Source: Arenimonas sp. SCN 70-307 (GTDB lineage Bacteria; Pseudomonadota; Gammaproteobacteria; Xanthomonadales; Xanthomonadaceae). From it: a stretch of DNA of 64,000 bases. The stretch's first letter is position 1, and each line of letters starts with the position of its first letter. The stretch is taken from contig NZ_MEDO01000018.1 of assembly GCF_001724815.1 (NCBI RefSeq), positions 1-64,000 on the forward strand, given 5' to 3'. A program made the position numbers and the translations under genes. This document shows positions 1 to 64,000 of the stretch, one piece after another. The notes below the pieces were generated by a model, which saw only the letters and a list, made by a program, of their open reading frames with translations, searched no databases and had not been told where the DNA came from.

Positions 1-122
1 GACGTCCCATCATCGCTGCGATTTCCGCTGGATCGATGGGAAGTCAGTGGACCAGCTTCAGGAGGCCGATTCAACCGAGTTTTTCAACGGAATAGGTCGA
101 CAGCGGACACCCCTTCCCACAG
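1..122. other. Left edge, no gene recognised
   Basis: I see no open frame with family resemblance and no clear repeat or RNA gene here. It lies beyond the 3' end of the aldehyde dehydrogenase relic at 123-251 and may be its decayed flank. Confidence 0.4.
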
Positions 123-251
123 CTACGCCACCGATTTGACCCAGGCAGCCTCTGCCTCCGTGTCCTTCTCGAAGGTGTGCAGCGACCTGTCGCGGCTGTA
201 GCGGGCGGTGAACGCGCCGGCGGCCAAGCCCTGGCCGCTGTCGCAGGCAAC
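123..251 (-). pseudogene. Relic of an aldehyde dehydrogenase C-terminus
   Basis: Read on the minus strand from 251 to the TAG at 123-125, this stretch encodes VACDSGQGLAAGAFTA followed by RDRSLHTFEKDTEAEAAW. These match two separate parts of the C-terminus of the intact PuuC-like dehydrogenase at 1070-2572 (IANDSEYGLAAGLFTA and RDKSLHAFEKYTEVKATW). The roughly 34 residues that should lie between them, including the FGGYKQSG region, are missing in frame. There is no start codon and no upstream catalytic domain. The relic follows directly, and in the same frame, after the TAG of the exported protein gene at 255-1052. That gene is therefore sandwiched between an intact dehydrogenase and the 3' scrap of a second copy. 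Resemblance is clear by eye; the duplication and deletion history is inferred. Confidence 0.75.
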
Positions 252-254
252 CGG

Positions 255-1052
255 CTATTCGACGGTGAAGCCAACCGTCACGCTCACCTCTTCTCTCACG
301 ACCCGGTTCATGTAGGTGGAGCCATAAACCCTGAACGACTTAGGGAACGGGCCCAGCCTGCCTTCGCCGACGGTCAGCTCGTAGCATGACGGCAGCATGA
401 GGTCCGTGGGCCGACAGTCGATCTCCCTGGCCCGATCAATCTCGGCGAGTTCAAGAAATCGAAGGACCGCACGATCGCCCCGACACTCGGGGCTGCAGCT
501 GAACTTGAAGTCCTGGCCGGCGAACGGTCCCCTTCCAGCGATGACGTCAAGGTAGCGGGCAATACTAAACGCTGCCTGCTCGTCCGGCGCCGGGAAATAG
601 TCCCGCGTGGACGAAACCGCGGTGCACGTCGGCCCCGCCTGATCGCGCTTCCAGCCCGCCGGCGATGCGTACAGGTCTCCCTCGACACCGAAGTGGTTCT
701 CCACATCCACCCATTCGATGTTGCCGTCCTCTTCGAACCAGACGGTGACCCAATCCGAAGCACACAGTCCGGACGCTGACCTGGCGACGACCGGCCGACT
801 GTAGAAGCGGAGTTTGCGCAAGGGCGGCGGCCGCTCGGGCGGCCACGGGATCGACTCGGGCAGCCGGTGATGCCGCGGCCCCCAGGACGGTCTCTCGACG
901 TCCATCATCAATGCGCCAAAGTCGCCGAGCAACCTTCTGGCCAGGGCCTCCAGCGGCAATTCCTGCGCCTCGGCCGGACTTGTCTGGGCCCGGGCACCGA
1001 GCGGCATGAGCATCAGCAGGGCCAGGCAACAAGCTTTGAAGTAGTTCTGCAT
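255..1052 (-). CDS. Exported protein of unknown function
   Basis: A 265-residue protein that I do not recognise. Residues 1-22 form a typical Sec signal peptide (basic start, CCLALLMLMPLG core, cleavage likely after ARA), so the mature protein should be periplasmic or outer-membrane associated. The mature part contains about seven cysteines, including TCT and CSPEC, which could form disulfides, plus a proline-rich stretch near residues 65-78. The ATG at 1050-1052 follows a GAAGG-type ribosome binding site. It starts 17 bases after the puuC stop, so co-transcription with puuC is likely. Its position between puuC and a puuC-like relic suggests arrival or capture during a duplication. No enzymatic motif was found. 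Confidence 0.75.
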   Translation of the reverse strand: MQNYFKACCLALLMLMPLGARAQTSPAEAQELPLEALARRLLGDFGALMMDVERPSWGPRHHRLPESIPWPPERPPPLRKLRFYSRPVVARSASGLCASDWVTVWFEEDGNIEWVDVENHFGVEGDLYASPAGWKRDQAGPTCTAVSSTRDYFPAPDEQAAFSIARYLDVIAGRGPFAGQDFKFSCSPECRGDRAVLRFLELAEIDRAREIDCRPTDLMLPSCYELTVGEGRLGPFPKSFRVYGSTYMNRVVREEVSVTVGFTVE

Positions 1053-1069
1053 CCTTCAAACCCTTCGAG

Positions 1070-2572
1070 TCAGGGCGCCAGGTTGATCCAGGTCGCCTTG
1101 ACCTCGGTGTACTTCTCGAAGGCGTGCAGCGACTTGTCGCGGCCGTTGCCGGACTGCTTGTAGCCGCCGAAGGGCGCGGTCATGTCGCCGCCGTCCCAGT
1201 AGTTCACCCAGACGCTGCCGGCGCGCAGCTTTCGGGCCACGCGGTGGGCGCGGCTGATGTCGGCGGTGAACAGGCCGGCGGCCAGGCCGTATTCGCTGTC
1301 GTTGGCGATGCGCAGCGCCTCGTCCTCGTCGTCGAAGCCGATCACGCTCAGCACCGGGCCGAAGATCTCCTCGCGGGCGATGGTGTGGCCGTGGGCCACG
1401 TCGTCGAAGATGGTGGGCGCCAGGTAGCAGCCGCCGGCCACCGTCTGCAGGCGCTCGCCGCCGATCACCACGCGGCCGCCTTCCTCGCGGCCCTTGCGGA
1501 TGTAGTCGAGCACGCGGTGGGTCTGGGCCTCGTCCACCATCGCGCCCATCGGCGCGCCCGGGTCGAGCGGGTGGCGCGGCTGCATCTCGCGGCCGTACTT
1601 CGCCACCAGCGCCACGAACTCGTCCTTGATTGAACGCTGCACCAGCAGGCGCGAAGCCGCGGTGCACACCTCGCCCTGGTTGTAGAAGATGCCGCTGGCC
1701 GCGGCCTTCGCGGCCTGCTCGAGGTCGGGCGCGTCGGCGAAGACGATGTTCGGGCTCTTGCCGCCGCACTCCATGTAGGCGCGTTTCATGTTCGACATGC
1801 CGGCGCACACCAGCAGGTGCTTGCCCACCGCGGTCGAGCCGGTGAACACCAGGCCGTCCACGTCCATGTGCATGGCCAGCGGCTCGCCGGCGCCGCGGCC
1901 GAAGCCGGGCAGCACGTTGAACACGCCCTCGGGGATGCCGGCCTCGATGGCCAGCTCGGCCAGGCGCAGCGCCGTCAGCGGCGACTTCTCGGAGGGCTTG
2001 AGCACCACCGAATTGCCCATGGCCAGGGCCGGCGCCAGCTTCCACGTCGCCATCAGCATCGGGAAGTTCCAGGGCACGATGGCGGCCACCACGCCCAGCG
2101 GCTCGCGCGTCACCAGGCCCAGCTCGTCCGGGCCGGTGGCGGCGACCTCGCCGTAGACCTTGTCGATGGCCTCGCCGGTCCAGGCCATGCAGCGCACCGA
2201 GGCCGCCACATCCACGTTGAGCGCGTCGGAAATGGGCTTGCCCATATCCAGCGACTCGAGCAGGGCCAGCTCTTCGGCGTGCTCGTTCATCAGCGCCGCG
2301 AAGCGCACCAGCACCTTCTTGCGGTGCGTGGGGCGGGCGTTGGACCAGTCGCCCTTGTCGAAGGCGCGGCGGGCCACGGCCACGGCGCGGTCCACGTCCT
2401 CGCTGCCGCACTCGGCCACGCGGGCCAGCACGCGGCCGTCGATGGGGCTGATGCACTCGAAGGTCTTGCCGCTGGCGGCGTCGGTCCAGCGGCCGTCGAT
2501 GAAGGCCTGGTGGCGGATCGACAGGCCGGTGGCCAGGCGCTCCCAGTCTTCGCGGGTCTTGGGCGTGGTCAT
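1070..2572 (-). CDS. puuC: Aldehyde dehydrogenase, PuuC family
   Basis: NAD(P)-dependent aldehyde dehydrogenase of about 500 residues that closely resembles E. coli PuuC (gamma-glutamyl-gamma-aminobutyraldehyde dehydrogenase) from the N-terminus to the final KSLHAFEKYTE. It shows the PWNFP motif, the FTGST turn, general base Glu in MECGGKSPN (residue 268) and nucleophile Cys in NQGEVCTAA (residue 303). The ATG at 2570-2572 is preferred because GAGGTG lies at good spacing upstream; a GTG at 2579-2581 would add three residues. It follows the puuR stop closely, so puuR-puuC are one operon. PuuC enzymes are broad and also oxidise 3-aminopropanal and similar amino-aldehydes. Because no gamma-glutamylputrescine synthetase or oxidase is in view, the true substrate is open. 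Confidence 0.85.
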   Translation of the reverse strand: MTTPKTREDWERLATGLSIRHQAFIDGRWTDAASGKTFECISPIDGRVLARVAECGSEDVDRAVAVARRAFDKGDWSNARPTHRKKVLVRFAALMNEHAEELALLESLDMGKPISDALNVDVAASVRCMAWTGEAIDKVYGEVAATGPDELGLVTREPLGVVAAIVPWNFPMLMATWKLAPALAMGNSVVLKPSEKSPLTALRLAELAIEAGIPEGVFNVLPGFGRGAGEPLAMHMDVDGLVFTGSTAVGKHLLVCAGMSNMKRAYMECGGKSPNIVFADAPDLEQAAKAAASGIFYNQGEVCTAASRLLVQRSIKDEFVALVAKYGREMQPRHPLDPGAPMGAMVDEAQTHRVLDYIRKGREEGGRVVIGGERLQTVAGGCYLAPTIFDDVAHGHTIAREEIFGPVLSVIGFDDEDEALRIANDSEYGLAAGLFTADISRAHRVARKLRAGSVWVNYWDGGDMTAPFGGYKQSGNGRDKSLHAFEKYTEVKATWINLAP

Positions 2573-2582
2573 GGGTGGCACC

Positions 2583-3167
2583 TCAGAAAGTGGGGGGCGT
2601 GCTGGCGCTGACGAGGATCGCGTCCACGTCGCCGACGTTGCGGAAGCGGTGCGGCTGGCGGCACTCGAAGTAATAGGCCTCGCCCGGGCCGAGCACGCGG
2701 CGCTGGCTGCCGACGGTGATCTCCACCCGGCCCTGCAGCACCACGCCGCCTTCCTCGCCCTCGTGGCTGATCATGGTCTCGCCGGTGTCGCTGCCCGGCG
2801 GCATCACCTCGCGCAGCACGCACATGCGCCGGTTCGGGTGGCGGTGGCCGACCAGGAAGTAGTGGATGTCGTTGTTGCCCACGTCGGGCTGCTCGGTCGG
2901 CTCGTAGAACGGGCTGTCGCCCTGGTCCTCGAGGTCCATGGTGAAGAAGTCGGCCAGCGAGATCGGGATGCCGTCGAGCACCTTCTTCAGGGAACTGATG
3001 GACGGGCTGACCTTGTTCTGCTCGATCAGCGAGATGGTGGAGTTGGTCACGCCCACGCGCTTGGCCAGCTCGCGCTGGCTCAGCCCCTTGCTCTTGCGGA
3101 CGGCCTGCAGCCGGTTGCCGATGTCCAATGGATCGCCTCGCCGGGGTGGTTGCTGAATATTTGACAC
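2583..3167 (-). CDS. puuR: Polyamine-responsive repressor, PuuR family (XRE HTH + cupin)
   Basis: HTH domain at about residues 16-70 (GLSQRELAKRVGVTNSTIS) followed by a small cupin domain (about 110-190), ending ASTPPTF much as E. coli PuuR ends AHTPTTF. PuuR represses putrescine catabolism genes until putrescine is present. The annotated GTG start at 3165-3167 gives 194 residues. A TTG at 3126-3128, seven bases after a GAGG, gives 181 residues, closer to the 185 of E. coli PuuR, and would leave the inverted repeat at 3154-3186 upstream of the gene. The start is therefore uncertain. Divergent from the aptA-like gene and immediately upstream of puuC, it probably controls both directions. Confidence 0.85.
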   Translation of the reverse strand: MSNIQQPPRRGDPLDIGNRLQAVRKSKGLSQRELAKRVGVTNSTISLIEQNKVSPSISSLKKVLDGIPISLADFFTMDLEDQGDSPFYEPTEQPDVGNNDIHYFLVGHRHPNRRMCVLREVMPPGSDTGETMISHEGEEGGVVLQGRVEITVGSQRRVLGPGEAYYFECRQPHRFRNVGDVDAILVSASTPPTF

Positions 3168-3199
3168 CGTTTGTAAAGTTTATTCAACGCTGCTAGCGT
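3154..3199. promoter_or_regulatory. Divergent puuR/aptA control region with inverted repeat
   Basis: TGAATA at 3154-3159 and TATTCA at 3181-3186 form an inverted repeat in an unusually AT-rich patch. On the minus strand TTGAAT (3182-3187) and TCAAAT (3159-3164) are 17 bases apart, a fair promoter for puuR if translation begins at the TTG at 3128. On the plus strand TTGTAA (3171-3176) and TAGCGT (3194-3199) are also 17 apart, a weaker candidate for aptA. A PuuR operator is the natural inference. The known E. coli PuuR site is also AT-rich, but I cannot match it exactly. Confidence 0.45.
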
Positions 3200-3237
3200 T
3201 TCCCTACCCCGCCCCACGCCCTTCCCCGAGCCCCGCC

Positions 3238-4602
<1,365 letters not shown>

Positions 4603-4652
4603 CCGGGCGGCCCTGAAAACGACAGAAATCACCGCCCCGGGAGGGCAGTTCC

Positions 4653-5768
4653 ATGCTTATCGGCGTCCCCAAGGAAATCAAGAACCACGAATACCGCATC
4701 GGCCTCACCCCGGCCGGCGCCCGCGAGCTGGTCTCGCAGGGCCACAAGGTCATGGTGCAGCGCGACGGCGGCAAGGCCATCGGCCTGACCAACGAGATGT
4801 ACGAGAAGGCGGGCGCCGAGATCGTCGACACGGCCGAGGAGATCTTCAAGCGCGCCGAGATGATCATCAAGGTCAAGGAGCCGCAGCCGGTCGAGTGCGC
4901 CATGCTGCGCCCGGGCCAGATCCTCTACACCTACCTGCACCTGGCGCCGGACCCGGAGCAGACCGCCGCGCTGGTGAAGTCGGGCTGCACCGCCATAGCC
5001 TATGAAACCGTCACCGACCGCAAGGGCGGCCTGCCGCTGCTGGCGCCGATGTCGGAAGTGGCCGGCCGCATGTCCATCCAGGCCGGCGCGCACGCGCTGG
5101 AGAAGGCCCAGGGTGGTTCGGGCGTGCTGCTGGGCGGCGTGCCGGGCGTGCAGCCGGGCCGCGTGCTGGTGATCGGCGGCGGCGTGGTCGGCATCAATGC
5201 CGCGCGCATGGCGATGGGCCTCAACGCCCGCGTCACCATCCTCGACCGCTCGCTCGACCGCCTCAAGTACCTCGACGAGCTCTACGGCGACCGGATCACC
5301 ACGCTCTACTCCACCATCGACGCCATCGAAGAGCTGCTGCCGCAGTCCGACCTGGTGGTCGGCGCGGTGCTGATCCCCGGCGCCGCCGCCCCGAAGCTCG
5401 TCTCGCGCAAGCAGCTGGGCCTGATGAAGCCGGGCTCGGTGCTCGTGGACGTGGCCATCGACCAGGGCGGCTGCTTCGAGACCTCGAAGGCCACCACGCA
5501 CCAGCACCCGACCTACGAGGTCGACGGCATCATCCACTACTGCGTGGCGAACATGCCCGGCGGCGTGGCGCGCACGTCCACCTTCGCGCTCACCAACGCC
5601 ACCCTGCCCTATGCGGTGCAGCTGGCGAACAAGGGCGTGCAGGCCATGCTCGACGACGCCCACCTGCTCAACGGCCTGAACGTGCACGCCGGCAAGGTGA
5701 CCTACGAAGCCGTGGCCAAGGACCTGGGCTACGCCTACGTGCCGGCCGCGCAGGCGCTCAAGGGCTGA
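4653..5768 (+). CDS. ald: Alanine dehydrogenase
   Basis: A 371-residue, full-length Ald: [20 protein letters not shown] at the N-terminus contributes the substrate-binding Arg and Lys, and [11 protein letters not shown] near residues 173-183 is the Rossmann NAD loop. It interconverts L-alanine and pyruvate plus ammonia with NADH. The start follows a GGGAGG ribosome binding site, 50 bases after the aminotransferase. Beside a beta-alanine:pyruvate aminotransferase it would recycle the alanine formed back to pyruvate, releasing ammonia and NADH and keeping the amino acceptor available. The pathway role is inferred; the enzyme identity is secure. Confidence 0.93.
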
Positions 5769-5772
5769 TGCC

Positions 5773-7275
5773 ATGACCGACCCCCGCCGCATCCCGCACT
5801 TCATCCACGGCCAACCGTCGGATGGCGGTTCGGGGCGGTGGGGCGAGGTGTACGACCCCGCCACCGGCGCCGTGCAGGCGCAGGTGGCCCTGGCCTCGGC
5901 CGACGATGTGTCGGCCGCGGTCGCGGCGGCCCAGGCCGCCTTCCCGGCCTGGGCGGCGACCACGCCGCTGGCGCGGGCCCGCATCCTGTTCCGCTACAAG
6001 GCGCTGCTCGAGGAGCACGCCGACGAGATCGCCGCCGCCATCACCGCCGAACACGGCAAGGTGCTGGCCGATGCGCGCGGCGAGCTGACCCGCGGCCTGG
6101 AAGTGGTGGAGTTCGCCTGCGGTGCGCCGCACCTCCTGAAGGGCGAGCACTCGATGAACGTCGGCCGCGACGTCGACTCCTGGAGCGAGTACGCACCGCT
6201 GGGCGTGGTGGCCGGCATCACGCCGTTCAACTTCCCCTGCATGGTGCCGATGTGGATGTTCCCGGTGGCCCTGGCCTGCGGCAACACCTTCGTGCTCAAG
6301 CCCAGCGAGCGCGACCCGGGCGCACCGATGATCCTCGCGCGGCTGCTCAAGGAAGCCGGCCTGCCCGACGGCGTGTTCAACGTGGTGCACGGCGACAAGG
6401 TGGCCGTGGACGCGCTGCTCGACGATCCGCGCGTGCAGGCGATCAGCTTCGTCGGCTCCACGCCCATCGCCCAGTACATCTACGCGCGCGGCTCGGCCAA
6501 CGGCAAGCGCGTGCAGGCCCTCGGCGGCGCCAAGAACCACATGGTGGTGCTGCCCGACGCCGACCTCGACCAGGCCGCCTCGGCCCTGCTCGGCGCCGGC
6601 TACGGCTCGGCCGGCGAACGCTGCATGGCGATCTCGGTGGCCGTGTGCGTGGGCGATCGCACGGCCGACGCGCTGGTCGGCAAACTCAAGCCCCTGGTCG
6701 AGGGCCTGCGCATCGGCCCCGGCTGCCAGGGCGACCCGGACATGGGCCCGCTGGTCACCGGCGCGCACCGCGACAAGGTGCGCGGCTACGTCGATGCCGG
6801 CGTAGCCGAGGGCGCCACGCTGGTGGTCGATGGCCGCGGCCTGGAGGTGCCCGGCCACGAGGCCGGCTTCTTCCTCGGCGGCTGCCTGTTCGACCGCGTC
6901 ACGCCGGAGATGACGATTTACCGCGAGGAGATCTTCGGCCCCGTGCTGTGCGTGGTGCGCGTGCCCGACTTCGCCGCCGCGCTCGAACTGGTGAACGCGC
7001 ACGAGTACGGCAACGGCACCGCCGTGTTCACCCGCGACGGCGACGCCGCGCGCCAGTTCGCGCACCAGGTGCAGGCCGGCATGGTCGGCATCAACGTACC
7101 CATCCCGGTGCCGATGGCCTTCCACAGCTTCGGCGGCTGGAAGCGCAGCCTGTTCGGCCCGCTGCACATGCACGGCCCCGACGGCGTGCGCTTCTACACG
7201 CGCCTCAAGACCATCACCGCGCGCTGGCCCACCGGCGTGCGCGACCCCGAGTTCGTGATGCCCACCATGAAGTGA
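5773..7275 (+). CDS. mmsA: (Methyl)malonate-semialdehyde dehydrogenase, CoA-acylating
   Basis: A 500-residue MMSDH-type aldehyde dehydrogenase. [21 protein letters not shown] and nucleophile Cys284 in GERCMAI are typical. The general-base Glu of other aldehyde dehydrogenases is replaced in LGGAKNH (Asn255), as expected for CoA-dependent members. It converts malonate semialdehyde to acetyl-CoA and CO2, or methylmalonate semialdehyde to propionyl-CoA. It starts four bases after ald and is followed by the ureohydrolase gene, so it is part of the same operon. With no valine-degradation genes nearby, malonate semialdehyde from beta-alanine is the more likely substrate (BauC-like role). Confidence 0.9.
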
Positions 7276-7291
7276 TCCGGCGGAGGCCGAC

Positions 7292-8185
7292 GTGACCGAA
7301 CCGACCTACGCCGGCATCCCCACCTTCCTGCGCCGCCCGCTGGCCAGCGACTTCTCGCAGGCCGACGTGGCGGTGATGGGCGTGCCCTTCGACCTGGCCA
7401 CCACCCACCGTTCGGGCACGCGCCTGGGCCCGCGCGCCATCCGCGCGGCCTCGCTGATGCTGGCCTGGTGCCCGCCCTATGCCTGGGACTTCGACCCGCT
7501 CGAGCGCCTGCGCGTGGTCGACGGCGGCGACGTGCACTTCGACCCGGGCCGCCCGCACGAAGCGCCCGCGGCCATCCGCGCCGCCTTCGCGCCCCTGGCC
7601 GAGCGCGGCGTGCTGCCGCTGGCGCTCGGCGGCGACCACTTCATCAGCTATCCGATCCTGCAGGCCCTGCACGCCGTGCACGGGCCGCTGGCGCTGGTGC
7701 ACTTCGATGCGCACAGCGACACCTGGCGCGACGAAGACGGGCGCATCGACCACGGCACGATGTTCTTCCACGCCGCGGCCCAGGGCCTGGTGGATCCGGC
7801 GCGCTCGATCCAGCTCGGCATGCGCACGCACAACTCCGAAACGCACGGCTACCGGGTGATGGACGCACGCGAACTGCACGCCATCGGCGTGGACGCGGCG
7901 GTGGCTGCCATCCACGCGCGCGTGGGCAGCCACCCCTGCTACATCACCTTCGACGTGGATTTCCTCGACCCGGCCTTCGCGCCCGGCACCGGCACGCCGG
8001 TGGTGGGCGGCTTCAGCACGCACGAGGCGCTGCGCCTCGTGCGCGGGCTGGCCGGGCTGCGCGTGGTGGGCATGGACGTGGTCGAGGTCAGCCCGCCCTA
8101 CGACCACGCCGAGATCACGGCGCTGGCGGCGGCGTCGGTGGCCCAGGAACTGCTGGCCGTCGCCGCCTGCCGCCCCGCCGGCTGA
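7292..8185 (+). CDS. speB: Agmatinase-family ureohydrolase
   Basis: A 297-residue arginase/agmatinase-fold enzyme with all manganese ligands: His116 in GGDH, Asp139/His141/Asp143 in DAHSD, and Asp221/Asp223 in FDVDFLDP. The start is GTG at 7292 with CGGAGG upstream. Family members hydrolyse agmatine to putrescine, guanidinobutyrate to GABA or guanidinopropionate to beta-alanine, each releasing urea. Overall it looks most like agmatinase. In an operon for beta-alanine breakdown, guanidinopropionase is a real alternative, so the symbol speB is provisional. Its TGA lies directly against the opposing stop of the next gene, forming TGATCA. Confidence 0.8.
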   Translation: MTEPTYAGIPTFLRRPLASDFSQADVAVMGVPFDLATTHRSGTRLGPRAIRAASLMLAWCPPYAWDFDPLERLRVVDGGDVHFDPGRPHEAPAAIRAAFAPLAERGVLPLALGGDHFISYPILQALHAVHGPLALVHFDAHSDTWRDEDGRIDHGTMFFHAAAQGLVDPARSIQLGMRTHNSETHGYRVMDARELHAIGVDAAVAAIHARVGSHPCYITFDVDFLDPAFAPGTGTPVVGGFSTHEALRLVRGLAGLRVVGMDVVEVSPPYDHAEITALAAASVAQELLAVAACRPAG

Positions 8186-8788
8186 TCAGGCCAGGCCTTC
8201 GGCCTTCAGCGCCGCCTGCACCGCCGGGCGCGCGGCCACGTGGGCGTGGTGCGCGGCCAGGTTCGGCCAGTCGGCGACGGCGATGTCGAAGAAACGCAGC
8301 CAGTTGAGCACCACGAACAGGTAGCCGTCGGCAACGCCGAAACGATCGCCCACCAGCCACTCGCGCTCGCCCAGCTGGGCCGAGAACTGGCCCAGGCGCA
8401 GGCGGATCTTCTCGACCTGCGCCGGCTTGTCCTCGGCGCGGAAGGCCGGGTTGAACAGCGCGCCGATGAGCTTGTGCAGCTCGGAATTGATGAAGGTCAG
8501 CGCCGACTGCAGCCGGTAGCGCTCGAGCGAGCCGGCCGCCGGGGCCAGGCCCGTCTCCGGCTTGATGTCGGCGATGTACTGCACGATGGCCGGGCCCTCG
8601 AGCAGCACCTGGCCGTCGTCGAGCTCCAGCGCCGGCACGTAGCCGTAGGGATTGATGGTGGTGAAGTCGCGGCCGTCGGCGGTCTTCTTGTCGCGGCCCA
8701 CGGCGATCAGTTCGAACGGCAGGCCGGTTTCGCGCAGGGCGATGTGCGGGGAGAGCGAGCAGGCGCCCTTCATGTAATACAGCTTCAT
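8186..8788 (-). CDS. gstA: Glutathione S-transferase, beta-class-like
   Basis: A 200-residue cytosolic GST with an N-terminal thioredoxin-like domain (residues 1-80: MKLYYMKGACSLSPHIALRE, then NPYGYVPALELDDG with the cis-Pro, and LLEGPAIVQYIAD) and an all-helical C-terminal domain. Cys10 lies in the position used for glutathione in beta-class GSTs. It conjugates or exchanges glutathione with electrophiles and may take part in oxidative-stress defence; msrA lies next upstream on the same strand. The ATG at 8786-8788 is the obvious start. Substrate unknown. Confidence 0.88.
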   Translation of the reverse strand: MKLYYMKGACSLSPHIALRETGLPFELIAVGRDKKTADGRDFTTINPYGYVPALELDDGQVLLEGPAIVQYIADIKPETGLAPAAGSLERYRLQSALTFINSELHKLIGALFNPAFRAEDKPAQVEKIRLRLGQFSAQLGEREWLVGDRFGVADGYLFVVLNWLRFFDIAVADWPNLAAHHAHVAARPAVQAALKAEGLA

Positions 8789-8866
8789 CGGGAACTCCGG
8801 GGCAATGAAGCCACTAGGGTGCGCCCTTCGCGCCCGCGGGCCAAGCCGCGGCGGCGCAACGAACCG

Positions 8867-9493
8867 TTACCGCAGCTTGCCGGGGAAGGCCTTGGCCAGC
8901 TTTTCCACCTTGGGCATCGACACGGCGCGGATGTAGGGCTGGCCGGGGTTCCGGGCGGCGTAATCGTGGTGGTAGCGCTCGGCCTCGTAGAAGGCCGGCA
9001 GCGGCTCGATCGTGGTGGCGATGGGCGCGGCGTACACGCCAGCGGCGGCGAGCTGCTCGAGATAAGCGCGGGCCACGCGCGCCTGCGCCTCGTCGAGCGG
9101 GAACAGGGCCGAGCGGTACTGCGGGCCGATGTCGTTGCCCTGGCGGTTGCGCTGGGTGGGGTCGTGGGCGACCGACATGAACACCTTCAGCAGCTGGCCG
9201 TAGCTCAGACGCGCCGGGTCGTAGGTGATGCGGATGGCTTCGGCATGGGCGGTGCGGCCGCTGCACACGGCCTCGTAGTTCGCCGTCGCCGCGTCGCCAC
9301 CGGCATAGCCCGGCACCACGCCGAGCACGCCCGCGAGCTGGCGGTACACGGCCTCGGTGCACCAGAAGCAGCCGCCGGCCAGCACCGCTTCGCCGCGGTC
9401 GTCGTCCGCGGGAACGTCATCGGCCGGATCCGGCACCGCCGACGGCGGCACGCGCAGGCCCTGGCCGGGAATCTCGCAGAACGGATCAGACAT
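8867..9493 (-). CDS. msrA: Peptide methionine (S)-sulfoxide reductase
   Basis: A 208-residue MsrA that reduces methionine-S-sulfoxide in oxidised proteins. Catalytic Cys42 lies in GGCFWCTEAVY, followed by GYAGG, HAEAIRITYDP and a Tyr/His-rich core (YHHDYAARNPGQPY). A 35-residue extension precedes the catalytic motif, and no signal peptide is evident, so it is cytoplasmic. Its ATG overlaps the wax ester synthase stop by eight bases (ATGTCTGA), implying translational coupling. Thiol recycling is probably by Cys45 or a later Cys, but the family is variable here. Confidence 0.93.
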   Translation of the reverse strand: MSDPFCEIPGQGLRVPPSAVPDPADDVPADDDRGEAVLAGGCFWCTEAVYRQLAGVLGVVPGYAGGDAATANYEAVCSGRTAHAEAIRITYDPARLSYGQLLKVFMSVAHDPTQRNRQGNDIGPQYRSALFPLDEAQARVARAYLEQLAAAGVYAAPIATTIEPLPAFYEAERYHHDYAARNPGQPYIRAVSMPKVEKLAKAFPGKLR

Positions 9494-10946
9494 CGGTGGG
9501 TTCTTCGAGCAGGGCCTCGGCGGCCTCGGAGCAGAACTCGCCTTCCCAGCGCGCCATCAGGGCCAGGTAGAGCAGCTTCTCGAACTCGGGGCGGAAGCGG
9601 CGGATGACCGAGTCGGGGTCGGGCATCAGGCGCGCATCGGCGATCAGGCCGAAGTGCACCTGGCCGTTGTAGCTCAGGATCGAGATGCCCAGGCCGATCG
9701 AACCGGTCTGCGGCACCCAGAACATCAGGTCGCTGATCTTGCTGCCGCCGAAGTACAGCGGCATCTGCGGCCCGGGCACGTTGGTGGCCACGGCCGAGGC
9801 CTTGCGGCTGAACATCTCCAGCGCGAAGGCCTGCACCGCCTCCGGCGCCATGCCCACCGCCGCCAGTGCACCGAAGGTGGCCACGGCCTGGCGCGACTTG
9901 CGCAGCACGCGCATGCAGTCGGCCACGCGCTCGAGCCGGCGCATCGGATTGGCCTCGCCCACCGGCAGGTCCAGGAAGACCAGGCCGAAGTGGTTGCCCA
10001 GCTGCTTGGCGTGTTCGAGCGGGCGCAGGTTCACCGGCACCGTGGCGCGGATGGTGATGCCGTCGATGCGCTCGCCGCGCTCGATCAGGTAGCTGCGCAG
10101 CGCGCCGCTGGCCGAGGCCAGCAGGATGTCGTTGACCGTGCAGTGCAGCGCCTTGCTGACCGACTTGACCTCGTCGAGCGCCAGCGGCTCGGCCCAGGCC
10201 ACGCGCTTGGACACGCCCAGCCGGCCCTTGAGCACCGTTTCCGGGTCGTCGGGCAGCGCCAGCGCATGGCCGATCTCGCGCGCGATCTCCACGCCCTCGT
10301 TGGCGAGCACCGCGGCCAGGGTCGGGTCGCGGTAGAAATCCATGCCCTTCTCGAGCACCTTGTTGCCCAGCTTCATGTAGCGGTCCATCGCGCCGACGCG
10401 CTTGGCCACCGGGGCGTGCTCTTCCTTCTTCAGCCAGCGCTTGGCCAGCGCGGCCTTGCGCTTGTCGTCGAGCTGCATCTCGGTCAGCGAAAGCAGCACC
10501 TGCACCAGCGCGATGCCATCGGCGTAGCAGTGGTGGATGCGGGCGATCAGGGCCGAGCCGCCGTTGAAGCGCTCGACCAGGTGGAACTGCCAGAGCGGCT
10601 TGGACTTGTCGAGCGGCGTGGAGGCGAGCTGGCTGGTCAGGCGCTCGAGCTCGCGCTTGCCGCCCTTGCCGGGCAGCGCGGTCAGGCGGATGTGCCAGTC
10701 GAGGTCGAAGTCGGTGTCTTCCAGCCAGACGGCGCCGGTGGGGCCGTCCACGGCCTTCTGCCGGAATCGCGGGTAGGACAGGAACTTGTGCTCGATGACC
10801 TTGCGCAGGGTGCGGATGTCGAGCGGCGTCTCGAGCATCAGCACGCCGGTGATCATCATCAGGTTGGTCGCGCGCTCCATGCGCAGCCAGGCGGTGTCCA
10901 CGCGGGACATCGGTTCCTTGCGGGCTTTGCTGCGGGCCTCGGCCAT
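9486..10946 (-). CDS. Wax ester synthase / diacylglycerol acyltransferase (WS/DGAT)
   Basis: A 486-residue bifunctional acyltransferase that makes wax esters and/or triacylglycerol from acyl-CoA. The catalytic HHCYADG (HHxxxDG, residues 138-144) lies in the N-terminal condensation-like domain. The C-terminal half has the WSD-type region ending NGQVHFGLIADARLMPD. The reading frame stays open upstream into the photolyase gene, but the real start is the ATG at 10944-10946, preceded by GGGAGG; upstream translation is an out-of-frame shadow of phrB. It implies storage-lipid synthesis. Placed between phrB and msrA it has no obvious pathway partner here. Confidence 0.9.
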   Translation of the reverse strand: MAEARSKARKEPMSRVDTAWLRMERATNLMMITGVLMLETPLDIRTLRKVIEHKFLSYPRFRQKAVDGPTGAVWLEDTDFDLDWHIRLTALPGKGGKRELERLTSQLASTPLDKSKPLWQFHLVERFNGGSALIARIHHCYADGIALVQVLLSLTEMQLDDKRKAALAKRWLKKEEHAPVAKRVGAMDRYMKLGNKVLEKGMDFYRDPTLAAVLANEGVEIAREIGHALALPDDPETVLKGRLGVSKRVAWAEPLALDEVKSVSKALHCTVNDILLASASGALRSYLIERGERIDGITIRATVPVNLRPLEHAKQLGNHFGLVFLDLPVGEANPMRRLERVADCMRVLRKSRQAVATFGALAAVGMAPEAVQAFALEMFSRKASAVATNVPGPQMPLYFGGSKISDLMFWVPQTGSIGLGISILSYNGQVHFGLIADARLMPDPDSVIRRFRPEFEKLLYLALMARWEGEFCSEAAEALLEEPTDV

Positions 10947-11017
10947 GTTCCCTCCCCTCGTCACCGCAGGATGCCGGCGCGGGCGCGGAGGCGTCAATCG
11001 GCGCCGCGTGCCGGCGC

Positions 11018-12460
11018 TCAGGCCGGCGGCTTGGTCTTGGGGCCCGAATAGGCCGCCAGCGCCGCCTCGCGACTGGCGCGCAGGTCCACCACGGGCCGGC
11101 GCGGGTACGCCGGTGCCAGCCGCGCCAGCAGCTCGGCGTGCTCCCAGGGCGCGGCCAGGGCCGCGTCGGGCAGCTTCGCCAGCTCGGGCAGCCAGCGCCG
11201 CACGTACTTGCCGGCCGGGTCGAACTTCTCGGCCTGCGCCACCGGGCTGAAGATGCGGAAGTAAGGCGCGGCATCGGCGCCGGTGCCGGCCGTCCACTGC
11301 CAGCCCTGGGTGTTGTTGGCCAGGTCGGCGTCCACCAGCGTGTCCCAGAACCAGTCGGCACCGTGGCGCCAGTGGTAGCGCAGGTTCTTGGTCAGGAAGC
11401 TGGCCACCACCATGCGCACGCGGTTGTGCATCCAGCCGGTGGCCCAGAGCTCGCGCATGCCGGCATCGACGATGGGCACGCCGGTGCGGCCGTGGCGCCA
11501 GGCCTCGAGCAGGCGCTCGGCCGGGTCGGCCCAGTCGAAGTCCTCGAAGCGCGGGTTGAGGTTTTCCTGCGCCGTGTGCGGGAAGTGGAACAGCAGGTGG
11601 TGGCTGAACTCGCGCCAGCCCAGTTCGCTGAGGAAGTGGTCGACGTCGGGCTGCACGGCCGCCGGCCACGGGCGCGCCAGCACCGCCGAGACGACGGCGC
11701 GCGGCGAGACCTCGCCGAAGTGCAGGTGCGGCGAGAGCCTGGAGGTGGCGATGCGGTCGGGGTAGTTGCGCTGCTCCTTGTAGCCGTGCGCGGCGCCCTC
11801 GAGGAAGGCGTCCACCAGCTCGGCGGCGCCGGCCTCGCCGGGCTGCCAGTGCTGCCAGAAGCCTTCGTCCCAGCGCGGCTCGTGCTTCGGCGGCGCCAGG
11901 CCGAGGTCGTCGGCATCAAGCGAGAGCAGGTCCACCGGCGGCGCCGGCAGGCGCGCCGGTGAGGCCGGCACCGCCGCGCTCGAGAGGCGCTGGCGGGCGT
12001 TCTTCCAGAACGGGGTGAACACGCGGTAGGGCTCGCCCTGCCCCGTCTGCACCGTCCAGGGCTCGACCAGCAGCGCGGCGTTGTGGCTTTCCACCACCAG
12101 CCCGCGCGATTTCAGGCCCTGCTTGATGCGGGTGTCGCGGGCGATGCAGGCCGGCTCGTACAGCCGGTTCCAGTGCAGGGCCACGGCCTTGGTTTCGGCG
12201 ATGAGCTTTTCGATCTCGGCCAGGCTGTCGCCGCGGCGGATGACCAGGCGCGAGCCGCGCGCGCGCAGGTCGGCGTCGAGCGCCTGCAGCGAGCGCCGCA
12301 GCCAGGCGCGGCTGGCCGCGCCCGGTGCCCAGGGCGCTTCCTCGTCCGGCGCGTGGATGTAGACGGGCACCGGAACGTGTCCGGCGTCGAGCGCCGCCTG
12401 CAGCGCGGGGTTGTCGGAGAGGCGCAGGTCGCGGCGGAACCAGACGAGGGCGTGGGACAT
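11018..12460 (-). CDS. phrB: Deoxyribodipyrimidine photolyase (class I CPD)
   Basis: A 480-residue photolyase/cryptochrome-family enzyme that repairs cyclobutane pyrimidine dimers with blue light. Residues 1-130 form the Rossmann-like antenna domain (LVWFRRDLRLSDNPAL). The C-terminal FAD domain shows SRLSPHLHFGEVSPR, WREFSHHLLFHFP and RMVVASFLTKNLRYHWRHGA, then TLVDADLANNTQGWQW. Length and motifs match E. coli PhrB (472). Start is the ATG at 12458-12460. A second, iron-sulfur-type photolyase is encoded 3 kb away on the same strand, suggesting a sunlit habitat. Confidence 0.94.
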   Translation of the reverse strand: MSHALVWFRRDLRLSDNPALQAALDAGHVPVPVYIHAPDEEAPWAPGAASRAWLRRSLQALDADLRARGSRLVIRRGDSLAEIEKLIAETKAVALHWNRLYEPACIARDTRIKQGLKSRGLVVESHNAALLVEPWTVQTGQGEPYRVFTPFWKNARQRLSSAAVPASPARLPAPPVDLLSLDADDLGLAPPKHEPRWDEGFWQHWQPGEAGAAELVDAFLEGAAHGYKEQRNYPDRIATSRLSPHLHFGEVSPRAVVSAVLARPWPAAVQPDVDHFLSELGWREFSHHLLFHFPHTAQENLNPRFEDFDWADPAERLLEAWRHGRTGVPIVDAGMRELWATGWMHNRVRMVVASFLTKNLRYHWRHGADWFWDTLVDADLANNTQGWQWTAGTGADAAPYFRIFSPVAQAEKFDPAGKYVRRWLPELAKLPDAALAAPWEHAELLARLAPAYPRRPVVDLRASREAALAAYSGPKTKPPA

Positions 12461-12518
12461 GGGGCGGACTGGACGGAGGATGCGCCAACTTAGCGCATTG
12501 CCGCGTCCGGAGGCCGTG

Positions 12519-12550
12519 AAAACAGACGCCCCGGCGGACCGGGGCGTCTG
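12519..12550 (-). terminator. Rho-independent terminator of the subtilase gene
   Basis: A perfect 12-bp stem (CAGACGCCCCGG at 12523-12534 against CCGGGGCGTCTG at 12539-12550) with a 4-base loop. On the minus strand it is followed by TTTTC. It lies just after the subtilase stop codon at 12572. Confidence 0.88.
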
Positions 12551-12571
12551 GGGGTACCGCTGGCCTGGCGT

Positions 12572-14446
<1,875 letters not shown>

Positions 14447-14543
14447 TAGATCCCCGAAATTAGGCTCGCAGGCGTCTGGTCTTCCCTGTGCCTGCCTCTC
14501 TCCTTAAACCGGGACTGAACCTATCATGACTTTGGTCACGGTC

Positions 14544-14580
14544 TTGCTGCATTGCAGCAAACCGCGAAACGATGCGGTTT
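14544..14580. promoter_or_regulatory. Two adjacent inverted repeats upstream of the subtilase
   Basis: TTGCTGCATTGCAGCAA (14544-14560) is a perfect 7-bp palindrome with a 3-base centre. Abutting it, AAACCGC (14559-14565) pairs with GCGGTTT (14574-14580). The second could end the SDR transcript, whose stop is at 14580-14582, though no T-run follows. The first could be an operator for the subtilase, which starts about 100 bases downstream on the same strand. Confidence 0.4.
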
Positions 14581-15320
14581 CACGCCCCCCTCACCAGCGG
14601 ACGCACGGCCTGGAAGCCACCGTCGAGGGCGATCACCTGCCCCGTCACCCAGCCAGCCTCCTCCGACAGCAGGAAGCTGCCCAGGGCGGCTGCATCCTCC
14701 GCCTCACCGTGCCGCCCCAGCGGGTACTGGGCCCGGATGGCCTTGGCCGAGGCCTCGCTCGAGAGCATGCGGGCGGTGGCCGGCGTGTGCATCAGTCCGG
14801 GGGCGATGGCGTTGACGCGCAGGCCGCTGGCCGAGAAATCGGCTGCCAGGGCCCGCACCAGGCCTTCGACGCCGCCCTTGGCGATGGCGATGGCCGCGTG
14901 GTTGGCCACGCCGATGCCGGCGGCCACCGAGCTGAAAAGCAGCAGGCTGCCGCCCTGCCCGGCCTTCTGCACCCGCGGCGCGTAGGCCTTGGAGACGAAG
15001 AAGGCGCTGTCGAGGTTGGCCGACAGGCACTGCCGGTACTGCGCTTCGCTGGTGCGCGCCAGCGGCGCCACCAGCACCGCGCCGGCGCAGTGCGCCACGG
15101 CGGCGGGCGGCGCGCCGAAGGCCTCGCAGGCCTGCGCTATCGCCGACTCGGCGCCCTGCTCGGTGCCGACGTCGGCCTCGATGACCAGGTCGCCGGCCTG
15201 CGCCTGCACCCGGCTTGCGTCGCGGGTGACCAGGGCCAGGCGCCAGCTGCGGGCGCGCAGGCGTTCGGCGAGGGCGGTGGCGACGCCGCCGGAGGCGCCG
15301 GTGATCAGGGCGGTCTGCAT
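14580..15320 (-). CDS. Short-chain dehydrogenase/reductase with atypical active site
   Basis: A 246-residue SDR with nucleotide-binding TGASGGVA at residues 7-14, the N-terminal NAG-equivalent HCAG, and FSSVA supplying the usual serine. The expected YxxxK reads IAIAK, so the catalytic Tyr is Ile while Lys is kept. I recall a subfamily with NHxAIAxAK at this place, so this may be a genuine variant rather than damage. The ATG at 15318-15320 is chosen; the frame continues upstream only as a shadow of the FeS photolyase. It lies between the two photolyase genes, 32 bases after the second. Substrate unknown. Confidence 0.8.
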   Translation of the reverse strand: MQTALITGASGGVATALAERLRARSWRLALVTRDASRVQAQAGDLVIEADVGTEQGAESAIAQACEAFGAPPAAVAHCAGAVLVAPLARTSEAQYRQCLSANLDSAFFVSKAYAPRVQKAGQGGSLLLFSSVAAGIGVANHAAIAIAKGGVEGLVRALAADFSASGLRVNAIAPGLMHTPATARMLSSEASAKAIRAQYPLGRHGEAEDAAALGSFLLSEEAGWVTGQVIALDGGFQAVRPLVRGA

Positions 15321-15352
15321 GTGGGGCTTCCTGCTGGTAACTGCCGGCAAGG

Positions 15353-16924
15353 CTAAGCCGCCGGCGGGTGTCGGGGCCGTGAACCAGCCGCCAGGCGCTC
15401 GCGCAACGCGGCCGCCTGGGTGCGTATGCCTTCGATTTCTGCGCCCGCCTTGCCGGCCAGGTGCTTCCACTGCAGCGCGGTGCGCGGGTGCGCGGCGAAG
15501 CGGTCGGCGTGGCGGTCGAGGAAATCCCAGTACAGCGTGGTGAACGGGCACGCCCGCGCGCCGGTCGCTTCGCCCGGCTTGAAGCGGCAGCCGGCGCAGT
15601 GGTTCGACATGCGCTCGATGTAGCGCCCCGAGGCCACGTAGGGCTTGCTGACCATGCGTCCGCCGTCGGCGAACTGGGACATGCCCAGCACGTTGGGCAG
15701 CTCCACCCACTCCACCGCGTCCACGTAGGCCGCCAGGAACCACTCGTGGATTTCCCGCGGGCGCACGCCCAGCAGCTGGGCGAACAGGCCGATCACCATC
15801 AGCCGCTGGATGTGGTGGGCATAGCCCAGCCGCAGCGACTGGCCCAGCGCGTCGCGCAGGCAGGCCATGTCGGTGTCGGCGGTCCAGTAGAAACCCGGCA
15901 GCGGCTGCTGCGCGTCGAGCGCGTTGTCGTCCAGGAATTCCGGCATGCGCAGCCAGTACATGCCGCGCACGAACTCGCGCCAGCCCAGTACCTGGCGCAC
16001 GAAGCCCTCCACGGCTTCGATGGGCGCGGCGCCGGCTTCGTACGCCGCCACCGCGGCATCCACGACCTCGCGCGGTCCGAGCAGGCGCAGGTTCATGGCC
16101 GCCGACAGCCGCGAGTGGTAGAGCCAGGGTTCGCCTTCCCACATGGCGTCCTGGTAGCGGCCGAACAACGGCAGGCGGTGGGCGATGAAGTCGTCGAGCG
16201 CCTGCAGGGCCTGGGCGCGGTCAAGCGGCCAGTCGAAGCCCTCGAGGCCGCCCGGGTGGCCGGCGAAGCGTTCGGCCACCAGCGCCAGCACGTCGCGCGT
16301 GCCGGCGTCGGGCGGGAAGGCGCGCGGCGCCGGCAGCAGGCCGGGGCCACGGCGGTCGAAGCTGCCGCGGTTGTCGGCGTCGAAGTTCCAGCGCCCGCCC
16401 AGCGGCTCGCCGCCCTGCATCAGCACGCCTTCGCGCTTGCGCAGCCAGCGGTAGAAGAACTCCAAGCGGTATTCGCGCCGGCCCTTGGCCCAGGCCCGGA
16501 AATCGTCGTGGTCGCAGTAGAAATGCCGGTCGGCGCGCAGCGACCACTCGACGCCGGCCGCGGCGCAGGTGGCCGGCAGCGACTGCGCCAGGCGCCACTC
16601 GCCCGGCTCGAGCGCCAGCACGCGGGCCGGGCGCAGGGTGGCCAGGTCGGCGGCCAGGGCGGCTTCGAGCGTGGGCGCCTCGTGCTGGTCGAGCGCGCGG
16701 TAGTGCACCGTCCAGCCGCGGGCGCGCAGGGCCTCGCGGAACTTGCGCATCGCCGCCAGGAACACCGCGATGCGGGCCTGGGTGGACCACACCTGCCCCG
16801 CCTCGTGCGCGACTTCGGCCATCCAGACCGCGTCGCGGGCCGGTTCGAAGCCGTCGAAGGCGGCGGAATCAAGGTCGAGCTGGTCGCCCAGGACCAGCAC
16901 GAGGTTGCGCAGGGAGTCGGCCAT
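15353..16924 (-). CDS. FeS-BCP photolyase/cryptochrome-related protein ((6-4) type)
   Basis: A 523-residue member of the bacterial iron-sulfur photolyase family (Agrobacterium PhrB/Rhodobacter CryB-like), whose best-known members repair (6-4) photoproducts. N-terminal LVLVLGDQLD starts the antenna domain. RLSAAMNLRLLGPREVV and GWREFVRGMYW lie in the FAD domain. Four cysteines in the pattern expected for a 4Fe-4S cluster are present: Cys355, Cys443, Cys446 and Cys459 (NHCAGCRF...ACPF). It is followed by the SDR gene at 14580. Photorepair activity is inferred from the family; some members act in light sensing instead. Confidence 0.9.
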   Translation of the reverse strand: MADSLRNLVLVLGDQLDLDSAAFDGFEPARDAVWMAEVAHEAGQVWSTQARIAVFLAAMRKFREALRARGWTVHYRALDQHEAPTLEAALAADLATLRPARVLALEPGEWRLAQSLPATCAAAGVEWSLRADRHFYCDHDDFRAWAKGRREYRLEFFYRWLRKREGVLMQGGEPLGGRWNFDADNRGSFDRRGPGLLPAPRAFPPDAGTRDVLALVAERFAGHPGGLEGFDWPLDRAQALQALDDFIAHRLPLFGRYQDAMWEGEPWLYHSRLSAAMNLRLLGPREVVDAAVAAYEAGAAPIEAVEGFVRQVLGWREFVRGMYWLRMPEFLDDNALDAQQPLPGFYWTADTDMACLRDALGQSLRLGYAHHIQRLMVIGLFAQLLGVRPREIHEWFLAAYVDAVEWVELPNVLGMSQFADGGRMVSKPYVASGRYIERMSNHCAGCRFKPGEATGARACPFTTLYWDFLDRHADRFAAHPRTALQWKHLAGKAGAEIEGIRTQAAALRERLAAGSRPRHPPAA

Positions 16925-16966
16925 GGGCGCAGGATCGCCGGCCGGCCGTGCAGGCGCCGCGACGGC

Positions 16967-18091
16967 TCAGGCGCCGCCGGTGTACTCGCGCGGGATGCGG
17001 GTGTTGAGCCCGACCAGGATCTCGTAGGGGATGGTGCCGGCGGCGGCGGCGACGTCCTCGCAGGCGATGGACTGGCCGTCCTGGCGGCCGATCAGCACCA
17101 CCTCGTCTTCGTTGTAGGCCGTTCCGGCGGGGCCGATGTCGACCATGAACTGGTCCATGCACACGCGCCCGACGATGGGGTGGCGCTGGCCGCGGATGAG
17201 CACCTGGCCGCGCGAGCTGAGCGAGCGCGGGAAGCCGTCGCCGTAGCCGATGGGCACGGTCACCACCCGGGTGTCGGCCGGCGGCGCCCAGGTGGCGCCG
17301 TAGCTGACCGGGTTGCCGGCGCGCACGACCTTGAAATAGACCACCTGCGAGACGAGCGAGAGCGCCGGGCGCAGGCCGACCGTGTCGCGCGAGGCCGGGT
17401 CGGGCAGCACGCCGAACAGGGCGATGCCCGGGCGCACCATGTCCATCGCGGTTTCGGGGAAATGCAGCACGCCGCCGGAGTTGGCCAGGTGCCGCAGCGG
17501 CATCGGCGCACCGATGCGGCGGAAGTGGTCGCAGGCTTCCTCGAAGCGCGCGAGCTGGCGCGCGGTCATGCCGGAGTCCGGGTCGTCGGCGCAGGCCAGG
17601 TGCGAGTACACGCCCTTGAGCCGGCACCAGCGCGAGCGCGCCGCGGCCTCCACCAGCGGGCCGGCGCTGTAGCTGTGCACGCCGATGCGCTCCATGCCGG
17701 TGTCGACCTTCAGGTGGATCGTGGCCTGGCGACCGAGGGACTCGGCCGCGGCTTCGACCTGGCGCAGCTTGTCGAGCGAGGACACGGTGATTTCGAGGTC
17801 GTTGGCGATCAGCGCCGCCGCCTGCGGCCCGAAGATGCCGCCCATCACCAGGATCGGCAGGGTGACGCCGGCCTGGCGCAGGGCCACGCCCTCCTCCAGG
17901 AAGGCCACGCCCAGCTGCCGGGCGCCCACGGCCTGCAGGTGCCGGCCCACCGGTACCAGGCCGTGGCCGTAGGCATTGGCCTTGATGATGGCCATCGCCG
18001 GCACGCCCGCATGCGCCTGCAGGGCCTGCAGGTTGTGCGTTATCGCGTCGAGGTCGACGCGGATGCGGGTCGGGCGGGCGGTGTCGTCCAT
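16967..18091 (-). CDS. alr: Alanine racemase
   Basis: A 374-residue fold-type III PLP enzyme that makes D-alanine for peptidoglycan. Lys37 in IIKANAYGHG binds PLP and Tyr264 in NPVSYGATW is the second catalytic base. Length and motif order match Alr of proteobacteria. It lies 29 bases after dnaB, the usual dnaB-alr order of the gammaproteobacteria, and is probably in the rpsF-rpsR-rplI-dnaB-alr transcription unit. DadX cannot be excluded from sequence alone, but there is no dadA nearby. Confidence 0.94.
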   Translation of the reverse strand: MDDTARPTRIRVDLDAITHNLQALQAHAGVPAMAIIKANAYGHGLVPVGRHLQAVGARQLGVAFLEEGVALRQAGVTLPILVMGGIFGPQAAALIANDLEITVSSLDKLRQVEAAAESLGRQATIHLKVDTGMERIGVHSYSAGPLVEAAARSRWCRLKGVYSHLACADDPDSGMTARQLARFEEACDHFRRIGAPMPLRHLANSGGVLHFPETAMDMVRPGIALFGVLPDPASRDTVGLRPALSLVSQVVYFKVVRAGNPVSYGATWAPPADTRVVTVPIGYGDGFPRSLSSRGQVLIRGQRHPIVGRVCMDQFMVDIGPAGTAYNEDEVVLIGRQDGQSIACEDVAAAAGTIPYEILVGLNTRIPREYTGGA

Positions 18092-18120
18092 GGCCGGATT
18101 CTAGCCCGGGCCGGGGCCGC

Positions 18121-20988
18121 TTATTCGAAGCTGCCGACGCTGTCGCGGGCCAGGTTGTCGAAGCGGGTGTACTCGCCGAAGAACTTGAGCTTGACCATGC
18201 CGGTGGGGCCGGAACGCTGCTTGGCGATGATCACCTCGGCCAGGCCCTTGTCGGCCGAATCCTTGTGGTAGTACTCGTCGCGGTAGATGAACATGATGAT
18301 GTCGGCGTCCTGCTCGATGGCGCCCGACTCGCGCAGGTCGGCCATGACCGGGCGCTTGTCGGTGCGCGACTCGAGGCCGCGGTTGAGCTGCGAGAGCGCG
18401 ATCACCGGCACGTTGAGCTCCTTGGCCAGGGCCTTGAGCGAACGCGAGATCTCGGAGATCTCGTTGGTGCGGTTCTCGCCGGTGCCCGGCACCTGCATCA
18501 GCTGCAGGTAGTCGACCACGATCAGGCCCAGGTCGTGCTCGCGCTTGATGCGGCGCGCCTTCGAGCGCAGCACGTCGGGCGACAGCGCCGGCGTGTCGTC
18601 GATGAACACCTTCACGTCCGACAGCATCTTGATGGCCATGTTCACGCGCGACCAGTCCTCGTCCTCGAGCTGGCCGGTGCGCAGGCGGGTGGCGTTGATG
18701 CGGCCGATGGAGGAAATCAGTCGGAACGCCAGCTGCGGCGACGACATTTCCATGGAATACACCGCCACCGCCTTCTTGGTCTTGATGGCGCCGTATTCGG
18801 CGATGTTGAGCGCCAGGGTGGTGTTGTGCACGCAGACGTCGTTGGCGATGAAGTTGTGCGTGCCGGGCACGGTGAGGTCGTAGACCTGCTGCACGCCGGT
18901 GCAGCGGATGGATTCGATGCGGTCCCAGACGACGTCGCTCGAGGCGAGTCGGGACAGGCGCGCGTCGCCCAGCACCATGGCGATGCGCGCCAGGCGCGGG
19001 CGCGAAAGTCCGCGCTTGCCAACGTGCAGGTTGCTGGCGTTGAAGCCGCAGCGACGCGCCAGCTCGGCCCAGGACATCGATCCCTTCGCCTGCTCCACGA
19101 GCTTCCACACCGGCGCGGGCACGAGGTCGACGTTGCTGTGCGCCTTGCGGCCGGCGAGCGCGGCCTGCACGGCTTCGACCGCGGGCTGCTTGCCGTGGAT
19201 GCCGATCTCGCCGCAGAAGGTGCGCAGCGAGTCGGCATCGGTGATGTCGAGCTGCCAGGCCGGGCGGCGCGCGTCGCGGTACTTCACCCAGCGCTGGCGC
19301 AGCTTGGCCACGATGCCGAAGCGCAGGAGGAGGTGCTGCAGCTGGCGCGCCAGCCGCCCCGAGGTGCTGGCATAGCCCACCTGCGCCTGGCCGCTGGCCA
19401 GCACGGTGGCCCAGCCATCGGTGGCGAACAGGCGGTTGAGGAAGTGCGCCAGCTGTTCGCGCGGCAGGGTGAACACCGGCGCGGGCAGATGCTTGGTGGC
19501 GGCGCCCTGCCCCATCAGGCCCAGCTCGCGCAGCCACTGGGTGACGGCATTGGGCTGGTTGCGGCGGCCCGCAGCGGCGTCGAGCCCGGACGGACCCGGC
19601 TCGATGGCCAGCACCTGGCACAGGCGGGCGGTGGTGGCCGCGTCCGGCACGCACTGGCCCTGGCGCCAGTGCGTCAGCGAGGCCGGACTGGCGCCGATGG
19701 CCGCGGCCACGGCGCGGGCGGGCGCAGGATGCGCCGACAGCGCCTGGTCGATGCCGGCTGCGAAGCGACGGCGTCCCCCGGCCACGGCCCCGGCATCGGC
19801 GCGGATGCCCCAGCCGGGCGTGCGCTCGCCGGTGGCGATGGGCGTGGCGAGCACGCCGCCGAAGGCCGCGACGGCGGCCTCGAAGTCGGCAACGATCTGC
19901 GGATTGGAGTTGGTGAAGCGCGGCTGGCTGCCGGTCAGGCCACCATCGCCCACCAGGTAGGCCAGCAGGGTGAGCTCGCACTCGCGCAGGGGCTGGTTGC
20001 CGAACACGGGCAGCTGGCGCGGCACGGCCACGTAGTCGCCCTGCGACAGCTCCAGAAGAGGCTTCCAGCCCTCGAGCGTCAGGAAAGGATGCGGCGCGGT
20101 GGCCTCGACCCGGCGACCGAGACGCGTGGTGACTTCAAAGGTGGGCTTGTGGCCGTCGTCGACGAAGTCGGAGGGCGCCGTCCAGGCCAGGCGCAGGTCG
20201 TCGCCCAGCGTTGCCAGGCGCGCCTCGCGGCGGGCGCAAATTTCGCCGATGGTGGCGATCGAGCCGTCTTCCTGCACGATCTCGGCATCGGCCGACAGGC
20301 ATTTGCCCATGGCCGGGCGCGCCGCCAGGATGATCAGGTCCGACGGCTGCAGGCCGGCGGTGAGTTCGTCGAGGTCGTTGAAGCCGGTGGGCAGGCCGGT
20401 GACGTTGCCCTGGTTCTCGTAGCGCTCCTGCAGGACCTGGAAGGCTTCCTTCATCGCGTCGCGCAGGGTGACGAAGTCGGCGCGGCCGCGGCGGCCCTGC
20501 TCGGCGATCTTGAACACGCGCTGCTCGGCCGCCGACAGCACTTCCTGGCTGTCGCGCCCCTCGGGCTGGAAGCCGTCGTTGACGATTTCGGTGCCGGCCT
20601 CGATCAGCTGCCGCAGCACCGACTTCTCGCGCACGATCTCGGCGTAGGCGCGGATGTTGGCCGCCGAGGGCGTGGTGGAGGCCAGCTCGACCAGGTAACC
20701 GGTGCCGCCGATCTGCTCGCCCAGGCCATTGGCCTCAAACCACTCGCCGAGGGTGACGGCGTCGAAGGGCTTGTTCTTCTCGCTCAGCTCGCGGATGCCG
20801 CGGTAGATGAGCCGGTGGTCGCGGCGGTAGAAATCGTGTTCGGTGAGGAAGTCGCCGACCCGGTCGAGCGACTCGGGCGCCAGCATCAGGCCGCCCAGCA
20901 CGGCCTGCTCGGCCTCCACCGACTGCGGCGGCACCCGCAGGGCGTCGATCCTGGGTTCGTTGCGGAAGGAATCGGGGCGTGCAGACAT
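18121..20988 (-). CDS. dnaB: Replicative DNA helicase DnaB with intein
   Basis: A 955-residue precursor of the hexameric replication-fork helicase. Residues 1-229 are the N-terminal collar domain plus the start of the RecA core, ending ARPAMGK. Residues 230-722 are an intein, and residues 723-955 continue TTLALNIAEY through the Walker B region (LIVVDYLQLM) and SQLNRGLE to the end. Splicing would join GK to TT, restoring Walker A, and give a normal 462-residue DnaB. Without splicing the helicase cannot bind ATP. The +1 residue after the intein is Thr, as required. The gene lies between rplI and alr. Confidence 0.95.
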   Translation of the reverse strand: MSARPDSFRNEPRIDALRVPPQSVEAEQAVLGGLMLAPESLDRVGDFLTEHDFYRRDHRLIYRGIRELSEKNKPFDAVTLGEWFEANGLGEQIGGTGYLVELASTTPSAANIRAYAEIVREKSVLRQLIEAGTEIVNDGFQPEGRDSQEVLSAAEQRVFKIAEQGRRGRADFVTLRDAMKEAFQVLQERYENQGNVTGLPTGFNDLDELTAGLQPSDLIILAARPAMGKCLSADAEIVQEDGSIATIGEICARREARLATLGDDLRLAWTAPSDFVDDGHKPTFEVTTRLGRRVEATAPHPFLTLEGWKPLLELSQGDYVAVPRQLPVFGNQPLRECELTLLAYLVGDGGLTGSQPRFTNSNPQIVADFEAAVAAFGGVLATPIATGERTPGWGIRADAGAVAGGRRRFAAGIDQALSAHPAPARAVAAAIGASPASLTHWRQGQCVPDAATTARLCQVLAIEPGPSGLDAAAGRRNQPNAVTQWLRELGLMGQGAATKHLPAPVFTLPREQLAHFLNRLFATDGWATVLASGQAQVGYASTSGRLARQLQHLLLRFGIVAKLRQRWVKYRDARRPAWQLDITDADSLRTFCGEIGIHGKQPAVEAVQAALAGRKAHSNVDLVPAPVWKLVEQAKGSMSWAELARRCGFNASNLHVGKRGLSRPRLARIAMVLGDARLSRLASSDVVWDRIESIRCTGVQQVYDLTVPGTHNFIANDVCVHNTTLALNIAEYGAIKTKKAVAVYSMEMSSPQLAFRLISSIGRINATRLRTGQLEDEDWSRVNMAIKMLSDVKVFIDDTPALSPDVLRSKARRIKREHDLGLIVVDYLQLMQVPGTGENRTNEISEISRSLKALAKELNVPVIALSQLNRGLESRTDKRPVMADLRESGAIEQDADIIMFIYRDEYYHKDSADKGLAEVIIAKQRSGPTGMVKLKFFGEYTRFDNLARDSVGSFE
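18823..20301 (-). mobile_element. DnaB intein with LAGLIDADG endonuclease and HTH segments
   Basis: A 493-residue in-frame intein starting with Cys (CLSADAEIV, block A) and ending VHN before Thr (block G). Splicing motifs: TAPHPF (block B, intein His71) and VYDLTVPGTHNF (block F). The insert holds two LAGLIDADG-like helices, LLAYLVGDGG (about 112-121) and FLNRLFATDG (about 287-296), each with its catalytic Asp, so homing activity may survive. Two HTH-like segments, about 195-235 (AIGASPASLTHWRQG) and 410-450 (WAELARRCGFNASNLHVGKR), look like XRE DNA-binding folds. The insertion site is between Lys and Thr of Walker A. Confidence 0.93.
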
Positions 20989-21135
20989 GGGCGCCTTGGG
21001 TCTTGGGTTGCATTCGGGGCGACAGCGCTCCGGCCCGACATCCTAGCGATCCCTCGCCGGGGCCGACAGGCATAAGCCTGTGTATAACCGGTGGGAATCT
21101 CACCCGGCGAGACGCCGGCAGGGACCCGGAAACGC

Positions 21136-21161
21136 GAAGGCCGCCCCGGGGGGCGGCCTTC
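21136..21161 (-). terminator. Hairpin after rplI
   Basis: A 12-bp perfect stem (GAAGGCCGCCCC / GGGGCGGCCTTC) with a 2-base loop (GG) lies 22 bases after the rplI stop. Only a short TTT follows on the minus strand. It is probably a partial terminator that sets the rplI-to-dnaB transcript ratio. Confidence 0.65.
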
Positions 21162-21183
21162 GGGACCTTGCCTTGCGGCAGGA

Positions 21184-21633
21184 TCAGGCTTCGGCTTCGA
21201 CCACGACCTTGACGGTGGTCTCGACGTCGGCGTGCAGGCGCACTTCGATCTCGAACTCGCCGGTGCGGCGCAGCGGGCCTTCGCCCAGCACCACCTCGTT
21301 CTTCTCGAGCGGGAAGCCGGCGGCGGTGAAGGCCTCGGCGATGTCGCGCGGGCCGACCGAACCGAACAGCTTGCCTTCGGTGGAGGCATTGGCGGCGATG
21401 GTGACGCTGGCGCCCTCGAGCTTGGCCTTGCGGGCCTCGGCGTCGGCGAGCACGGCGTTGGCCTTGGCCTCGTACTCGGCGCGCTTGGCCTCGAAGGCGG
21501 CCACGTTGTCGGCGGTGGCCGGCACGGCCTTGCCGTAGGGGATCAGGTAGTTGCGGCCGTAGCCCGGCTTGACCTTGACCTTGTCGCCCAGGCCGCCGAG
21601 GTTGACGACCTTCTGCAGGAGGATCAGTTCCAT
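21184..21633 (-). CDS. rplI: 50S ribosomal protein L9
   Basis: A 149-residue L9, the same length as in E. coli. [30 protein letters not shown] is the N-terminal rRNA-binding domain, joined by a long charged helix (residues 45-75) to the C-terminal domain ending [10 protein letters not shown]9 sits at the base of the L1 stalk and helps keep the reading frame. It is third in rpsF-rpsR-rplI, 61 bases after rpsR, and followed by a hairpin then dnaB. Confidence 0.97.
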
Positions 21634-21694
21634 TTCATTTACTCCGTAACGTTAGCGGGACGCGGGGCCCCGCAACTGAGGCTGTCCGTCAGGA

Positions 21695-21925
21695 TCAGTT
21701 CTGGTGGTTGTCGGTGTACGGGATCAGGGCCAGCTCGCGGGCGCGCTTGATCGCGGTCTGCAGCTGGCGCTGGTACTTGGCCTTGGTGCCGGTGATGCGG
21801 CTCGGCACGATCTTGCCGTTCTCGGTCAGGTACTGGCGCAGGGTGTTGAGATCCTTGTAGTCGATCTCCTTGACGCCCTCGGCCGTGAACTTGCAGAACT
21901 TGCGGCGGCGGAAAAACTTGCTCAT
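21695..21925 (-). CDS. rpsR: 30S ribosomal protein S18
   Basis: A 76-residue S18 (E. coli 75): basic N-terminus [12 protein letters not shown], central [33 protein letters not shown], ending in the short DNHQN tail. It binds S6 on the 30S platform. It lies 22 bases after rpsF and 61 bases before rplI in the standard order. Confidence 0.97.
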
Positions 21926-21947
21926 GTCGGTCTCCTAGTCCCGGGGC

Positions 21948-22343
21948 TCAGGCGGCGTCGTCGCTGGACGTGCCGATGCTGTTTTCGTCATCGTCGCGGC
22001 GCGGACGGCGCTCGCCCTTCTCGTCCTTGCTCTTCATGATCAGGGACTGCTCGGTGACGGCCTCTTCGCGGGCGATGACCATGTGGCGCAGCACCGCGTC
22101 GTTGAAGCGGAAACCGTCGACGAGCTCGGTGAGCACGGCCTTGCCGCACTCGATGTTCATGAGCACGTAGTGGGCCTTGACGAGGTTGTCGATGGCGTAG
22201 GCCAGCTGGCGGCGGCCCCAGTCCTCGAGACGGTGGATCTTGCCGTTGTCGCCCTCGATCAGCGCCTTGTAGCGCTCGATCATGGCCGGCACCTGCTCGC
22301 TCTGGTCCGGATGGACCATGAACACGACTTCATAGTGACGCAT
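21948..22343 (-). CDS. rpsF: 30S ribosomal protein S6
   Basis: A 131-residue S6: [18 protein letters not shown], then [11 protein letters not shown] and AHYVLMNIE strands of the ferredoxin-like fold, with an acidic disordered tail (residues 110-131). The ATG at 22341-22343 is chosen because AAGGA lies just upstream; the frame is open further up but without family similarity. First gene of rpsF-rpsR-rplI(-dnaB-alr). Confidence 0.96.
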
Positions 22344-22480
22344 GGGATTTTCCTTGTGGATGCGGCCGCTGATTCGGCCTGGCAGCCCCCGGCCTGGGAT
22401 GGATGGCCATCCGCCGTGGAGCAAGGTCTCCCCGGGATGGGGAGCCCGGCATTATGCCCGAGGCGGGGTTTCCCGCGCAA
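22344..22480 (-). promoter_or_regulatory. rpsF promoter and leader
   Basis: On the minus strand TTGCGC (22475-22480) and CATAAT (22451-22456) are 18 bases apart, a plausible sigma-70 promoter. The leader of about 100 bases has several GC hairpins, including GGCCG-AATCAG-CGGCC shortly before the rpsF ribosome binding site. Many bacteria control rpsF by an S6:S18-binding leader RNA; this hairpin is a candidate only. Confidence 0.45.
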
Positions 22481-22500
22481 GTTCAAGCACTTGGGGCGCG

Positions 22501-22830
22501 TCAGGCCCTGGTGGAGAAGGACTCGCCGCAGCCGCAGGCGTCCTCGACGTTCGGGTTGCGGAAGACGAACTGCTGGTTGAGGCCCTGGCTGGCGAAGTCG
22601 ATCTCGGTGCCGTCCACCTGGGGCAGGCTGTCGGCGTCCACGAAGACCTTCACGCCGGCCGACTCGAAGACGTGGTCGTCCGGGCCGGCCTCGCTGGCCA
22701 TGTCGATGACATAGGCAAAGCCCGTGCAGCCGGACTTGCGCACGCCGAAGCGCAGGCCCAGGGTCCCGGGCGAGTCGGCCTGGTAGCTGCGGATGCGGTT
22801 GGCGGCGGCGGGGGTGAGCGTGATGGCCAT
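22501..22830 (-). CDS. A-type iron-sulfur carrier protein (IscA/ErpA family)
   Basis: A 109-residue A-type carrier that receives and passes on 2Fe-2S or 4Fe-4S clusters. The three conserved cysteines are present: Cys35 (GCTGF), Cys99 and Cys101 (DACGCGESF). No other isc or suf genes are in view, so I cannot say whether it acts as IscA, SufA or ErpA; a stand-alone gene is more usual for ErpA. It is divergent from asnS across a 123-base gap. Confidence 0.93.
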   Translation of the reverse strand: MAITLTPAAANRIRSYQADSPGTLGLRFGVRKSGCTGFAYVIDMASEAGPDDHVFESAGVKVFVDADSLPQVDGTEIDFASQGLNQQFVFRNPNVEDACGCGESFSTRA

Positions 22831-22953
22831 GGCGGGGTCCGTGCTTATCGGGGGCTTGGCGGGCGAACAGTATAGCGGCGCTGCGCTGGCCCGCGCCTGC
22901 GGTTATCCTTGCGCTCTTCACCAGATGGGCCCGCAGGGGCAGGGAAACAAGGC
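22831..22953. promoter_or_regulatory. Divergent promoter region, iron-sulfur carrier / asnS
   Basis: A 123-base gap between divergent genes. TATACT on the minus strand (22869-22874) is a good -10 for the iron-sulfur carrier, though its -35 is weak. On the plus strand TTATCCTTG near 22902-22910 may serve asnS. No regulator site recognised. Confidence 0.35.
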
Positions 22954-24354
<1,401 letters not shown>

Positions 24355-24358
24355 GGCG

Positions 24359-24655
24359 ATGGAGACCGGCCCGGGTTCACTGCTGATCTTCCTGATGCTG
24401 GGCCTGGCGGGCTCCGCCGGGCCGGCGCATTTCGGATTCCGGGCGCTGGCCTTCCGCCAGCAGATCGACAAGGCCATCCCGCTGCCCGAGGGCGGCGAGG
24501 ACGGCGGCTGGCTCTACAGCTGGTGGCTGATGTGCTGGCGGCACCGCGCCGCCCGCGACCATTCCCTGAACTTCTTCGGCGGCATCGCCGCCGGCAGCGG
24601 CTGGCTGGCCCTGTTCGGCGCCGCCGGCCTGGTGCTGCTGATCGGACTGCAATGA
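24359..24655 (+). CDS. Small membrane protein of unknown function
   Basis: A 98-residue protein not recognised. Two hydrophobic segments, about residues 7-25 and 73-96, bracket a polar middle with several Trp/Arg (WWLMCWRHRAARDH), so it is probably a two-helix inner-membrane protein. It starts four bases after asnS and is followed ten bases later by another small unknown gene, so the three are probably co-transcribed. Codon bias (G/C third positions) and tight spacing support it being real. Confidence 0.65.
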   Translation: METGPGSLLIFLMLGLAGSAGPAHFGFRALAFRQQIDKAIPLPEGGEDGGWLYSWWLMCWRHRAARDHSLNFFGGIAAGSGWLALFGAAGLVLLIGLQ

Positions 24656-24665
24656 GGACCCGCGC

Positions 24666-24995
24666 ATGAGCGACGAGAACACCCACGACAACGACCAGTG
24701 GTGGCTGGCCGCCCTGCCCCGCATGATCGTCTGGTCGCGCCTGCGCGTGCTCGACAGCGGCGTGGCCGAGGTCTTCGACTGCGATGGCCGGGTCAACATC
24801 TACGAAAGCGAGGACGTGGCCCGCGCCGCCCTGATGGACGCCGAGTTCCGCGCCCTCGACGGCATGGACGCCGAGGACGCCGAGGCCTGGGGCCTGGACC
24901 TCGAGGAACTCGAGCCGCCGCGCGGCGAGGACGACGAGGAGCTGCGCGAGCGCATGGTGCAGCCCGTGAAGAACCCGCTCACCGGCCGCGACTGA
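24666..24995 (+). CDS. Small acidic protein of unknown function
   Basis: A 109-residue very acidic cytoplasmic protein. Residues 10-55 look folded (WWLAALPRMIVWSRLRVLDSGVAEVFDCDG). Residues 60-100 are rich in Glu/Asp (DAEDAEAWGLDLEELEPP), and the end is NPLTGRD. No family recognised. A GGA-rich ribosome binding site precedes the ATG, and spacing to its neighbours is 10 and 20 bases, suggesting an operon with asnS and the following SDR. Confidence 0.65.
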   Translation: MSDENTHDNDQWWLAALPRMIVWSRLRVLDSGVAEVFDCDGRVNIYESEDVARAALMDAEFRALDGMDAEDAEAWGLDLEELEPPRGEDDEELRERMVQPVKNPLTGRD

Positions 24996-25015
24996 GCCGC
25001 GACAGGAGACACGCC

Positions 25016-25804
25016 ATGGCGCTTGAACTCAGCGGGCGGCACGCCCTGGTCTGCGGCGGTTCCGAGGGCATCGGCCTGGCCACGGCCCAGGCCCTGGCGG
25101 CCCGCGGCGCCAGCGTCACCGTGCTGGCGCGACGCCCGGAGCGGCTGCGCGACGTCGTGGCCTCGTTGCCCACGCCGGATCCGTCGCAGCGGCATGGCCA
25201 CGTCGCCGCCGACGCCGGCGATGCCGCCGGCCTCCGGGCGGCGGTTGACGCCCTGGCCGCCGCGCAGCCGGTGCACATCCTGGTCAACAACACCGCCGGC
25301 CCGCCGGGCGGACCGGCCCACGGTGCCGACCCGGAGGCCTACGTGGCGGTGTTCCGCCAGCACCTCGTGGCCGGCCAGGTCCTGGTGCAGGCCGTGCTGC
25401 CGGGCATGCGCGCGTCCGGCTGGGGCCGCATCGTCAACGTCATTTCCACCTCGGTGAAGGAGCCGATCGCCAACCTCGGCGTTTCCAACACCATCCGCGG
25501 CGCGGTGGCCAGCTGGGCCAAGACCCTCGCTTCCGAACTCGGCCCGGATGGCATCACCGTCAACAACGTGCTGCCCGGCTACACCCGCACCCAGCGCCTG
25601 GACCAGATCCTGGCCGAGCGCGCCGCCGCCACCGGCAAGCCCGCCGACGAAATCGCCCGCGGCATGCTGGCGACGGTGCCCGCCGGCCGCTTCGCCGAAC
25701 CGGCGGAAGTGGCCGCGGCCATCGCCTTCCTCGCCTCGCCCGCCGCCGGCTACGTCAACGGCATCAACCTGCCGGTCGACGGCGGCCGCACGAAGTCGCT
25801 GTGA
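25016..25804 (+). CDS. Short-chain dehydrogenase/reductase, non-canonical active site
   Basis: A 262-residue SDR: GGSEGIG nucleotide loop at residues 13-19, NNTAGPPGG after strand 4, ISTSVKEP supplying the Ser, and C-terminal YVNGINLPVDGG. The YxxxK pair is replaced in NLGVSNTIRGAV, with Asn/Ser for Tyr and Arg near the Lys place. I recall a subfamily with LGxSNxxR that keeps this sequence, so it is likely functional in an altered way. The ATG at 25016 follows CAGGAG. A PilZ gene starts ten bases after the stop. Substrate unknown. Confidence 0.82.
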   Translation: MALELSGRHALVCGGSEGIGLATAQALAARGASVTVLARRPERLRDVVASLPTPDPSQRHGHVAADAGDAAGLRAAVDALAAAQPVHILVNNTAGPPGGPAHGADPEAYVAVFRQHLVAGQVLVQAVLPGMRASGWGRIVNVISTSVKEPIANLGVSNTIRGAVASWAKTLASELGPDGITVNNVLPGYTRTQRLDQILAERAAATGKPADEIARGMLATVPAGRFAEPAEVAAAIAFLASPAAGYVNGINLPVDGGRTKSL

Positions 25805-25814
25805 GGGCCCGCCG

Positions 25815-26099
25815 ATGACCGAGCACCGATTCGCGACCCGCGTCCCCTACGCCGCCCGGGTGATGGTGATCCGCGGCGAGGATGCCTGGCTGGGCGAGGT
25901 CGTGGACCTTTCGGAGGGCGGCTGTGGCCTGTTCCGGCCCGAGGGTTGCCAGCTGGACGTGGCCGAAGTGGTGCAGCTGGTGTTCTTCGACGAACCCGGC
26001 CCGGCGGTGCTGGTCGGCGCGCGCGTGGCGCGGGTGCAGGACGGCTCGCTGGGCTTCGAATACCACGACCCGCAGCAGGTGCCGCCCAGCCGCGGCTGA
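25815..26099 (+). CDS. PilZ-domain protein
   Basis: A 94-residue, single-domain PilZ protein with both c-di-GMP binding motifs: RFATR (RxxxR, residues 5-9) and DLSEGG (D/NxSxxG, residues 32-37). It could act as a c-di-GMP receptor adaptor in motility, pilus or exopolysaccharide control, binding partner unknown. It starts 11 bases after the SDR stop and precedes nei by 41 bases. Both motifs are intact, so ligand binding is plausible. Confidence 0.88.
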   Translation: MTEHRFATRVPYAARVMVIRGEDAWLGEVVDLSEGGCGLFRPEGCQLDVAEVVQLVFFDEPGPAVLVGARVARVQDGSLGFEYHDPQQVPPSRG

Positions 26100-26140
26100 G
26101 CCACACGCCGCCTGCACGCGGCCGCCGCGACACTGCCGCC

Positions 26141-26953
26141 ATGCCTGAAGGTCCCGAGATCCGCCGCGCCGCCGACCGCCTCGCCGAGGCCGTGCTCGGC
26201 CGCCCCCTGGCCAGCGTCTGGTTCCATTTCCCCGAGCTCAAGCGGCACCAGAAGACGCTCGTGGGCCGCACCATCACCGCCATCGAGCCGCACGGCAAGG
26301 CGCTGCTGACGCACTTCGACCACGGCCTGAGCCTGTACTCGCACAACCAGCTCTACGGCGTGTGGCGCGTGGCCGCCGCCGGCGAACGCCCCGACGAGGG
26401 CCGCTCGCTGCGCGTGGCGCTGGAGACCGACGAGCGCGCCATCCTGCTGTACTCGGCCTCCGACGTGCAGATGTGGAAGACCGACGAGCTGCACCGCCAC
26501 CCCTTCCTGGCCAAGCTCGGCCCCGACGTGCTCGACACGCGCCTGGACGCGAAGGCCGTGGCCGCGCGCCTGCGCGAGCCGCGCTTCGCCGGCCGCGCGC
26601 TGGTGGCCCTGCTGCTCGACCAGGCCTTCCTGGCCGGCATGGGCAACTACCTGCGCTCGGAGGTGCTGTTCGAGGCCGGCATCGCCCCCGATCGCCGCCC
26701 CGCCGACCTGTCGGCCGCCGAGGTGCGCAAGCTGGCCAGGGCCCTGCTCGACGTGCCGCGCGCCAGCTACCGCACCCGCGGCATCGAGCCGGCCGCCGGC
26801 ATGCGCGCCGACTACCTCACCGACACCCCGGCGGGCTTCCGCTTCAAGGTGTTCGACCGCGAGGGCGAGCCCTGCCCGCGCTGCGGCGACCTGGTGGTGC
26901 GGCGCGAGCTGGGCGGGCGGCGGCTGTACTTCTGCCAGCACTGCCAGGGCTGA
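26141..26953 (+). CDS. nei: Endonuclease VIII (DNA glycosylase/AP lyase)
   Basis: A 270-residue Fpg/Nei-family enzyme that removes oxidised pyrimidines. MPEGPEIRRAADRL supplies the catalytic Pro/Glu pair. GMGNYLRSEVLF lies in the helix-two-turn-helix. The C-terminal zinc finger CPRCGD...FCQHC is complete. PEGPEIRR rather than PELPEVET points to Nei, not Fpg. The frame is open further upstream but similarity begins at the ATG at 26141. Another DNA repair gene in a window with two photolyases and sbcB. Confidence 0.93.
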   Translation: MPEGPEIRRAADRLAEAVLGRPLASVWFHFPELKRHQKTLVGRTITAIEPHGKALLTHFDHGLSLYSHNQLYGVWRVAAAGERPDEGRSLRVALETDERAILLYSASDVQMWKTDELHRHPFLAKLGPDVLDTRLDAKAVAARLREPRFAGRALVALLLDQAFLAGMGNYLRSEVLFEAGIAPDRRPADLSAAEVRKLARALLDVPRASYRTRGIEPAAGMRADYLTDTPAGFRFKVFDREGEPCPRCGDLVVRRELGGRRLYFCQHCQG

Positions 26954-27003
26954 CGCGCTCCCAACCTGTCCGTACGGAAGGCGTGGCGGGTAAGCTTGCC
27001 GGC

Positions 27004-28449
27004 ATGACGCTGCGACTGAGCCACTTGATCGGCGGTAACGCCCGGGCCGCCCGCGACGGCGCCTGGCTCGACGTGCACGACCCGGCCACCGGCGAGGTCT
27101 TCGCCCATTGCCCCGACGGCAGCGCCGACGACGTGGCCGACGCGGTGGCCGCCGCCGAAGCCGCGTTCCCCGCCTGGTCGGCCCTGCCGGCCAGCGAGCG
27201 CGCCGCCTGGATGAACCGCCTGGCCGATGCGCTCGAGGCCCGGCTCGAGGATTTCGCCCGCGCCGAATCGCGCGACGCCGGCAAGCCGCTGGCCCTGGCG
27301 CGTTCGCTCGACATCCCGCGCGCCGCCGCCAACCTGCGCTTCTTCGCCGCCGCGGCCACCCAGTTCGCCAGTGAATCGCATTCGGCGCCCGGCGCCCTGC
27401 ACTACACCCTGCGCCAGCCGCTGGGCGTAGTGGCCTGCATCAGCCCCTGGAACCTGCCGCTGTACCTGTTCACCTGGAAGATCGCCCCGGCCCTGGCCGC
27501 GGGCAATTGCGTGGTGGGCAAGCCGTCGGAAGTCACGCCGGTCACCGCCTGGATGCTGGGCGAGCTGGCGCGCGAGGTCGGCCTGCCGGCCGGCGTGCTC
27601 AACATCGTGCACGGCCGCGGCCCGTCGGTGGGCGAGCCGCTGGTGGCGCACCCACGGGTCAAGGCGGTCAGCTTCACCGGCAGCACCGCGGTCGGCCTGC
27701 GCATCGGCGAGGCCTGCGCGCGTTCGCTGAAAAAGACCTCGCTCGAGCTCGGCGGCAAGAACGCCACCCTGGTCTTCGCCGACGCGCCGCGCGAAAAACT
27801 CATCGACACCCTGGTGCGCTCGGCCTTCCTCAACTCCGGCCAGATCTGCCTGTGCGGCTCGCGCCTGCTGGTCGAGCGCAGCGCCTACTACGAGGTGCGC
27901 GACGCCCTGGTGGCGCGCGCCCGCGCCCTGGTGGTCGGCGACCCGGCCGAGGCGGCCACGCAGATGGGCCCGGTGGTGTCGCGGGCGCACTTCGACAAGG
28001 TGATGGCCTGCCTGACCCGCGCCCGCGAGGAAGGCGGCCGCGTGCTCTGCGGCGGCGAGGCCATCCGCCCGGCGGGACGCTGCGCCGACGGCTGGTTCAT
28101 CGCCCCCACCGTCATCGAGGGCCTGGGCCCGGCCTGCCGCAGCAACACCGAGGAAATCTTCGGCCCCGTGGTCACCCTGCAGGCCTTCGACACCGAGGCC
28201 GAGGCCCTGGCCCTGGCCAACGCCACGCCCTACGGCCTGGCCGCCAGCGTCTGGACCCGCGACCTGGCCCGCGCCCACCGCGTGGCCGGGGCGCTCGAAG
28301 CGGGCATCGTGTGGGTCAACACCTGGATGAACCGCGACCTGCGCACGCCCTTCGGCGGCGTGAAGCAGTCGGGCCTGGGCCGCGAGGGCGGCTGGGAAGC
28401 GATGCGCTTCTTCACCGAGGCCAAGAACGTCACCATTGCACTGGACTGA
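27004..28449 (+). CDS. 2-aminomuconate 6-semialdehyde dehydrogenase
   Basis: A 481-residue aldehyde dehydrogenase of the 2-aminomuconic/2-hydroxymuconic semialdehyde type: SPWNLPLYLFTWK, FTGSTAVG, LELGGKN (general base Glu) and NSGQICLCGSR (nucleophile Cys). The C-terminus GLGREGG...ALD is typical. In kynurenine catabolism it oxidises 2-aminomuconate 6-semialdehyde, the ACMSD product, to 2-aminomuconate with NAD. The deaminase and dioxygenase of the same branch lie just downstream and ACMSD 9 kb further on, which supports this over a catechol meta-pathway role. The ATG at 27004 fits the family; ribosome binding site weak. Confidence 0.87.
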   Translation: MTLRLSHLIGGNARAARDGAWLDVHDPATGEVFAHCPDGSADDVADAVAAAEAAFPAWSALPASERAAWMNRLADALEARLEDFARAESRDAGKPLALARSLDIPRAAANLRFFAAAATQFASESHSAPGALHYTLRQPLGVVACISPWNLPLYLFTWKIAPALAAGNCVVGKPSEVTPVTAWMLGELAREVGLPAGVLNIVHGRGPSVGEPLVAHPRVKAVSFTGSTAVGLRIGEACARSLKKTSLELGGKNATLVFADAPREKLIDTLVRSAFLNSGQICLCGSRLLVERSAYYEVRDALVARARALVVGDPAEAATQMGPVVSRAHFDKVMACLTRAREEGGRVLCGGEAIRPAGRCADGWFIAPTVIEGLGPACRSNTEEIFGPVVTLQAFDTEAEALALANATPYGLAASVWTRDLARAHRVAGALEAGIVWVNTWMNRDLRTPFGGVKQSGLGREGGWEAMRFFTEAKNVTIALD

Positions 28450-28453
28450 ACCG

Positions 28454-29116
28454 ATGCCGCTGAAGGAATTGCTCGATCGCAACAAGGAGTGGGCCGAGAA
28501 GGTGCGGGCCGAAGACCCGCAGTTCTTCCGCCGCCTTTCGCAGCTGCAGGCGCCCAAGTACCTGTGGATCGGCTGCTCGGACTCGCGCGTGCCGGCCAAC
28601 CAGATCACCGGCCTGCAGCCGGGCGAAGTGTTCGTGCACCGCAACGTGGCCAACCTGGTGGTGCACACCGACCTCAACTGCCTGAGCACCATCCAGTTCG
28701 CGGTGGACGTGCTCAAGGTCGAGCACATCCTGGTGGTGGGCCACTACGGCTGCGGCGGCGTGCATGCCGCGCTCACCGGCGCGCGCGTAGGCCTGGCCGA
28801 CAACTGGCTGCGGCACGTGGCCGACGTGGCCGCCAAGCACGAGCGCCTGCTGGCCGAGGCCGAGCTCGAGTCCCTGCGCCACGCCCGCCTGTGCGAGCTG
28901 AACGTGGTCGAGCAGGTGGTCAACGTCTGCCAGACCACCATCGTCCAGGACGCCTGGAGCCGCGGCCAGAAGCTGAGCGTGCACGGCTGGGTGTATTCCC
29001 TGCTCGACGGCCGCGTTCGCGAGCTGGGCATGGGCGTGGACTGCCCGGCCGAGCTGCCCGAAGCCTACGCCCTGGCGATGAAACACATCCGTGGCCGCAT
29101 GGGGGAAAGCGCATGA
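28454..29116 (+). CDS. can: Beta-class carbonic anhydrase
   Basis: A 220-residue beta-carbonic anhydrase, the same length as E. coli Can. Zinc ligands Cys41, His97 and Cys100 and the Asp43-Arg45 dyad (CSDSR) are present. It converts CO2 and bicarbonate in the cytoplasm. It starts four bases after the AMS dehydrogenase, and its TGA overlaps the next ATG (ATGA at 29113-29116), so it is translationally coupled into the kynurenine operon. ACMSD and later pathway steps release CO2, which may explain the location. A simpler alternative is a housekeeping gene caught in a long operon. Confidence 0.95.
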   Translation: MPLKELLDRNKEWAEKVRAEDPQFFRRLSQLQAPKYLWIGCSDSRVPANQITGLQPGEVFVHRNVANLVVHTDLNCLSTIQFAVDVLKVEHILVVGHYGCGGVHAALTGARVGLADNWLRHVADVAAKHERLLAEAELESLRHARLCELNVVEQVVNVCQTTIVQDAWSRGQKLSVHGWVYSLLDGRVRELGMGVDCPAELPEAYALAMKHIRGRMGESA

Positions 29117-29544
29117 GCGAGATCATCCGCACCGATACCGCACCGCAGCCGGTCGGTCGCTACCCGCACGCGCGCCGCGTCGGCCAGCTGCTGTTCCTCT
29201 CGGGCATCGGCCCGCGCACCCCGGGCAGCAACGCCATCCCGGGCAACGTCTACAACGCCGCCGGCCGGCTGATCGACTACGACATCGTCACCCAGTGCCA
29301 CTCGGTGTTCGCCAACGTGCGCGCCGTGCTCGAGGCCAGCCACTGCCGCTGGGACTGGCTGGTGGACGTTACCGTCTACCTCACCGACATGCAGCGCGAC
29401 TTCCAGGCCTACAACGGCGTCTGGGCCGAGTACTTCCCGGACGTGAACAAGGCGCCCTGCCGCACCACGCTGGGCATCACCGCCCTGCCCACGCCGATCG
29501 CCATCGAGCTCAAGTGCGTGGCGGCTTTCCCGGAGGCCCGCTGA
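29113..29544 (+). CDS. 2-aminomuconate deaminase (RidA family)
   Basis: A 143-residue RidA/YjgF-family protein resembling AmnD/NbaF, which hydrolyse 2-aminomuconate to 4-oxalocrotonate and ammonia. [20 protein letters not shown] at the N-terminus and [26 protein letters not shown] with the conserved Arg are typical. It overlaps the carbonic anhydrase stop by four bases and ends one base before the dioxygenase gene. General enamine deaminase activity is possible, but the neighbours make the aminomuconate role very likely. Confidence 0.87.
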
Positions 29545-29545
29545 C

Positions 29546-30082
29546 ATGCTGCCCGCCCCGTTCAACCTCCAGCAGTGGATCGACGAGAACCGGCACCTGC
29601 TCAAGCCGCCGGTGGGCAACAAGTGCATCGTCGACGGCGACTACATCGTGATGGTGGTCGGCGGCCCGAACGAGCGCACCGACTTCCACTACGAGGAAGG
29701 CCCGGAGTTCTTCCACCAGCTCGAGGGCGAAATGGTGCTGCGCGTGCAGGAGGACGGGAAGGTGCGCGACATCCCCATCCGCGCCGGCGAGGTGTTCTAC
29801 CTGCCGCCGCGGGTGCCGCACTCGCCCCAGCGCCAGGCCGGCGGCGTGGGCCTGGTGATCGAGCGCAAGCGCCTGCCCTCCGAGAAGGACGGGCTGCTGT
29901 GGTACTGCGAGCGCTGCAACCACCCGCTGTATTCCGAGTTCTTCACGCTCGAGAACATCGAGACCCAGTTCCAGGCCGTGTTCGACCGTTTCTACCGCTC
30001 GCGCGAGCACCGCACCTGCAAGGACTGCGGCCATCTCAACCCGGCCCCGGCGCGCTACGAGGCCGCCCCCGGCGGGGCCTGA
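29546..30082 (+). CDS. nbaC: 3-hydroxyanthranilate 3,4-dioxygenase
   Basis: A 178-residue cupin dioxygenase that opens 3-hydroxyanthranilate to 2-amino-3-carboxymuconate semialdehyde. Iron ligands His48, Glu54 and His92 are present, with substrate Arg residues nearby ([22 protein letters not shown]). The bacterial C-terminal rubredoxin-like metal site is complete: CERC (121-124) and CKDC (158-161). Starts one base after the deaminase stop. Its product is decarboxylated by ACMSD encoded at 36486. Confidence 0.95.
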
Positions 30083-30277
30083 GCCGGGCGCGGTCAGCGA
30101 TGTGAAGCCGGCGGCCGGGGCGGGCTGCCACGGCGCGGATTTCAGGCCATACTACGTTCACGCCGGCCGCACGGCCGCCGCGTGCAATCTTGCGTTGCAG
30201 TGGGCCCCTGGAGGGGTCGCCAGAGGGAGCTGGCCGCGCCGCTGCACCGCCCAAGCCGACGAACAGGGGTAATGCTG

Positions 30278-33200
30278 ATGAAGTCCAAGCCATTCCATGC
30301 CATGGCCGCGCTGGCCGCCTTCTCGGCGGTGCTGCTGGCCGGGTGCGCGAGCACGCCGCAGGCCGACGCCGATGAGCGCGTCTCGAGCACCTACGAGCGC
30401 ATCCGCGCCGTACCCCTGACCGAGGTGCCCAAGAAGCACAAGGGTCCGCGCTACGACAAGCCGCGCGAGGCGCAGGAGTACTACATCAGGCAGCGCGTGC
30501 TGCCCGGCCAGGCCATCCCCAACGAGCGCTACCACGCCGCCCGCCGCGCCATGCAGCGCATGCCGCAGCTGCGGTTCGGCGGCCAGGGCCCGGCCACGAT
30601 GGTCGCCCCCGGCACGCCCTCGGCGCAGGCCAACATCTCGCCGATCTCGCCCTGGACCTACCTGGGCCCGAACAATGCCGGCGGCCGCAGCCGCGCCATC
30701 GCCATCCACCCGACCTCGCCCAACATCATGCTCGCCGCCGGCGTCGCGGGCGGCGTGTTCCGCTCCACTGACGCGGGAGTGACCTGGACGGCTCTGGGCG
30801 ACGCCATGCAGAACATGGCCGTGGTCTCGATCGAGTTCGCGCCCAACAACCCCAACATCGTCTACGCCGGCACCGGCGAGGGCTACTTCAATGCCGACGC
30901 CGTGCGCGGCGACGGCGTGTTCAAGTCCACCGACGCGGGCCTGACCTGGACCAAGCTCACCGCCACCAACGTCAACCCCAACCCCGCCAGCGACGCCTGG
31001 ATCTACGTCTACAACCTGCGCGTCGACCCGAACAACGCCAACAACGTCTGGGCAGCCAACCGCCGCGGCGTGCACCGCACCACCGATGGTGGCGCCACCT
31101 GGAACCAGGTGCTGGCTAAGAGCTACTGCCTGGACATCGAGTTCAACTGGGACGCCAACGTCGCGGTGGTCAGCTGCGGCACGCTGAACCTGGCCGGCGA
31201 GGTCTTCCGCAGTACCGACCGCGGCGCCACCTTCAGCACCACCCCGGTGCTCGCCGCACCGAACCAGTCGCGCACCGAACTGGCGGTCAGCAAGTCCAAC
31301 CCGGCGGTCATGTATGCCGCCGCCGCGTTCTACGAACAGAACGGAACCCAGAACTATCGCTTCCGCGGCCTGTGGCACTCCAGCAACAGCGGCGCGACCT
31401 GGACGCTGCGCGCCAGCCACACCGACACCAATCCGTTCAACCTGGCCCTGCTGGGCGACTTCGACTCGGCCTGCGACAACGACCCGCGCGCCCAGGGCTG
31501 GTACGACCTGGAAGTGGCGGTCGACCCGGCCGACCCGAACCGGGTCTGGATCGGCGGCATCGACATCTTCCGCTCCGACGACGGTGGCTTCAATTTCGGC
31601 CGCGCCGGCGTCTGGTACGAGGACGGCAACCGCCCGTTCGGCATCCACGCCGACCAGCACCGCATCGTCTTCCACCCCAGCTACAACGGCACCACCAACC
31701 AGATCATGTTCGTCGGCAACGACGGCGGCATCTACCGGACCAACAACGCCCGCGCCGCCGTCAGCACCTGGCCGACCTCGAACTGCAGCAGCGTGGTGAA
31801 CCCGGCCGTGTCCTGGACCGAGCTCAACGACGGCTTCGGCGTCACCCAGTTCTACCACGGCGTCGTGCACCCGGACGGCACCAACGGCCCGCTGCTGTTC
31901 ATGGGCGGCACCCAGGACAACGGCACCTGGTTCGACGAGAACAACGACCCCAACAGCTGGGTCGAGATCTTCGGCGGCGACGGCGGCTATGCCGCGGTCG
32001 ACACCAACGAGGGCTGGAACCGTTTCTACACGTCCTACCAGAACGGCAACTTCATCCGCTGGGTCTTCAACCCGGCCACCCAGCGCTACACCACCAGCAA
32101 CGGCACCACCGGCATCAGCGACGACGGCCTGGCCTTCATCACGCCCTTCGCGATGGACCCGAACAACCCGCAGATCCTGTGGACCGGCGGTTCGCGCATG
32201 TGGCGCACCAACAACGGCATGCAGAGCTGGGTGGCCGCCAGCGTCACCGGCATCACCGCCGCCAACACGGAAGTGAGCGCGGTCGCGGTGGCCCCGGGCA
32301 ACTCCAACCTGGTCATCGCCGGCACGGACGGCGGCCGCGTGCTGCGCAACACCGCCGCGCTCAGCGCCGGCTCGGCCACCGCCTGGGAGAGCCAGCAGCT
32401 CACCGCCAACGGCGTGATCTCCGAGATCACCTTCGACCCGAACACGCCGGGCCGCGTCTATCTCACCCAGAGCCGCTTCGGCCAGCCGCACGTCTACCGC
32501 AGCAACGACAACGGCGCGAGCTGGCTGCCGATCGACCGCTTCGGCCAGGCCGGCGGCATCCCGGATATCCCGGCCCACTCCATCGCCGTGGATCCGGACG
32601 ACAGCAACCGCCTGTACGTGGGCACCGACCTGGGCATGTTCGCCACCATCGACGGCGGCAACACCTGGGCCGTGGCCAGCAGCCCGCTGCCCAACACCGT
32701 GGTCGAGAAGCTGGTGTTCCTGAAGGACAACGGCGTGCGCAAGCTGGCCGCCTTCACCCACGGCCGCGGCGCCTGGATCGCCAATGCCGGCACGGTCAAC
32801 GCCGGCCAGCGCTTCGACGACGTGCCGCCGAGCTACTGGGCCTACCCTCAGATCGAGGCCATCGCCGTGGCGGGCGTCACCACCGGCTGCTCGGTCAACC
32901 CGCCGCTCTACTGCCCCACCCAGACGGTGACCCGCGGCCAGATGGCGATTTTCCTGCTGCGTGCCAAGTACGGCTCGGCGTTCACGCCGCCGGCCGCAAC
33001 CGGCCTGTTCGCCGACGTGCCGCTCAACGCCTTCTATGCCAACTGGGTCGAGCGTTTCTACAGCGAAGGCATCACCTCGGGCTGCGGCACCGACCCGCTG
33101 CGCTTCTGCCCCGAGAGCCCGGTGACCCGCGGGCAGATGGCCGTGTTCCTGCTGCGCGCCAAATACGGTTCGGCGTACAACCCGCCCGCGGCCACCGGCA

Positions 33201-33367
33201 TCTTCACCGACGTGCCGCAGGGTGATTTCTTCGCGCCGTGGATCGAGCAGCTCTACAGCGAAGGCGTCACCTCCGGCTGCAGCACCAGCCCGCTGCGCTA
33301 CTGCCCGGACTCCGCGGTCGCACGCGACCAGATGGCCGTCTTCCTCGCCCGGACCTTCGACCTGTGA
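30278..33367 (+). CDS. Outer lipoprotein with BNR beta-propeller and three SLH repeats
   Basis: About 1,029 residues. A lipoprotein signal ends LLAGC with lipidated Cys23. Residues about 120-840 contain at least eight Asp-box (BNR) turns such as FRSTDAGVTW, FKSTDAGLTW, YRSNDNGASW and ATIDGGNTW, typical of sialidase/sortilin-like propellers. The last 180 residues are three SLH repeats (FDDVPPSYWAYPQIE, FADVPLNAFYANWVE, FTDVPQGDFFAPWIE), each with a CxxxxxxC pair. The ATG at 30278 is preferred (AGGGG eight bases upstream) over the ATG at 30272. Its stop overlaps the TonB receptor GTG. Function unknown: possibly surface binding or a hydrolase; catalytic sialidase residues not identified. Confidence 0.83.
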   Translation: MKSKPFHAMAALAAFSAVLLAGCASTPQADADERVSSTYERIRAVPLTEVPKKHKGPRYDKPREAQEYYIRQRVLPGQAIPNERYHAARRAMQRMPQLRFGGQGPATMVAPGTPSAQANISPISPWTYLGPNNAGGRSRAIAIHPTSPNIMLAAGVAGGVFRSTDAGVTWTALGDAMQNMAVVSIEFAPNNPNIVYAGTGEGYFNADAVRGDGVFKSTDAGLTWTKLTATNVNPNPASDAWIYVYNLRVDPNNANNVWAANRRGVHRTTDGGATWNQVLAKSYCLDIEFNWDANVAVVSCGTLNLAGEVFRSTDRGATFSTTPVLAAPNQSRTELAVSKSNPAVMYAAAAFYEQNGTQNYRFRGLWHSSNSGATWTLRASHTDTNPFNLALLGDFDSACDNDPRAQGWYDLEVAVDPADPNRVWIGGIDIFRSDDGGFNFGRAGVWYEDGNRPFGIHADQHRIVFHPSYNGTTNQIMFVGNDGGIYRTNNARAAVSTWPTSNCSSVVNPAVSWTELNDGFGVTQFYHGVVHPDGTNGPLLFMGGTQDNGTWFDENNDPNSWVEIFGGDGGYAAVDTNEGWNRFYTSYQNGNFIRWVFNPATQRYTTSNGTTGISDDGLAFITPFAMDPNNPQILWTGGSRMWRTNNGMQSWVAASVTGITAANTEVSAVAVAPGNSNLVIAGTDGGRVLRNTAALSAGSATAWESQQLTANGVISEITFDPNTPGRVYLTQSRFGQPHVYRSNDNGASWLPIDRFGQAGGIPDIPAHSIAVDPDDSNRLYVGTDLGMFATIDGGNTWAVASSPLPNTVVEKLVFLKDNGVRKLAAFTHGRGAWIANAGTVNAGQRFDDVPPSYWAYPQIEAIAVAGVTTGCSVNPPLYCPTQTVTRGQMAIFLLRAKYGSAFTPPAATGLFADVPLNAFYANWVERFYSEGITSGCGTDPLRFCPESPVTRGQMAVFLLRAKYGSAYNPPAATGIFTDVPQGDFFAPWIEQLYSEGVTSGCSTSPLRYCPDSAVARDQMAVFLARTFDL

Positions 33368-35499
33368 CCCCCGCTCCCCCCGCCCGGCCGCCTCGGGCGG
33401 CCGGCGGGCGGACGCCGGCACGCCGCAAGAACCGCATCGCCGCCCTCGGGGCGGCGATTGCGTGTGCGCTGTGCGCTCCCGCGGCCCTGGCCGATGCCGG
33501 CGCCGGCCCGACGCTGGCCGAGCTCGATGCCGTGCTCGTCACCGCCGACCACTTCGACCGCGACGGCCGCAAGCTGCCGACCGCCACCACCGTGCTCGCC
33601 GCGCCGGAGCCGGGCCAGGTGCAGGTGGCGCTCGAGGCCCTGCGCGGCCGCCCCGGCACCTTCTTCCAGCAGACCACGCCCGGCCAAGGCAACGTGCTGG
33701 TGCGCGGCCTGAAGGGTTCGGAGGTGCTGCACCTGGTGGACGGCTTCCGGCTCAACGCGGCCTTCTTCCGCAATGCGCCCAACCAGTACATGGGCCTGGT
33801 CGATCCGCTCAACCTCGAGCAGGTGGAGGTGCTGCGCGGCCCGATGTCCACGGTGCATGGCAGCGACGCCATGGGCGGCGTGGTGCAGCTGGTGACGCCG
33901 TCGCCGCAATTCCATGACGACGGCGCGCGCGCCACCGGGCTCGCCAGCGCCTACTACAACTCGGCCGACGCCGGCCTGCACGTTCGCGCTGCCGCGGACG
34001 TGGGCGGAGAGCGCTGGGCCCTGCGTGCAGGAACCAGCCGCCAGGACATCGGCCTGCGCCGCGCCGGCGGCGGCGACACCCTGCCCGACACGGCCTACAC
34101 CAGCCACGGCAATGACCTTCGCGCGGCCTGGCGCGCCGGCGAGGCCGGAACGCTGGAGCTGCTGTGGCAAGACTTCACCCAGCCTTCGACGCCGCGTTTC
34201 GACGCGCTCAATCCCGGCTTTGGCCAGGCGCAGCCGGAGAGCGACGAGTTCGCCTTCGCCCCGCAGTCGCGCCGATTCGGCCTCTTGCGTTATCGCGGCG
34301 ACGCCCCGGCCTGGCTGGCCGACGAGATGGTGCTGCAGGCCGGCCGCCAGACCCTGGTGGATGGCCAGCGCAGCCGCAACCGCGGCTCGGACCTGCGCGA
34401 GTTCCAGCGCAACACCAGCCGGCTCGACGGCGCTTCGCTGCAGCTGCGTCGCCAGGCCAGCGACACCCTTGAACTGCGCTACGGCCTGGAGGCCTACCGC
34501 GACCGCATCGAGGCGCAGGCCAGCCGGCTCGACCTGGGCACCGGCCTGCAGTCGCCGGTGCGCGGCCGCTTCGTCGATGGCTCGGGCATGGACACCTCGG
34601 GCGCCTACGTGGTGGCCGACTGGGAAGCCAGCGAGGCCTGGCGCTTCAACGCCGGCCTGCGCCACAGCCGCTTCCGCACCCGCATTCCGGCCACGGCAAG
34701 CGCGCCGGCGGCGGAGGTCTCGGCCTCCGACCTCAGCGGCCAGGCCGGCCTGTCGCGCGCGCTCGACGCGGCCGGCGAATGGCGCCTGGTGGCCAACGTC
34801 GGCCGCGCCTTCCGCGCACCGAACGTGTTCGACCTCGGCGCCCTCGGCCCGCGACCCGGCAACCGCTTCAACCTGCCCAATCCCGATCTCGGGCCCGAGA
34901 CCGCAGTCAGCGCCGACCTCGGCCTGAAGCTCTCGCGCCCGGGCCTGGACGCCGAAGCCTTCGTCTTCGCCACCCGTTACCGCGACAAGATCAGCTCGGT
35001 GCTCACCGGCGGCACCACGCCGCAGGGCCAGGCCATCGTGCAGTCGCGCAACGTCACCGAACTTGAATTGCACGGCGTCGAGACGGCGGTGGACTGGCGC
35101 ATCGACGAGCAGTGGCGCCTGCAGGCCAGCGCCAGCTGGACCCGCGGCGAAGAGCAGGCCGCGGGCGATACGTACCCCGCCGACCGGATCCCGCCGGTCT
35201 ACGGCCGCCTCGAGTTGGGCTGGCGTCCGGAGGGCTTCGTGGCCTGGCGCGCCTGGACCGACTTCGCCGGGCGCCAGGACCGCCTGAGCCCGCGCGACGC
35301 CACCGACCCGCGCATCAACCCCGATGGCACCGCCGGCTGGGCCACGCTCAACCTCGGCATGGACTGGCAGGCCCTGCCGGGGCTGGAATTGCGGCTTGAA
35401 GTGCGTAACCTGCTCGACCGCCGCTACCGCGAGCACGGCTCGGGCCTGGACGCCCCCGGCCGCGGCATCGGTGTCGGCTTCACCTGGACCGGACCCTGA
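33364..35499 (+). CDS. TonB-dependent outer-membrane receptor
   Basis: A 711-residue receptor. The GTG at 33364 overlaps the preceding stop (GTGA) and yields a basic, proline-rich start then a signal peptide (AALGAAIACALCAPAALA). The plug shows LVRGLKGSEVLHLVDGFRLN and the conserved LEQVEVLRGPMSTVHGSDAMGG. The barrel ends in a typical terminal strand (GRGIGVGFTWTGP). Substrate unknown: the style fits haem/siderophore receptors, but coupling to the lipoprotein and the kynurenine genes could mean uptake of peptides or aromatic compounds. It may work with the SLH lipoprotein, as SusD-like partners do, though they are unrelated in sequence. Confidence 0.87.
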   Translation: MTPAPPARPPRAAGGRTPARRKNRIAALGAAIACALCAPAALADAGAGPTLAELDAVLVTADHFDRDGRKLPTATTVLAAPEPGQVQVALEALRGRPGTFFQQTTPGQGNVLVRGLKGSEVLHLVDGFRLNAAFFRNAPNQYMGLVDPLNLEQVEVLRGPMSTVHGSDAMGGVVQLVTPSPQFHDDGARATGLASAYYNSADAGLHVRAAADVGGERWALRAGTSRQDIGLRRAGGGDTLPDTAYTSHGNDLRAAWRAGEAGTLELLWQDFTQPSTPRFDALNPGFGQAQPESDEFAFAPQSRRFGLLRYRGDAPAWLADEMVLQAGRQTLVDGQRSRNRGSDLREFQRNTSRLDGASLQLRRQASDTLELRYGLEAYRDRIEAQASRLDLGTGLQSPVRGRFVDGSGMDTSGAYVVADWEASEAWRFNAGLRHSRFRTRIPATASAPAAEVSASDLSGQAGLSRALDAAGEWRLVANVGRAFRAPNVFDLGALGPRPGNRFNLPNPDLGPETAVSADLGLKLSRPGLDAEAFVFATRYRDKISSVLTGGTTPQGQAIVQSRNVTELELHGVETAVDWRIDEQWRLQASASWTRGEEQAAGDTYPADRIPPVYGRLELGWRPEGFVAWRAWTDFAGRQDRLSPRDATDPRINPDGTAGWATLNLGMDWQALPGLELRLEVRNLLDRRYREHGSGLDAPGRGIGVGFTWTGP

Positions 35500-35502
35500 C
35501 CG

Positions 35503-36462
35503 ATGGACCTGGGCAGCAACCTGCTCGTCGCCAACCTGCTTTCCCCCGTGGTCCTGGCCTTCGGCCTGGGCCTGGTGGCCCGCGCGCTGCGCAGCGACCT
35601 CGACATCCCGCCGGCCATCCAGGCCTACCTGTCGATTTTCCTGCTGCTGTCGATCGGCCTGAAGGGCGGCGTGGCCCTGCGCCAGGACCCGCCCGACAAC
35701 CTGTGGCTGCTGCTGGTGGTCACCGTGCTCGCCGGCCTGGCCACCGCCGCCTCGGCCTACGTGCTGGCCCGCGCCTGGCTGCGCGACGTGCCGCTGCAGG
35801 CCGGCGCCATCGCCGCGCACTACGGCTCGGTGTCGGCGGTCACCTTCATCGCCGCCCAGCAGTTCGTCGAGCGCCTGGGCGGGCAGCCGGTGGAAGTGCT
35901 GGTGGCCCTGGTGGTCGCGCTGGAAATCCCGGCCATCCTGGTCGGCATCGGCCTGGCGCGCGGCGGCGGGCGGCCCAGCTGGCACCAGGTGCGCGAAGTA
36001 CTGACCGGCCGCACGGCCATGCTGCTGCTCGGCGGCCTCGCCATCGGCGCGATCGCCGGCAAGTCCGGCGTGCAGGCGGTGGACGCGATGTACTTCCAGC
36101 TCTTCCAGGGCATGCTGATGCTGTTCATGCTCGACATGGGCCTGGTCGCCGCCGGCCAGCTGCGCCAGCTGGGGCGCGGCTTCGGCAGGTTGCTGGTATA
36201 CGCCACCGCGCTACCCCTGGCGCACGGCGCGGCCGGCGTGGCCATCGGCCATGCGGTGGGCCTGGGCACCGACGGCGCCACCGTGTTCGGCGCCATGCTC
36301 GCCAGCGCCTCCTACATCGCCGCGCCGGCCTCGGTGCGCGCCTCGCTGCCCGAAGCCGACGCCGGCCGCTGCATCACCGCAGCGCTGGGCCTGACCTTCC
36401 CCTTCAACCTCGCCCTGGGCATCCCGCTCTACGCCGCGTTCTCGGGCTGGCTGGCCGGCTAG
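35503..36462 (+). CDS. SbtA-type sodium-dependent bicarbonate permease
   Basis: A 319-residue polytopic membrane protein with about ten helices in two inverted halves. LLSPVVLAFGLGLVAR, LSIGLKGGVALR, AAHYGSVSAVTF and ASASYIAAPASVRASLPEA correspond to conserved parts of the SbtA family, first known as a cyanobacterial sodium/bicarbonate symporter. It starts four bases after the TonB receptor stop and precedes ACMSD by 23 bases. A bicarbonate role together with the carbonic anhydrase is attractive, but distant proteobacterial members are not well characterised and may carry other anions. Confidence 0.85.
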   Translation: MDLGSNLLVANLLSPVVLAFGLGLVARALRSDLDIPPAIQAYLSIFLLLSIGLKGGVALRQDPPDNLWLLLVVTVLAGLATAASAYVLARAWLRDVPLQAGAIAAHYGSVSAVTFIAAQQFVERLGGQPVEVLVALVVALEIPAILVGIGLARGGGRPSWHQVREVLTGRTAMLLLGGLAIGAIAGKSGVQAVDAMYFQLFQGMLMLFMLDMGLVAAGQLRQLGRGFGRLLVYATALPLAHGAAGVAIGHAVGLGTDGATVFGAMLASASYIAAPASVRASLPEADAGRCITAALGLTFPFNLALGIPLYAAFSGWLAG

Positions 36463-36479
36463 CCCACGCGGGCTAGAAT
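36459..36479 (+). promoter_or_regulatory. Inverted repeat and possible -10 before the ACMSD gene
   Basis: CTAGCCC (36459-36465) and GGGCTAG (36470-36476) form a perfect 7-bp stem that spans the SbtA stop codon. TAGAAT at 36474-36479 could be a -10 hexamer close to the ATG at 36486, but no -35 is convincing. It may be a weak attenuator or an internal promoter. Confidence 0.3.
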
Positions 36480-36485
36480 GGCGGC

Positions 36486-37493
36486 ATGCTCAAGATCGAC
36501 AGCCACGCCCATTACCTGCCCAAGCACTGGCCGAACCTGGCCGAGAAGTACGGCGACGCCCGCTTCCCGGTGATCCACCACGAGGACGGCCGCGCCCGCA
36601 TCTACAAGGACGGCAAGTTCTTCCGCGAGATCTGGTCCAAGACCTGGGATCCGGCCGAACGCATCGCCGACTACGCGCGCTTCGGCGTGCAGGTGCAGGT
36701 GCTGAGCACGGTGCCGGTGATGTTCAGCTACTGGGCCAAGGCCCAGCACGCGCTGGAGCTGCACCAGGCGCTCAACGACCACCTGGCCGAGGCCTGCCGC
36801 ACCCACCGTCGCCACTGCGCCGGCATCGGCACCGTGCCGCTGCAGTCGCCGCGCCTGGCCGTGCAGGAACTCGAGCGCTGCATGGACCAGCTCGACCTGC
36901 AGGGCGTGCAGATCGGCTCGCACGTCAACGACTGGAACCTCGACGCGCCCGAGCTGCTGCCCTTCTTCGAGGCGGCCCAGGACTTGGGCGCGGCCATCCT
37001 CGTGCACCCCTGGGACATGATGGGCACCGACTCGATGCCCAAGTACTGGATGCCCTGGCTGGTGGGCATGCCGGCCGAGCAGAGCCGCGCCGCCTGCGCG
37101 CTGATCTTCGGCGGCGTGCTCGAGCGCTTCCCGCGCCTGAAGGTCTGCCTGGCCCACGGCGGCGGCAGCTTCCCCTACACCATCGGCCGCATCGAGCACG
37201 GCTTCAACATGCGCCCCGACCTGGTGGCCACCGACAACCCGCACAACCCGCGCAAATACCTCGACCAGCTGTATTTCGACAGCTGGGTGGCCGACAACCG
37301 CGCGCTGCGCTACCTGCTCGACACCGTCGGCGTGCCGCGGGTGATGCTGGGCACCGACTACCCCTTCCCGCTGGGCGAGCAGGAGCCGGGGGCCGGCATC
37401 GCCGCGCTCGGGCTGTCGGCCGACGAGCAGGCGCGGCTCTACCACGGCACCGCGCTGGAGTGGCTGGGCCTGCCGATGTCGAGGTTCGAATGA
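36486..37493 (+). CDS. nbaD: 2-amino-3-carboxymuconate-6-semialdehyde decarboxylase (ACMSD)
   Basis: A 335-residue amidohydrolase-fold decarboxylase. Zinc ligands His7, His9 (DSHAHY), His174 (VHPWD) and Asp291 (LGTDYPFP), and catalytic His224 (LAHGGG), are all in place. It removes CO2 from ACMS, sending the pathway toward 2-aminomuconate rather than spontaneous quinolinate formation for NAD. Its last four bases overlap the kynureninase ATG, so the two are coupled. Length equals that of Pseudomonas NbaD. Confidence 0.94.
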
Positions 37494-38773
37494 GCGAGCT
37501 GCACACCGTCCCGGCCGAGGCGCTCGACGCCGCCGACCCGCTGGCCCATTTCCGCGAACAGTTCCTCATCCCGCGCCACGGCGAGGGCGAGCAGGCCTAT
37601 TTCTGCGGCAATTCCCTCGGCCTGCAGCCGCGCGGCGTGCGCGAGGCGCTGCTGCAGGAACTCGACGACTGGGCGGCGCTGGGCGTGGAGGCGCATTTCC
37701 GCGGCCGCCACCCGTGGATGCCCTACCACGCCGAGGTGCGCGACGGGCTGGCCCACATCGCCGGCGCGCACCCCTCGGAAGTGGTGGCGATGAACTCGCT
37801 GACGGTGAACCTGCACCTGCTGATGGCCAGCTTCTACCGGCCCACGGTGGAGCGGCCGGCCATCCTGATCGAAGCCGGCGCCTTCCCGTCCGACCAGTAC
37901 GCGGTGGCCTCGCAGGTGCGCTTCCACGGTTTCGACCCGGCCCGCGACGTCATCGAAGTGCAGCCCGACGAGCCGAACGGCACCATTTCCATGACCGCCA
38001 TCGAACGCGCGCTGGGCGAGCACGGCCACCGCATCGCGCTGGTGCTCTGGCCCGGCGTGCAGTACCGCACCGGCCAGGCCTTCGACCTCGCCGCCATCAC
38101 CCGCATGGCGCACGCGCGCGGCTGCGTGGTGGGCTTCGACCTCGCCCACGCCGCCGGCAACCTGCCCCTGGCCCTGCACGACAGCGGCGCCGACTTCGCC
38201 GCCTGGTGCAGCTACAAGTACCTCAACTCGGGTCCCGGCGCCGTCTCCGGTGCCTTCGTGCACGAGCGCCACGCCCGCAGCGACCTGCCGCGCTTCGCCG
38301 GCTGGTGGGGCCACGACCAGTCGACCCGTTTCAGGATGGGCCCCGAGTTCATGCCCACGCCCGGCGCCGAAGGCTGGCAGCTGAGCAACCCGCCGATCCT
38401 GGCGCTGGCGCCGCTGCGCGTGTCGCTGGAGCTGTTCGCCCGCGCCGGCCTGCCGGCGCTGCGCGCCAAGTCCGAGAAGCTCACTGCCTACCTCGAGGCG
38501 CAGGTGCGCGCGCGCCTGCCGGACGTGCTCGAGATCGTCACGCCGGCCGAGCCGGAACGCCGCGGCTGCCAGCTCTCGCTGCGCGTGCGCGGCGGCCGCG
38601 ACCAGGGCCGGGCCCTGTTCGAATGCCTCGAGGCCCAAGGGATCGTCGGCGACTGGCGCGAGCCGGACGTGATCCGCATCTCGCCGGTGCCGCTGTACAA
38701 CCGCTACGCCGACATCAGCCGCTTCATCGCCGCCGTCGAGGCCTGGGCCGCGCCGGTGGGAGGCGTGGCGTGA
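37490..38773 (+). CDS. kynU: Kynureninase
   Basis: A 427-residue fold-type I PLP enzyme that cleaves 3-hydroxykynurenine (or kynurenine) to 3-hydroxyanthranilate (or anthranilate) and alanine. PLP Lys243 in [24 protein letters not shown] with the PLP-binding Asp, and [11 protein letters not shown] are diagnostic. The ATG at 37490 overlaps the ACMSD stop (ATGA); its TGA overlaps the KMO GTG. An upstream in-frame ATG at 37460 lies inside ACMSD and is rejected. Confidence 0.96.
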
Positions 38774-40119
38774 AGCCGGCGGGCGCGCTGACGATCGCCG
38801 GCGCCGGCCTGGCCGGCGCGCTGCTGGCCACGCTGCTCGCGCGCCGCGGCTGGCCGGTGGAGGTGTTCGAGAAGCGCCCCGATCCGCGCGCCCGCGGCTA
38901 CGAAGGCGGCCGCTCGATCAACCTGGCCCTGGCCGAGCGTGGCCTGGACGCGCTGCGCCAGGCCGGGCTGCAGGACGTGGTGATGAAGCAGGCCGTGATG
39001 ATGCGCGGCCGCATGGTGCACCCGCTGGGCGGCGAGCCGATGCTGCAGCGCTACGGCCGCGACGACAGCGAGGTGATCTGGTCGGTGCACCGCGGCCGGC
39101 TCAACATCGCCCTGCTCGACGCCGCCGAAGCCGCCGGCGCGCGCATCCACTTCAACCAGCGGCTGGAGGGGGTCGACTTCGACGCCCGCATCGCCCGCTT
39201 CGTCAACGACCACGACCGCACGCGCCGCGAGCAGGCCTTCACCGCCCTGCTCGGCTGCGACGGCGCCGGCTCGGGCCTGCGCGCGGCGATGGCGCCGCAC
39301 GTGGAGCTGGGCGAATCCTTCGAGCCATTGGGCCACGGCTACAAGGAGCTCGAAATCCCGCCCGCGGCCGACGGCGGCTTCCGCATCGAGCCCAACGCGC
39401 TGCACATCTGGCCGCGCGGCGGCTACATGTGCATCGCCCTGCCCAACACCGAGCGCACCTTCACCGTCACCCTGTTCCTGCCCAACGCCGGCGAACCGGG
39501 CTTCGACGCCCTGCCCACGCTGGCCGACGCCCGCGCCTTCTTCGAGCGCGACTTCGCCGATGCGCTGCCGCTGCTGCCCGACTTCGAGCGCGACTGGACC
39601 AACAACCCGGTCGGCGTATTGGCCACGCTGCGCCTGCGCCACTGGCGCCTGGACGGGCGCGCGGTGCTGCTGGGCGACGCCGCCCACGCCATGGTGCCCT
39701 TCCACGGCCAGGGCATGAACTGCGCCTTCGAGGACTGCCTCGCGCTCGACCGCCACATCGCCGCCGCCGACGACTTCGACGCGGCCTTCGCGGCCTTCGA
39801 GGCCGAGCGCCGCCCCAATGCCGAGGCCATCCAGGCCATGGCGCTGGAGAACTACATCGAGATGCGCGACCGGGTGGACGACGCCGACTACCTGCTCCAA
39901 CGCCAGCTGGAAGTGACGCTGGCCGGGCGGCACCCGGGCGTTTTCCTGCCGCGCTACTCGATGGTCAGCTTCACCACCATTCCCTACGCCACCGCGTTCG
40001 AACGCGGCAAGGTGCAGCGGCAGATCCTGGTGGAGGCCACGCGCGGCCGCGCTTCGCTGGACGAGGTGGATCTCGCCGCCGCCGATGCGCTCGTGCGCGA
40101 AAGGCTGGCGCCGCTCTGA
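38770..40119 (+). CDS. kmo: Kynurenine 3-monooxygenase
   Basis: A 449-residue FAD monooxygenase that hydroxylates kynurenine at C3 with NADPH and O2. The FAD loop IAGAGLAGALLA is near the N-terminus. GGRSINLALAERG is characteristic of KMO, and LLGDAAHAMVPFHGQGMNCAFEDC is the FAD-pyrophosphate region (GD motif). The C-terminal helix (PRYSMVSFTTIPYATA) is also KMO-like. It starts with GTG overlapping the kynureninase stop, and its TGA overlaps the sbcB ATG. This shows that the hydroxykynurenine, not the anthranilate, branch is used. Confidence 0.95.
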   Translation: MKPAGALTIAGAGLAGALLATLLARRGWPVEVFEKRPDPRARGYEGGRSINLALAERGLDALRQAGLQDVVMKQAVMMRGRMVHPLGGEPMLQRYGRDDSEVIWSVHRGRLNIALLDAAEAAGARIHFNQRLEGVDFDARIARFVNDHDRTRREQAFTALLGCDGAGSGLRAAMAPHVELGESFEPLGHGYKELEIPPAADGGFRIEPNALHIWPRGGYMCIALPNTERTFTVTLFLPNAGEPGFDALPTLADARAFFERDFADALPLLPDFERDWTNNPVGVLATLRLRHWRLDGRAVLLGDAAHAMVPFHGQGMNCAFEDCLALDRHIAAADDFDAAFAAFEAERRPNAEAIQAMALENYIEMRDRVDDADYLLQRQLEVTLAGRHPGVFLPRYSMVSFTTIPYATAFERGKVQRQILVEATRGRASLDEVDLAAADALVRERLAPL

Positions 40120-41555
40120 TGGCCGCCAGTTTCCTTTGGTATGACCTGGAAACCTTCGGCCGCGACCCGCGGCGCACCCGCATCGCCCAGTTCGCGGCCA
40201 TCCGCACCGACGCCGACCTCAACCCGGTCGGCGAGCCGATCAGCCTGTTCTGCCAGCCCGCCGACGACCTGCTGCCCTCGCCCGGGGCCACGATGATCAC
40301 GGGCATCACGCCGCAGCAGGCCCGGGCCGATGGCCTGCCCGAGGCGGCCTTCATGGCGCGGCTGGCCGAGGAGTTCATGCAGCCGCAGACCTGCGCGGTG
40401 GGCTACAACTCGATCCGTTTCGACGACGAATTCGTGCGCTTCGGCCTGTACCGCAACTTCCACGACCCCTACGAGCGCGAATGGCGCAACGGCAACTCGC
40501 GCTGGGACCTGCTCGACGTGCTGCGACTGGCCGAAGCCCTGCGCCCCGAAGGCCTGGCCTGGCCGCTGCGCGAGGACGGCGCGCCGAGCTTCAAGCTCGA
40601 GCACCTGGCCGAGGCCAACGGCGTGCGCGAGGGCGACGCCCACGAGGCGCTGAGCGACGTGCGCGCGCTCATCGGCCTGGCGCGCAAGTTCAAGGCCGCC
40701 CAGCCGCGGCTGTGGGACTACGCCTTCGCCCTGCGCGACAAGCGCAAGGTGGCCGCGCTGATGGACGTGGCCAACATGACGCCGCTGCTGCACATCTCCT
40801 CGCGTTACCCGGCCAGCCGTCACTGCGCGGCGCTGGTGGCGCCGATCGCGCGGCATCCGAAGATCGAGTCGCGGATCCTGGTCTGCGGGCTCGACGAAGA
40901 TCCGGATGCGCTGCTGGCGTTGGAACCCGACGAAATCGCCGACCGCCTGTACACGCCGGCCGCCGACCTGCCCGAGGGCGAGCGCCGCATCCCGCTCAAG
41001 GAAGTGCACACCAACAAGTGCCCCATCCTGCTGCCGCTGGAGCACCTGCGCCCCATCGATTTCGAGCGGCTGGGCATCGACCGCGACGCCTGCCTCGAAC
41101 GCGCCGAACGCCTGCGCGCCGCGCCCGGCCTGGCCGAGAAAGTGCGCCGCGTGTTCGCCGTCGAAACCGCGCGCGAGCCGGCCGATGCCGATGCCGCGCT
41201 CTACGACGGATTCCCCTCCGACGCCGACAAGCGCCTGTTCGCGCGCGTGCGCAGCGCCGCGCCGGCCGAGTTGCCTGGGTTCGGCCCCCGCTTCGACGAC
41301 CCGCGTTTCGCCGAGCTGCTGTTCCGCTACCAGGCCCGCAACTGGCCCGACAGCCTCGACGCGGCCGGCCGCGCCCGCTGGAATGCCTACCGCCGCACCC
41401 GCCTCGGCGCCGCCAGCGGCCTGTCGGAGTACGATTTCACGGCCTATTACGCCGAAATCGCGACACTGCGCGCCACCACGGAGCCCGGCCCGAAGCAGGC
41501 CTGGCTCGACGCCCTGCAGGACTGGGGGCAAGCCCTGGAACGCGAGCTGGCATGA
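40119..41555 (+). CDS. sbcB: Exodeoxyribonuclease I
   Basis: A 478-residue ExoI (E. coli 475), a 3'-5' single-strand DNA exonuclease in mismatch and recombination repair. DEDD-family residues are visible: Asp/Glu in WYDLETFG (residues 9 and 11), YNSIRFDDEF and HEALSDV. The C-terminal SH3-like and helical regions follow. Its ATG overlaps the kmo stop as TGATG. It has no link to kynurenine metabolism, so its coupling to the operon is probably positional. Confidence 0.94.
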   Translation: MAASFLWYDLETFGRDPRRTRIAQFAAIRTDADLNPVGEPISLFCQPADDLLPSPGATMITGITPQQARADGLPEAAFMARLAEEFMQPQTCAVGYNSIRFDDEFVRFGLYRNFHDPYEREWRNGNSRWDLLDVLRLAEALRPEGLAWPLREDGAPSFKLEHLAEANGVREGDAHEALSDVRALIGLARKFKAAQPRLWDYAFALRDKRKVAALMDVANMTPLLHISSRYPASRHCAALVAPIARHPKIESRILVCGLDEDPDALLALEPDEIADRLYTPAADLPEGERRIPLKEVHTNKCPILLPLEHLRPIDFERLGIDRDACLERAERLRAAPGLAEKVRRVFAVETAREPADADAALYDGFPSDADKRLFARVRSAAPAELPGFGPRFDDPRFAELLFRYQARNWPDSLDAAGRARWNAYRRTRLGAASGLSEYDFTAYYAEIATLRATTEPGPKQAWLDALQDWGQALERELA

Positions 41556-42235
41556 GCACCTATTTCAGCGACAAGACCTTCAAGTTCCTGCGCGCGCTGG
41601 CGCGCAACAACACCAAGCCCTGGTTCGAGGCGCACCGCGCCGACTACGAGGCGCACCTCAAGGCGCCCTTCCAGCGCCTGATCACCGACCTGCAGCCCGA
41701 CCTGCTCGCGATCAGCGCGCACTACCGCGCCGACCCGCGCGGCAACGGCGGGTCGCTGTTCCGCATCCACCGCGACACGCGCTTTTCCAACGACAAGACG
41801 CCCTACAAGACCTGGGGCGGCGCGCGCTTCTTCCACGCCCGCAGCAAGCAGGTGCCGGCGCCTTCGTTCTACCTGCACGTGCAGCCGGGCAACAGCTTCC
41901 TGGGCGCCGGCATCTGGCACCCGGAGCCGGAGGTGCAGCGCCGCATCCGCGAGTTCCTGGTCGACAACCCGGCCGGCTGGGAGAAGTTCGCCCGCGCGCC
42001 GGCCTTCAAGCGCAGGTTCGAGTTCTGGGGAGAGAGCCTGGTGCGCCCGCCCCGCGGCTACCCGGCCGACCACCCGCTGATCGAAGACCTCAAGCGCAAG
42101 GACTTCACCGCCGGCATGGCCCTCGACGACGAGGTGATCCTCGGACCGCGCCTGCGCCAGGCCGTGGCCAGCGGCTTCGCCGGCCTCGCCCCGCTCGCCG
42201 ACTACCTCTGCGCCGCCCTCGACCTCGAATTCTGA
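41552..42235 (+). CDS. DUF2461 family protein
   Basis: A 227-residue protein of the DUF2461/TIGR02453 family: FSDKTFKFLRALARNNTKPWFEAHR at the start, FRIHRDTRFSNDKTPYKTW in the middle and FYLHVQPGNSFLGAGIW after it. Widespread in bacteria, with no established function to my knowledge. ATG overlaps the sbcB stop (ATGA). No signal peptide or membrane segment. Confidence 0.88.
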   Translation: MSTYFSDKTFKFLRALARNNTKPWFEAHRADYEAHLKAPFQRLITDLQPDLLAISAHYRADPRGNGGSLFRIHRDTRFSNDKTPYKTWGGARFFHARSKQVPAPSFYLHVQPGNSFLGAGIWHPEPEVQRRIREFLVDNPAGWEKFARAPAFKRRFEFWGESLVRPPRGYPADHPLIEDLKRKDFTAGMALDDEVILGPRLRQAVASGFAGLAPLADYLCAALDLEF

Positions 42236-42253
42236 CGCCCGTCTGGGCCGCCC

Positions 42254-43393
42254 ATGCCCGCCAGCCTCCGGCCCTTCGCCGTCTTCTACTTCTGGTACTA
42301 CGCCGCCCTCGGCGCCTACACGCCCTACGTGGGGCGCTGGGTGGACGCGCTGGGCCACGGTGGCTTCGTGGTCGGCGCGATGCTGGGCCTGTGGTACGGC
42401 ACGCGCATCATCGCGCCGCCGGCCTGGGCGGCCCTCACGGGTCGCAGCGCGCGCCCGGGCGAATGGTTCGTGGCCGGCTGCGTGGCCACCCTGCTGTGCT
42501 TCGCCGGATTCCTGTTCACCCGCGAGGCCTGGGCCCTGCTGGGGGTGATGGCGGCCTTCGGGCTGTTCTACAACGCGGTGATGCCGCAGTTCGAAGCCAT
42601 GACCCTCGCCGCGCTGGGCCCCGCGCCCGAGCAGTACGGGCGCCTGCGCGTCTGGGGTTCGGTGGGTTTCCTGCTCGTCGCCGGCAGCTACGGCGCGCTG
42701 ATGGACCGCGTGGGCGCCGAGAACTTCCCCTGGCTCACCCTGCCCCTGTTCGTGGCCATGGCCCTCGCCGCCTGGCCGCACCGCCACGACCGCCCGCCGG
42801 AGCAGGCGCCGGCCACCGTCGGCGAGGCCGGGCACCTGTTCAAGCGCCCGGGCGTGCGCCGCTTCCTGCTGGTGGCGCTGCTGATGCAGCTGGGCTTCGG
42901 CCCGTTCTACGTCTTCTACACGCTGCACCTGCAGGCCGCCGGGCATTCGGGCGCGGCCATCGGCGCGCTGTGGGCCCTGGGCGTGCTGATCGAGATCGCG
43001 ATGTTCTGGCAGGCGCCGCGCCTGATCGCCCGCTTCGGCGCCGGGCGGCTGCTGTCGGCCTGCCTGGCCGCGACGGTGCTGCGCTGGACGGTCACCGCGC
43101 TCTACGCGCACTCGCTGCCGGTGATGCTGCTGGCCCAGACCACGCATGCGCTGAGCTTCGCGGTCTTCCACGCCTGCTGCATGCGGCTGATGAGCGAGTA
43201 TTTCCCGGGCCGGCGCGCGGCGGCCGGCCAGAGCCTGCTCTACGGCTTCAGCTCGGGCGTGGGCGGCGTGCTGGGCGCGGGCATGGCGGCCCTGGCCTGG
43301 GAGAGCGCCGGCGGCGGAATGCTGGCCTTCCTGCTCGGTGCCGCGGTGACGGCGGTGGCCTGGGGCGTGTACGCGCTGCGGCGCGCCCGCTGA
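42254..43393 (+). CDS. MFS transporter, HcaT-like family
   Basis: A 379-residue, 12-helix major facilitator. The layout resembles E. coli HcaT and the MFS_1-like group: FYFWYYAALGAYTPYVGRWV at the start, GRLRVWGSVGFLLVAGSYG and YTLHLQAAGHSGAAIGALWALGV. Substrate unknown; HcaT-type proteins are linked to phenylpropionate, so import of an aromatic acid for the upstream kynurenine genes is possible. Starts 18 bases after the DUF2461 gene and ends seven bases before the convergent nucleotidase. Confidence 0.83.
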   Translation: MPASLRPFAVFYFWYYAALGAYTPYVGRWVDALGHGGFVVGAMLGLWYGTRIIAPPAWAALTGRSARPGEWFVAGCVATLLCFAGFLFTREAWALLGVMAAFGLFYNAVMPQFEAMTLAALGPAPEQYGRLRVWGSVGFLLVAGSYGALMDRVGAENFPWLTLPLFVAMALAAWPHRHDRPPEQAPATVGEAGHLFKRPGVRRFLLVALLMQLGFGPFYVFYTLHLQAAGHSGAAIGALWALGVLIEIAMFWQAPRLIARFGAGRLLSACLAATVLRWTVTALYAHSLPVMLLAQTTHALSFAVFHACCMRLMSEYFPGRRAAAGQSLLYGFSSGVGGVLGAGMAALAWESAGGGMLAFLLGAAVTAVAWGVYALRRAR

Positions 43394-43399
43394 GGCGGC

Positions 43400-44332
43400 T
43401 CAGGGTTCGTGCACGGTGCCGAAGGGCACGTGGCCGGCGGCGACATGCCGGCGGGCCGACTCGATGTTGTGGGTGGAGTCGTCGAAGAAGATGTCGGCGC
43501 CGAAGGCTTCCAGGAACGGGCCCTTGTCGCGGCCGCCCAGGAACAGGGCTTCGTCCAGGCGAACGCCCCACTCGCGCAGCGTGAGGATGACGCGCTTGTG
43601 CGCCGGCGCCGAGCGCGCGGTCACCAGGGCGGTGCGAATCGGTGATTCTTCACCGATCGGGAAGGCCTGCTGCAGGTCGTGCAGCGCGGCCAGGAAACCC
43701 TTGAACGGGCCGCCCGACAGTGGCTCGTTGGCGCGCGCCAGCTCGTGGTCGTGGAAGGCCGCCAGGCCTGCCGACTGCGAGACGCGCTCGGATTCGTCGC
43801 CGAAGATCACCGCGTCGCCGTCGAAGGCGATGCGCAGCTGAGGGTGGGTGTGCTCCGGCGCCGGCGACGGCAGGATGGTGGCCGCCGCCACGCCGTGCTC
43901 GAGCGCGGCGCGCACCGAGGCCGGGTTGGCCGACAGGAACAGCTGGGCGCCGAAGGGCCGGATGTACGGATACGTCTCGCCGCCGCTGGTGAACACCGCG
44001 CGCACGATGCCCAGGCCGTAGTGCTCGATGGAATTGAAGATGCGCAGGCCGGTGTCGCTGGAATTGCGCGAGAGCAGGATCACCTCCACCCGCGGGTGGT
44101 CGGCCGGGCAGCCCTCGTTGAGCGCCAGCAGCTTGCGCACCAGCGGGAAGGCAATGCCGGGCGGCAGCACCTCGTCCTCGCGCTTGCGCTGGAACTCGGC
44201 GTAGGCCTGCACGCCCTGCTGCTCGAACAGGGCGTGGCTGTCCTCCATGTGGAACAGCGCCCGCGTCGTGATGGCGACCGTCAGCCGCTCTGGCGGAACG
44301 CTGGGCATCACGGGCTCGTGGGGCTTGGCCAT
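43400..44332 (-). CDS. 5'-nucleotidase (first paralogue)
   Basis: A 310-residue cytosolic 5'-nucleotidase I-like protein. Features: AITTRALFHMEDSHALF, ILLSRNSSDTGLRIFNSI, IAFDGDAV (HAD-like Asp motif), VTARSAP, and DEALFLGGRDKGPFLEAFGADIFFDDS. It should release phosphate from nucleoside monophosphates. It is last in phnD-phnC-phnE-phnE-nucleotidase, 34 bases after phnE. A close paralogue lies on the other side of the operon at 47750, and the two share an almost identical 3' part. Exact nucleotide preference unknown. Confidence 0.88.
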   Translation of the reverse strand: MAKPHEPVMPSVPPERLTVAITTRALFHMEDSHALFEQQGVQAYAEFQRKREDEVLPPGIAFPLVRKLLALNEGCPADHPRVEVILLSRNSSDTGLRIFNSIEHYGLGIVRAVFTSGGETYPYIRPFGAQLFLSANPASVRAALEHGVAAATILPSPAPEHTHPQLRIAFDGDAVIFGDESERVSQSAGLAAFHDHELARANEPLSGGPFKGFLAALHDLQQAFPIGEESPIRTALVTARSAPAHKRVILTLREWGVRLDEALFLGGRDKGPFLEAFGADIFFDDSTHNIESARRHVAAGHVPFGTVHEP

Positions 44333-44366
44333 GGCGACAGGTTAGCGCGTTCCCGGGCCCGGGGCC

Positions 44367-45152
44367 TCAGCTGTTGACCAGGCGGCGACGGATGGCGCTG
44401 GAGGCCATGTCGATCAGCAGCACCGCCAGGATGGTGATCAGCAGCACCGCCGCGGCCTTGTCGAACTGGCGGTAGCGCAGGGCCGTGAGCAGCATGCCGC
44501 CCACGCCGCCGGCGCCCACCACGCCCAGGATGGCCGAGGCGCGCAGGTTGAGCTCGAAGCGGAACAGCCACTGGGCCATGATCTCCGGCAGCACCTGCGG
44601 CAGCACCGCGAAGCGGATGGCCTGCAGGCGGGAACCGCCGGCCGCCTCGACCGCCTCGAAGGTGCCCATGTCGATCGACTCGATCACCTCGGCGCCGAGC
44701 TTGCTGAGCATGCCCACCGAGTGGATGCCGATGGCCAGGGCACCGGCGAACGGGCCCAGGCCGACGATCGGCACCAGGTACAGGGCCAGCAGGATCTCCG
44801 GCACCGAGCGGATGGCCGAGGAGATGAACTTGACCAGGCGCGAAATGCGCGGGAACAGCGTGCGCGCACCCAGCACGGCCAGCGAAATGGACAGCGCCGC
44901 GCCGATGAGCGTGCCGATCCAGGCGATCTGGATGGATTCGAGCACCGCCGGCAGCGCGCGGGTCTGGCCATAGCCCCAGTCGGCCGGCCAGAAGAAGCCC
45001 AGCACCCGCACCATCTGCTCGGGCAGCTTGAGCAGCCGCTCGGGCGAGGCATCGATGGACCACAGCGACCACAGCACCAGGCCGGCGATGACCAGGGTGG
45101 CCCAGGTGGCCAGGCCGCCCTTCGGGGCCTGCGGACGGACCACGGCGTTCAT
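44367..45152 (-). CDS. phnE: ABC permease, PhnE type (second permease)
   Basis: A 261-residue inner-membrane permease with about six helices. AAGGSRLQAIRFAVLPQVLPEIMAQWLFRFELNLRASAILGVVGAGGVG contains the EAA loop that contacts PhnC and the PhnE signature. Works with PhnC and PhnD. Its start overlaps the end of the first permease by four bases (ATGA). Two different PhnE genes side by side suggest a heterodimeric channel. Confidence 0.92.
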   Translation of the reverse strand: MNAVVRPQAPKGGLATWATLVIAGLVLWSLWSIDASPERLLKLPEQMVRVLGFFWPADWGYGQTRALPAVLESIQIAWIGTLIGAALSISLAVLGARTLFPRISRLVKFISSAIRSVPEILLALYLVPIVGLGPFAGALAIGIHSVGMLSKLGAEVIESIDMGTFEAVEAAGGSRLQAIRFAVLPQVLPEIMAQWLFRFELNLRASAILGVVGAGGVGGMLLTALRYRQFDKAAAVLLITILAVLLIDMASSAIRRRLVNS

Positions 45153-45928
45153 GCCAGCCTCCTGCGGATGGCGCCGGAGAGTTGTTCGATCGCGAGCACG
45201 GCCACCAGCACCACCAGGATGATCAGGCTGACGCGCTCGTACTCGAAGTTCGAGCGCTGGGACTCGAGGATCATGCCCAGGCCGCCGGCGCCGACCAGGC
45301 CCAGCACCATCGACGAGCGCACGTTGAGTTCGAAGGCGTACATCAGGTAGGACGCGTACTGCGGCCAGACCTGCGGCAGCGCGCCGAAGCGCACCATCTC
45401 GATCCAGTTGCCGCCGGCGGCGCGGATGGCCTCGGGCAGGTTGGTGTCGATGGCCTCGATGGACTCGGAGAAGAGCTTGCTGATCACCGCCACGGTGAAC
45501 ACCGTCAGCGCCAGCGCACCCGCCAGCGGGCCGAAGCCGACCGCGGTGGCGAACAGCATCGCCCAGAACAGGTCGGGCAGCGTGCGCATGATGTTCATGA
45601 AGTTGCGGTCGAGGAACCAGACCAGCCCGTTGGGCGAGACCGGGCGCGCCGCCAGCACCGCCACCGGGATGGCCAGGATGCCGCCGATGACGCTGCCGAT
45701 CAGGGCGATCTGCAGGGTCTCGAGGAAGGGCTTGAACAGGCGCGGGAGGAAACCGAAGTCGGGCGGGAACGATTCCACCAGCAGGCGCTTGCCGCCGCCG
45801 ATGTTGCAGAGCATCCCGATGAAGTCGACGCCGACGCCCTTGGCCGACCAGGCGGTCATCGCCACCAGGGCCAGCGTGATGCCGCCCCAGAAGGCATAGC
45901 GCGGCTTGGGCCGGGCCGGTGCGATCAC
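45149..45928 (-). CDS. phnE: ABC permease, PhnE type (first permease)
   Basis: A 259-residue permease: about six helices, AIRAAGGNWIEMVRFGALPQVWPQYASYLMYAFELNVRSSMVLGLVGAGGLG with the EAA loop. GTG start at 45926-45928 overlaps the phnC stop (GTGA); the frame is open upstream only as a shadow of phnC. It has an additional N-terminal periplasmic stretch (CNIGGGKRLLVESFPPDF) compared with the second permease. Confidence 0.9.
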   Translation of the reverse strand: MIAPARPKPRYAFWGGITLALVAMTAWSAKGVGVDFIGMLCNIGGGKRLLVESFPPDFGFLPRLFKPFLETLQIALIGSVIGGILAIPVAVLAARPVSPNGLVWFLDRNFMNIMRTLPDLFWAMLFATAVGFGPLAGALALTVFTVAVISKLFSESIEAIDTNLPEAIRAAGGNWIEMVRFGALPQVWPQYASYLMYAFELNVRSSMVLGLVGAGGLGMILESQRSNFEYERVSLIILVVLVAVLAIEQLSGAIRRRLA

Positions 45929-46722
45929 GCCACGCCCCCGAGGAAGTCGTCGTCGCCCGGCGGGCGGCCGTAGATCTCGCGGAACTGGTCGTCGGTGACG
46001 GTCTCGCCGCCGCCGTCGTACACCATCTCGCCGTGGCGCAGGCCGATGATGCGCTGGCCGTAGCGGCGCGCCAGGTCCAGGAAGTGCAGGTTGACGATGG
46101 TGGTGATGCCCAGCTCGCGGTTGATGCGCAGCAGGTCCTGCATCACCTGGTGCGAGGTGACCGGGTCGAGCGAGGCCACCGGCTCGTCGGCCAGGATGAT
46201 CTTGGGGCGCTGGGCCAGGGCGCGGGCGATGCCCACGCGCTGCTGCTGGCCGCCGGAGAGCTGGCTGGCCTTGACGTAGGCCTTGTCGACGATGCCGACG
46301 CGCTCGAGCGCCTCGAGCGCGATCTCGACCTCGGCCTTGGGCCACAGGCCGGTGATGGTGCGCCAGGTGGGCACATGCGCCAGGCGGCCGATGAGCACGT
46401 TGTCGAGCACGCTCAGTCGCTTCACCAGGCGGAAGTCCTGGAAGACCATGCCGATGTCGGCGCGCAGGCGGCGCAGCGCCCTGCCCGGCTTGTCGGGCAT
46501 GGGCTGGCCGGCGATCTCGAGCGTGCCTTCGGTCAGCGGGATCAGGCCGTTGACCGAGCGCATCAGCGTGGACTTGCCCGCGCCGGAGGAGCCCACGATG
46601 ACCACGAACTGGCCGGCCGGGATGTCGAGGTCGATGCCCTTGAGCGCCTTGACGCCGCCGGCATAGGTGACGCCGGCGCCGCGGTAGCGGATGGCGGGGA
46701 CGGAAGTGTTGGACTGGCTCAT
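45925..46722 (-). CDS. phnC: ABC ATPase, PhnC type
   Basis: A 265-residue ATPase with Walker A GSSGAGKST, signature LSGGQQQRV, Walker B IILADEP and switch His (VNLHFLD). MVFQDFRLVKRLSVLDNVLIGRL is typical of PhnC. Drives import of phosphonate, phosphite or phosphate esters; substrate choice is set by PhnD. It lies 11 bases after phnD and overlaps the first phnE by four bases. Confidence 0.94.
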   Translation of the reverse strand: MSQSNTSVPAIRYRGAGVTYAGGVKALKGIDLDIPAGQFVVIVGSSGAGKSTLMRSVNGLIPLTEGTLEIAGQPMPDKPGRALRRLRADIGMVFQDFRLVKRLSVLDNVLIGRLAHVPTWRTITGLWPKAEVEIALEALERVGIVDKAYVKASQLSGGQQQRVGIARALAQRPKIILADEPVASLDPVTSHQVMQDLLRINRELGITTIVNLHFLDLARRYGQRIIGLRHGEMVYDGGGETVTDDQFREIYGRPPGDDDFLGGVA

Positions 46723-46733
46723 CGGATTCCCGG

Positions 46734-47696
46734 TCAGCGACGCATCTGGTCGTAAACGTCGGCCACGGGCTGGTACACGCCCGGCGCCGCCGGCACGAAG
46801 CCGTCGATTTCATAGATGTTCCAGAGCGCCCGCTGCTCGCGCGGCAGGTGCTCCTGCGATTTGGCAAAGTCGACGAAGGCCTGCGCGATGGCCTGCTTGA
46901 GGTCCTCGGGCAGGTCGGCCCGCACCTGCACGCCGTCGTTGGGCACGTCCACGGTGCGGTTGAACACGATCACCTTCTCGCCCACGTCCGGGTACTGCGC
47001 CTTCACCATGTTGCGCGCGTCGTTGTAGGACACGGCCACGTCGGTGTCGCCGGCGTACACGGCCAGCACGGCGGCGTCGTGGCTGCGCACGAAGATGCCG
47101 CGCACGTCGCGCTCGGGGTCGATGCCCAGCTTGAACAGCTGCTGGGCCGGGAACAGGTAGCCGGTGGTGGAATTGGGGTCGGTGAAGGCGATGGTGCGGC
47201 CGCGCAGCTGCGCGAGGTCGCCGTCGCAGCGCAGCATGCCGTTGGGGCCGGGCACCGGCGGCTGCTTGCAGAGCGAGGCGTCGCGGGTCATCCACTGGGT
47301 GTGGTAGCCGGTCTCGCCGTTGCGCACCGAGATCAGCACGGCCTGGATGTCGTAGCGGCGGGCGCCGAGCATGGCCGCGAACGGCGGCAGCATGGCGATG
47401 TCGGCGCGGCCGCTGCCCATGGCCTCGACCAGGCCGGTGTAGTCCTGCGGCACGAAGGCGCGCACCGGCATGCCCAGGCGCTCTTCGAGGTAATTGGAGA
47501 TCGGGTCGAGGTTCTCGACCATCATCTCGGCCTCGTTGGCCGGCACCAGGCCCAGCACCAGCTCGCTGGGCCAGCCGCGCGGGTCACTGGCGGCCGGGTC
47601 GGCGCAGCACGAGGCCAGGGCCAGCACCAGCGGCAGGGCCAGCAGCCTCCGCCAGCGTGGCCGGTGGGCCGTTTCGGAACGAGGATTCGGGCTCAT
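46734..47696 (-). CDS. phnD: Phosphonate/phosphate-type binding lipoprotein, PhnD family
   Basis: A 320-residue solute-binding protein. An Arg-rich N-terminus and a hydrophobic stretch end ALASC, a lipobox with Cys about residue 30, so it is anchored in the inner membrane's periplasmic face. LGLVPANEAEMM, GRADIAMLPPFAAM and IAFTDPNSTTGYLFPA are the ligand-binding segments seen in PhnD/PtxB. No phosphonate-degrading genes (phnGHIJ, phnX, phnW) are nearby, so phosphite or phosphate esters are as likely as phosphonates. A Pho box lies 24 bases upstream of the ATG. Confidence 0.9.
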   Translation of the reverse strand: MSPNPRSETAHRPRWRRLLALPLVLALASCCADPAASDPRGWPSELVLGLVPANEAEMMVENLDPISNYLEERLGMPVRAFVPQDYTGLVEAMGSGRADIAMLPPFAAMLGARRYDIQAVLISVRNGETGYHTQWMTRDASLCKQPPVPGPNGMLRCDGDLAQLRGRTIAFTDPNSTTGYLFPAQQLFKLGIDPERDVRGIFVRSHDAAVLAVYAGDTDVAVSYNDARNMVKAQYPDVGEKVIVFNRTVDVPNDGVQVRADLPEDLKQAIAQAFVDFAKSQEHLPREQRALWNIYEIDGFVPAAPGVYQPVADVYDQMRR

Positions 47697-47720
47697 ATCC
47701 GCCAATTTTGTTTCCCTTGC

Positions 47721-47738
47721 ATGACAGTTTCGAGACAG
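47721..47738 (-). promoter_or_regulatory. Pho box (PhoB site) upstream of phnD
   Basis: Minus strand CTGTCTCGAAACTGTCAT is two 7-bp repeats (CTGTCTC, CTGTCAT) separated by GAAA. It matches 15 of 18 positions of the E. coli consensus CTGTCAT-AWAW-CTGTCAY. CAAAAT follows ten bases later, the expected spacing for a PhoB-dependent -10. It lies just upstream of the phnD ATG at 47696, so phosphate starvation should induce the phnDCEE-nucleotidase operon. Confidence 0.8.
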
Positions 47739-47749
47739 CCCGGGGACCC

Positions 47750-48670
47750 TCAGCCCTCGTTGCTGACCCCGTGCGGTACGTGCCCCGCGGCCACGTGGCG
47801 GCGCGCGGACTCGATGTTGTGGGTGGAGTCGTCGAAGAAGATGTCGGCGCCGAAGGCGTCCAGGAACGGGCCCTTGTCGCGGCCGCCCAGGAACAGGGCC
47901 TCGTCCAGGCGCACGCCCCACTCGCGCAGCGTGAGGATGACGCGCTTGTGCGCCGGCGCCGAACGCGCCGTCACCAGGGCGGTGCGGATCGGGGCCTCGT
48001 CGGGCGGGTAGTCCTGCTGCAGGTCGTGCACGGCGCGCAGGAAGTCGCCGAAGGGCCCGACCGACAGCGGCGTGAGCGCCATCGCCCGCTCGTTGTTGCT
48101 GAAGGCCTCCAGGCCCTCGCCGCGGGCGATGCGTTCGGACTCGTCGCCGAACAGCACCGCGTCGCCGTCGAAGGCGATGCGCAGCTGGTCGTGCCGCGAC
48201 TCCACCGCCGGCACCGGCAGCACCGTGGCCGCGGCCACGCCGGCCTTGAGCGCGCTGCGCACGTCCTCGGCGTGGGTGGACAGGAACAGGTGGGCGCCGA
48301 AGGGCTGGATGTAGGGGAACGGCGCGGCGCCGTTGCTGAACACCGCGCGGCTGATCGACAGCCCGTGGTGCTCGATCGAATTGAAGATGCGCAGACCGGT
48401 CTCGCTGGAGTTGCGCGAGAGCAGGATGACCTCGACCGGCCGGCTGCCGTCGGGCGACTCGAGCTCGAGCAGCTTGCGCACCAGCGGGAAGGCCGCGCCC
48501 GGGGCCAGCACGTCGGCCTCGCGGCTGCGCTGGTAGTCGAGGTAGGCCTGCAGGCCCTCGCGCACGTACAGCGCGTGCGCATCCTCGAGGTCGAACAGGG
48601 TGCGCGAGGACAGCGCCAGCACGAGGCGGCTGCGGCCGGGCAGCAGGGAATGGGACGCGGTCTGGGCCAT
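47750..48670 (-). CDS. 5'-nucleotidase (second paralogue)
   Basis: A 306-residue paralogue of the protein encoded at 43400: LALSSRTLFDLEDAHALY, ILLSRNSSETGLRIFNSIEHHGL, IAFDGDAVLFGDESERI, VTARSAPAHKRVILTLREWG and LFLGGRDKGPF. The last 180 bases of the gene are nearly identical to the paralogue, the rest much less so. The ATG overlaps the nadK stop (TGATG), so it is expressed with nadK, not from the Pho box. It may link NAD(P)/nucleotide turnover to phosphate salvage. Confidence 0.88.
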   Translation of the reverse strand: MAQTASHSLLPGRSRLVLALSSRTLFDLEDAHALYVREGLQAYLDYQRSREADVLAPGAAFPLVRKLLELESPDGSRPVEVILLSRNSSETGLRIFNSIEHHGLSISRAVFSNGAAPFPYIQPFGAHLFLSTHAEDVRSALKAGVAAATVLPVPAVESRHDQLRIAFDGDAVLFGDESERIARGEGLEAFSNNERAMALTPLSVGPFGDFLRAVHDLQQDYPPDEAPIRTALVTARSAPAHKRVILTLREWGVRLDEALFLGGRDKGPFLDAFGADIFFDDSTHNIESARRHVAAGHVPHGVSNEG

Positions 48671-49449
48671 CAGGTGGTGAACTGCTCGTTGAGGATGCGT
48701 TCCTCGAGGTTGTGCTCGGGGTCGAAGAGCAGCGTGACCGTGCGCTCGCGCGACTCGCGCACCGTGATCTCGGCCACGTCGCGCACCTCGTGCGAATCGG
48801 CGGTGGCGCTGACCGGGCGCTTGTGGCCGTCGAGCACCTCCACCCGCACCACGGTGTCCGAGCGCAGCAGCGCACCGCGCCAGCGCCGCGGCCGGAACGC
48901 GGCGATGGGCGTGAGCGCCACCACCTGCGAGCCCAACGGCAGGATCGGCCCGTGCGCCGAGAAGTTGTAGGCGGTGCTGCCGGCCGGGGTGGCCACCAGC
49001 ACGCCGTCGCAGACGAGTTCGTCCAGGCGCACCTGGCCGTTGAGCGAGATGCGCAGGTGCGCCGTCTGCCGGGTCTGCCGGAGCATCGAGACTTCGTTGT
49101 AGGCCAGCAGCGAGACGGTGGCGCCCGACTCGGAGATCGCCGTCATCTCCAGCGGCCGCAGCACCGCGGCCTCCGCCGCGTGCAGGCGCTCGACCAGATC
49201 GTCGGGCCGGTGCTGGTTCATCAGGAAACCGACCGTGCCCAGCTTCATGCCGAACACCGGCTTGGACAGCGCGCCGTGGCGATGCAGCGTGTGCAGCATG
49301 AAGCCGTCGCCGCCGAGCACGCACAGTACATCGGCCTCTTCCGGGGCCACCTGCCCAAAGCGCGCGGCCAGCCGGTCCCGGGCGGCCTGGGCCTGGGGAA
49401 CGGAACTGGCGAGGAAGGCGATGCGCGGCTGGGCGGGGAGGCTCGGCAT
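48670..49449 (-). CDS. nadK: NAD kinase
   Basis: A 259-residue NAD kinase that makes [20 protein letters not shown] contains the catalytic [12 protein letters not shown] the NE motif, and [23 protein letters not shown] the conserved core. The ATG at 49447-49449 starts [15 protein letters not shown], which fits the family; an ATG at 49471-49473 would add eight residues but abuts a repeat and has a poorly spaced ribosome binding site. Coupled to the following nucleotidase gene. Confidence 0.93.
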
Positions 49450-49479
49450 GGCGCGAAGGATAACCCAGCCCATGCCCCC

Positions 49480-49515
49480 TGTAGGAGCGCCTTCAGGCGC
49501 GAAGGCGCTCCTGCA
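49480..49515. repeat. REP-like palindrome
   Basis: A 36-bp imperfect palindrome whose arms are built on TGTAGGAGCGCCTTC. The first 24 bases are identical to the two ends of the larger element at 60449-60866. It lies between the glutamate dehydrogenase stop and the nadK start, where it could also act as a 3' stabilising or terminating hairpin. Confidence 0.8.
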
Positions 49516-49527
49516 CGGGTTGGTTCT

Positions 49528-52500
49528 TCACGCGGCGCCGGCGGCCACCACCTGGGCCAGTCGGCGCACGGCCACCGACAGGGTCGGATAGTCGAGCTCG
49601 CGCAGGTTGCGCAGGTCCGCGAACATGGCCTGGGCCAGGCGCAGGGCCGGCTCGTCGCGGCCGAGCCACTGGCCGACCACGTCGCCCGGCTCCGCCCCGC
49701 CCGCCCCCGCCAGCACCTGGCCGACCAGGGCACGCTGCTGGGCCTGCAGCTCGTCGCGCAGCACGCCGCGGGCCTGGGCATGCCAGCGGCCCGACACCGG
49801 CAGGGCCTCGACCGCGTCCATCAGCCACTTGGTGCACAGTGCATCGGCCAGCGTGAAGTAGGTCGCGGCCACGCGGGCCACCGGCAGCTTGCGCTCGATC
49901 GCCACCTCGACGATGTCCAGGGCATAGGCCAGGAACGGCAGGCTGGCGAAGGAACGCGCCAGCTCGACCGGGTAGCCCTGGGCCAGCCAGCGCGCCTCGT
50001 CGGCGGCCAGCTGGGCGCGGCCGTCCTCGGGCAGCACGCTGGCCAGGGCCGCGCGCAGTTCGGCCACGCCACCGGCATATCGTTCGACCTTCTCGGCGAT
50101 GTTGAGCTGCTCGCCCGGGCGGTTGAGCAGCCAGCGCGTGAGGTTGCGCTGCAGGTGCCAGATGCCGGCCAGGGCCTCGAGCTGGGCCTCCTCGCTGACC
50201 TTCAGGTCCAGGCCGTCGATGGCCGCCCACAGCGCGCGGGCATCGAGCACCTCGCGGCTGATGGTGAAGGCCTTGGCGATCTGCGCCGGGGTCTGCCCGG
50301 TGTCTTCCTGCATGCGCAGCAGGAAGGTGGCACCCATGCGGTTGACGGTGGAGTTGGTGACCGCCGTGGCGATGATCTCGCGGCGCAGGCGGTGGTTCTG
50401 CATGTCCTCGGCGTAGCGATGCTGCAGCGCCTCGGGGAAGTAGCGCACCAGCTCCTTGCTCAGGTACGGGTCCTCGGGCACGTCCGAGTCGAGCATCTGG
50501 TTGAAGACCACGATCTTGTCGTAGCTCAGCAGCACGCTCAGCTCCGGCCGGGTCAGGCCCTGGCCGCGGGCCTTGCGCTCGGCCAGCTCGGCGTCGGTGG
50601 GCAGGAACTCGATGGCGCGGTCGAGCAGGCCCTGCTCCTCGAGCGTGCGCATGAAGTGCCCGAACGAGCCCAGGCGGGCCGCGCTCATGCGCTCCATCAG
50701 GCTGATGGCCTGGTTCTGGCGGTAGTTGTCGTTGAGCACCAGCTCGGCGACCTCGTCGGTCATGCTGGCCAGCAGCGCGTTGCGCTGTTCGACCGCCAGC
50801 TCGCCGCGCAGCACCGGCGCAGAGAGCAGGATCTTGATGTTCACCTCGTGGTCGGAGGTGTCCACGCCGGCCGAGTTGTCGATGAAGTCGGTGTTCACCA
50901 GCACGCCGTTCATGGCGGCCTCGATGCGGCCACGCTGGGTGAAGCCCAGGTTGCCGCCCTCGCCCACCGCGCGGCAGCGCAGCTCGTTGCCGTTCACGCG
51001 CAGGCCGTTGTTGGCGCGGTCGCCGGCGTCGGCGTGGCTCTCGCTGCTGGCCTTGACGTAGGTGCCGATGCCGCCGTTCCACAACAGGTCGACCGGCGCC
51101 TTGAGGATGGCGTTCATCAGCTCCATCGGGCTGAGCTGCTCGACGCCCTCGGCCAGGCCCAGGGCCTGGCGCACCTGCGGCGTGATGGCGATGGCCTTGA
51201 GCGAACGCGGGTACACGCCGCCGCCCTCGGAGATGAGCGACTTGTCGTAGTCCTCCCAGCTCGAACGCGGCACGGCGAACATGCGCTCGCGCTCGACGTA
51301 GCTGCGCGCCGCGTCCGGGTTCGGGTCGAGGAAGATGTGGCGGTGGTCGAACGCGGCCACCAGGCGGATGTGCCTGGAGAGCAGCATGCCGTTGCCGAAC
51401 ACGTCGCCGGACATGTCGCCGATGCCGACGCAGGTGAAGTCCTGGCTCTGCGAATCGATGCCCAGCGCGCGGAAGTGGCGCTTGACCGATTCCCAGGCGC
51501 CCTTGGCGGTGATGCCCATGCCCTTGTGGTCGTAGCCCACCGAGCCGCCCGAGGCGAAGGCGTCGCCCATCCAGAAGCCGTGCTCGGCCGAAATGCCGTT
51601 GGCGATGTCGGAGAACGTGGCCGTGCCCTTGTCGGCCGCGACCACCAGGTAGGGGTCGTCGCCGTCGTGGCGCACCACGTCCACCGGCGGTACGACCTGG
51701 CCGTCCACCAGGTTGTCGGTGATGTCGAGCAGGCCGTTGATGAAGCGCTTGTAGCAGGCGATGCCCTCGGCCAGCTGGGCGTCGCGGTCGCCGCCCGCGG
51801 GCGGGCGCTTGACCACGAAGCCGCCCTTCGAGCCCACCGGCACGATGACGGTGTTCTTCACCATCTGCGCCTTCACCAGGCCCAGCACCTCGGTGCGGAA
51901 GTCCTCGCGGCGGTCCGACCAGCGCAGGCCGCCGCGGGCCACCGGGCCGAAGCGCAGGTGCACGCCCTCGACGAAGGGCGAGTACACGAAGATCTCTCGG
52001 TAGGGCACCGGCTTGGGCAGCTCGGGCACCAGCGAGGGGTCGAACTTGAAGCTGATGTAGTCGCGGAAGGCGCCGCCCTTGCGCTGGTAGAAGCTGGTGC
52101 GCAGGGTGGCGTTGATCAGGGCCATGTAGCGGCGCAGGATGCGGTCGTCGTCGATGCTGGCGACCATGGCGTCGAGCAGGATCTCGAGCGCGTCGGTGAT
52201 CGCGTCGGCCTGGGCGGCGCGGTCGAGCGCGCGGGCCGCGGCGATTTCCTGCGGGATGGTGTCGAGCGCGGCGCGGCGGTCGGCGGGCAGCAGCCAGGCG
52301 ATCTGGTCGTGCAGGGCCTGCTGGCCGGCGGCGTCGAGCGGCACCTCGCGGCCCGGCTCGAAGCGCGCGGCGAACAGCTCGTAGAGCAGGCGCGCGATCA
52401 CCGGGTAGCGCAGCAGCGCCTCCTCCATGTACGGCTGCGAGAACGGCACGCCGGTCTGCAGCGCGTACTTGGTGTAGCCGCGCAGCATGGCGATGTCGCG

Positions 52501-54432
52501 CCACTCCAGGCGCGCCGACAGCAGCAGCTGGTTGAAGCCGTCGTTTTCGGCCTCGCCGCTCCAGATGGCCGAGAAGGCCTCCTGGAAGGGCACGCGCGCG
52601 GCCTCGACGTCGACCTCGCCGCGGGCGGCGACCTCGAAGTCCTGCAGCGAGATGCGGCCGTCCTCGGCATCGATCACGTAGGGATGCTCGGTCAGCACAC
52701 GCAGGCCGAGGTTCTCCATCACCGGCAGCACGTCCGACAGCGCCACGTCGCCGGCGCGGCGCAGCAGCTTCAGGCGCAGCTTGTCGCCGTGGCGGGCGAA
52801 GCTGATGCGCTGGTCGCCCTCGCCGCCCAGCCGCGAGGCATCGAGCACGTCGGCGGCGGCGGCCTCGGGCGTCACCGCCTCGAGGTAGCCGGCGGGCAGG
52901 CCGCGGCCGTAGCGCTGGGCCAGGCGCAGGCCGGCCTCTTCGCCATGCTCGCGCACCAGGATCTCGCGCAGCTCGTCGTGCCAGTCGCGCACGATGCGGG
53001 CCAGTTCGGCCTCCAGCGCGGCCTGGTCGACCTCGACGCCGCCACCCTGTTTCGGACGGATGACCAGGTGCAGCTGGGCCAGCGGCGACTCGCCGATCTG
53101 CACGGCGTGGTCCAGGCGCTCGCCCTGCAGCGCGTCCATCAGCAGCGCTTCGATGCGATGGCGGATGCCGGTGTTGAAGCGGTCGCGCGGGATGTAGACC
53201 AGGGCCGAGAAGAAGCGGCCGTAGCGGTCGCGGCGCAGGAACAGGCGGGTGCGGGCGCGCTCCTGCAGGCCCAGGATGCCCATCGCGGTGCGCTGCAGCT
53301 CCTCGGCGCTGGACTGGAACAGCTCCTCGCGCGGCAGCGTCTCGAGGATGTGGCGCAGCGCCTTGCCGCTGTGGCTGGTCGGCGCCAGGCCGGAGGCGGC
53401 CATCACGAACTCGTGGCGCTGGCGCACCAGCGGGATTTCCCACGGGCGGCGGTTGTAGGCGCTGGAGGTGTACAGGCCCAGGAAGCGGCGCTCGCGCACC
53501 GCGCGGCCCTCGGCGTCGAACTCGAGCACGCCGATGTAGTCCATGTAGCCCGGGCGGTGCACGGTGGCGCGGGCATTGGTCTTGGTGAGCACCAGCACGT
53601 CGCGGCGGGCGTTGGGCGCCAGGTCGGCGGCGGCCAGGCCGGCCACCGGGCGCGGGCGCGCCTGCTGGTCCTTGCCGCGCAGCAGGCCCAGGCCGCTGCC
53701 CTGCACCGGGTGAAGGTCGCGACCCACGACCTCGTACTCGCGGTAACCCAGGAAGGTGAAGTGGTTGTCGGCGGCCCAGCGCAGGAAGGCCTGCGCCTCG
53801 GCGCGGTCGGCGGCGTCCACCGGCATCGGCTGGTCCTCGATCGCGGCGGCGATGTCGAGCATGCGCTCGCGCATCGGCTGCCAGTCGGCCACGGCGGCGC
53901 GCACGTCGCCGAGCGCGGCCAGCAGGGTGCGCTCGATCTCGGCCATCGCGCCGGCATCGGCCTGGCGGTCGATCTCGAGGTAGATGAAGGATTCGGCGGC
54001 GCCCTCGCCCACCGACTGCAGCTTGCCGGCGGCGTCGCGCCTGACCTGCATCACCGGGTGCGCCAGCTGGTGCAGGGTGATGTTGAACTGGGCCAGCGCC
54101 ATGCGCACCGAGTCGACGAGGAAAGGCATGTCGTCGTTGGCCAGGCGCACCACGGTGTGGGTGCTGTCGTAGCCGTCGGTGGCGAGCGTCGGGTTGCCCA
54201 CCTGGATCTTGACCTTGCCGGCTTCGCGCTGGCCGGCGAAGGCCAGGAAGGCGCGCGACACGGCGGCCCATTCCACGGCGGGGCGGGCCTGCAGCTCGTC
54301 CTCCGGGACCCGCGCGAAGAAGCTTCGGGCGAAGGTCTCCTCCAGCGCCTTCGCGGGCGCGGACGCGGCGGCCGCGGCGGCGGCGGCGATGGCGTCGAGG
54401 GACTCGGCGGAAGCCAGGGCGTGGGCGTTCAT
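49528..54432 (-). CDS. gdhB: NAD-specific glutamate dehydrogenase, large type
   Basis: A 1,634-residue GDH of the roughly 180-kDa class (Streptomyces/Pseudomonas GdhB). It has a long N-terminal regulatory part with ACT-like segments (STHTVVRLANDDMPFLVDSVRMAL). The catalytic region about residues 750-1100 holds GGLRWSDRREDFRTEVLGLVKAQMVKN and VPVGSKGGFVVK, then GIGDMSGDVFGNGMLLS. It converts glutamate to 2-oxoglutarate with NAD, mainly a catabolic role. The ATG at 54430-54432 is chosen; the upstream open frame covers a TACAAT promoter candidate and lacks similarity. Confidence 0.95.
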   Translation of the reverse strand: MNAHALASAESLDAIAAAAAAAASAPAKALEETFARSFFARVPEDELQARPAVEWAAVSRAFLAFAGQREAGKVKIQVGNPTLATDGYDSTHTVVRLANDDMPFLVDSVRMALAQFNITLHQLAHPVMQVRRDAAGKLQSVGEGAAESFIYLEIDRQADAGAMAEIERTLLAALGDVRAAVADWQPMRERMLDIAAAIEDQPMPVDAADRAEAQAFLRWAADNHFTFLGYREYEVVGRDLHPVQGSGLGLLRGKDQQARPRPVAGLAAADLAPNARRDVLVLTKTNARATVHRPGYMDYIGVLEFDAEGRAVRERRFLGLYTSSAYNRRPWEIPLVRQRHEFVMAASGLAPTSHSGKALRHILETLPREELFQSSAEELQRTAMGILGLQERARTRLFLRRDRYGRFFSALVYIPRDRFNTGIRHRIEALLMDALQGERLDHAVQIGESPLAQLHLVIRPKQGGGVEVDQAALEAELARIVRDWHDELREILVREHGEEAGLRLAQRYGRGLPAGYLEAVTPEAAAADVLDASRLGGEGDQRISFARHGDKLRLKLLRRAGDVALSDVLPVMENLGLRVLTEHPYVIDAEDGRISLQDFEVAARGEVDVEAARVPFQEAFSAIWSGEAENDGFNQLLLSARLEWRDIAMLRGYTKYALQTGVPFSQPYMEEALLRYPVIARLLYELFAARFEPGREVPLDAAGQQALHDQIAWLLPADRRAALDTIPQEIAAARALDRAAQADAITDALEILLDAMVASIDDDRILRRYMALINATLRTSFYQRKGGAFRDYISFKFDPSLVPELPKPVPYREIFVYSPFVEGVHLRFGPVARGGLRWSDRREDFRTEVLGLVKAQMVKNTVIVPVGSKGGFVVKRPPAGGDRDAQLAEGIACYKRFINGLLDITDNLVDGQVVPPVDVVRHDGDDPYLVVAADKGTATFSDIANGISAEHGFWMGDAFASGGSVGYDHKGMGITAKGAWESVKRHFRALGIDSQSQDFTCVGIGDMSGDVFGNGMLLSRHIRLVAAFDHRHIFLDPNPDAARSYVERERMFAVPRSSWEDYDKSLISEGGGVYPRSLKAIAITPQVRQALGLAEGVEQLSPMELMNAILKAPVDLLWNGGIGTYVKASSESHADAGDRANNGLRVNGNELRCRAVGEGGNLGFTQRGRIEAAMNGVLVNTDFIDNSAGVDTSDHEVNIKILLSAPVLRGELAVEQRNALLASMTDEVAELVLNDNYRQNQAISLMERMSAARLGSFGHFMRTLEEQGLLDRAIEFLPTDAELAERKARGQGLTRPELSVLLSYDKIVVFNQMLDSDVPEDPYLSKELVRYFPEALQHRYAEDMQNHRLRREIIATAVTNSTVNRMGATFLLRMQEDTGQTPAQIAKAFTISREVLDARALWAAIDGLDLKVSEEAQLEALAGIWHLQRNLTRWLLNRPGEQLNIAEKVERYAGGVAELRAALASVLPEDGRAQLAADEARWLAQGYPVELARSFASLPFLAYALDIVEVAIERKLPVARVAATYFTLADALCTKWLMDAVEALPVSGRWHAQARGVLRDELQAQQRALVGQVLAGAGGAEPGDVVGQWLGRDEPALRLAQAMFADLRNLRELDYPTLSVAVRRLAQVVAAGAA

Positions 54433-54468
54433 GGTCTGCTCTCTCGCAGGCAGTGGGTAAAGCCATGA

Positions 54469-54474
54469 ATTGTA
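54469..54474 (-). promoter_or_regulatory. Candidate -10 for gdhB
   Basis: TACAAT on the minus strand lies 37 bases before the gdhB ATG. No convincing -35 at the usual spacing, so an activator may be needed. Confidence 0.35.
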
Positions 54475-54521
54475 GTCCCGGCGTGAAGCCGCGGCCAGAG
54501 AAAAACCGGCCTGCAAGCGGG

Positions 54522-54551
54522 AAAAAAGAAGCCCCGCTTCAGCGGGGCTTC
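54522..54551 (-). terminator. Rho-independent terminator of the acyl-CoA dehydrogenase gene
   Basis: An 11-bp perfect stem (GAAGCCCCGCT / AGCGGGGCTTC) with a 2-base loop, followed on the minus strand by TTTTTTC. It lies 26 bases after the stop at 54577. Confidence 0.9.
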
Positions 54552-54576
54552 GGATACGCCGGGGTACGGGCGTTGC

Positions 54577-55636
<1,060 letters not shown>

Positions 55637-55734
55637 GGGGGCATCCTCGGGCTATGGCTGGCTAAGACCGCGATTGTAGCGGCTGGCGCCGTCGCGGGCA
55701 GGTCCACGCGGCGTGAAGCGCGCCGCGCCGCGGC

Positions 55735-55796
55735 TTGACGCCCCCGCCGGGCGGGCCTAACCTCGCATATCTTTGAATCCGGATGAAAGGATAAAT
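55735..55796 (+). promoter_or_regulatory. Promoter and operator of the SahR-like gene and metH
   Basis: TTGACG (55735-55740) and TAACCT (55758-55763) are 17 bases apart. Immediately downstream an imperfect palindrome centred on ATCCGGAT (55765-55796; 10 of 16 positions match between halves, ATATCTTT against ATCCTTT arms) covers the start site and reaches the AAGGA ribosome binding site. It is well placed for repression by the ArsR-type protein encoded next. Confidence 0.65.
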
Positions 55797-55797
55797 A

Positions 55798-56723
55798 ATG
55801 GACCTGGACGCCTGGTCGGCCTGTTTGAAGGTCCTTTCCGATCCCACCCGGGTGCGCCTGCTGGCCCTGCTCGAGCGCGAGGAGCTGACCGTGGCCGAAC
55901 TGGCCGCCATCACCCGGCTCGCCCAGCCGCGCGTGTCCACCCACCTGGCCCGCCTGAAGGAGGCCGACCTGGTGCGCGACCGCCGCGCCGGCGTTTCGGC
56001 CTACTACCGCTTCAACGGCGACGGCCTCGAGCCGGGCGAATCGCGCCTGTGGGAAGCCCTGCGCGACAGCACCGACGACCCCCTGCTGCGCCAGGACGCC
56101 GAGCGCCTGCCGGCGGTGCTGGCCACGCGCGCGGCCGACCAGAACTGGGCCGACTCGGTGGCCGGCGACATGGAGCGCCACTACTCGCCCGGCCGGACCT
56201 GGGAAGCCCTGGCCCGCTCCACCCTGCCCCTGCTCGAGCCCGGCGACGTGCTCGACGTGGCCTCGGGCGACGGCGTGCTGGCCGAGCTGCTGGCCCCGCA
56301 CTCGCGCCGCTACGTCTGCGTCGATTCCAGCGCCCGCGTCGTCAACGCCGCGCGCGAGCGCCTGCGCCGCTACCGCCACGTCGAGGTGCTCGAGGGCGAC
56401 ATGCAGGCCCTGCAGTTCCCCGCCGCCAGCTTCGACCTGGTGCTGCTGATGCACGCGCTGACCTACGCCGAACGCCCGGCCCAGGCCGTGGCCGAGGCCG
56501 CGCGCGTGCTGCGCCCCGGCGGCCGGCTGGTGGCCACGTGCCTCGGCAAGCACGAGCACCGCGCCGCGGTCACGCCCTACGGCCACGTCAACCTCGGCTT
56601 CAGCGCCCGCGAGCTGCGCAAGCACGCCGAGAAGGCCGGGCTGGAGGTGACGGTGTGCGAGCCGGTGACGCGCGAAAAGCGCCCGCCGCATTTCGAAGTG
56701 CTCACCCTGCTGGCGCGCAAGCC

Positions 56724-56727
<4 letters not shown>
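55798..56727 (+). CDS. ArsR-type HTH fused to SAM-dependent methyltransferase, SahR-like
   Basis: A 309-residue fusion. Residues about 1-85 are an ArsR winged helix ([46 protein letters not shown]) without the metal-binding CxC. Residues about 135-305 are a class I methyltransferase fold with motif [17 protein letters not shown] and motif [14 protein letters not shown]. Such fusions next to metH match SahR, a reported regulator of the methionine cycle that senses S-adenosylhomocysteine; the methyltransferase fold would be the sensor. Its TGA overlaps the metH ATG. Identity as SahR is inferred. Confidence 0.82.
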
Positions 56728-60434
<3,707 letters not shown>

Positions 60435-60448
60435 GCGCACGCCACCCC

Positions 60449-60866
60449 TGTAGGAGCGCCTTCAGGCGCGAATCTCTTGCCCCTTGGCTTCAGGCGCCGG
60501 GATCGTTCCTGGCGAAGGTCCGCCGTACGCGCAGTCCTTTGCCGGGGACGCCGTGAACCCATCCATGGGGTCTCTTCGAAAACGTCCATGTTTTCGAAGC
60601 CCCGGCAAAGGACTGCGCATACGACGGACCGCGAAGGATATGGGCCGGCGGATCGAACACGAAGGCGCATCCCGGCGCAGATGGTTCGCCGGGTCGTCGC
60701 ATGAGAAGTCCCCAGGCCGGACCGTCGGAGACAGGGATGTCGACGACGAGCCTACATGGACGTACTTGCGGCGTGTCCGGACTGGGGACGTCTCGTGCGG
60801 CGGCCCGTTGCGGGGAGCGACCCCGGCGCAAGAAGCAAAAGATTCGCGCCTGAAGGCGCTCCTACA
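60449..60866. repeat. Nested inverted-repeat element, 418 bp
   Basis: Bounded by perfect 27-bp terminal inverted repeats (60449-60475 and 60840-60866) whose outer part equals the REP-like palindrome at 49480. Inside, 31-bp arms (60517-60547 and 60600-60630, two mismatches, core GCAGTCCTTTGCCGGGG) enclose a perfect 10-bp hairpin (CTTCGAAAAC at 60574-60583, GTTTTCGAAG at 60590-60599). No convincing gene lies within. It fills the roughly 450-base gap between the stops of metH and the DUF2058 gene, so it may serve as a two-way terminator or is a non-autonomous repeat. Confidence 0.85.
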
Positions 60867-60882
60867 GCGGCGCGCGCGGGGG

Positions 60883-61611
60883 TTACCAGACGAGGTCGTC
60901 GGGGATCTGGTATTGGGGGTCGGCGTAGGGGTCGTCGCCGGCGGGGGCGTTGGGGTCGACCTTGAGAGCGACCAGGCTCGGCAGCAGGGCCGCGACCTCG
61001 TCGGCCAGGGCGACGGTGACCAGCAGGTAGCGGCCGTCGAGCTGCACCACCGCCAGTTCGCCGGCGTTGAGCGCCTTGAGCTGGTCGGGCGTGACGTAGA
61101 CGCGGCGGATCTTGCCGCCGTATTCGAAGTGGCGCGCGTGTTCGGCCTCGGCCGCGTTGAGCGACTTGTCCTTGAGCAGCTCGGCCACCTGCGCCTTGGC
61201 GGCGCGCTTGCGCGCGGCCTCTTCCTGCCTGGCCTTCTCGGCCGCGATGCGCTCTTCCTTTTCCTTCTGGGCGCGGATCGCGTAGGCCTTGGCCAGGTCG
61301 ATCTCTTCCTGGCTGCGCGGCGGCCTGGCATCGCGGCGACCCGAAGGCTTGCCGCCGGGGCCGCGGTGCTCGCCACCCTTGCGCTCGCCGCCGCGCGAAT
61401 CGCCGCGACGGGTCTCGCCCGGCTTGCCCGAACCCGGCCGTGCCTGGCCCGGCTTGCGATCGCCCGGCCTGCCCTGCCCCGGCTTGCCCGCGCCCTGCCC
61501 GCGCGGCTTGTCGCCGGGCTTGCCCTCGCGGGCCGGACGCTCGCGCGCAGGCTCGGGGGCCGGGGCCTTGAAGCCCAGGCCCAACAATTTCTCACGCAGG
61601 GAGTTGCTCAT
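60883..61611 (-). CDS. DUF2058 family protein
   Basis: A 242-residue protein of the DUF2058 (YaiL/nucleoprotein-like) family. MSNSLREKLLGLGFK starts it. Residues about 20-100 are a low-complexity Gly/Arg/Pro/Lys region (RPGDRKPGQARPGSGKPGE). Residues 105-145 are a charged coiled coil (KEKEERIAAEKARQEEAARK). The C-terminal domain YGGKIRRVYVTPDQLKALNAG is the conserved part. The long basic tract suggests nucleic acid binding; function unknown. It lies 15 bases after slyX. Confidence 0.88.
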   Translation of the reverse strand: MSNSLREKLLGLGFKAPAPEPARERPAREGKPGDKPRGQGAGKPGQGRPGDRKPGQARPGSGKPGETRRGDSRGGERKGGEHRGPGGKPSGRRDARPPRSQEEIDLAKAYAIRAQKEKEERIAAEKARQEEAARKRAAKAQVAELLKDKSLNAAEAEHARHFEYGGKIRRVYVTPDQLKALNAGELAVVQLDGRYLLVTVALADEVAALLPSLVALKVDPNAPAGDDPYADPQYQIPDDLVW

Positions 61612-61626
61612 CGCAGGGTCCGTCGA

Positions 61627-61842
61627 TCAGTAGTGCGGCGGCGGCGGTTCGTTGCCCGGGTCCGCGTAGAGCAGCGAGCGCAGCTGCTTGAGCTCGGCCA
61701 TCACGCGCACGAGCATCTCGGTGTTGCCGGCCACTTCCATGCGCGCCGCGGCCAGCGCGTCGCTCAGTTCGGCCAGGGCGTGGTCCTGGAAGGCCACGCG
61801 GGTCTCGAGTTCGGCGATGCGGGCGGCGAAATCCTCGCTCAT
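61627..61842 (-). CDS. slyX: SlyX family protein
   Basis: A 71-residue coiled-coil protein: heptad region [26 protein letters not shown], ending in the typical EPPPPHY tail of SlyX. Cellular role not established. ATG at 61840-61842 overlaps the ugd stop (ATGA); longer readings of this frame are shadows of ugd. Confidence 0.9.
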
Positions 61843-63185
61843 GCCCCGCCCGCCTGCAGGCTGCGCCCGCGGCCGATGCCGTAGTAAGCCAGGCCCGCGG
61901 CCTCGACCTGCGTCGGCTCCCAGACGTTGCGGCCGTCGAACACCACGCGCGCGCGCAGCGTCGAGGCCAACGCGGCGAAATCCGGACTCCAGAACGCCTT
62001 CCACTCGGTGACCAGGAACAGCGCATCGGCCCCCTCGACCGCCTGCGCCGGCGAGTCGCACAGCACCAGGTCGGCGCGCTCGCCGAAGATGCGCCGCGTT
62101 TCGTGCATCGCCTCCGGGTCGTAGGCGCGCACCGTGGCGCCGGCGGCCCAGAGGTCGGCCAGCAGCGAGCGGCTGGAGGCCTCGCGCATGTCGTCGGTGT
62201 TGGGCTTGAAGGCCAGGCCCCAGACCGCGAACACCTTGCCGCGCAGGTCGCCGCCGAAATGGCGCGTGGCCAGTTCGGCGAGCTTGTGCTTCTGGCGCTC
62301 GTTCACGGCTTCGACCGCGCCCAAGATGCTGGCCTCGTAGCCGTGCTGGCGCGCCGTACGCTCGAGCGCCTGCACGTCCTTGGGGAAGCACGAGCCACCG
62401 TAACCGGCGCCCGGGTAGATGAAGTGGTAACCGATGCGCGGATCGGAACCGATGCCGTGGCGCACCATCTCGATGTCGGCGCCCACGCGTTCGGCGATGT
62501 TCGCCATCTCGTTCATGAAGCTGATCTTGGTGGCCAGCATGGCGTTAGCCGCGTACTTGGTCAGCTCGGCCGAACGCTCGTCCATCACCACGATGCGCTC
62601 GTGGTTGCGGTTGAAGGGCGCGTACAGCCGCTTCATGGTCTCGATCGCCGGCGCCGAGCGCGAGCCCAGCACGATGCGGTCGGGGCGCATGCAGTCGTTC
62701 ACCGCCGCGCCTTCCTTGAGGAATTCCGGGTTGGAGACCACTTCGAAGGCCACGTCGGCGCCGCGCGCCGCGAGCTCGGCGGCGATGGCCGCGCGCACCT
62801 TGTCGGCGGTGCCCACGGGCACGGTGGACTTGTTGACCACCACCGCCGGCTTCGCCAGGTGGCGGCCGATGGTGCGGGCCACGGCCAGCACGTACTGCAG
62901 GTCGGCGCTGCCGTCCTCGTCGGGCGGCGTGCCGACCGCGATGAACAGCACCTCGGCGCCGTCGATGGCGGCGGCCGCGTCGGTGGTGAAACCGAGGCGG
63001 CCGGCGCCGTGGTTGGCCAGCACCATGTCCTCGAGACCGGGCTCGAAGATCGGCACCACGCCGCGCCGCAGGCCTTCGACCTTGGCCGAATCGATGTCGA
63101 CGCAGGTCACCTGGTGGCCGACCTCGGCCAGGCAGGTGCCCGTGACGAGGCCGACGTAACCGGTGCCGAAGACCGTGGCGCGCAT
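61839..63185 (-). CDS. ugd: UDP-glucose 6-dehydrogenase
   Basis: A 448-residue enzyme oxidising UDP-glucose to UDP-glucuronate with two NAD, for surface polysaccharide precursors. NAD loop [32 protein letters not shown], Lys210/Asn214 in [10 protein letters not shown] and catalytic Cys266 in [10 protein letters not shown] are all present. It is nine bases after the FKBP gene and coupled to slyX. No other polysaccharide genes are in view. Confidence 0.96.
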
Positions 63186-63194
63186 GGCGGGGCC

Positions 63195-63965
63195 TTACTT
63201 GACGATGTCGAGCAGCTCGACTTCGAAGGTGAGCATGGCGTTGCCCGGGATCGGGCCGCCGCCGGCTTCACCATAGGCCAGTTCGGCCGGGATCCAGAAG
63301 GTGTACTTGCTGCCGACCTTCATCAGCTGCACGCCCTCGGACCAGCCCGGGATGACCTGGCCCAGGCCGAACTCGGCCGGCTGGCCGCGGTCGTAGGAGC
63401 TGTCGAAGACCTCGCCATCGAGCAGCATGCCCTTGTAGTGCACGCGCACCACGTCCGAGGCTTCCGGGCTGGCGCCATTGCCGGCGCGCTCGACGCGGTA
63501 CTGCAGGCCGCTGCCGGTGACCTGCACGCCGGCCTGGTCCTTGTTCGAAGCCAGGAAGGCCTCGCCCTCGGCCTTGGCGGCGGCCGCCTTGGCGGCCTGC
63601 TCGGCGGCCTGGCGCTCCTGCAGGCGCACGGTGAAGGCTTCCTGGATGGTCTTCATCTGCTCGTCGGTGAGCTTGGCGTCCTTGCCGTCGAAGGCGTCCT
63701 GCATGGCCTGGCGCACGACGTCCAGGTCGAGGTCGTCCTTGATGACCTTCATCGAATTGCCGATGTCCAGGCCAATCATGTAGCTCACCTGGTCGCGGTC
63801 GGTGGCCAGGCCTTCGATGCCCGGGATGATCGGCGCGCCGGGTTCGGCGACGGCGGTCTCCTCGCCGGCGGCGGCTTCGTCGGTGGTCTCGGACTTGCAG
63901 GCGCTGAGGCTGAGCACCAGGCTGGCAAGCACCAGCGGCGCGGCAAAACGCAGGACGGGATTCAT
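63195..63965 (-). CDS. FKBP-type peptidyl-prolyl isomerase, Mip/FkpA-like lipoprotein
   Basis: A 256-residue envelope foldase. The signal ends LSLSAC, a lipobox with Cys23. Residues about 55-140 form the Mip/FkpA N-terminal dimerisation helices (VSYMIGLDIGNSM, KTIQEAFTVRLQERQAAEQAAKA). Residues 145-256 are the FKBP domain (VRVHYKGMLLDGEVFDSSYDRG, QVIPGWSEGVQLMKVG, IPAELAYGE). It assists folding of periplasmic proteins. AGGAG precedes the ATG at 63965. Same strand as ugd. Confidence 0.94.
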   Translation of the reverse strand: MNPVLRFAAPLVLASLVLSLSACKSETTDEAAAGEETAVAEPGAPIIPGIEGLATDRDQVSYMIGLDIGNSMKVIKDDLDLDVVRQAMQDAFDGKDAKLTDEQMKTIQEAFTVRLQERQAAEQAAKAAAAKAEGEAFLASNKDQAGVQVTGSGLQYRVERAGNGASPEASDVVRVHYKGMLLDGEVFDSSYDRGQPAEFGLGQVIPGWSEGVQLMKVGSKYTFWIPAELAYGEAGGGPIPGNAMLTFEVELLDIVK

Positions 63966-64000
63966 TGCGGGGAAACTCCTGAGGGGGCGGGCCGGGTCGG

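Follow-up and report, generated by a model that had tools for sequence, protein, structure and literature searches.

Lima et al. in 2008 are said to have described the tryptophan-to-NAD kynurenine pathway of Xanthomonadales. A further report gives the kynurenine route as a de novo source of NAD in Xanthomonas (PMC10907753). Among bicarbonate transporters, the closest described system is the SbtA–SbtB Na+/HCO3− symporter of cyanobacteria (Synechocystis Slr1512; PDB 7CYE, 7CYF and 7EGL), in which SbtA takes up HCO3−. The ion was docked to S114, Y140, S324 and S327, and alanine at any one of these positions reduced transport to 10–40% (PMC8352866). Cyanobacterial SbtA replaces carbonic anhydrase (CA) in E. 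coli (PMC4275256). A DIC toolkit of CA plus SbtA-family transporter has also been described, with a pattern in which either CA or the transporter is present (PMC10880623). Can/YadF is the corresponding housekeeping beta-CA. An earlier note on the present DNA knew of no unit joining kynurenine and inorganic carbon genes, and we likewise found no described CA–kynurenine or Sbt_1–kynurenine unit in the literature searched, whose scope fell short of most subscription journals.

The window (the whole 64,000-nucleotide stretch of Arenimonas DNA that was analysed) contains one kynurenine operon on the + strand, at 27004–40119, with 10 genes from AMSDH to KMO in the following order:

27004..28449, + strand: aldehyde dehydrogenase (ALDH), 2-aminomuconate 6-semialdehyde dehydrogenase-like (AMSDH); Pfam Aldedh 2.1e-170
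28454..29116, + strand: beta-CA, Can type; Pfam Pro_CA 2.2e-53, NF007756 282 bits against a cut-off of 251
29113..29544, + strand: RidA-family protein, probable 2-aminomuconate deaminase; PF01042 3.6e-25, and position
29546..30082, + strand: 3-hydroxyanthranilate 3,4-dioxygenase (HAAO, NbaC); NF009763 and TIGR03037, both above cut-off
30272..33367, + strand: inserted non-pathway gene with sortilin/VPS10-type repeats and a C-terminal SLH domain; PF15902 5.9e-23, PF00395 2.4e-6
33364..35499, + strand: inserted non-pathway gene, TonB-dependent receptor, hemin-receptor-like; PF00593 2e-39, PF07715, TIGR01785 under cut-off
35503..36462, + strand: Sbt_1 permease of an SbtB-free branch with the SASYIA motif; PF05982 1.6e-88, 297.4 bits against a cut-off of 27
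36486..37493, + strand: 2-amino-3-carboxymuconate 6-semialdehyde decarboxylase (ACMSD); PF04909, best PDB matches ACMSD, 2.6e-120
37490..38773, + strand: kynureninase (KynU); TIGR01814 468.9 bits against a cut-off of 246.4
38770..40119, + strand: kynurenine 3-monooxygenase (KMO); best PDB matches KMO, 4.4e-150

Judged by their sequences, HAAO, ACMSD, AMSDH, the deaminase, KynU and KMO together make up a kynurenine catabolic operon, with the deaminase and AMSDH assigned by similarity and place only. AMSDH accounts for the top 7 of the 8 PDB matches listed for the first protein (best 2.9e-134); its best NCBIfam equivalog is 2-hydroxymuconic semialdehyde dehydrogenase, with a score under the cut-off for that family. 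The second-best PDB match of the RidA-family protein is 2-aminomuconate deaminase (6izh). The product of 28454..29116 scores above the NCBIfam carbonate dehydratase equivalog cut-off (PRK10437) and carries CSDSR at 41 and HYGC at 97, a pattern (CxDSR...HxxC) that we take to be the zinc motif of beta-CA; by both family score and motif it is a predicted member of the Can/PRK10437 family. The identities and coordinates that the earlier note gave for the CA and the Sbt_1 permease are correct. Neither Rfam nor tRNA searches found anything in the window, and promoter and terminator signals were no more frequent in it than in shuffled sequence.

The earlier note had both genes translationally coupled to pathway genes, and for CA this is so: its start lies 4 nt past the ALDH stop and its end overlaps the RidA start by ATGA, a tight coupling to the pathway genes. 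The claim does not carry over to the permease of the window, which starts 3 nt past the stop of the TonB receptor, a non-pathway gene, and is followed 23 nt after its own stop by ACMSD; it is therefore not directly coupled to a pathway gene. It does apply to close relatives free of the insert (L062 and L123), in which the permease starts 3 nt past HAAO, so that coupling to a pathway gene holds for the lineage.

The assembly to which the window belongs is 2.93 Mb and 99.98% complete, and contains one Pro_CA and one Sbt_1 gene. No alpha-CA (PF00194) was found in it, and by its sequence the operon CA is the only CA recognised in the genome among the alpha and beta classes covered by the search. 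SbtB gave no significant match in the genome (best E 0.2). NadA (PF02445) was also absent, in a search that was positive in 12/14 control genomes, and tryptophan dioxygenase (TDO) is present elsewhere in the genome. Because NadA is missing and the kynurenine genes are present, these gene contents make the kynurenine pathway the likely de novo source of NAD in this host. Its nearest named relatives are Arenimonas, and the permease of A. malthae is 90% identical to that of the window.

CA, ACMSD (counted as present at E <= 1e-20), HAAO and the permease were looked for in 160 genomes from the order of the host. All 27 genomes of the same family (f1) have CA and HAAO on one strand and no more than 600 bp apart; ACMSD is present in 10 of them, and the remaining 17 keep CA by HAAO without it. 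The eight ACMSD-free f1 loci that we read run AsnS, CA, HAAO, KynU, KMO, ExoI in this order, with no match to ALDH, RidA or SDR. A different arrangement is seen in family f12, where the order ALDH–CA–RidA was found in 15 of the 18 CA loci read (with ∼1.5 kb between CA and RidA in G150, G012 and G110), and AsnS in 16. HAAO adjoins this block only in G110, and lies 10 kb off in G150. Three f12 genomes lack ALDH and RidA (G053, G090 and G130), and SDR is still no more than 1.4 kb from their CA; in G041 of family f3, in which HAAO falls below the threshold used, CA is 3 kb from SDR and 4.5 kb from AsnS. The stretches around CA in these four genomes yielded no kynurenine gene. Since the partners vary in this way, none of the pathway genes accompanies CA throughout, ACMSD least of all.

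The survey that the earlier note called for, of can and sbtA together with nbaC and acmsd, thus bears out the association of CA with HAAO in the family and shows that CA is not lost where ACMSD is. A CA that depends on CO2 from ACMSD, which the proposal of that note would imply, is not supported, in view of the 17 ACMSD-free f1 genomes and of G053, G090, G130 and G041, where CA sits near AsnS and/or SDR. Binding of CA to an AsnS/SDR site does not work as a simple rule either. Two f3 genomes (G003 and G015) have an intact ALDH–CA–RidA–HAAO block, with neither AsnS nor SDR in the flanking sequence that we read; and the CA of G025, like that of seven genomes from other families (G011, G021, G073, G006, G049, G058 and G104), has no AsnS or kynurenine gene in the stretch around it. 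That CA moved along with ALDH, RidA and HAAO in G003 and G015 points to some link between CA and the kynurenine genes. A general CA–kynurenine link was not seen outside the order: in nine genomes of the class that have HAAO, neither CA nor Sbt was found at any of the nine HAAO loci, several of which are on short contigs.

The permease is more sparsely distributed. It was matched in 35 of the 160 order genomes, and lies in a kynurenine operon in six of them (G000, G075, G048, G025, G005 and G062). In the same family it was found in 2/10 genomes with ACMSD and 0/17 without, numbers too small to decide the matter, and two genomes of the same genus (G116 and G121) have CA and ACMSD with no permease match. 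From a named collection we kept the best 80 of 553 permease relatives, of which 20 lie in kynurenine operons, 17 of these with CA and 18 with ACMSD; the gene order noted in the window is accordingly conserved in relatives, and the proposal of the earlier note withstands the refutation that it had set itself on this point. CA, permease and ACMSD all occur in the operon in the window and in 15 of these 20 loci. As for the two without ACMSD, the contig of L128 stops 117 bp past the permease, and L140 has none between permease and KynU. Nineteen of the 20 are labelled Lysobacterales or Lysobacteraceae and L129 only Pseudomonadota; the genera are Arenimonas, Silanimonas, Rehaibacterium, Luteimonas and Pseudomarimonas, together with MAGs. 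The other 60 of the best 80 showed no kynurenine operon, with weak single matches in L165, L196 and L199.

The joint presence of CA, permease and ACMSD in these loci is what would be expected if, as the earlier note proposed, CA hydrated CO2 from ACMSD and from later steps, with the permease moving bicarbonate for pH or carbon balance; the permease could in principle run outward, and the CA of G003 and G015, which stayed with ALDH, RidA and HAAO away from AsnS and SDR, would also fit. We nevertheless regard such a local CO2 loop as decidedly improbable, given the retention of CA in ACMSD-free genomes and beside no kynurenine gene at all, the two congeners that have CA and ACMSD and manage with no recognisable permease, and the uptake direction of SbtA itself.

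Within the operon the permease is mostly found directly after HAAO (HAAO–SBT–ACMSD), and a second slot, RidA–SBT–HAAO, is used in L135, L136 and L138, and in L065 with a 0.8-kb gap. Conservation across genera makes a chance placement unlikely. The slots themselves are permissive. They hold the sortilin/SLH gene and TonB receptor in the window, for which no counterpart was found in any kynurenine locus compared. G121 has a YD-repeat protein of 1669 aa there, and L063, L064 and L138 carry other ORFs (on the opposite strand in the first two), the genes of G121 and of these L-loci being named by reading. Position in the operon is therefore, by itself, weak evidence of a role.

Pure hitchhiking, in which synteny and one insertion each placed CA and permease with no shared regulation or physiological link, would account for this readily. 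AsnS, ExoI and DUF2461 are syntenic neighbours across the compared loci as well, and because the kynurenine-linked permeases form a single clade (below) their linkage may go back to one event. It accounts less well for the tight same-strand spacing of CA, and of the permease in relatives, for a permease lodged between pathway genes in two slots and several genera, and for a CA that stayed with ALDH–RidA–HAAO after parting from AsnS and SDR. On balance we hold hitchhiking to be unlikely, if still a serious contender.

In a quick tree of 105 rows, which left out eleven loci by name and any protein outside 280–345 aa, the 23 kynurenine-linked permeases form one clade (SH-aLRT 99), with four SbtB-linked proteins of family f11 as its sister. 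Two pairs of sequences are identical (L063 and L148; L064 and L137). No SbtB was found beside the kynurenine permeases in any of 25 loci (23 distinct, with the contig of L128 stopping 117 bp past the permease), nor in the window, and the same search found it at all four distinct f11 loci (seven with duplicates).

An AlphaFold2 model of the permease, made with 62 aligned relatives (sequence set A2: 61 of the 80 named loci, and the window), has a mean pLDDT of 93 and a pTM of 0.91. Its best PDB matches in Foldseek are five SbtA entries (TM 0.81–0.87), followed by bacterial ASBT. With its Pfam score above cut-off and an SbtA fold in the model, the permease is assigned to the Sbt_1 superfamily (PF05982). 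The equivalents of the docked residues S114, Y140, S324 and S327 of SbtA are S111, V137, S270 and A273, so that two of the four are replaced, and D144 and D325 of SbtA become E and Y. The E, Y and A changes are present, and Y140 and S327 absent, in 33/33 aligned members of the class. Four other Sbt copies in the order keep all four canonical residues, and the genomes G051, G072 and G158 each have a canonical copy as well as a copy of the class to which the window permease belongs. Because the full class shares the changes and canonical copies coexist with it, we regard it as a separate class and not as decayed SbtA. The permease, to judge by its residues and neighbours, is not a canonical SbtA: it differs at docked positions and has no SbtB partner.

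The crossover motifs A-H-[YF]-G-S-V-S, E141 and S-[ASG]-S-Y-I-A-A-P are common to 19 kynurenine rows and 43 further ones, PurK- and CA-linked rows among them, as are the equivalents of the docked residues, position 137 being V or L in all but one of these rows. Beyond these rows there is some variation: G005 has GCVS, and TsaC/PyrC-linked members from the order have HYGSVSVGT and SASYIAVPA or nearly so, with the same residues at the places of S114, S324 and S327 despite these few motif differences. The kynurenine rows show fixed or nearly fixed differences at 23 positions, including 138–139, 206, 209, 211 and 289–290, and some of these changes fall in or near TM5, TM7 and TM10. With no crossover change relative to the sister group, a move to a quite different substrate is less expected.

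This bears on the other proposal of the earlier note, that the SbtA homologue transports one of the organic anions of the pathway. Kynurenine, anthranilate, quinolinate or a similar compound would be candidates, and distant fold relatives of the permease carry bile acids, pantoate or auxin. Such a change of substrate could explain the restriction of the clade to kynurenine operons among the loci compared (the best 80 of 553 and the order genomes), the two differing bicarbonate-site residues and the placement of some clade-specific residues in TM5, TM7 and TM10; ASBT with pantoate and auxin carriers of the PIN type are indeed among the fold relatives beyond SbtA. Yet SbtA leads the fold matches by a wide margin, and relatives beside SbtB, PurK and CA have matching HYGSVSAVT and SASYIAAPA motifs. 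We therefore disfavour a pathway-anion carrier and consider it improbable.

TsaC and pyrimidine synthesis use bicarbonate. We scored the neighbours of 89 non-kynurenine Sbt_1 loci (92 less the three duplicates L142, L143 and L145) within 3 kb, and found SbtB at 73 (four of them canonical SbtA), PurE at 11, PurK at 9, beta-CA at 7, TsaC/Sua5 at 6 and a PyrC-like gene at 6. The Pfam assignments were taken from representatives, and the PyrC-like genes, which matched only amidohydrolase families, were named by reading. None of the six was found at 2.5–10 kb in the same loci, in ∼844 kb scanned against 412 kb within 2.5 kb. As these genes had been picked because they recur near the permease, the count at 2.5–10 kb is the fair control; related loci are not independent. 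PurK is given as a bicarbonate user in the DIC toolkit report (PMC10880623).

Three of the six order genomes with a kynurenine permease have no Pro_CA: G005 (99% complete, one contig), G048 (90%) and G062 (87%). This fits a permease able to supply HCO3− in place of CA. Over the order, Pro_CA is missing from 13/35 Sbt-positive and 17/125 Sbt-negative genomes (Fisher p 0.003, ignoring kinship), a weak anticorrelation in which G057 counts as Sbt-positive with canonical SbtA only, and in which four of the 13 (G124, G129, G134 and G158) were scored as Pro_CA-negative by their absence from the list of 130 positives.

Taken together, we favour, at slightly less than an even chance, the view that CA and permease are a bicarbonate-supply pair co-expressed with the operon and not there mainly for pathway CO2; the readings in which they form a CO2 loop or the permease carries an organic anion are less likely than this one, and among the roles that the earlier note had entertained, one in bicarbonate handling is the better supported by sequence comparison. 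The operon would make NAD from tryptophan and also degrade surplus tryptophan. CA would be the housekeeping Can enzyme, hydrating CO2 to HCO3− for carboxylases; it may have entered the cluster early in the order and been kept whichever kynurenine genes stay, which is why we believe it to be independent of ACMSD. The permease would belong to a wide Sbt_1 branch that is elsewhere paired with SbtB and bicarbonate users, one clade of which, nearly all in Lysobacterales, presumably lost SbtB and joined the operon. It would most likely import HCO3−, and the two proteins would supply bicarbonate to the cell in general.

In favour of such a pair count the status of CA as sole alpha/beta-class enzyme, its place by HAAO throughout a family in which ACMSD is the exception, and its position near SDR where ALDH and RidA are gone; bicarbonate as the substrate is favoured by the Sbt_1 neighbours and the unchanged crossover motifs. 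Against bicarbonate transport stands the replacement, throughout the permease class, of two of the four docked residues. An SbtA-like protein from Labrenzia failed to take up HCO3− when tried in E. coli (PMC4275256), which also counts against it in so far as that protein belongs to this class. A cytosolic CA and an HCO3− pump together would invite leakage, and the one is described as present in place of the other (PMC10880623). The joint movement of CA with ALDH–RidA–HAAO in G003 and G015 speaks against a general supply, and the eight genomes in which CA has neither kynurenine nor AsnS neighbour, as well as the clade-specific changes near TM5, TM7 and TM10, also weigh against the bicarbonate-supply pair.

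A wider proposal, which we put forward as speculative and on the whole doubtful, is that the SbtB-free Sbt_1 branch is a heterotroph bicarbonate importer able to replace CA, and that in Lysobacterales the expression of both permease and CA is wired to the tryptophan-to-NAD operon, which would set bicarbonate supply jointly with NAD/tryptophan status. The neighbours SbtB, PurK/PurE, TsaC, PyrC and CA suggest that a large class of SbtA relatives provides bicarbonate for ordinary biosynthesis, not carbon fixation, and the kynurenine clade works, if it works, without SbtB. If true, this would bear on how heterotrophs growing in air come by their bicarbonate, and on the engineering of bicarbonate pumps made of a single protein. 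The locus also illustrates that a gene may sit invitingly within an operon and yet have no part in the adjoining pathway.

In relation to the known systems, the permease shares Pfam family and fold with the cyanobacterial symporter and keeps the equivalents of the Na+-site Ser322 and the substrate-site Ser114 and Ser324. It differs in having V, E, Y and A for Y140, D144, D325 and S327, a short loop in place of SbtA residues ∼155–211, and no SbtB nearby or found in the host genome. The operon CA matches Can/YadF by the PRK10437 cut-off and the catalytic motifs, and differs only by its place in a kynurenine operon. As in the Xanthomonadales tryptophan-to-NAD pathway, NadA is absent and HAAO, KynU and KMO are clustered; the host operon adds to this a full ACMSD–AMSDH–deaminase branch and two inorganic-carbon genes. 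Like the DIC toolkit (PMC10880623), the host combines a CA and an Sbt-family transporter in one genome, but here the two genes share one operon with an amino-acid pathway.

Among the loci compared, the SDR gene beside the kynurenine operon goes with the branch formed by the AMSDH-like ALDH and RidA, the latter a probable 2-aminomuconate deaminase.

Window 25016-25804: SDR gene, between the syntenic neighbour AsnS and the kynurenine operon.

It was not found in the eight ACMSD-free loci read from the window's own family, and in another family of the order (f12) it is still near the carbonic anhydrase (CA) gene where ALDH and RidA have been lost.

The operon itself is interrupted, as are those of some relatives, by additional genes.

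Window 30272-35499: sortilin/SLH protein and TonB receptor (hemin-receptor-like), a two-gene insert between HAAO and the permease.
L101 (same-genus genome G121) 7612-12621: YD-repeat protein of 1669 aa, RHS-like by reading, in the HAAO-ACMSD slot.
L120 6806-8188 and L225 13619-15001 (f12 genomes): in each, a 460-aa secreted-looking protein between CA and RidA.

Matches to the window's insert were absent from the kynurenine loci compared. Its GC and GC3 resemble those of the surrounding operon. The kynurenine operon seems to tolerate inserts at the HAAO-ACMSD point.

Genes of the permease's family, Sbt_1, adjoin purEK in nine loci (L149, L151, L152, L156, L157, L158, L161, L179 and L195), Verrucomicrobiota and Thermus among them. 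In six others (L072, L074, L078, L081, L083 and L089) tsaC lies downstream, and five of these six carry on the opposite side a gene that we read as pyrC-like, the Pfam matches of its representative being to amidohydrolase families only. Sbt_1 genes beside purEK or tsaC may represent a general theme of bicarbonate supply in heterotrophs.
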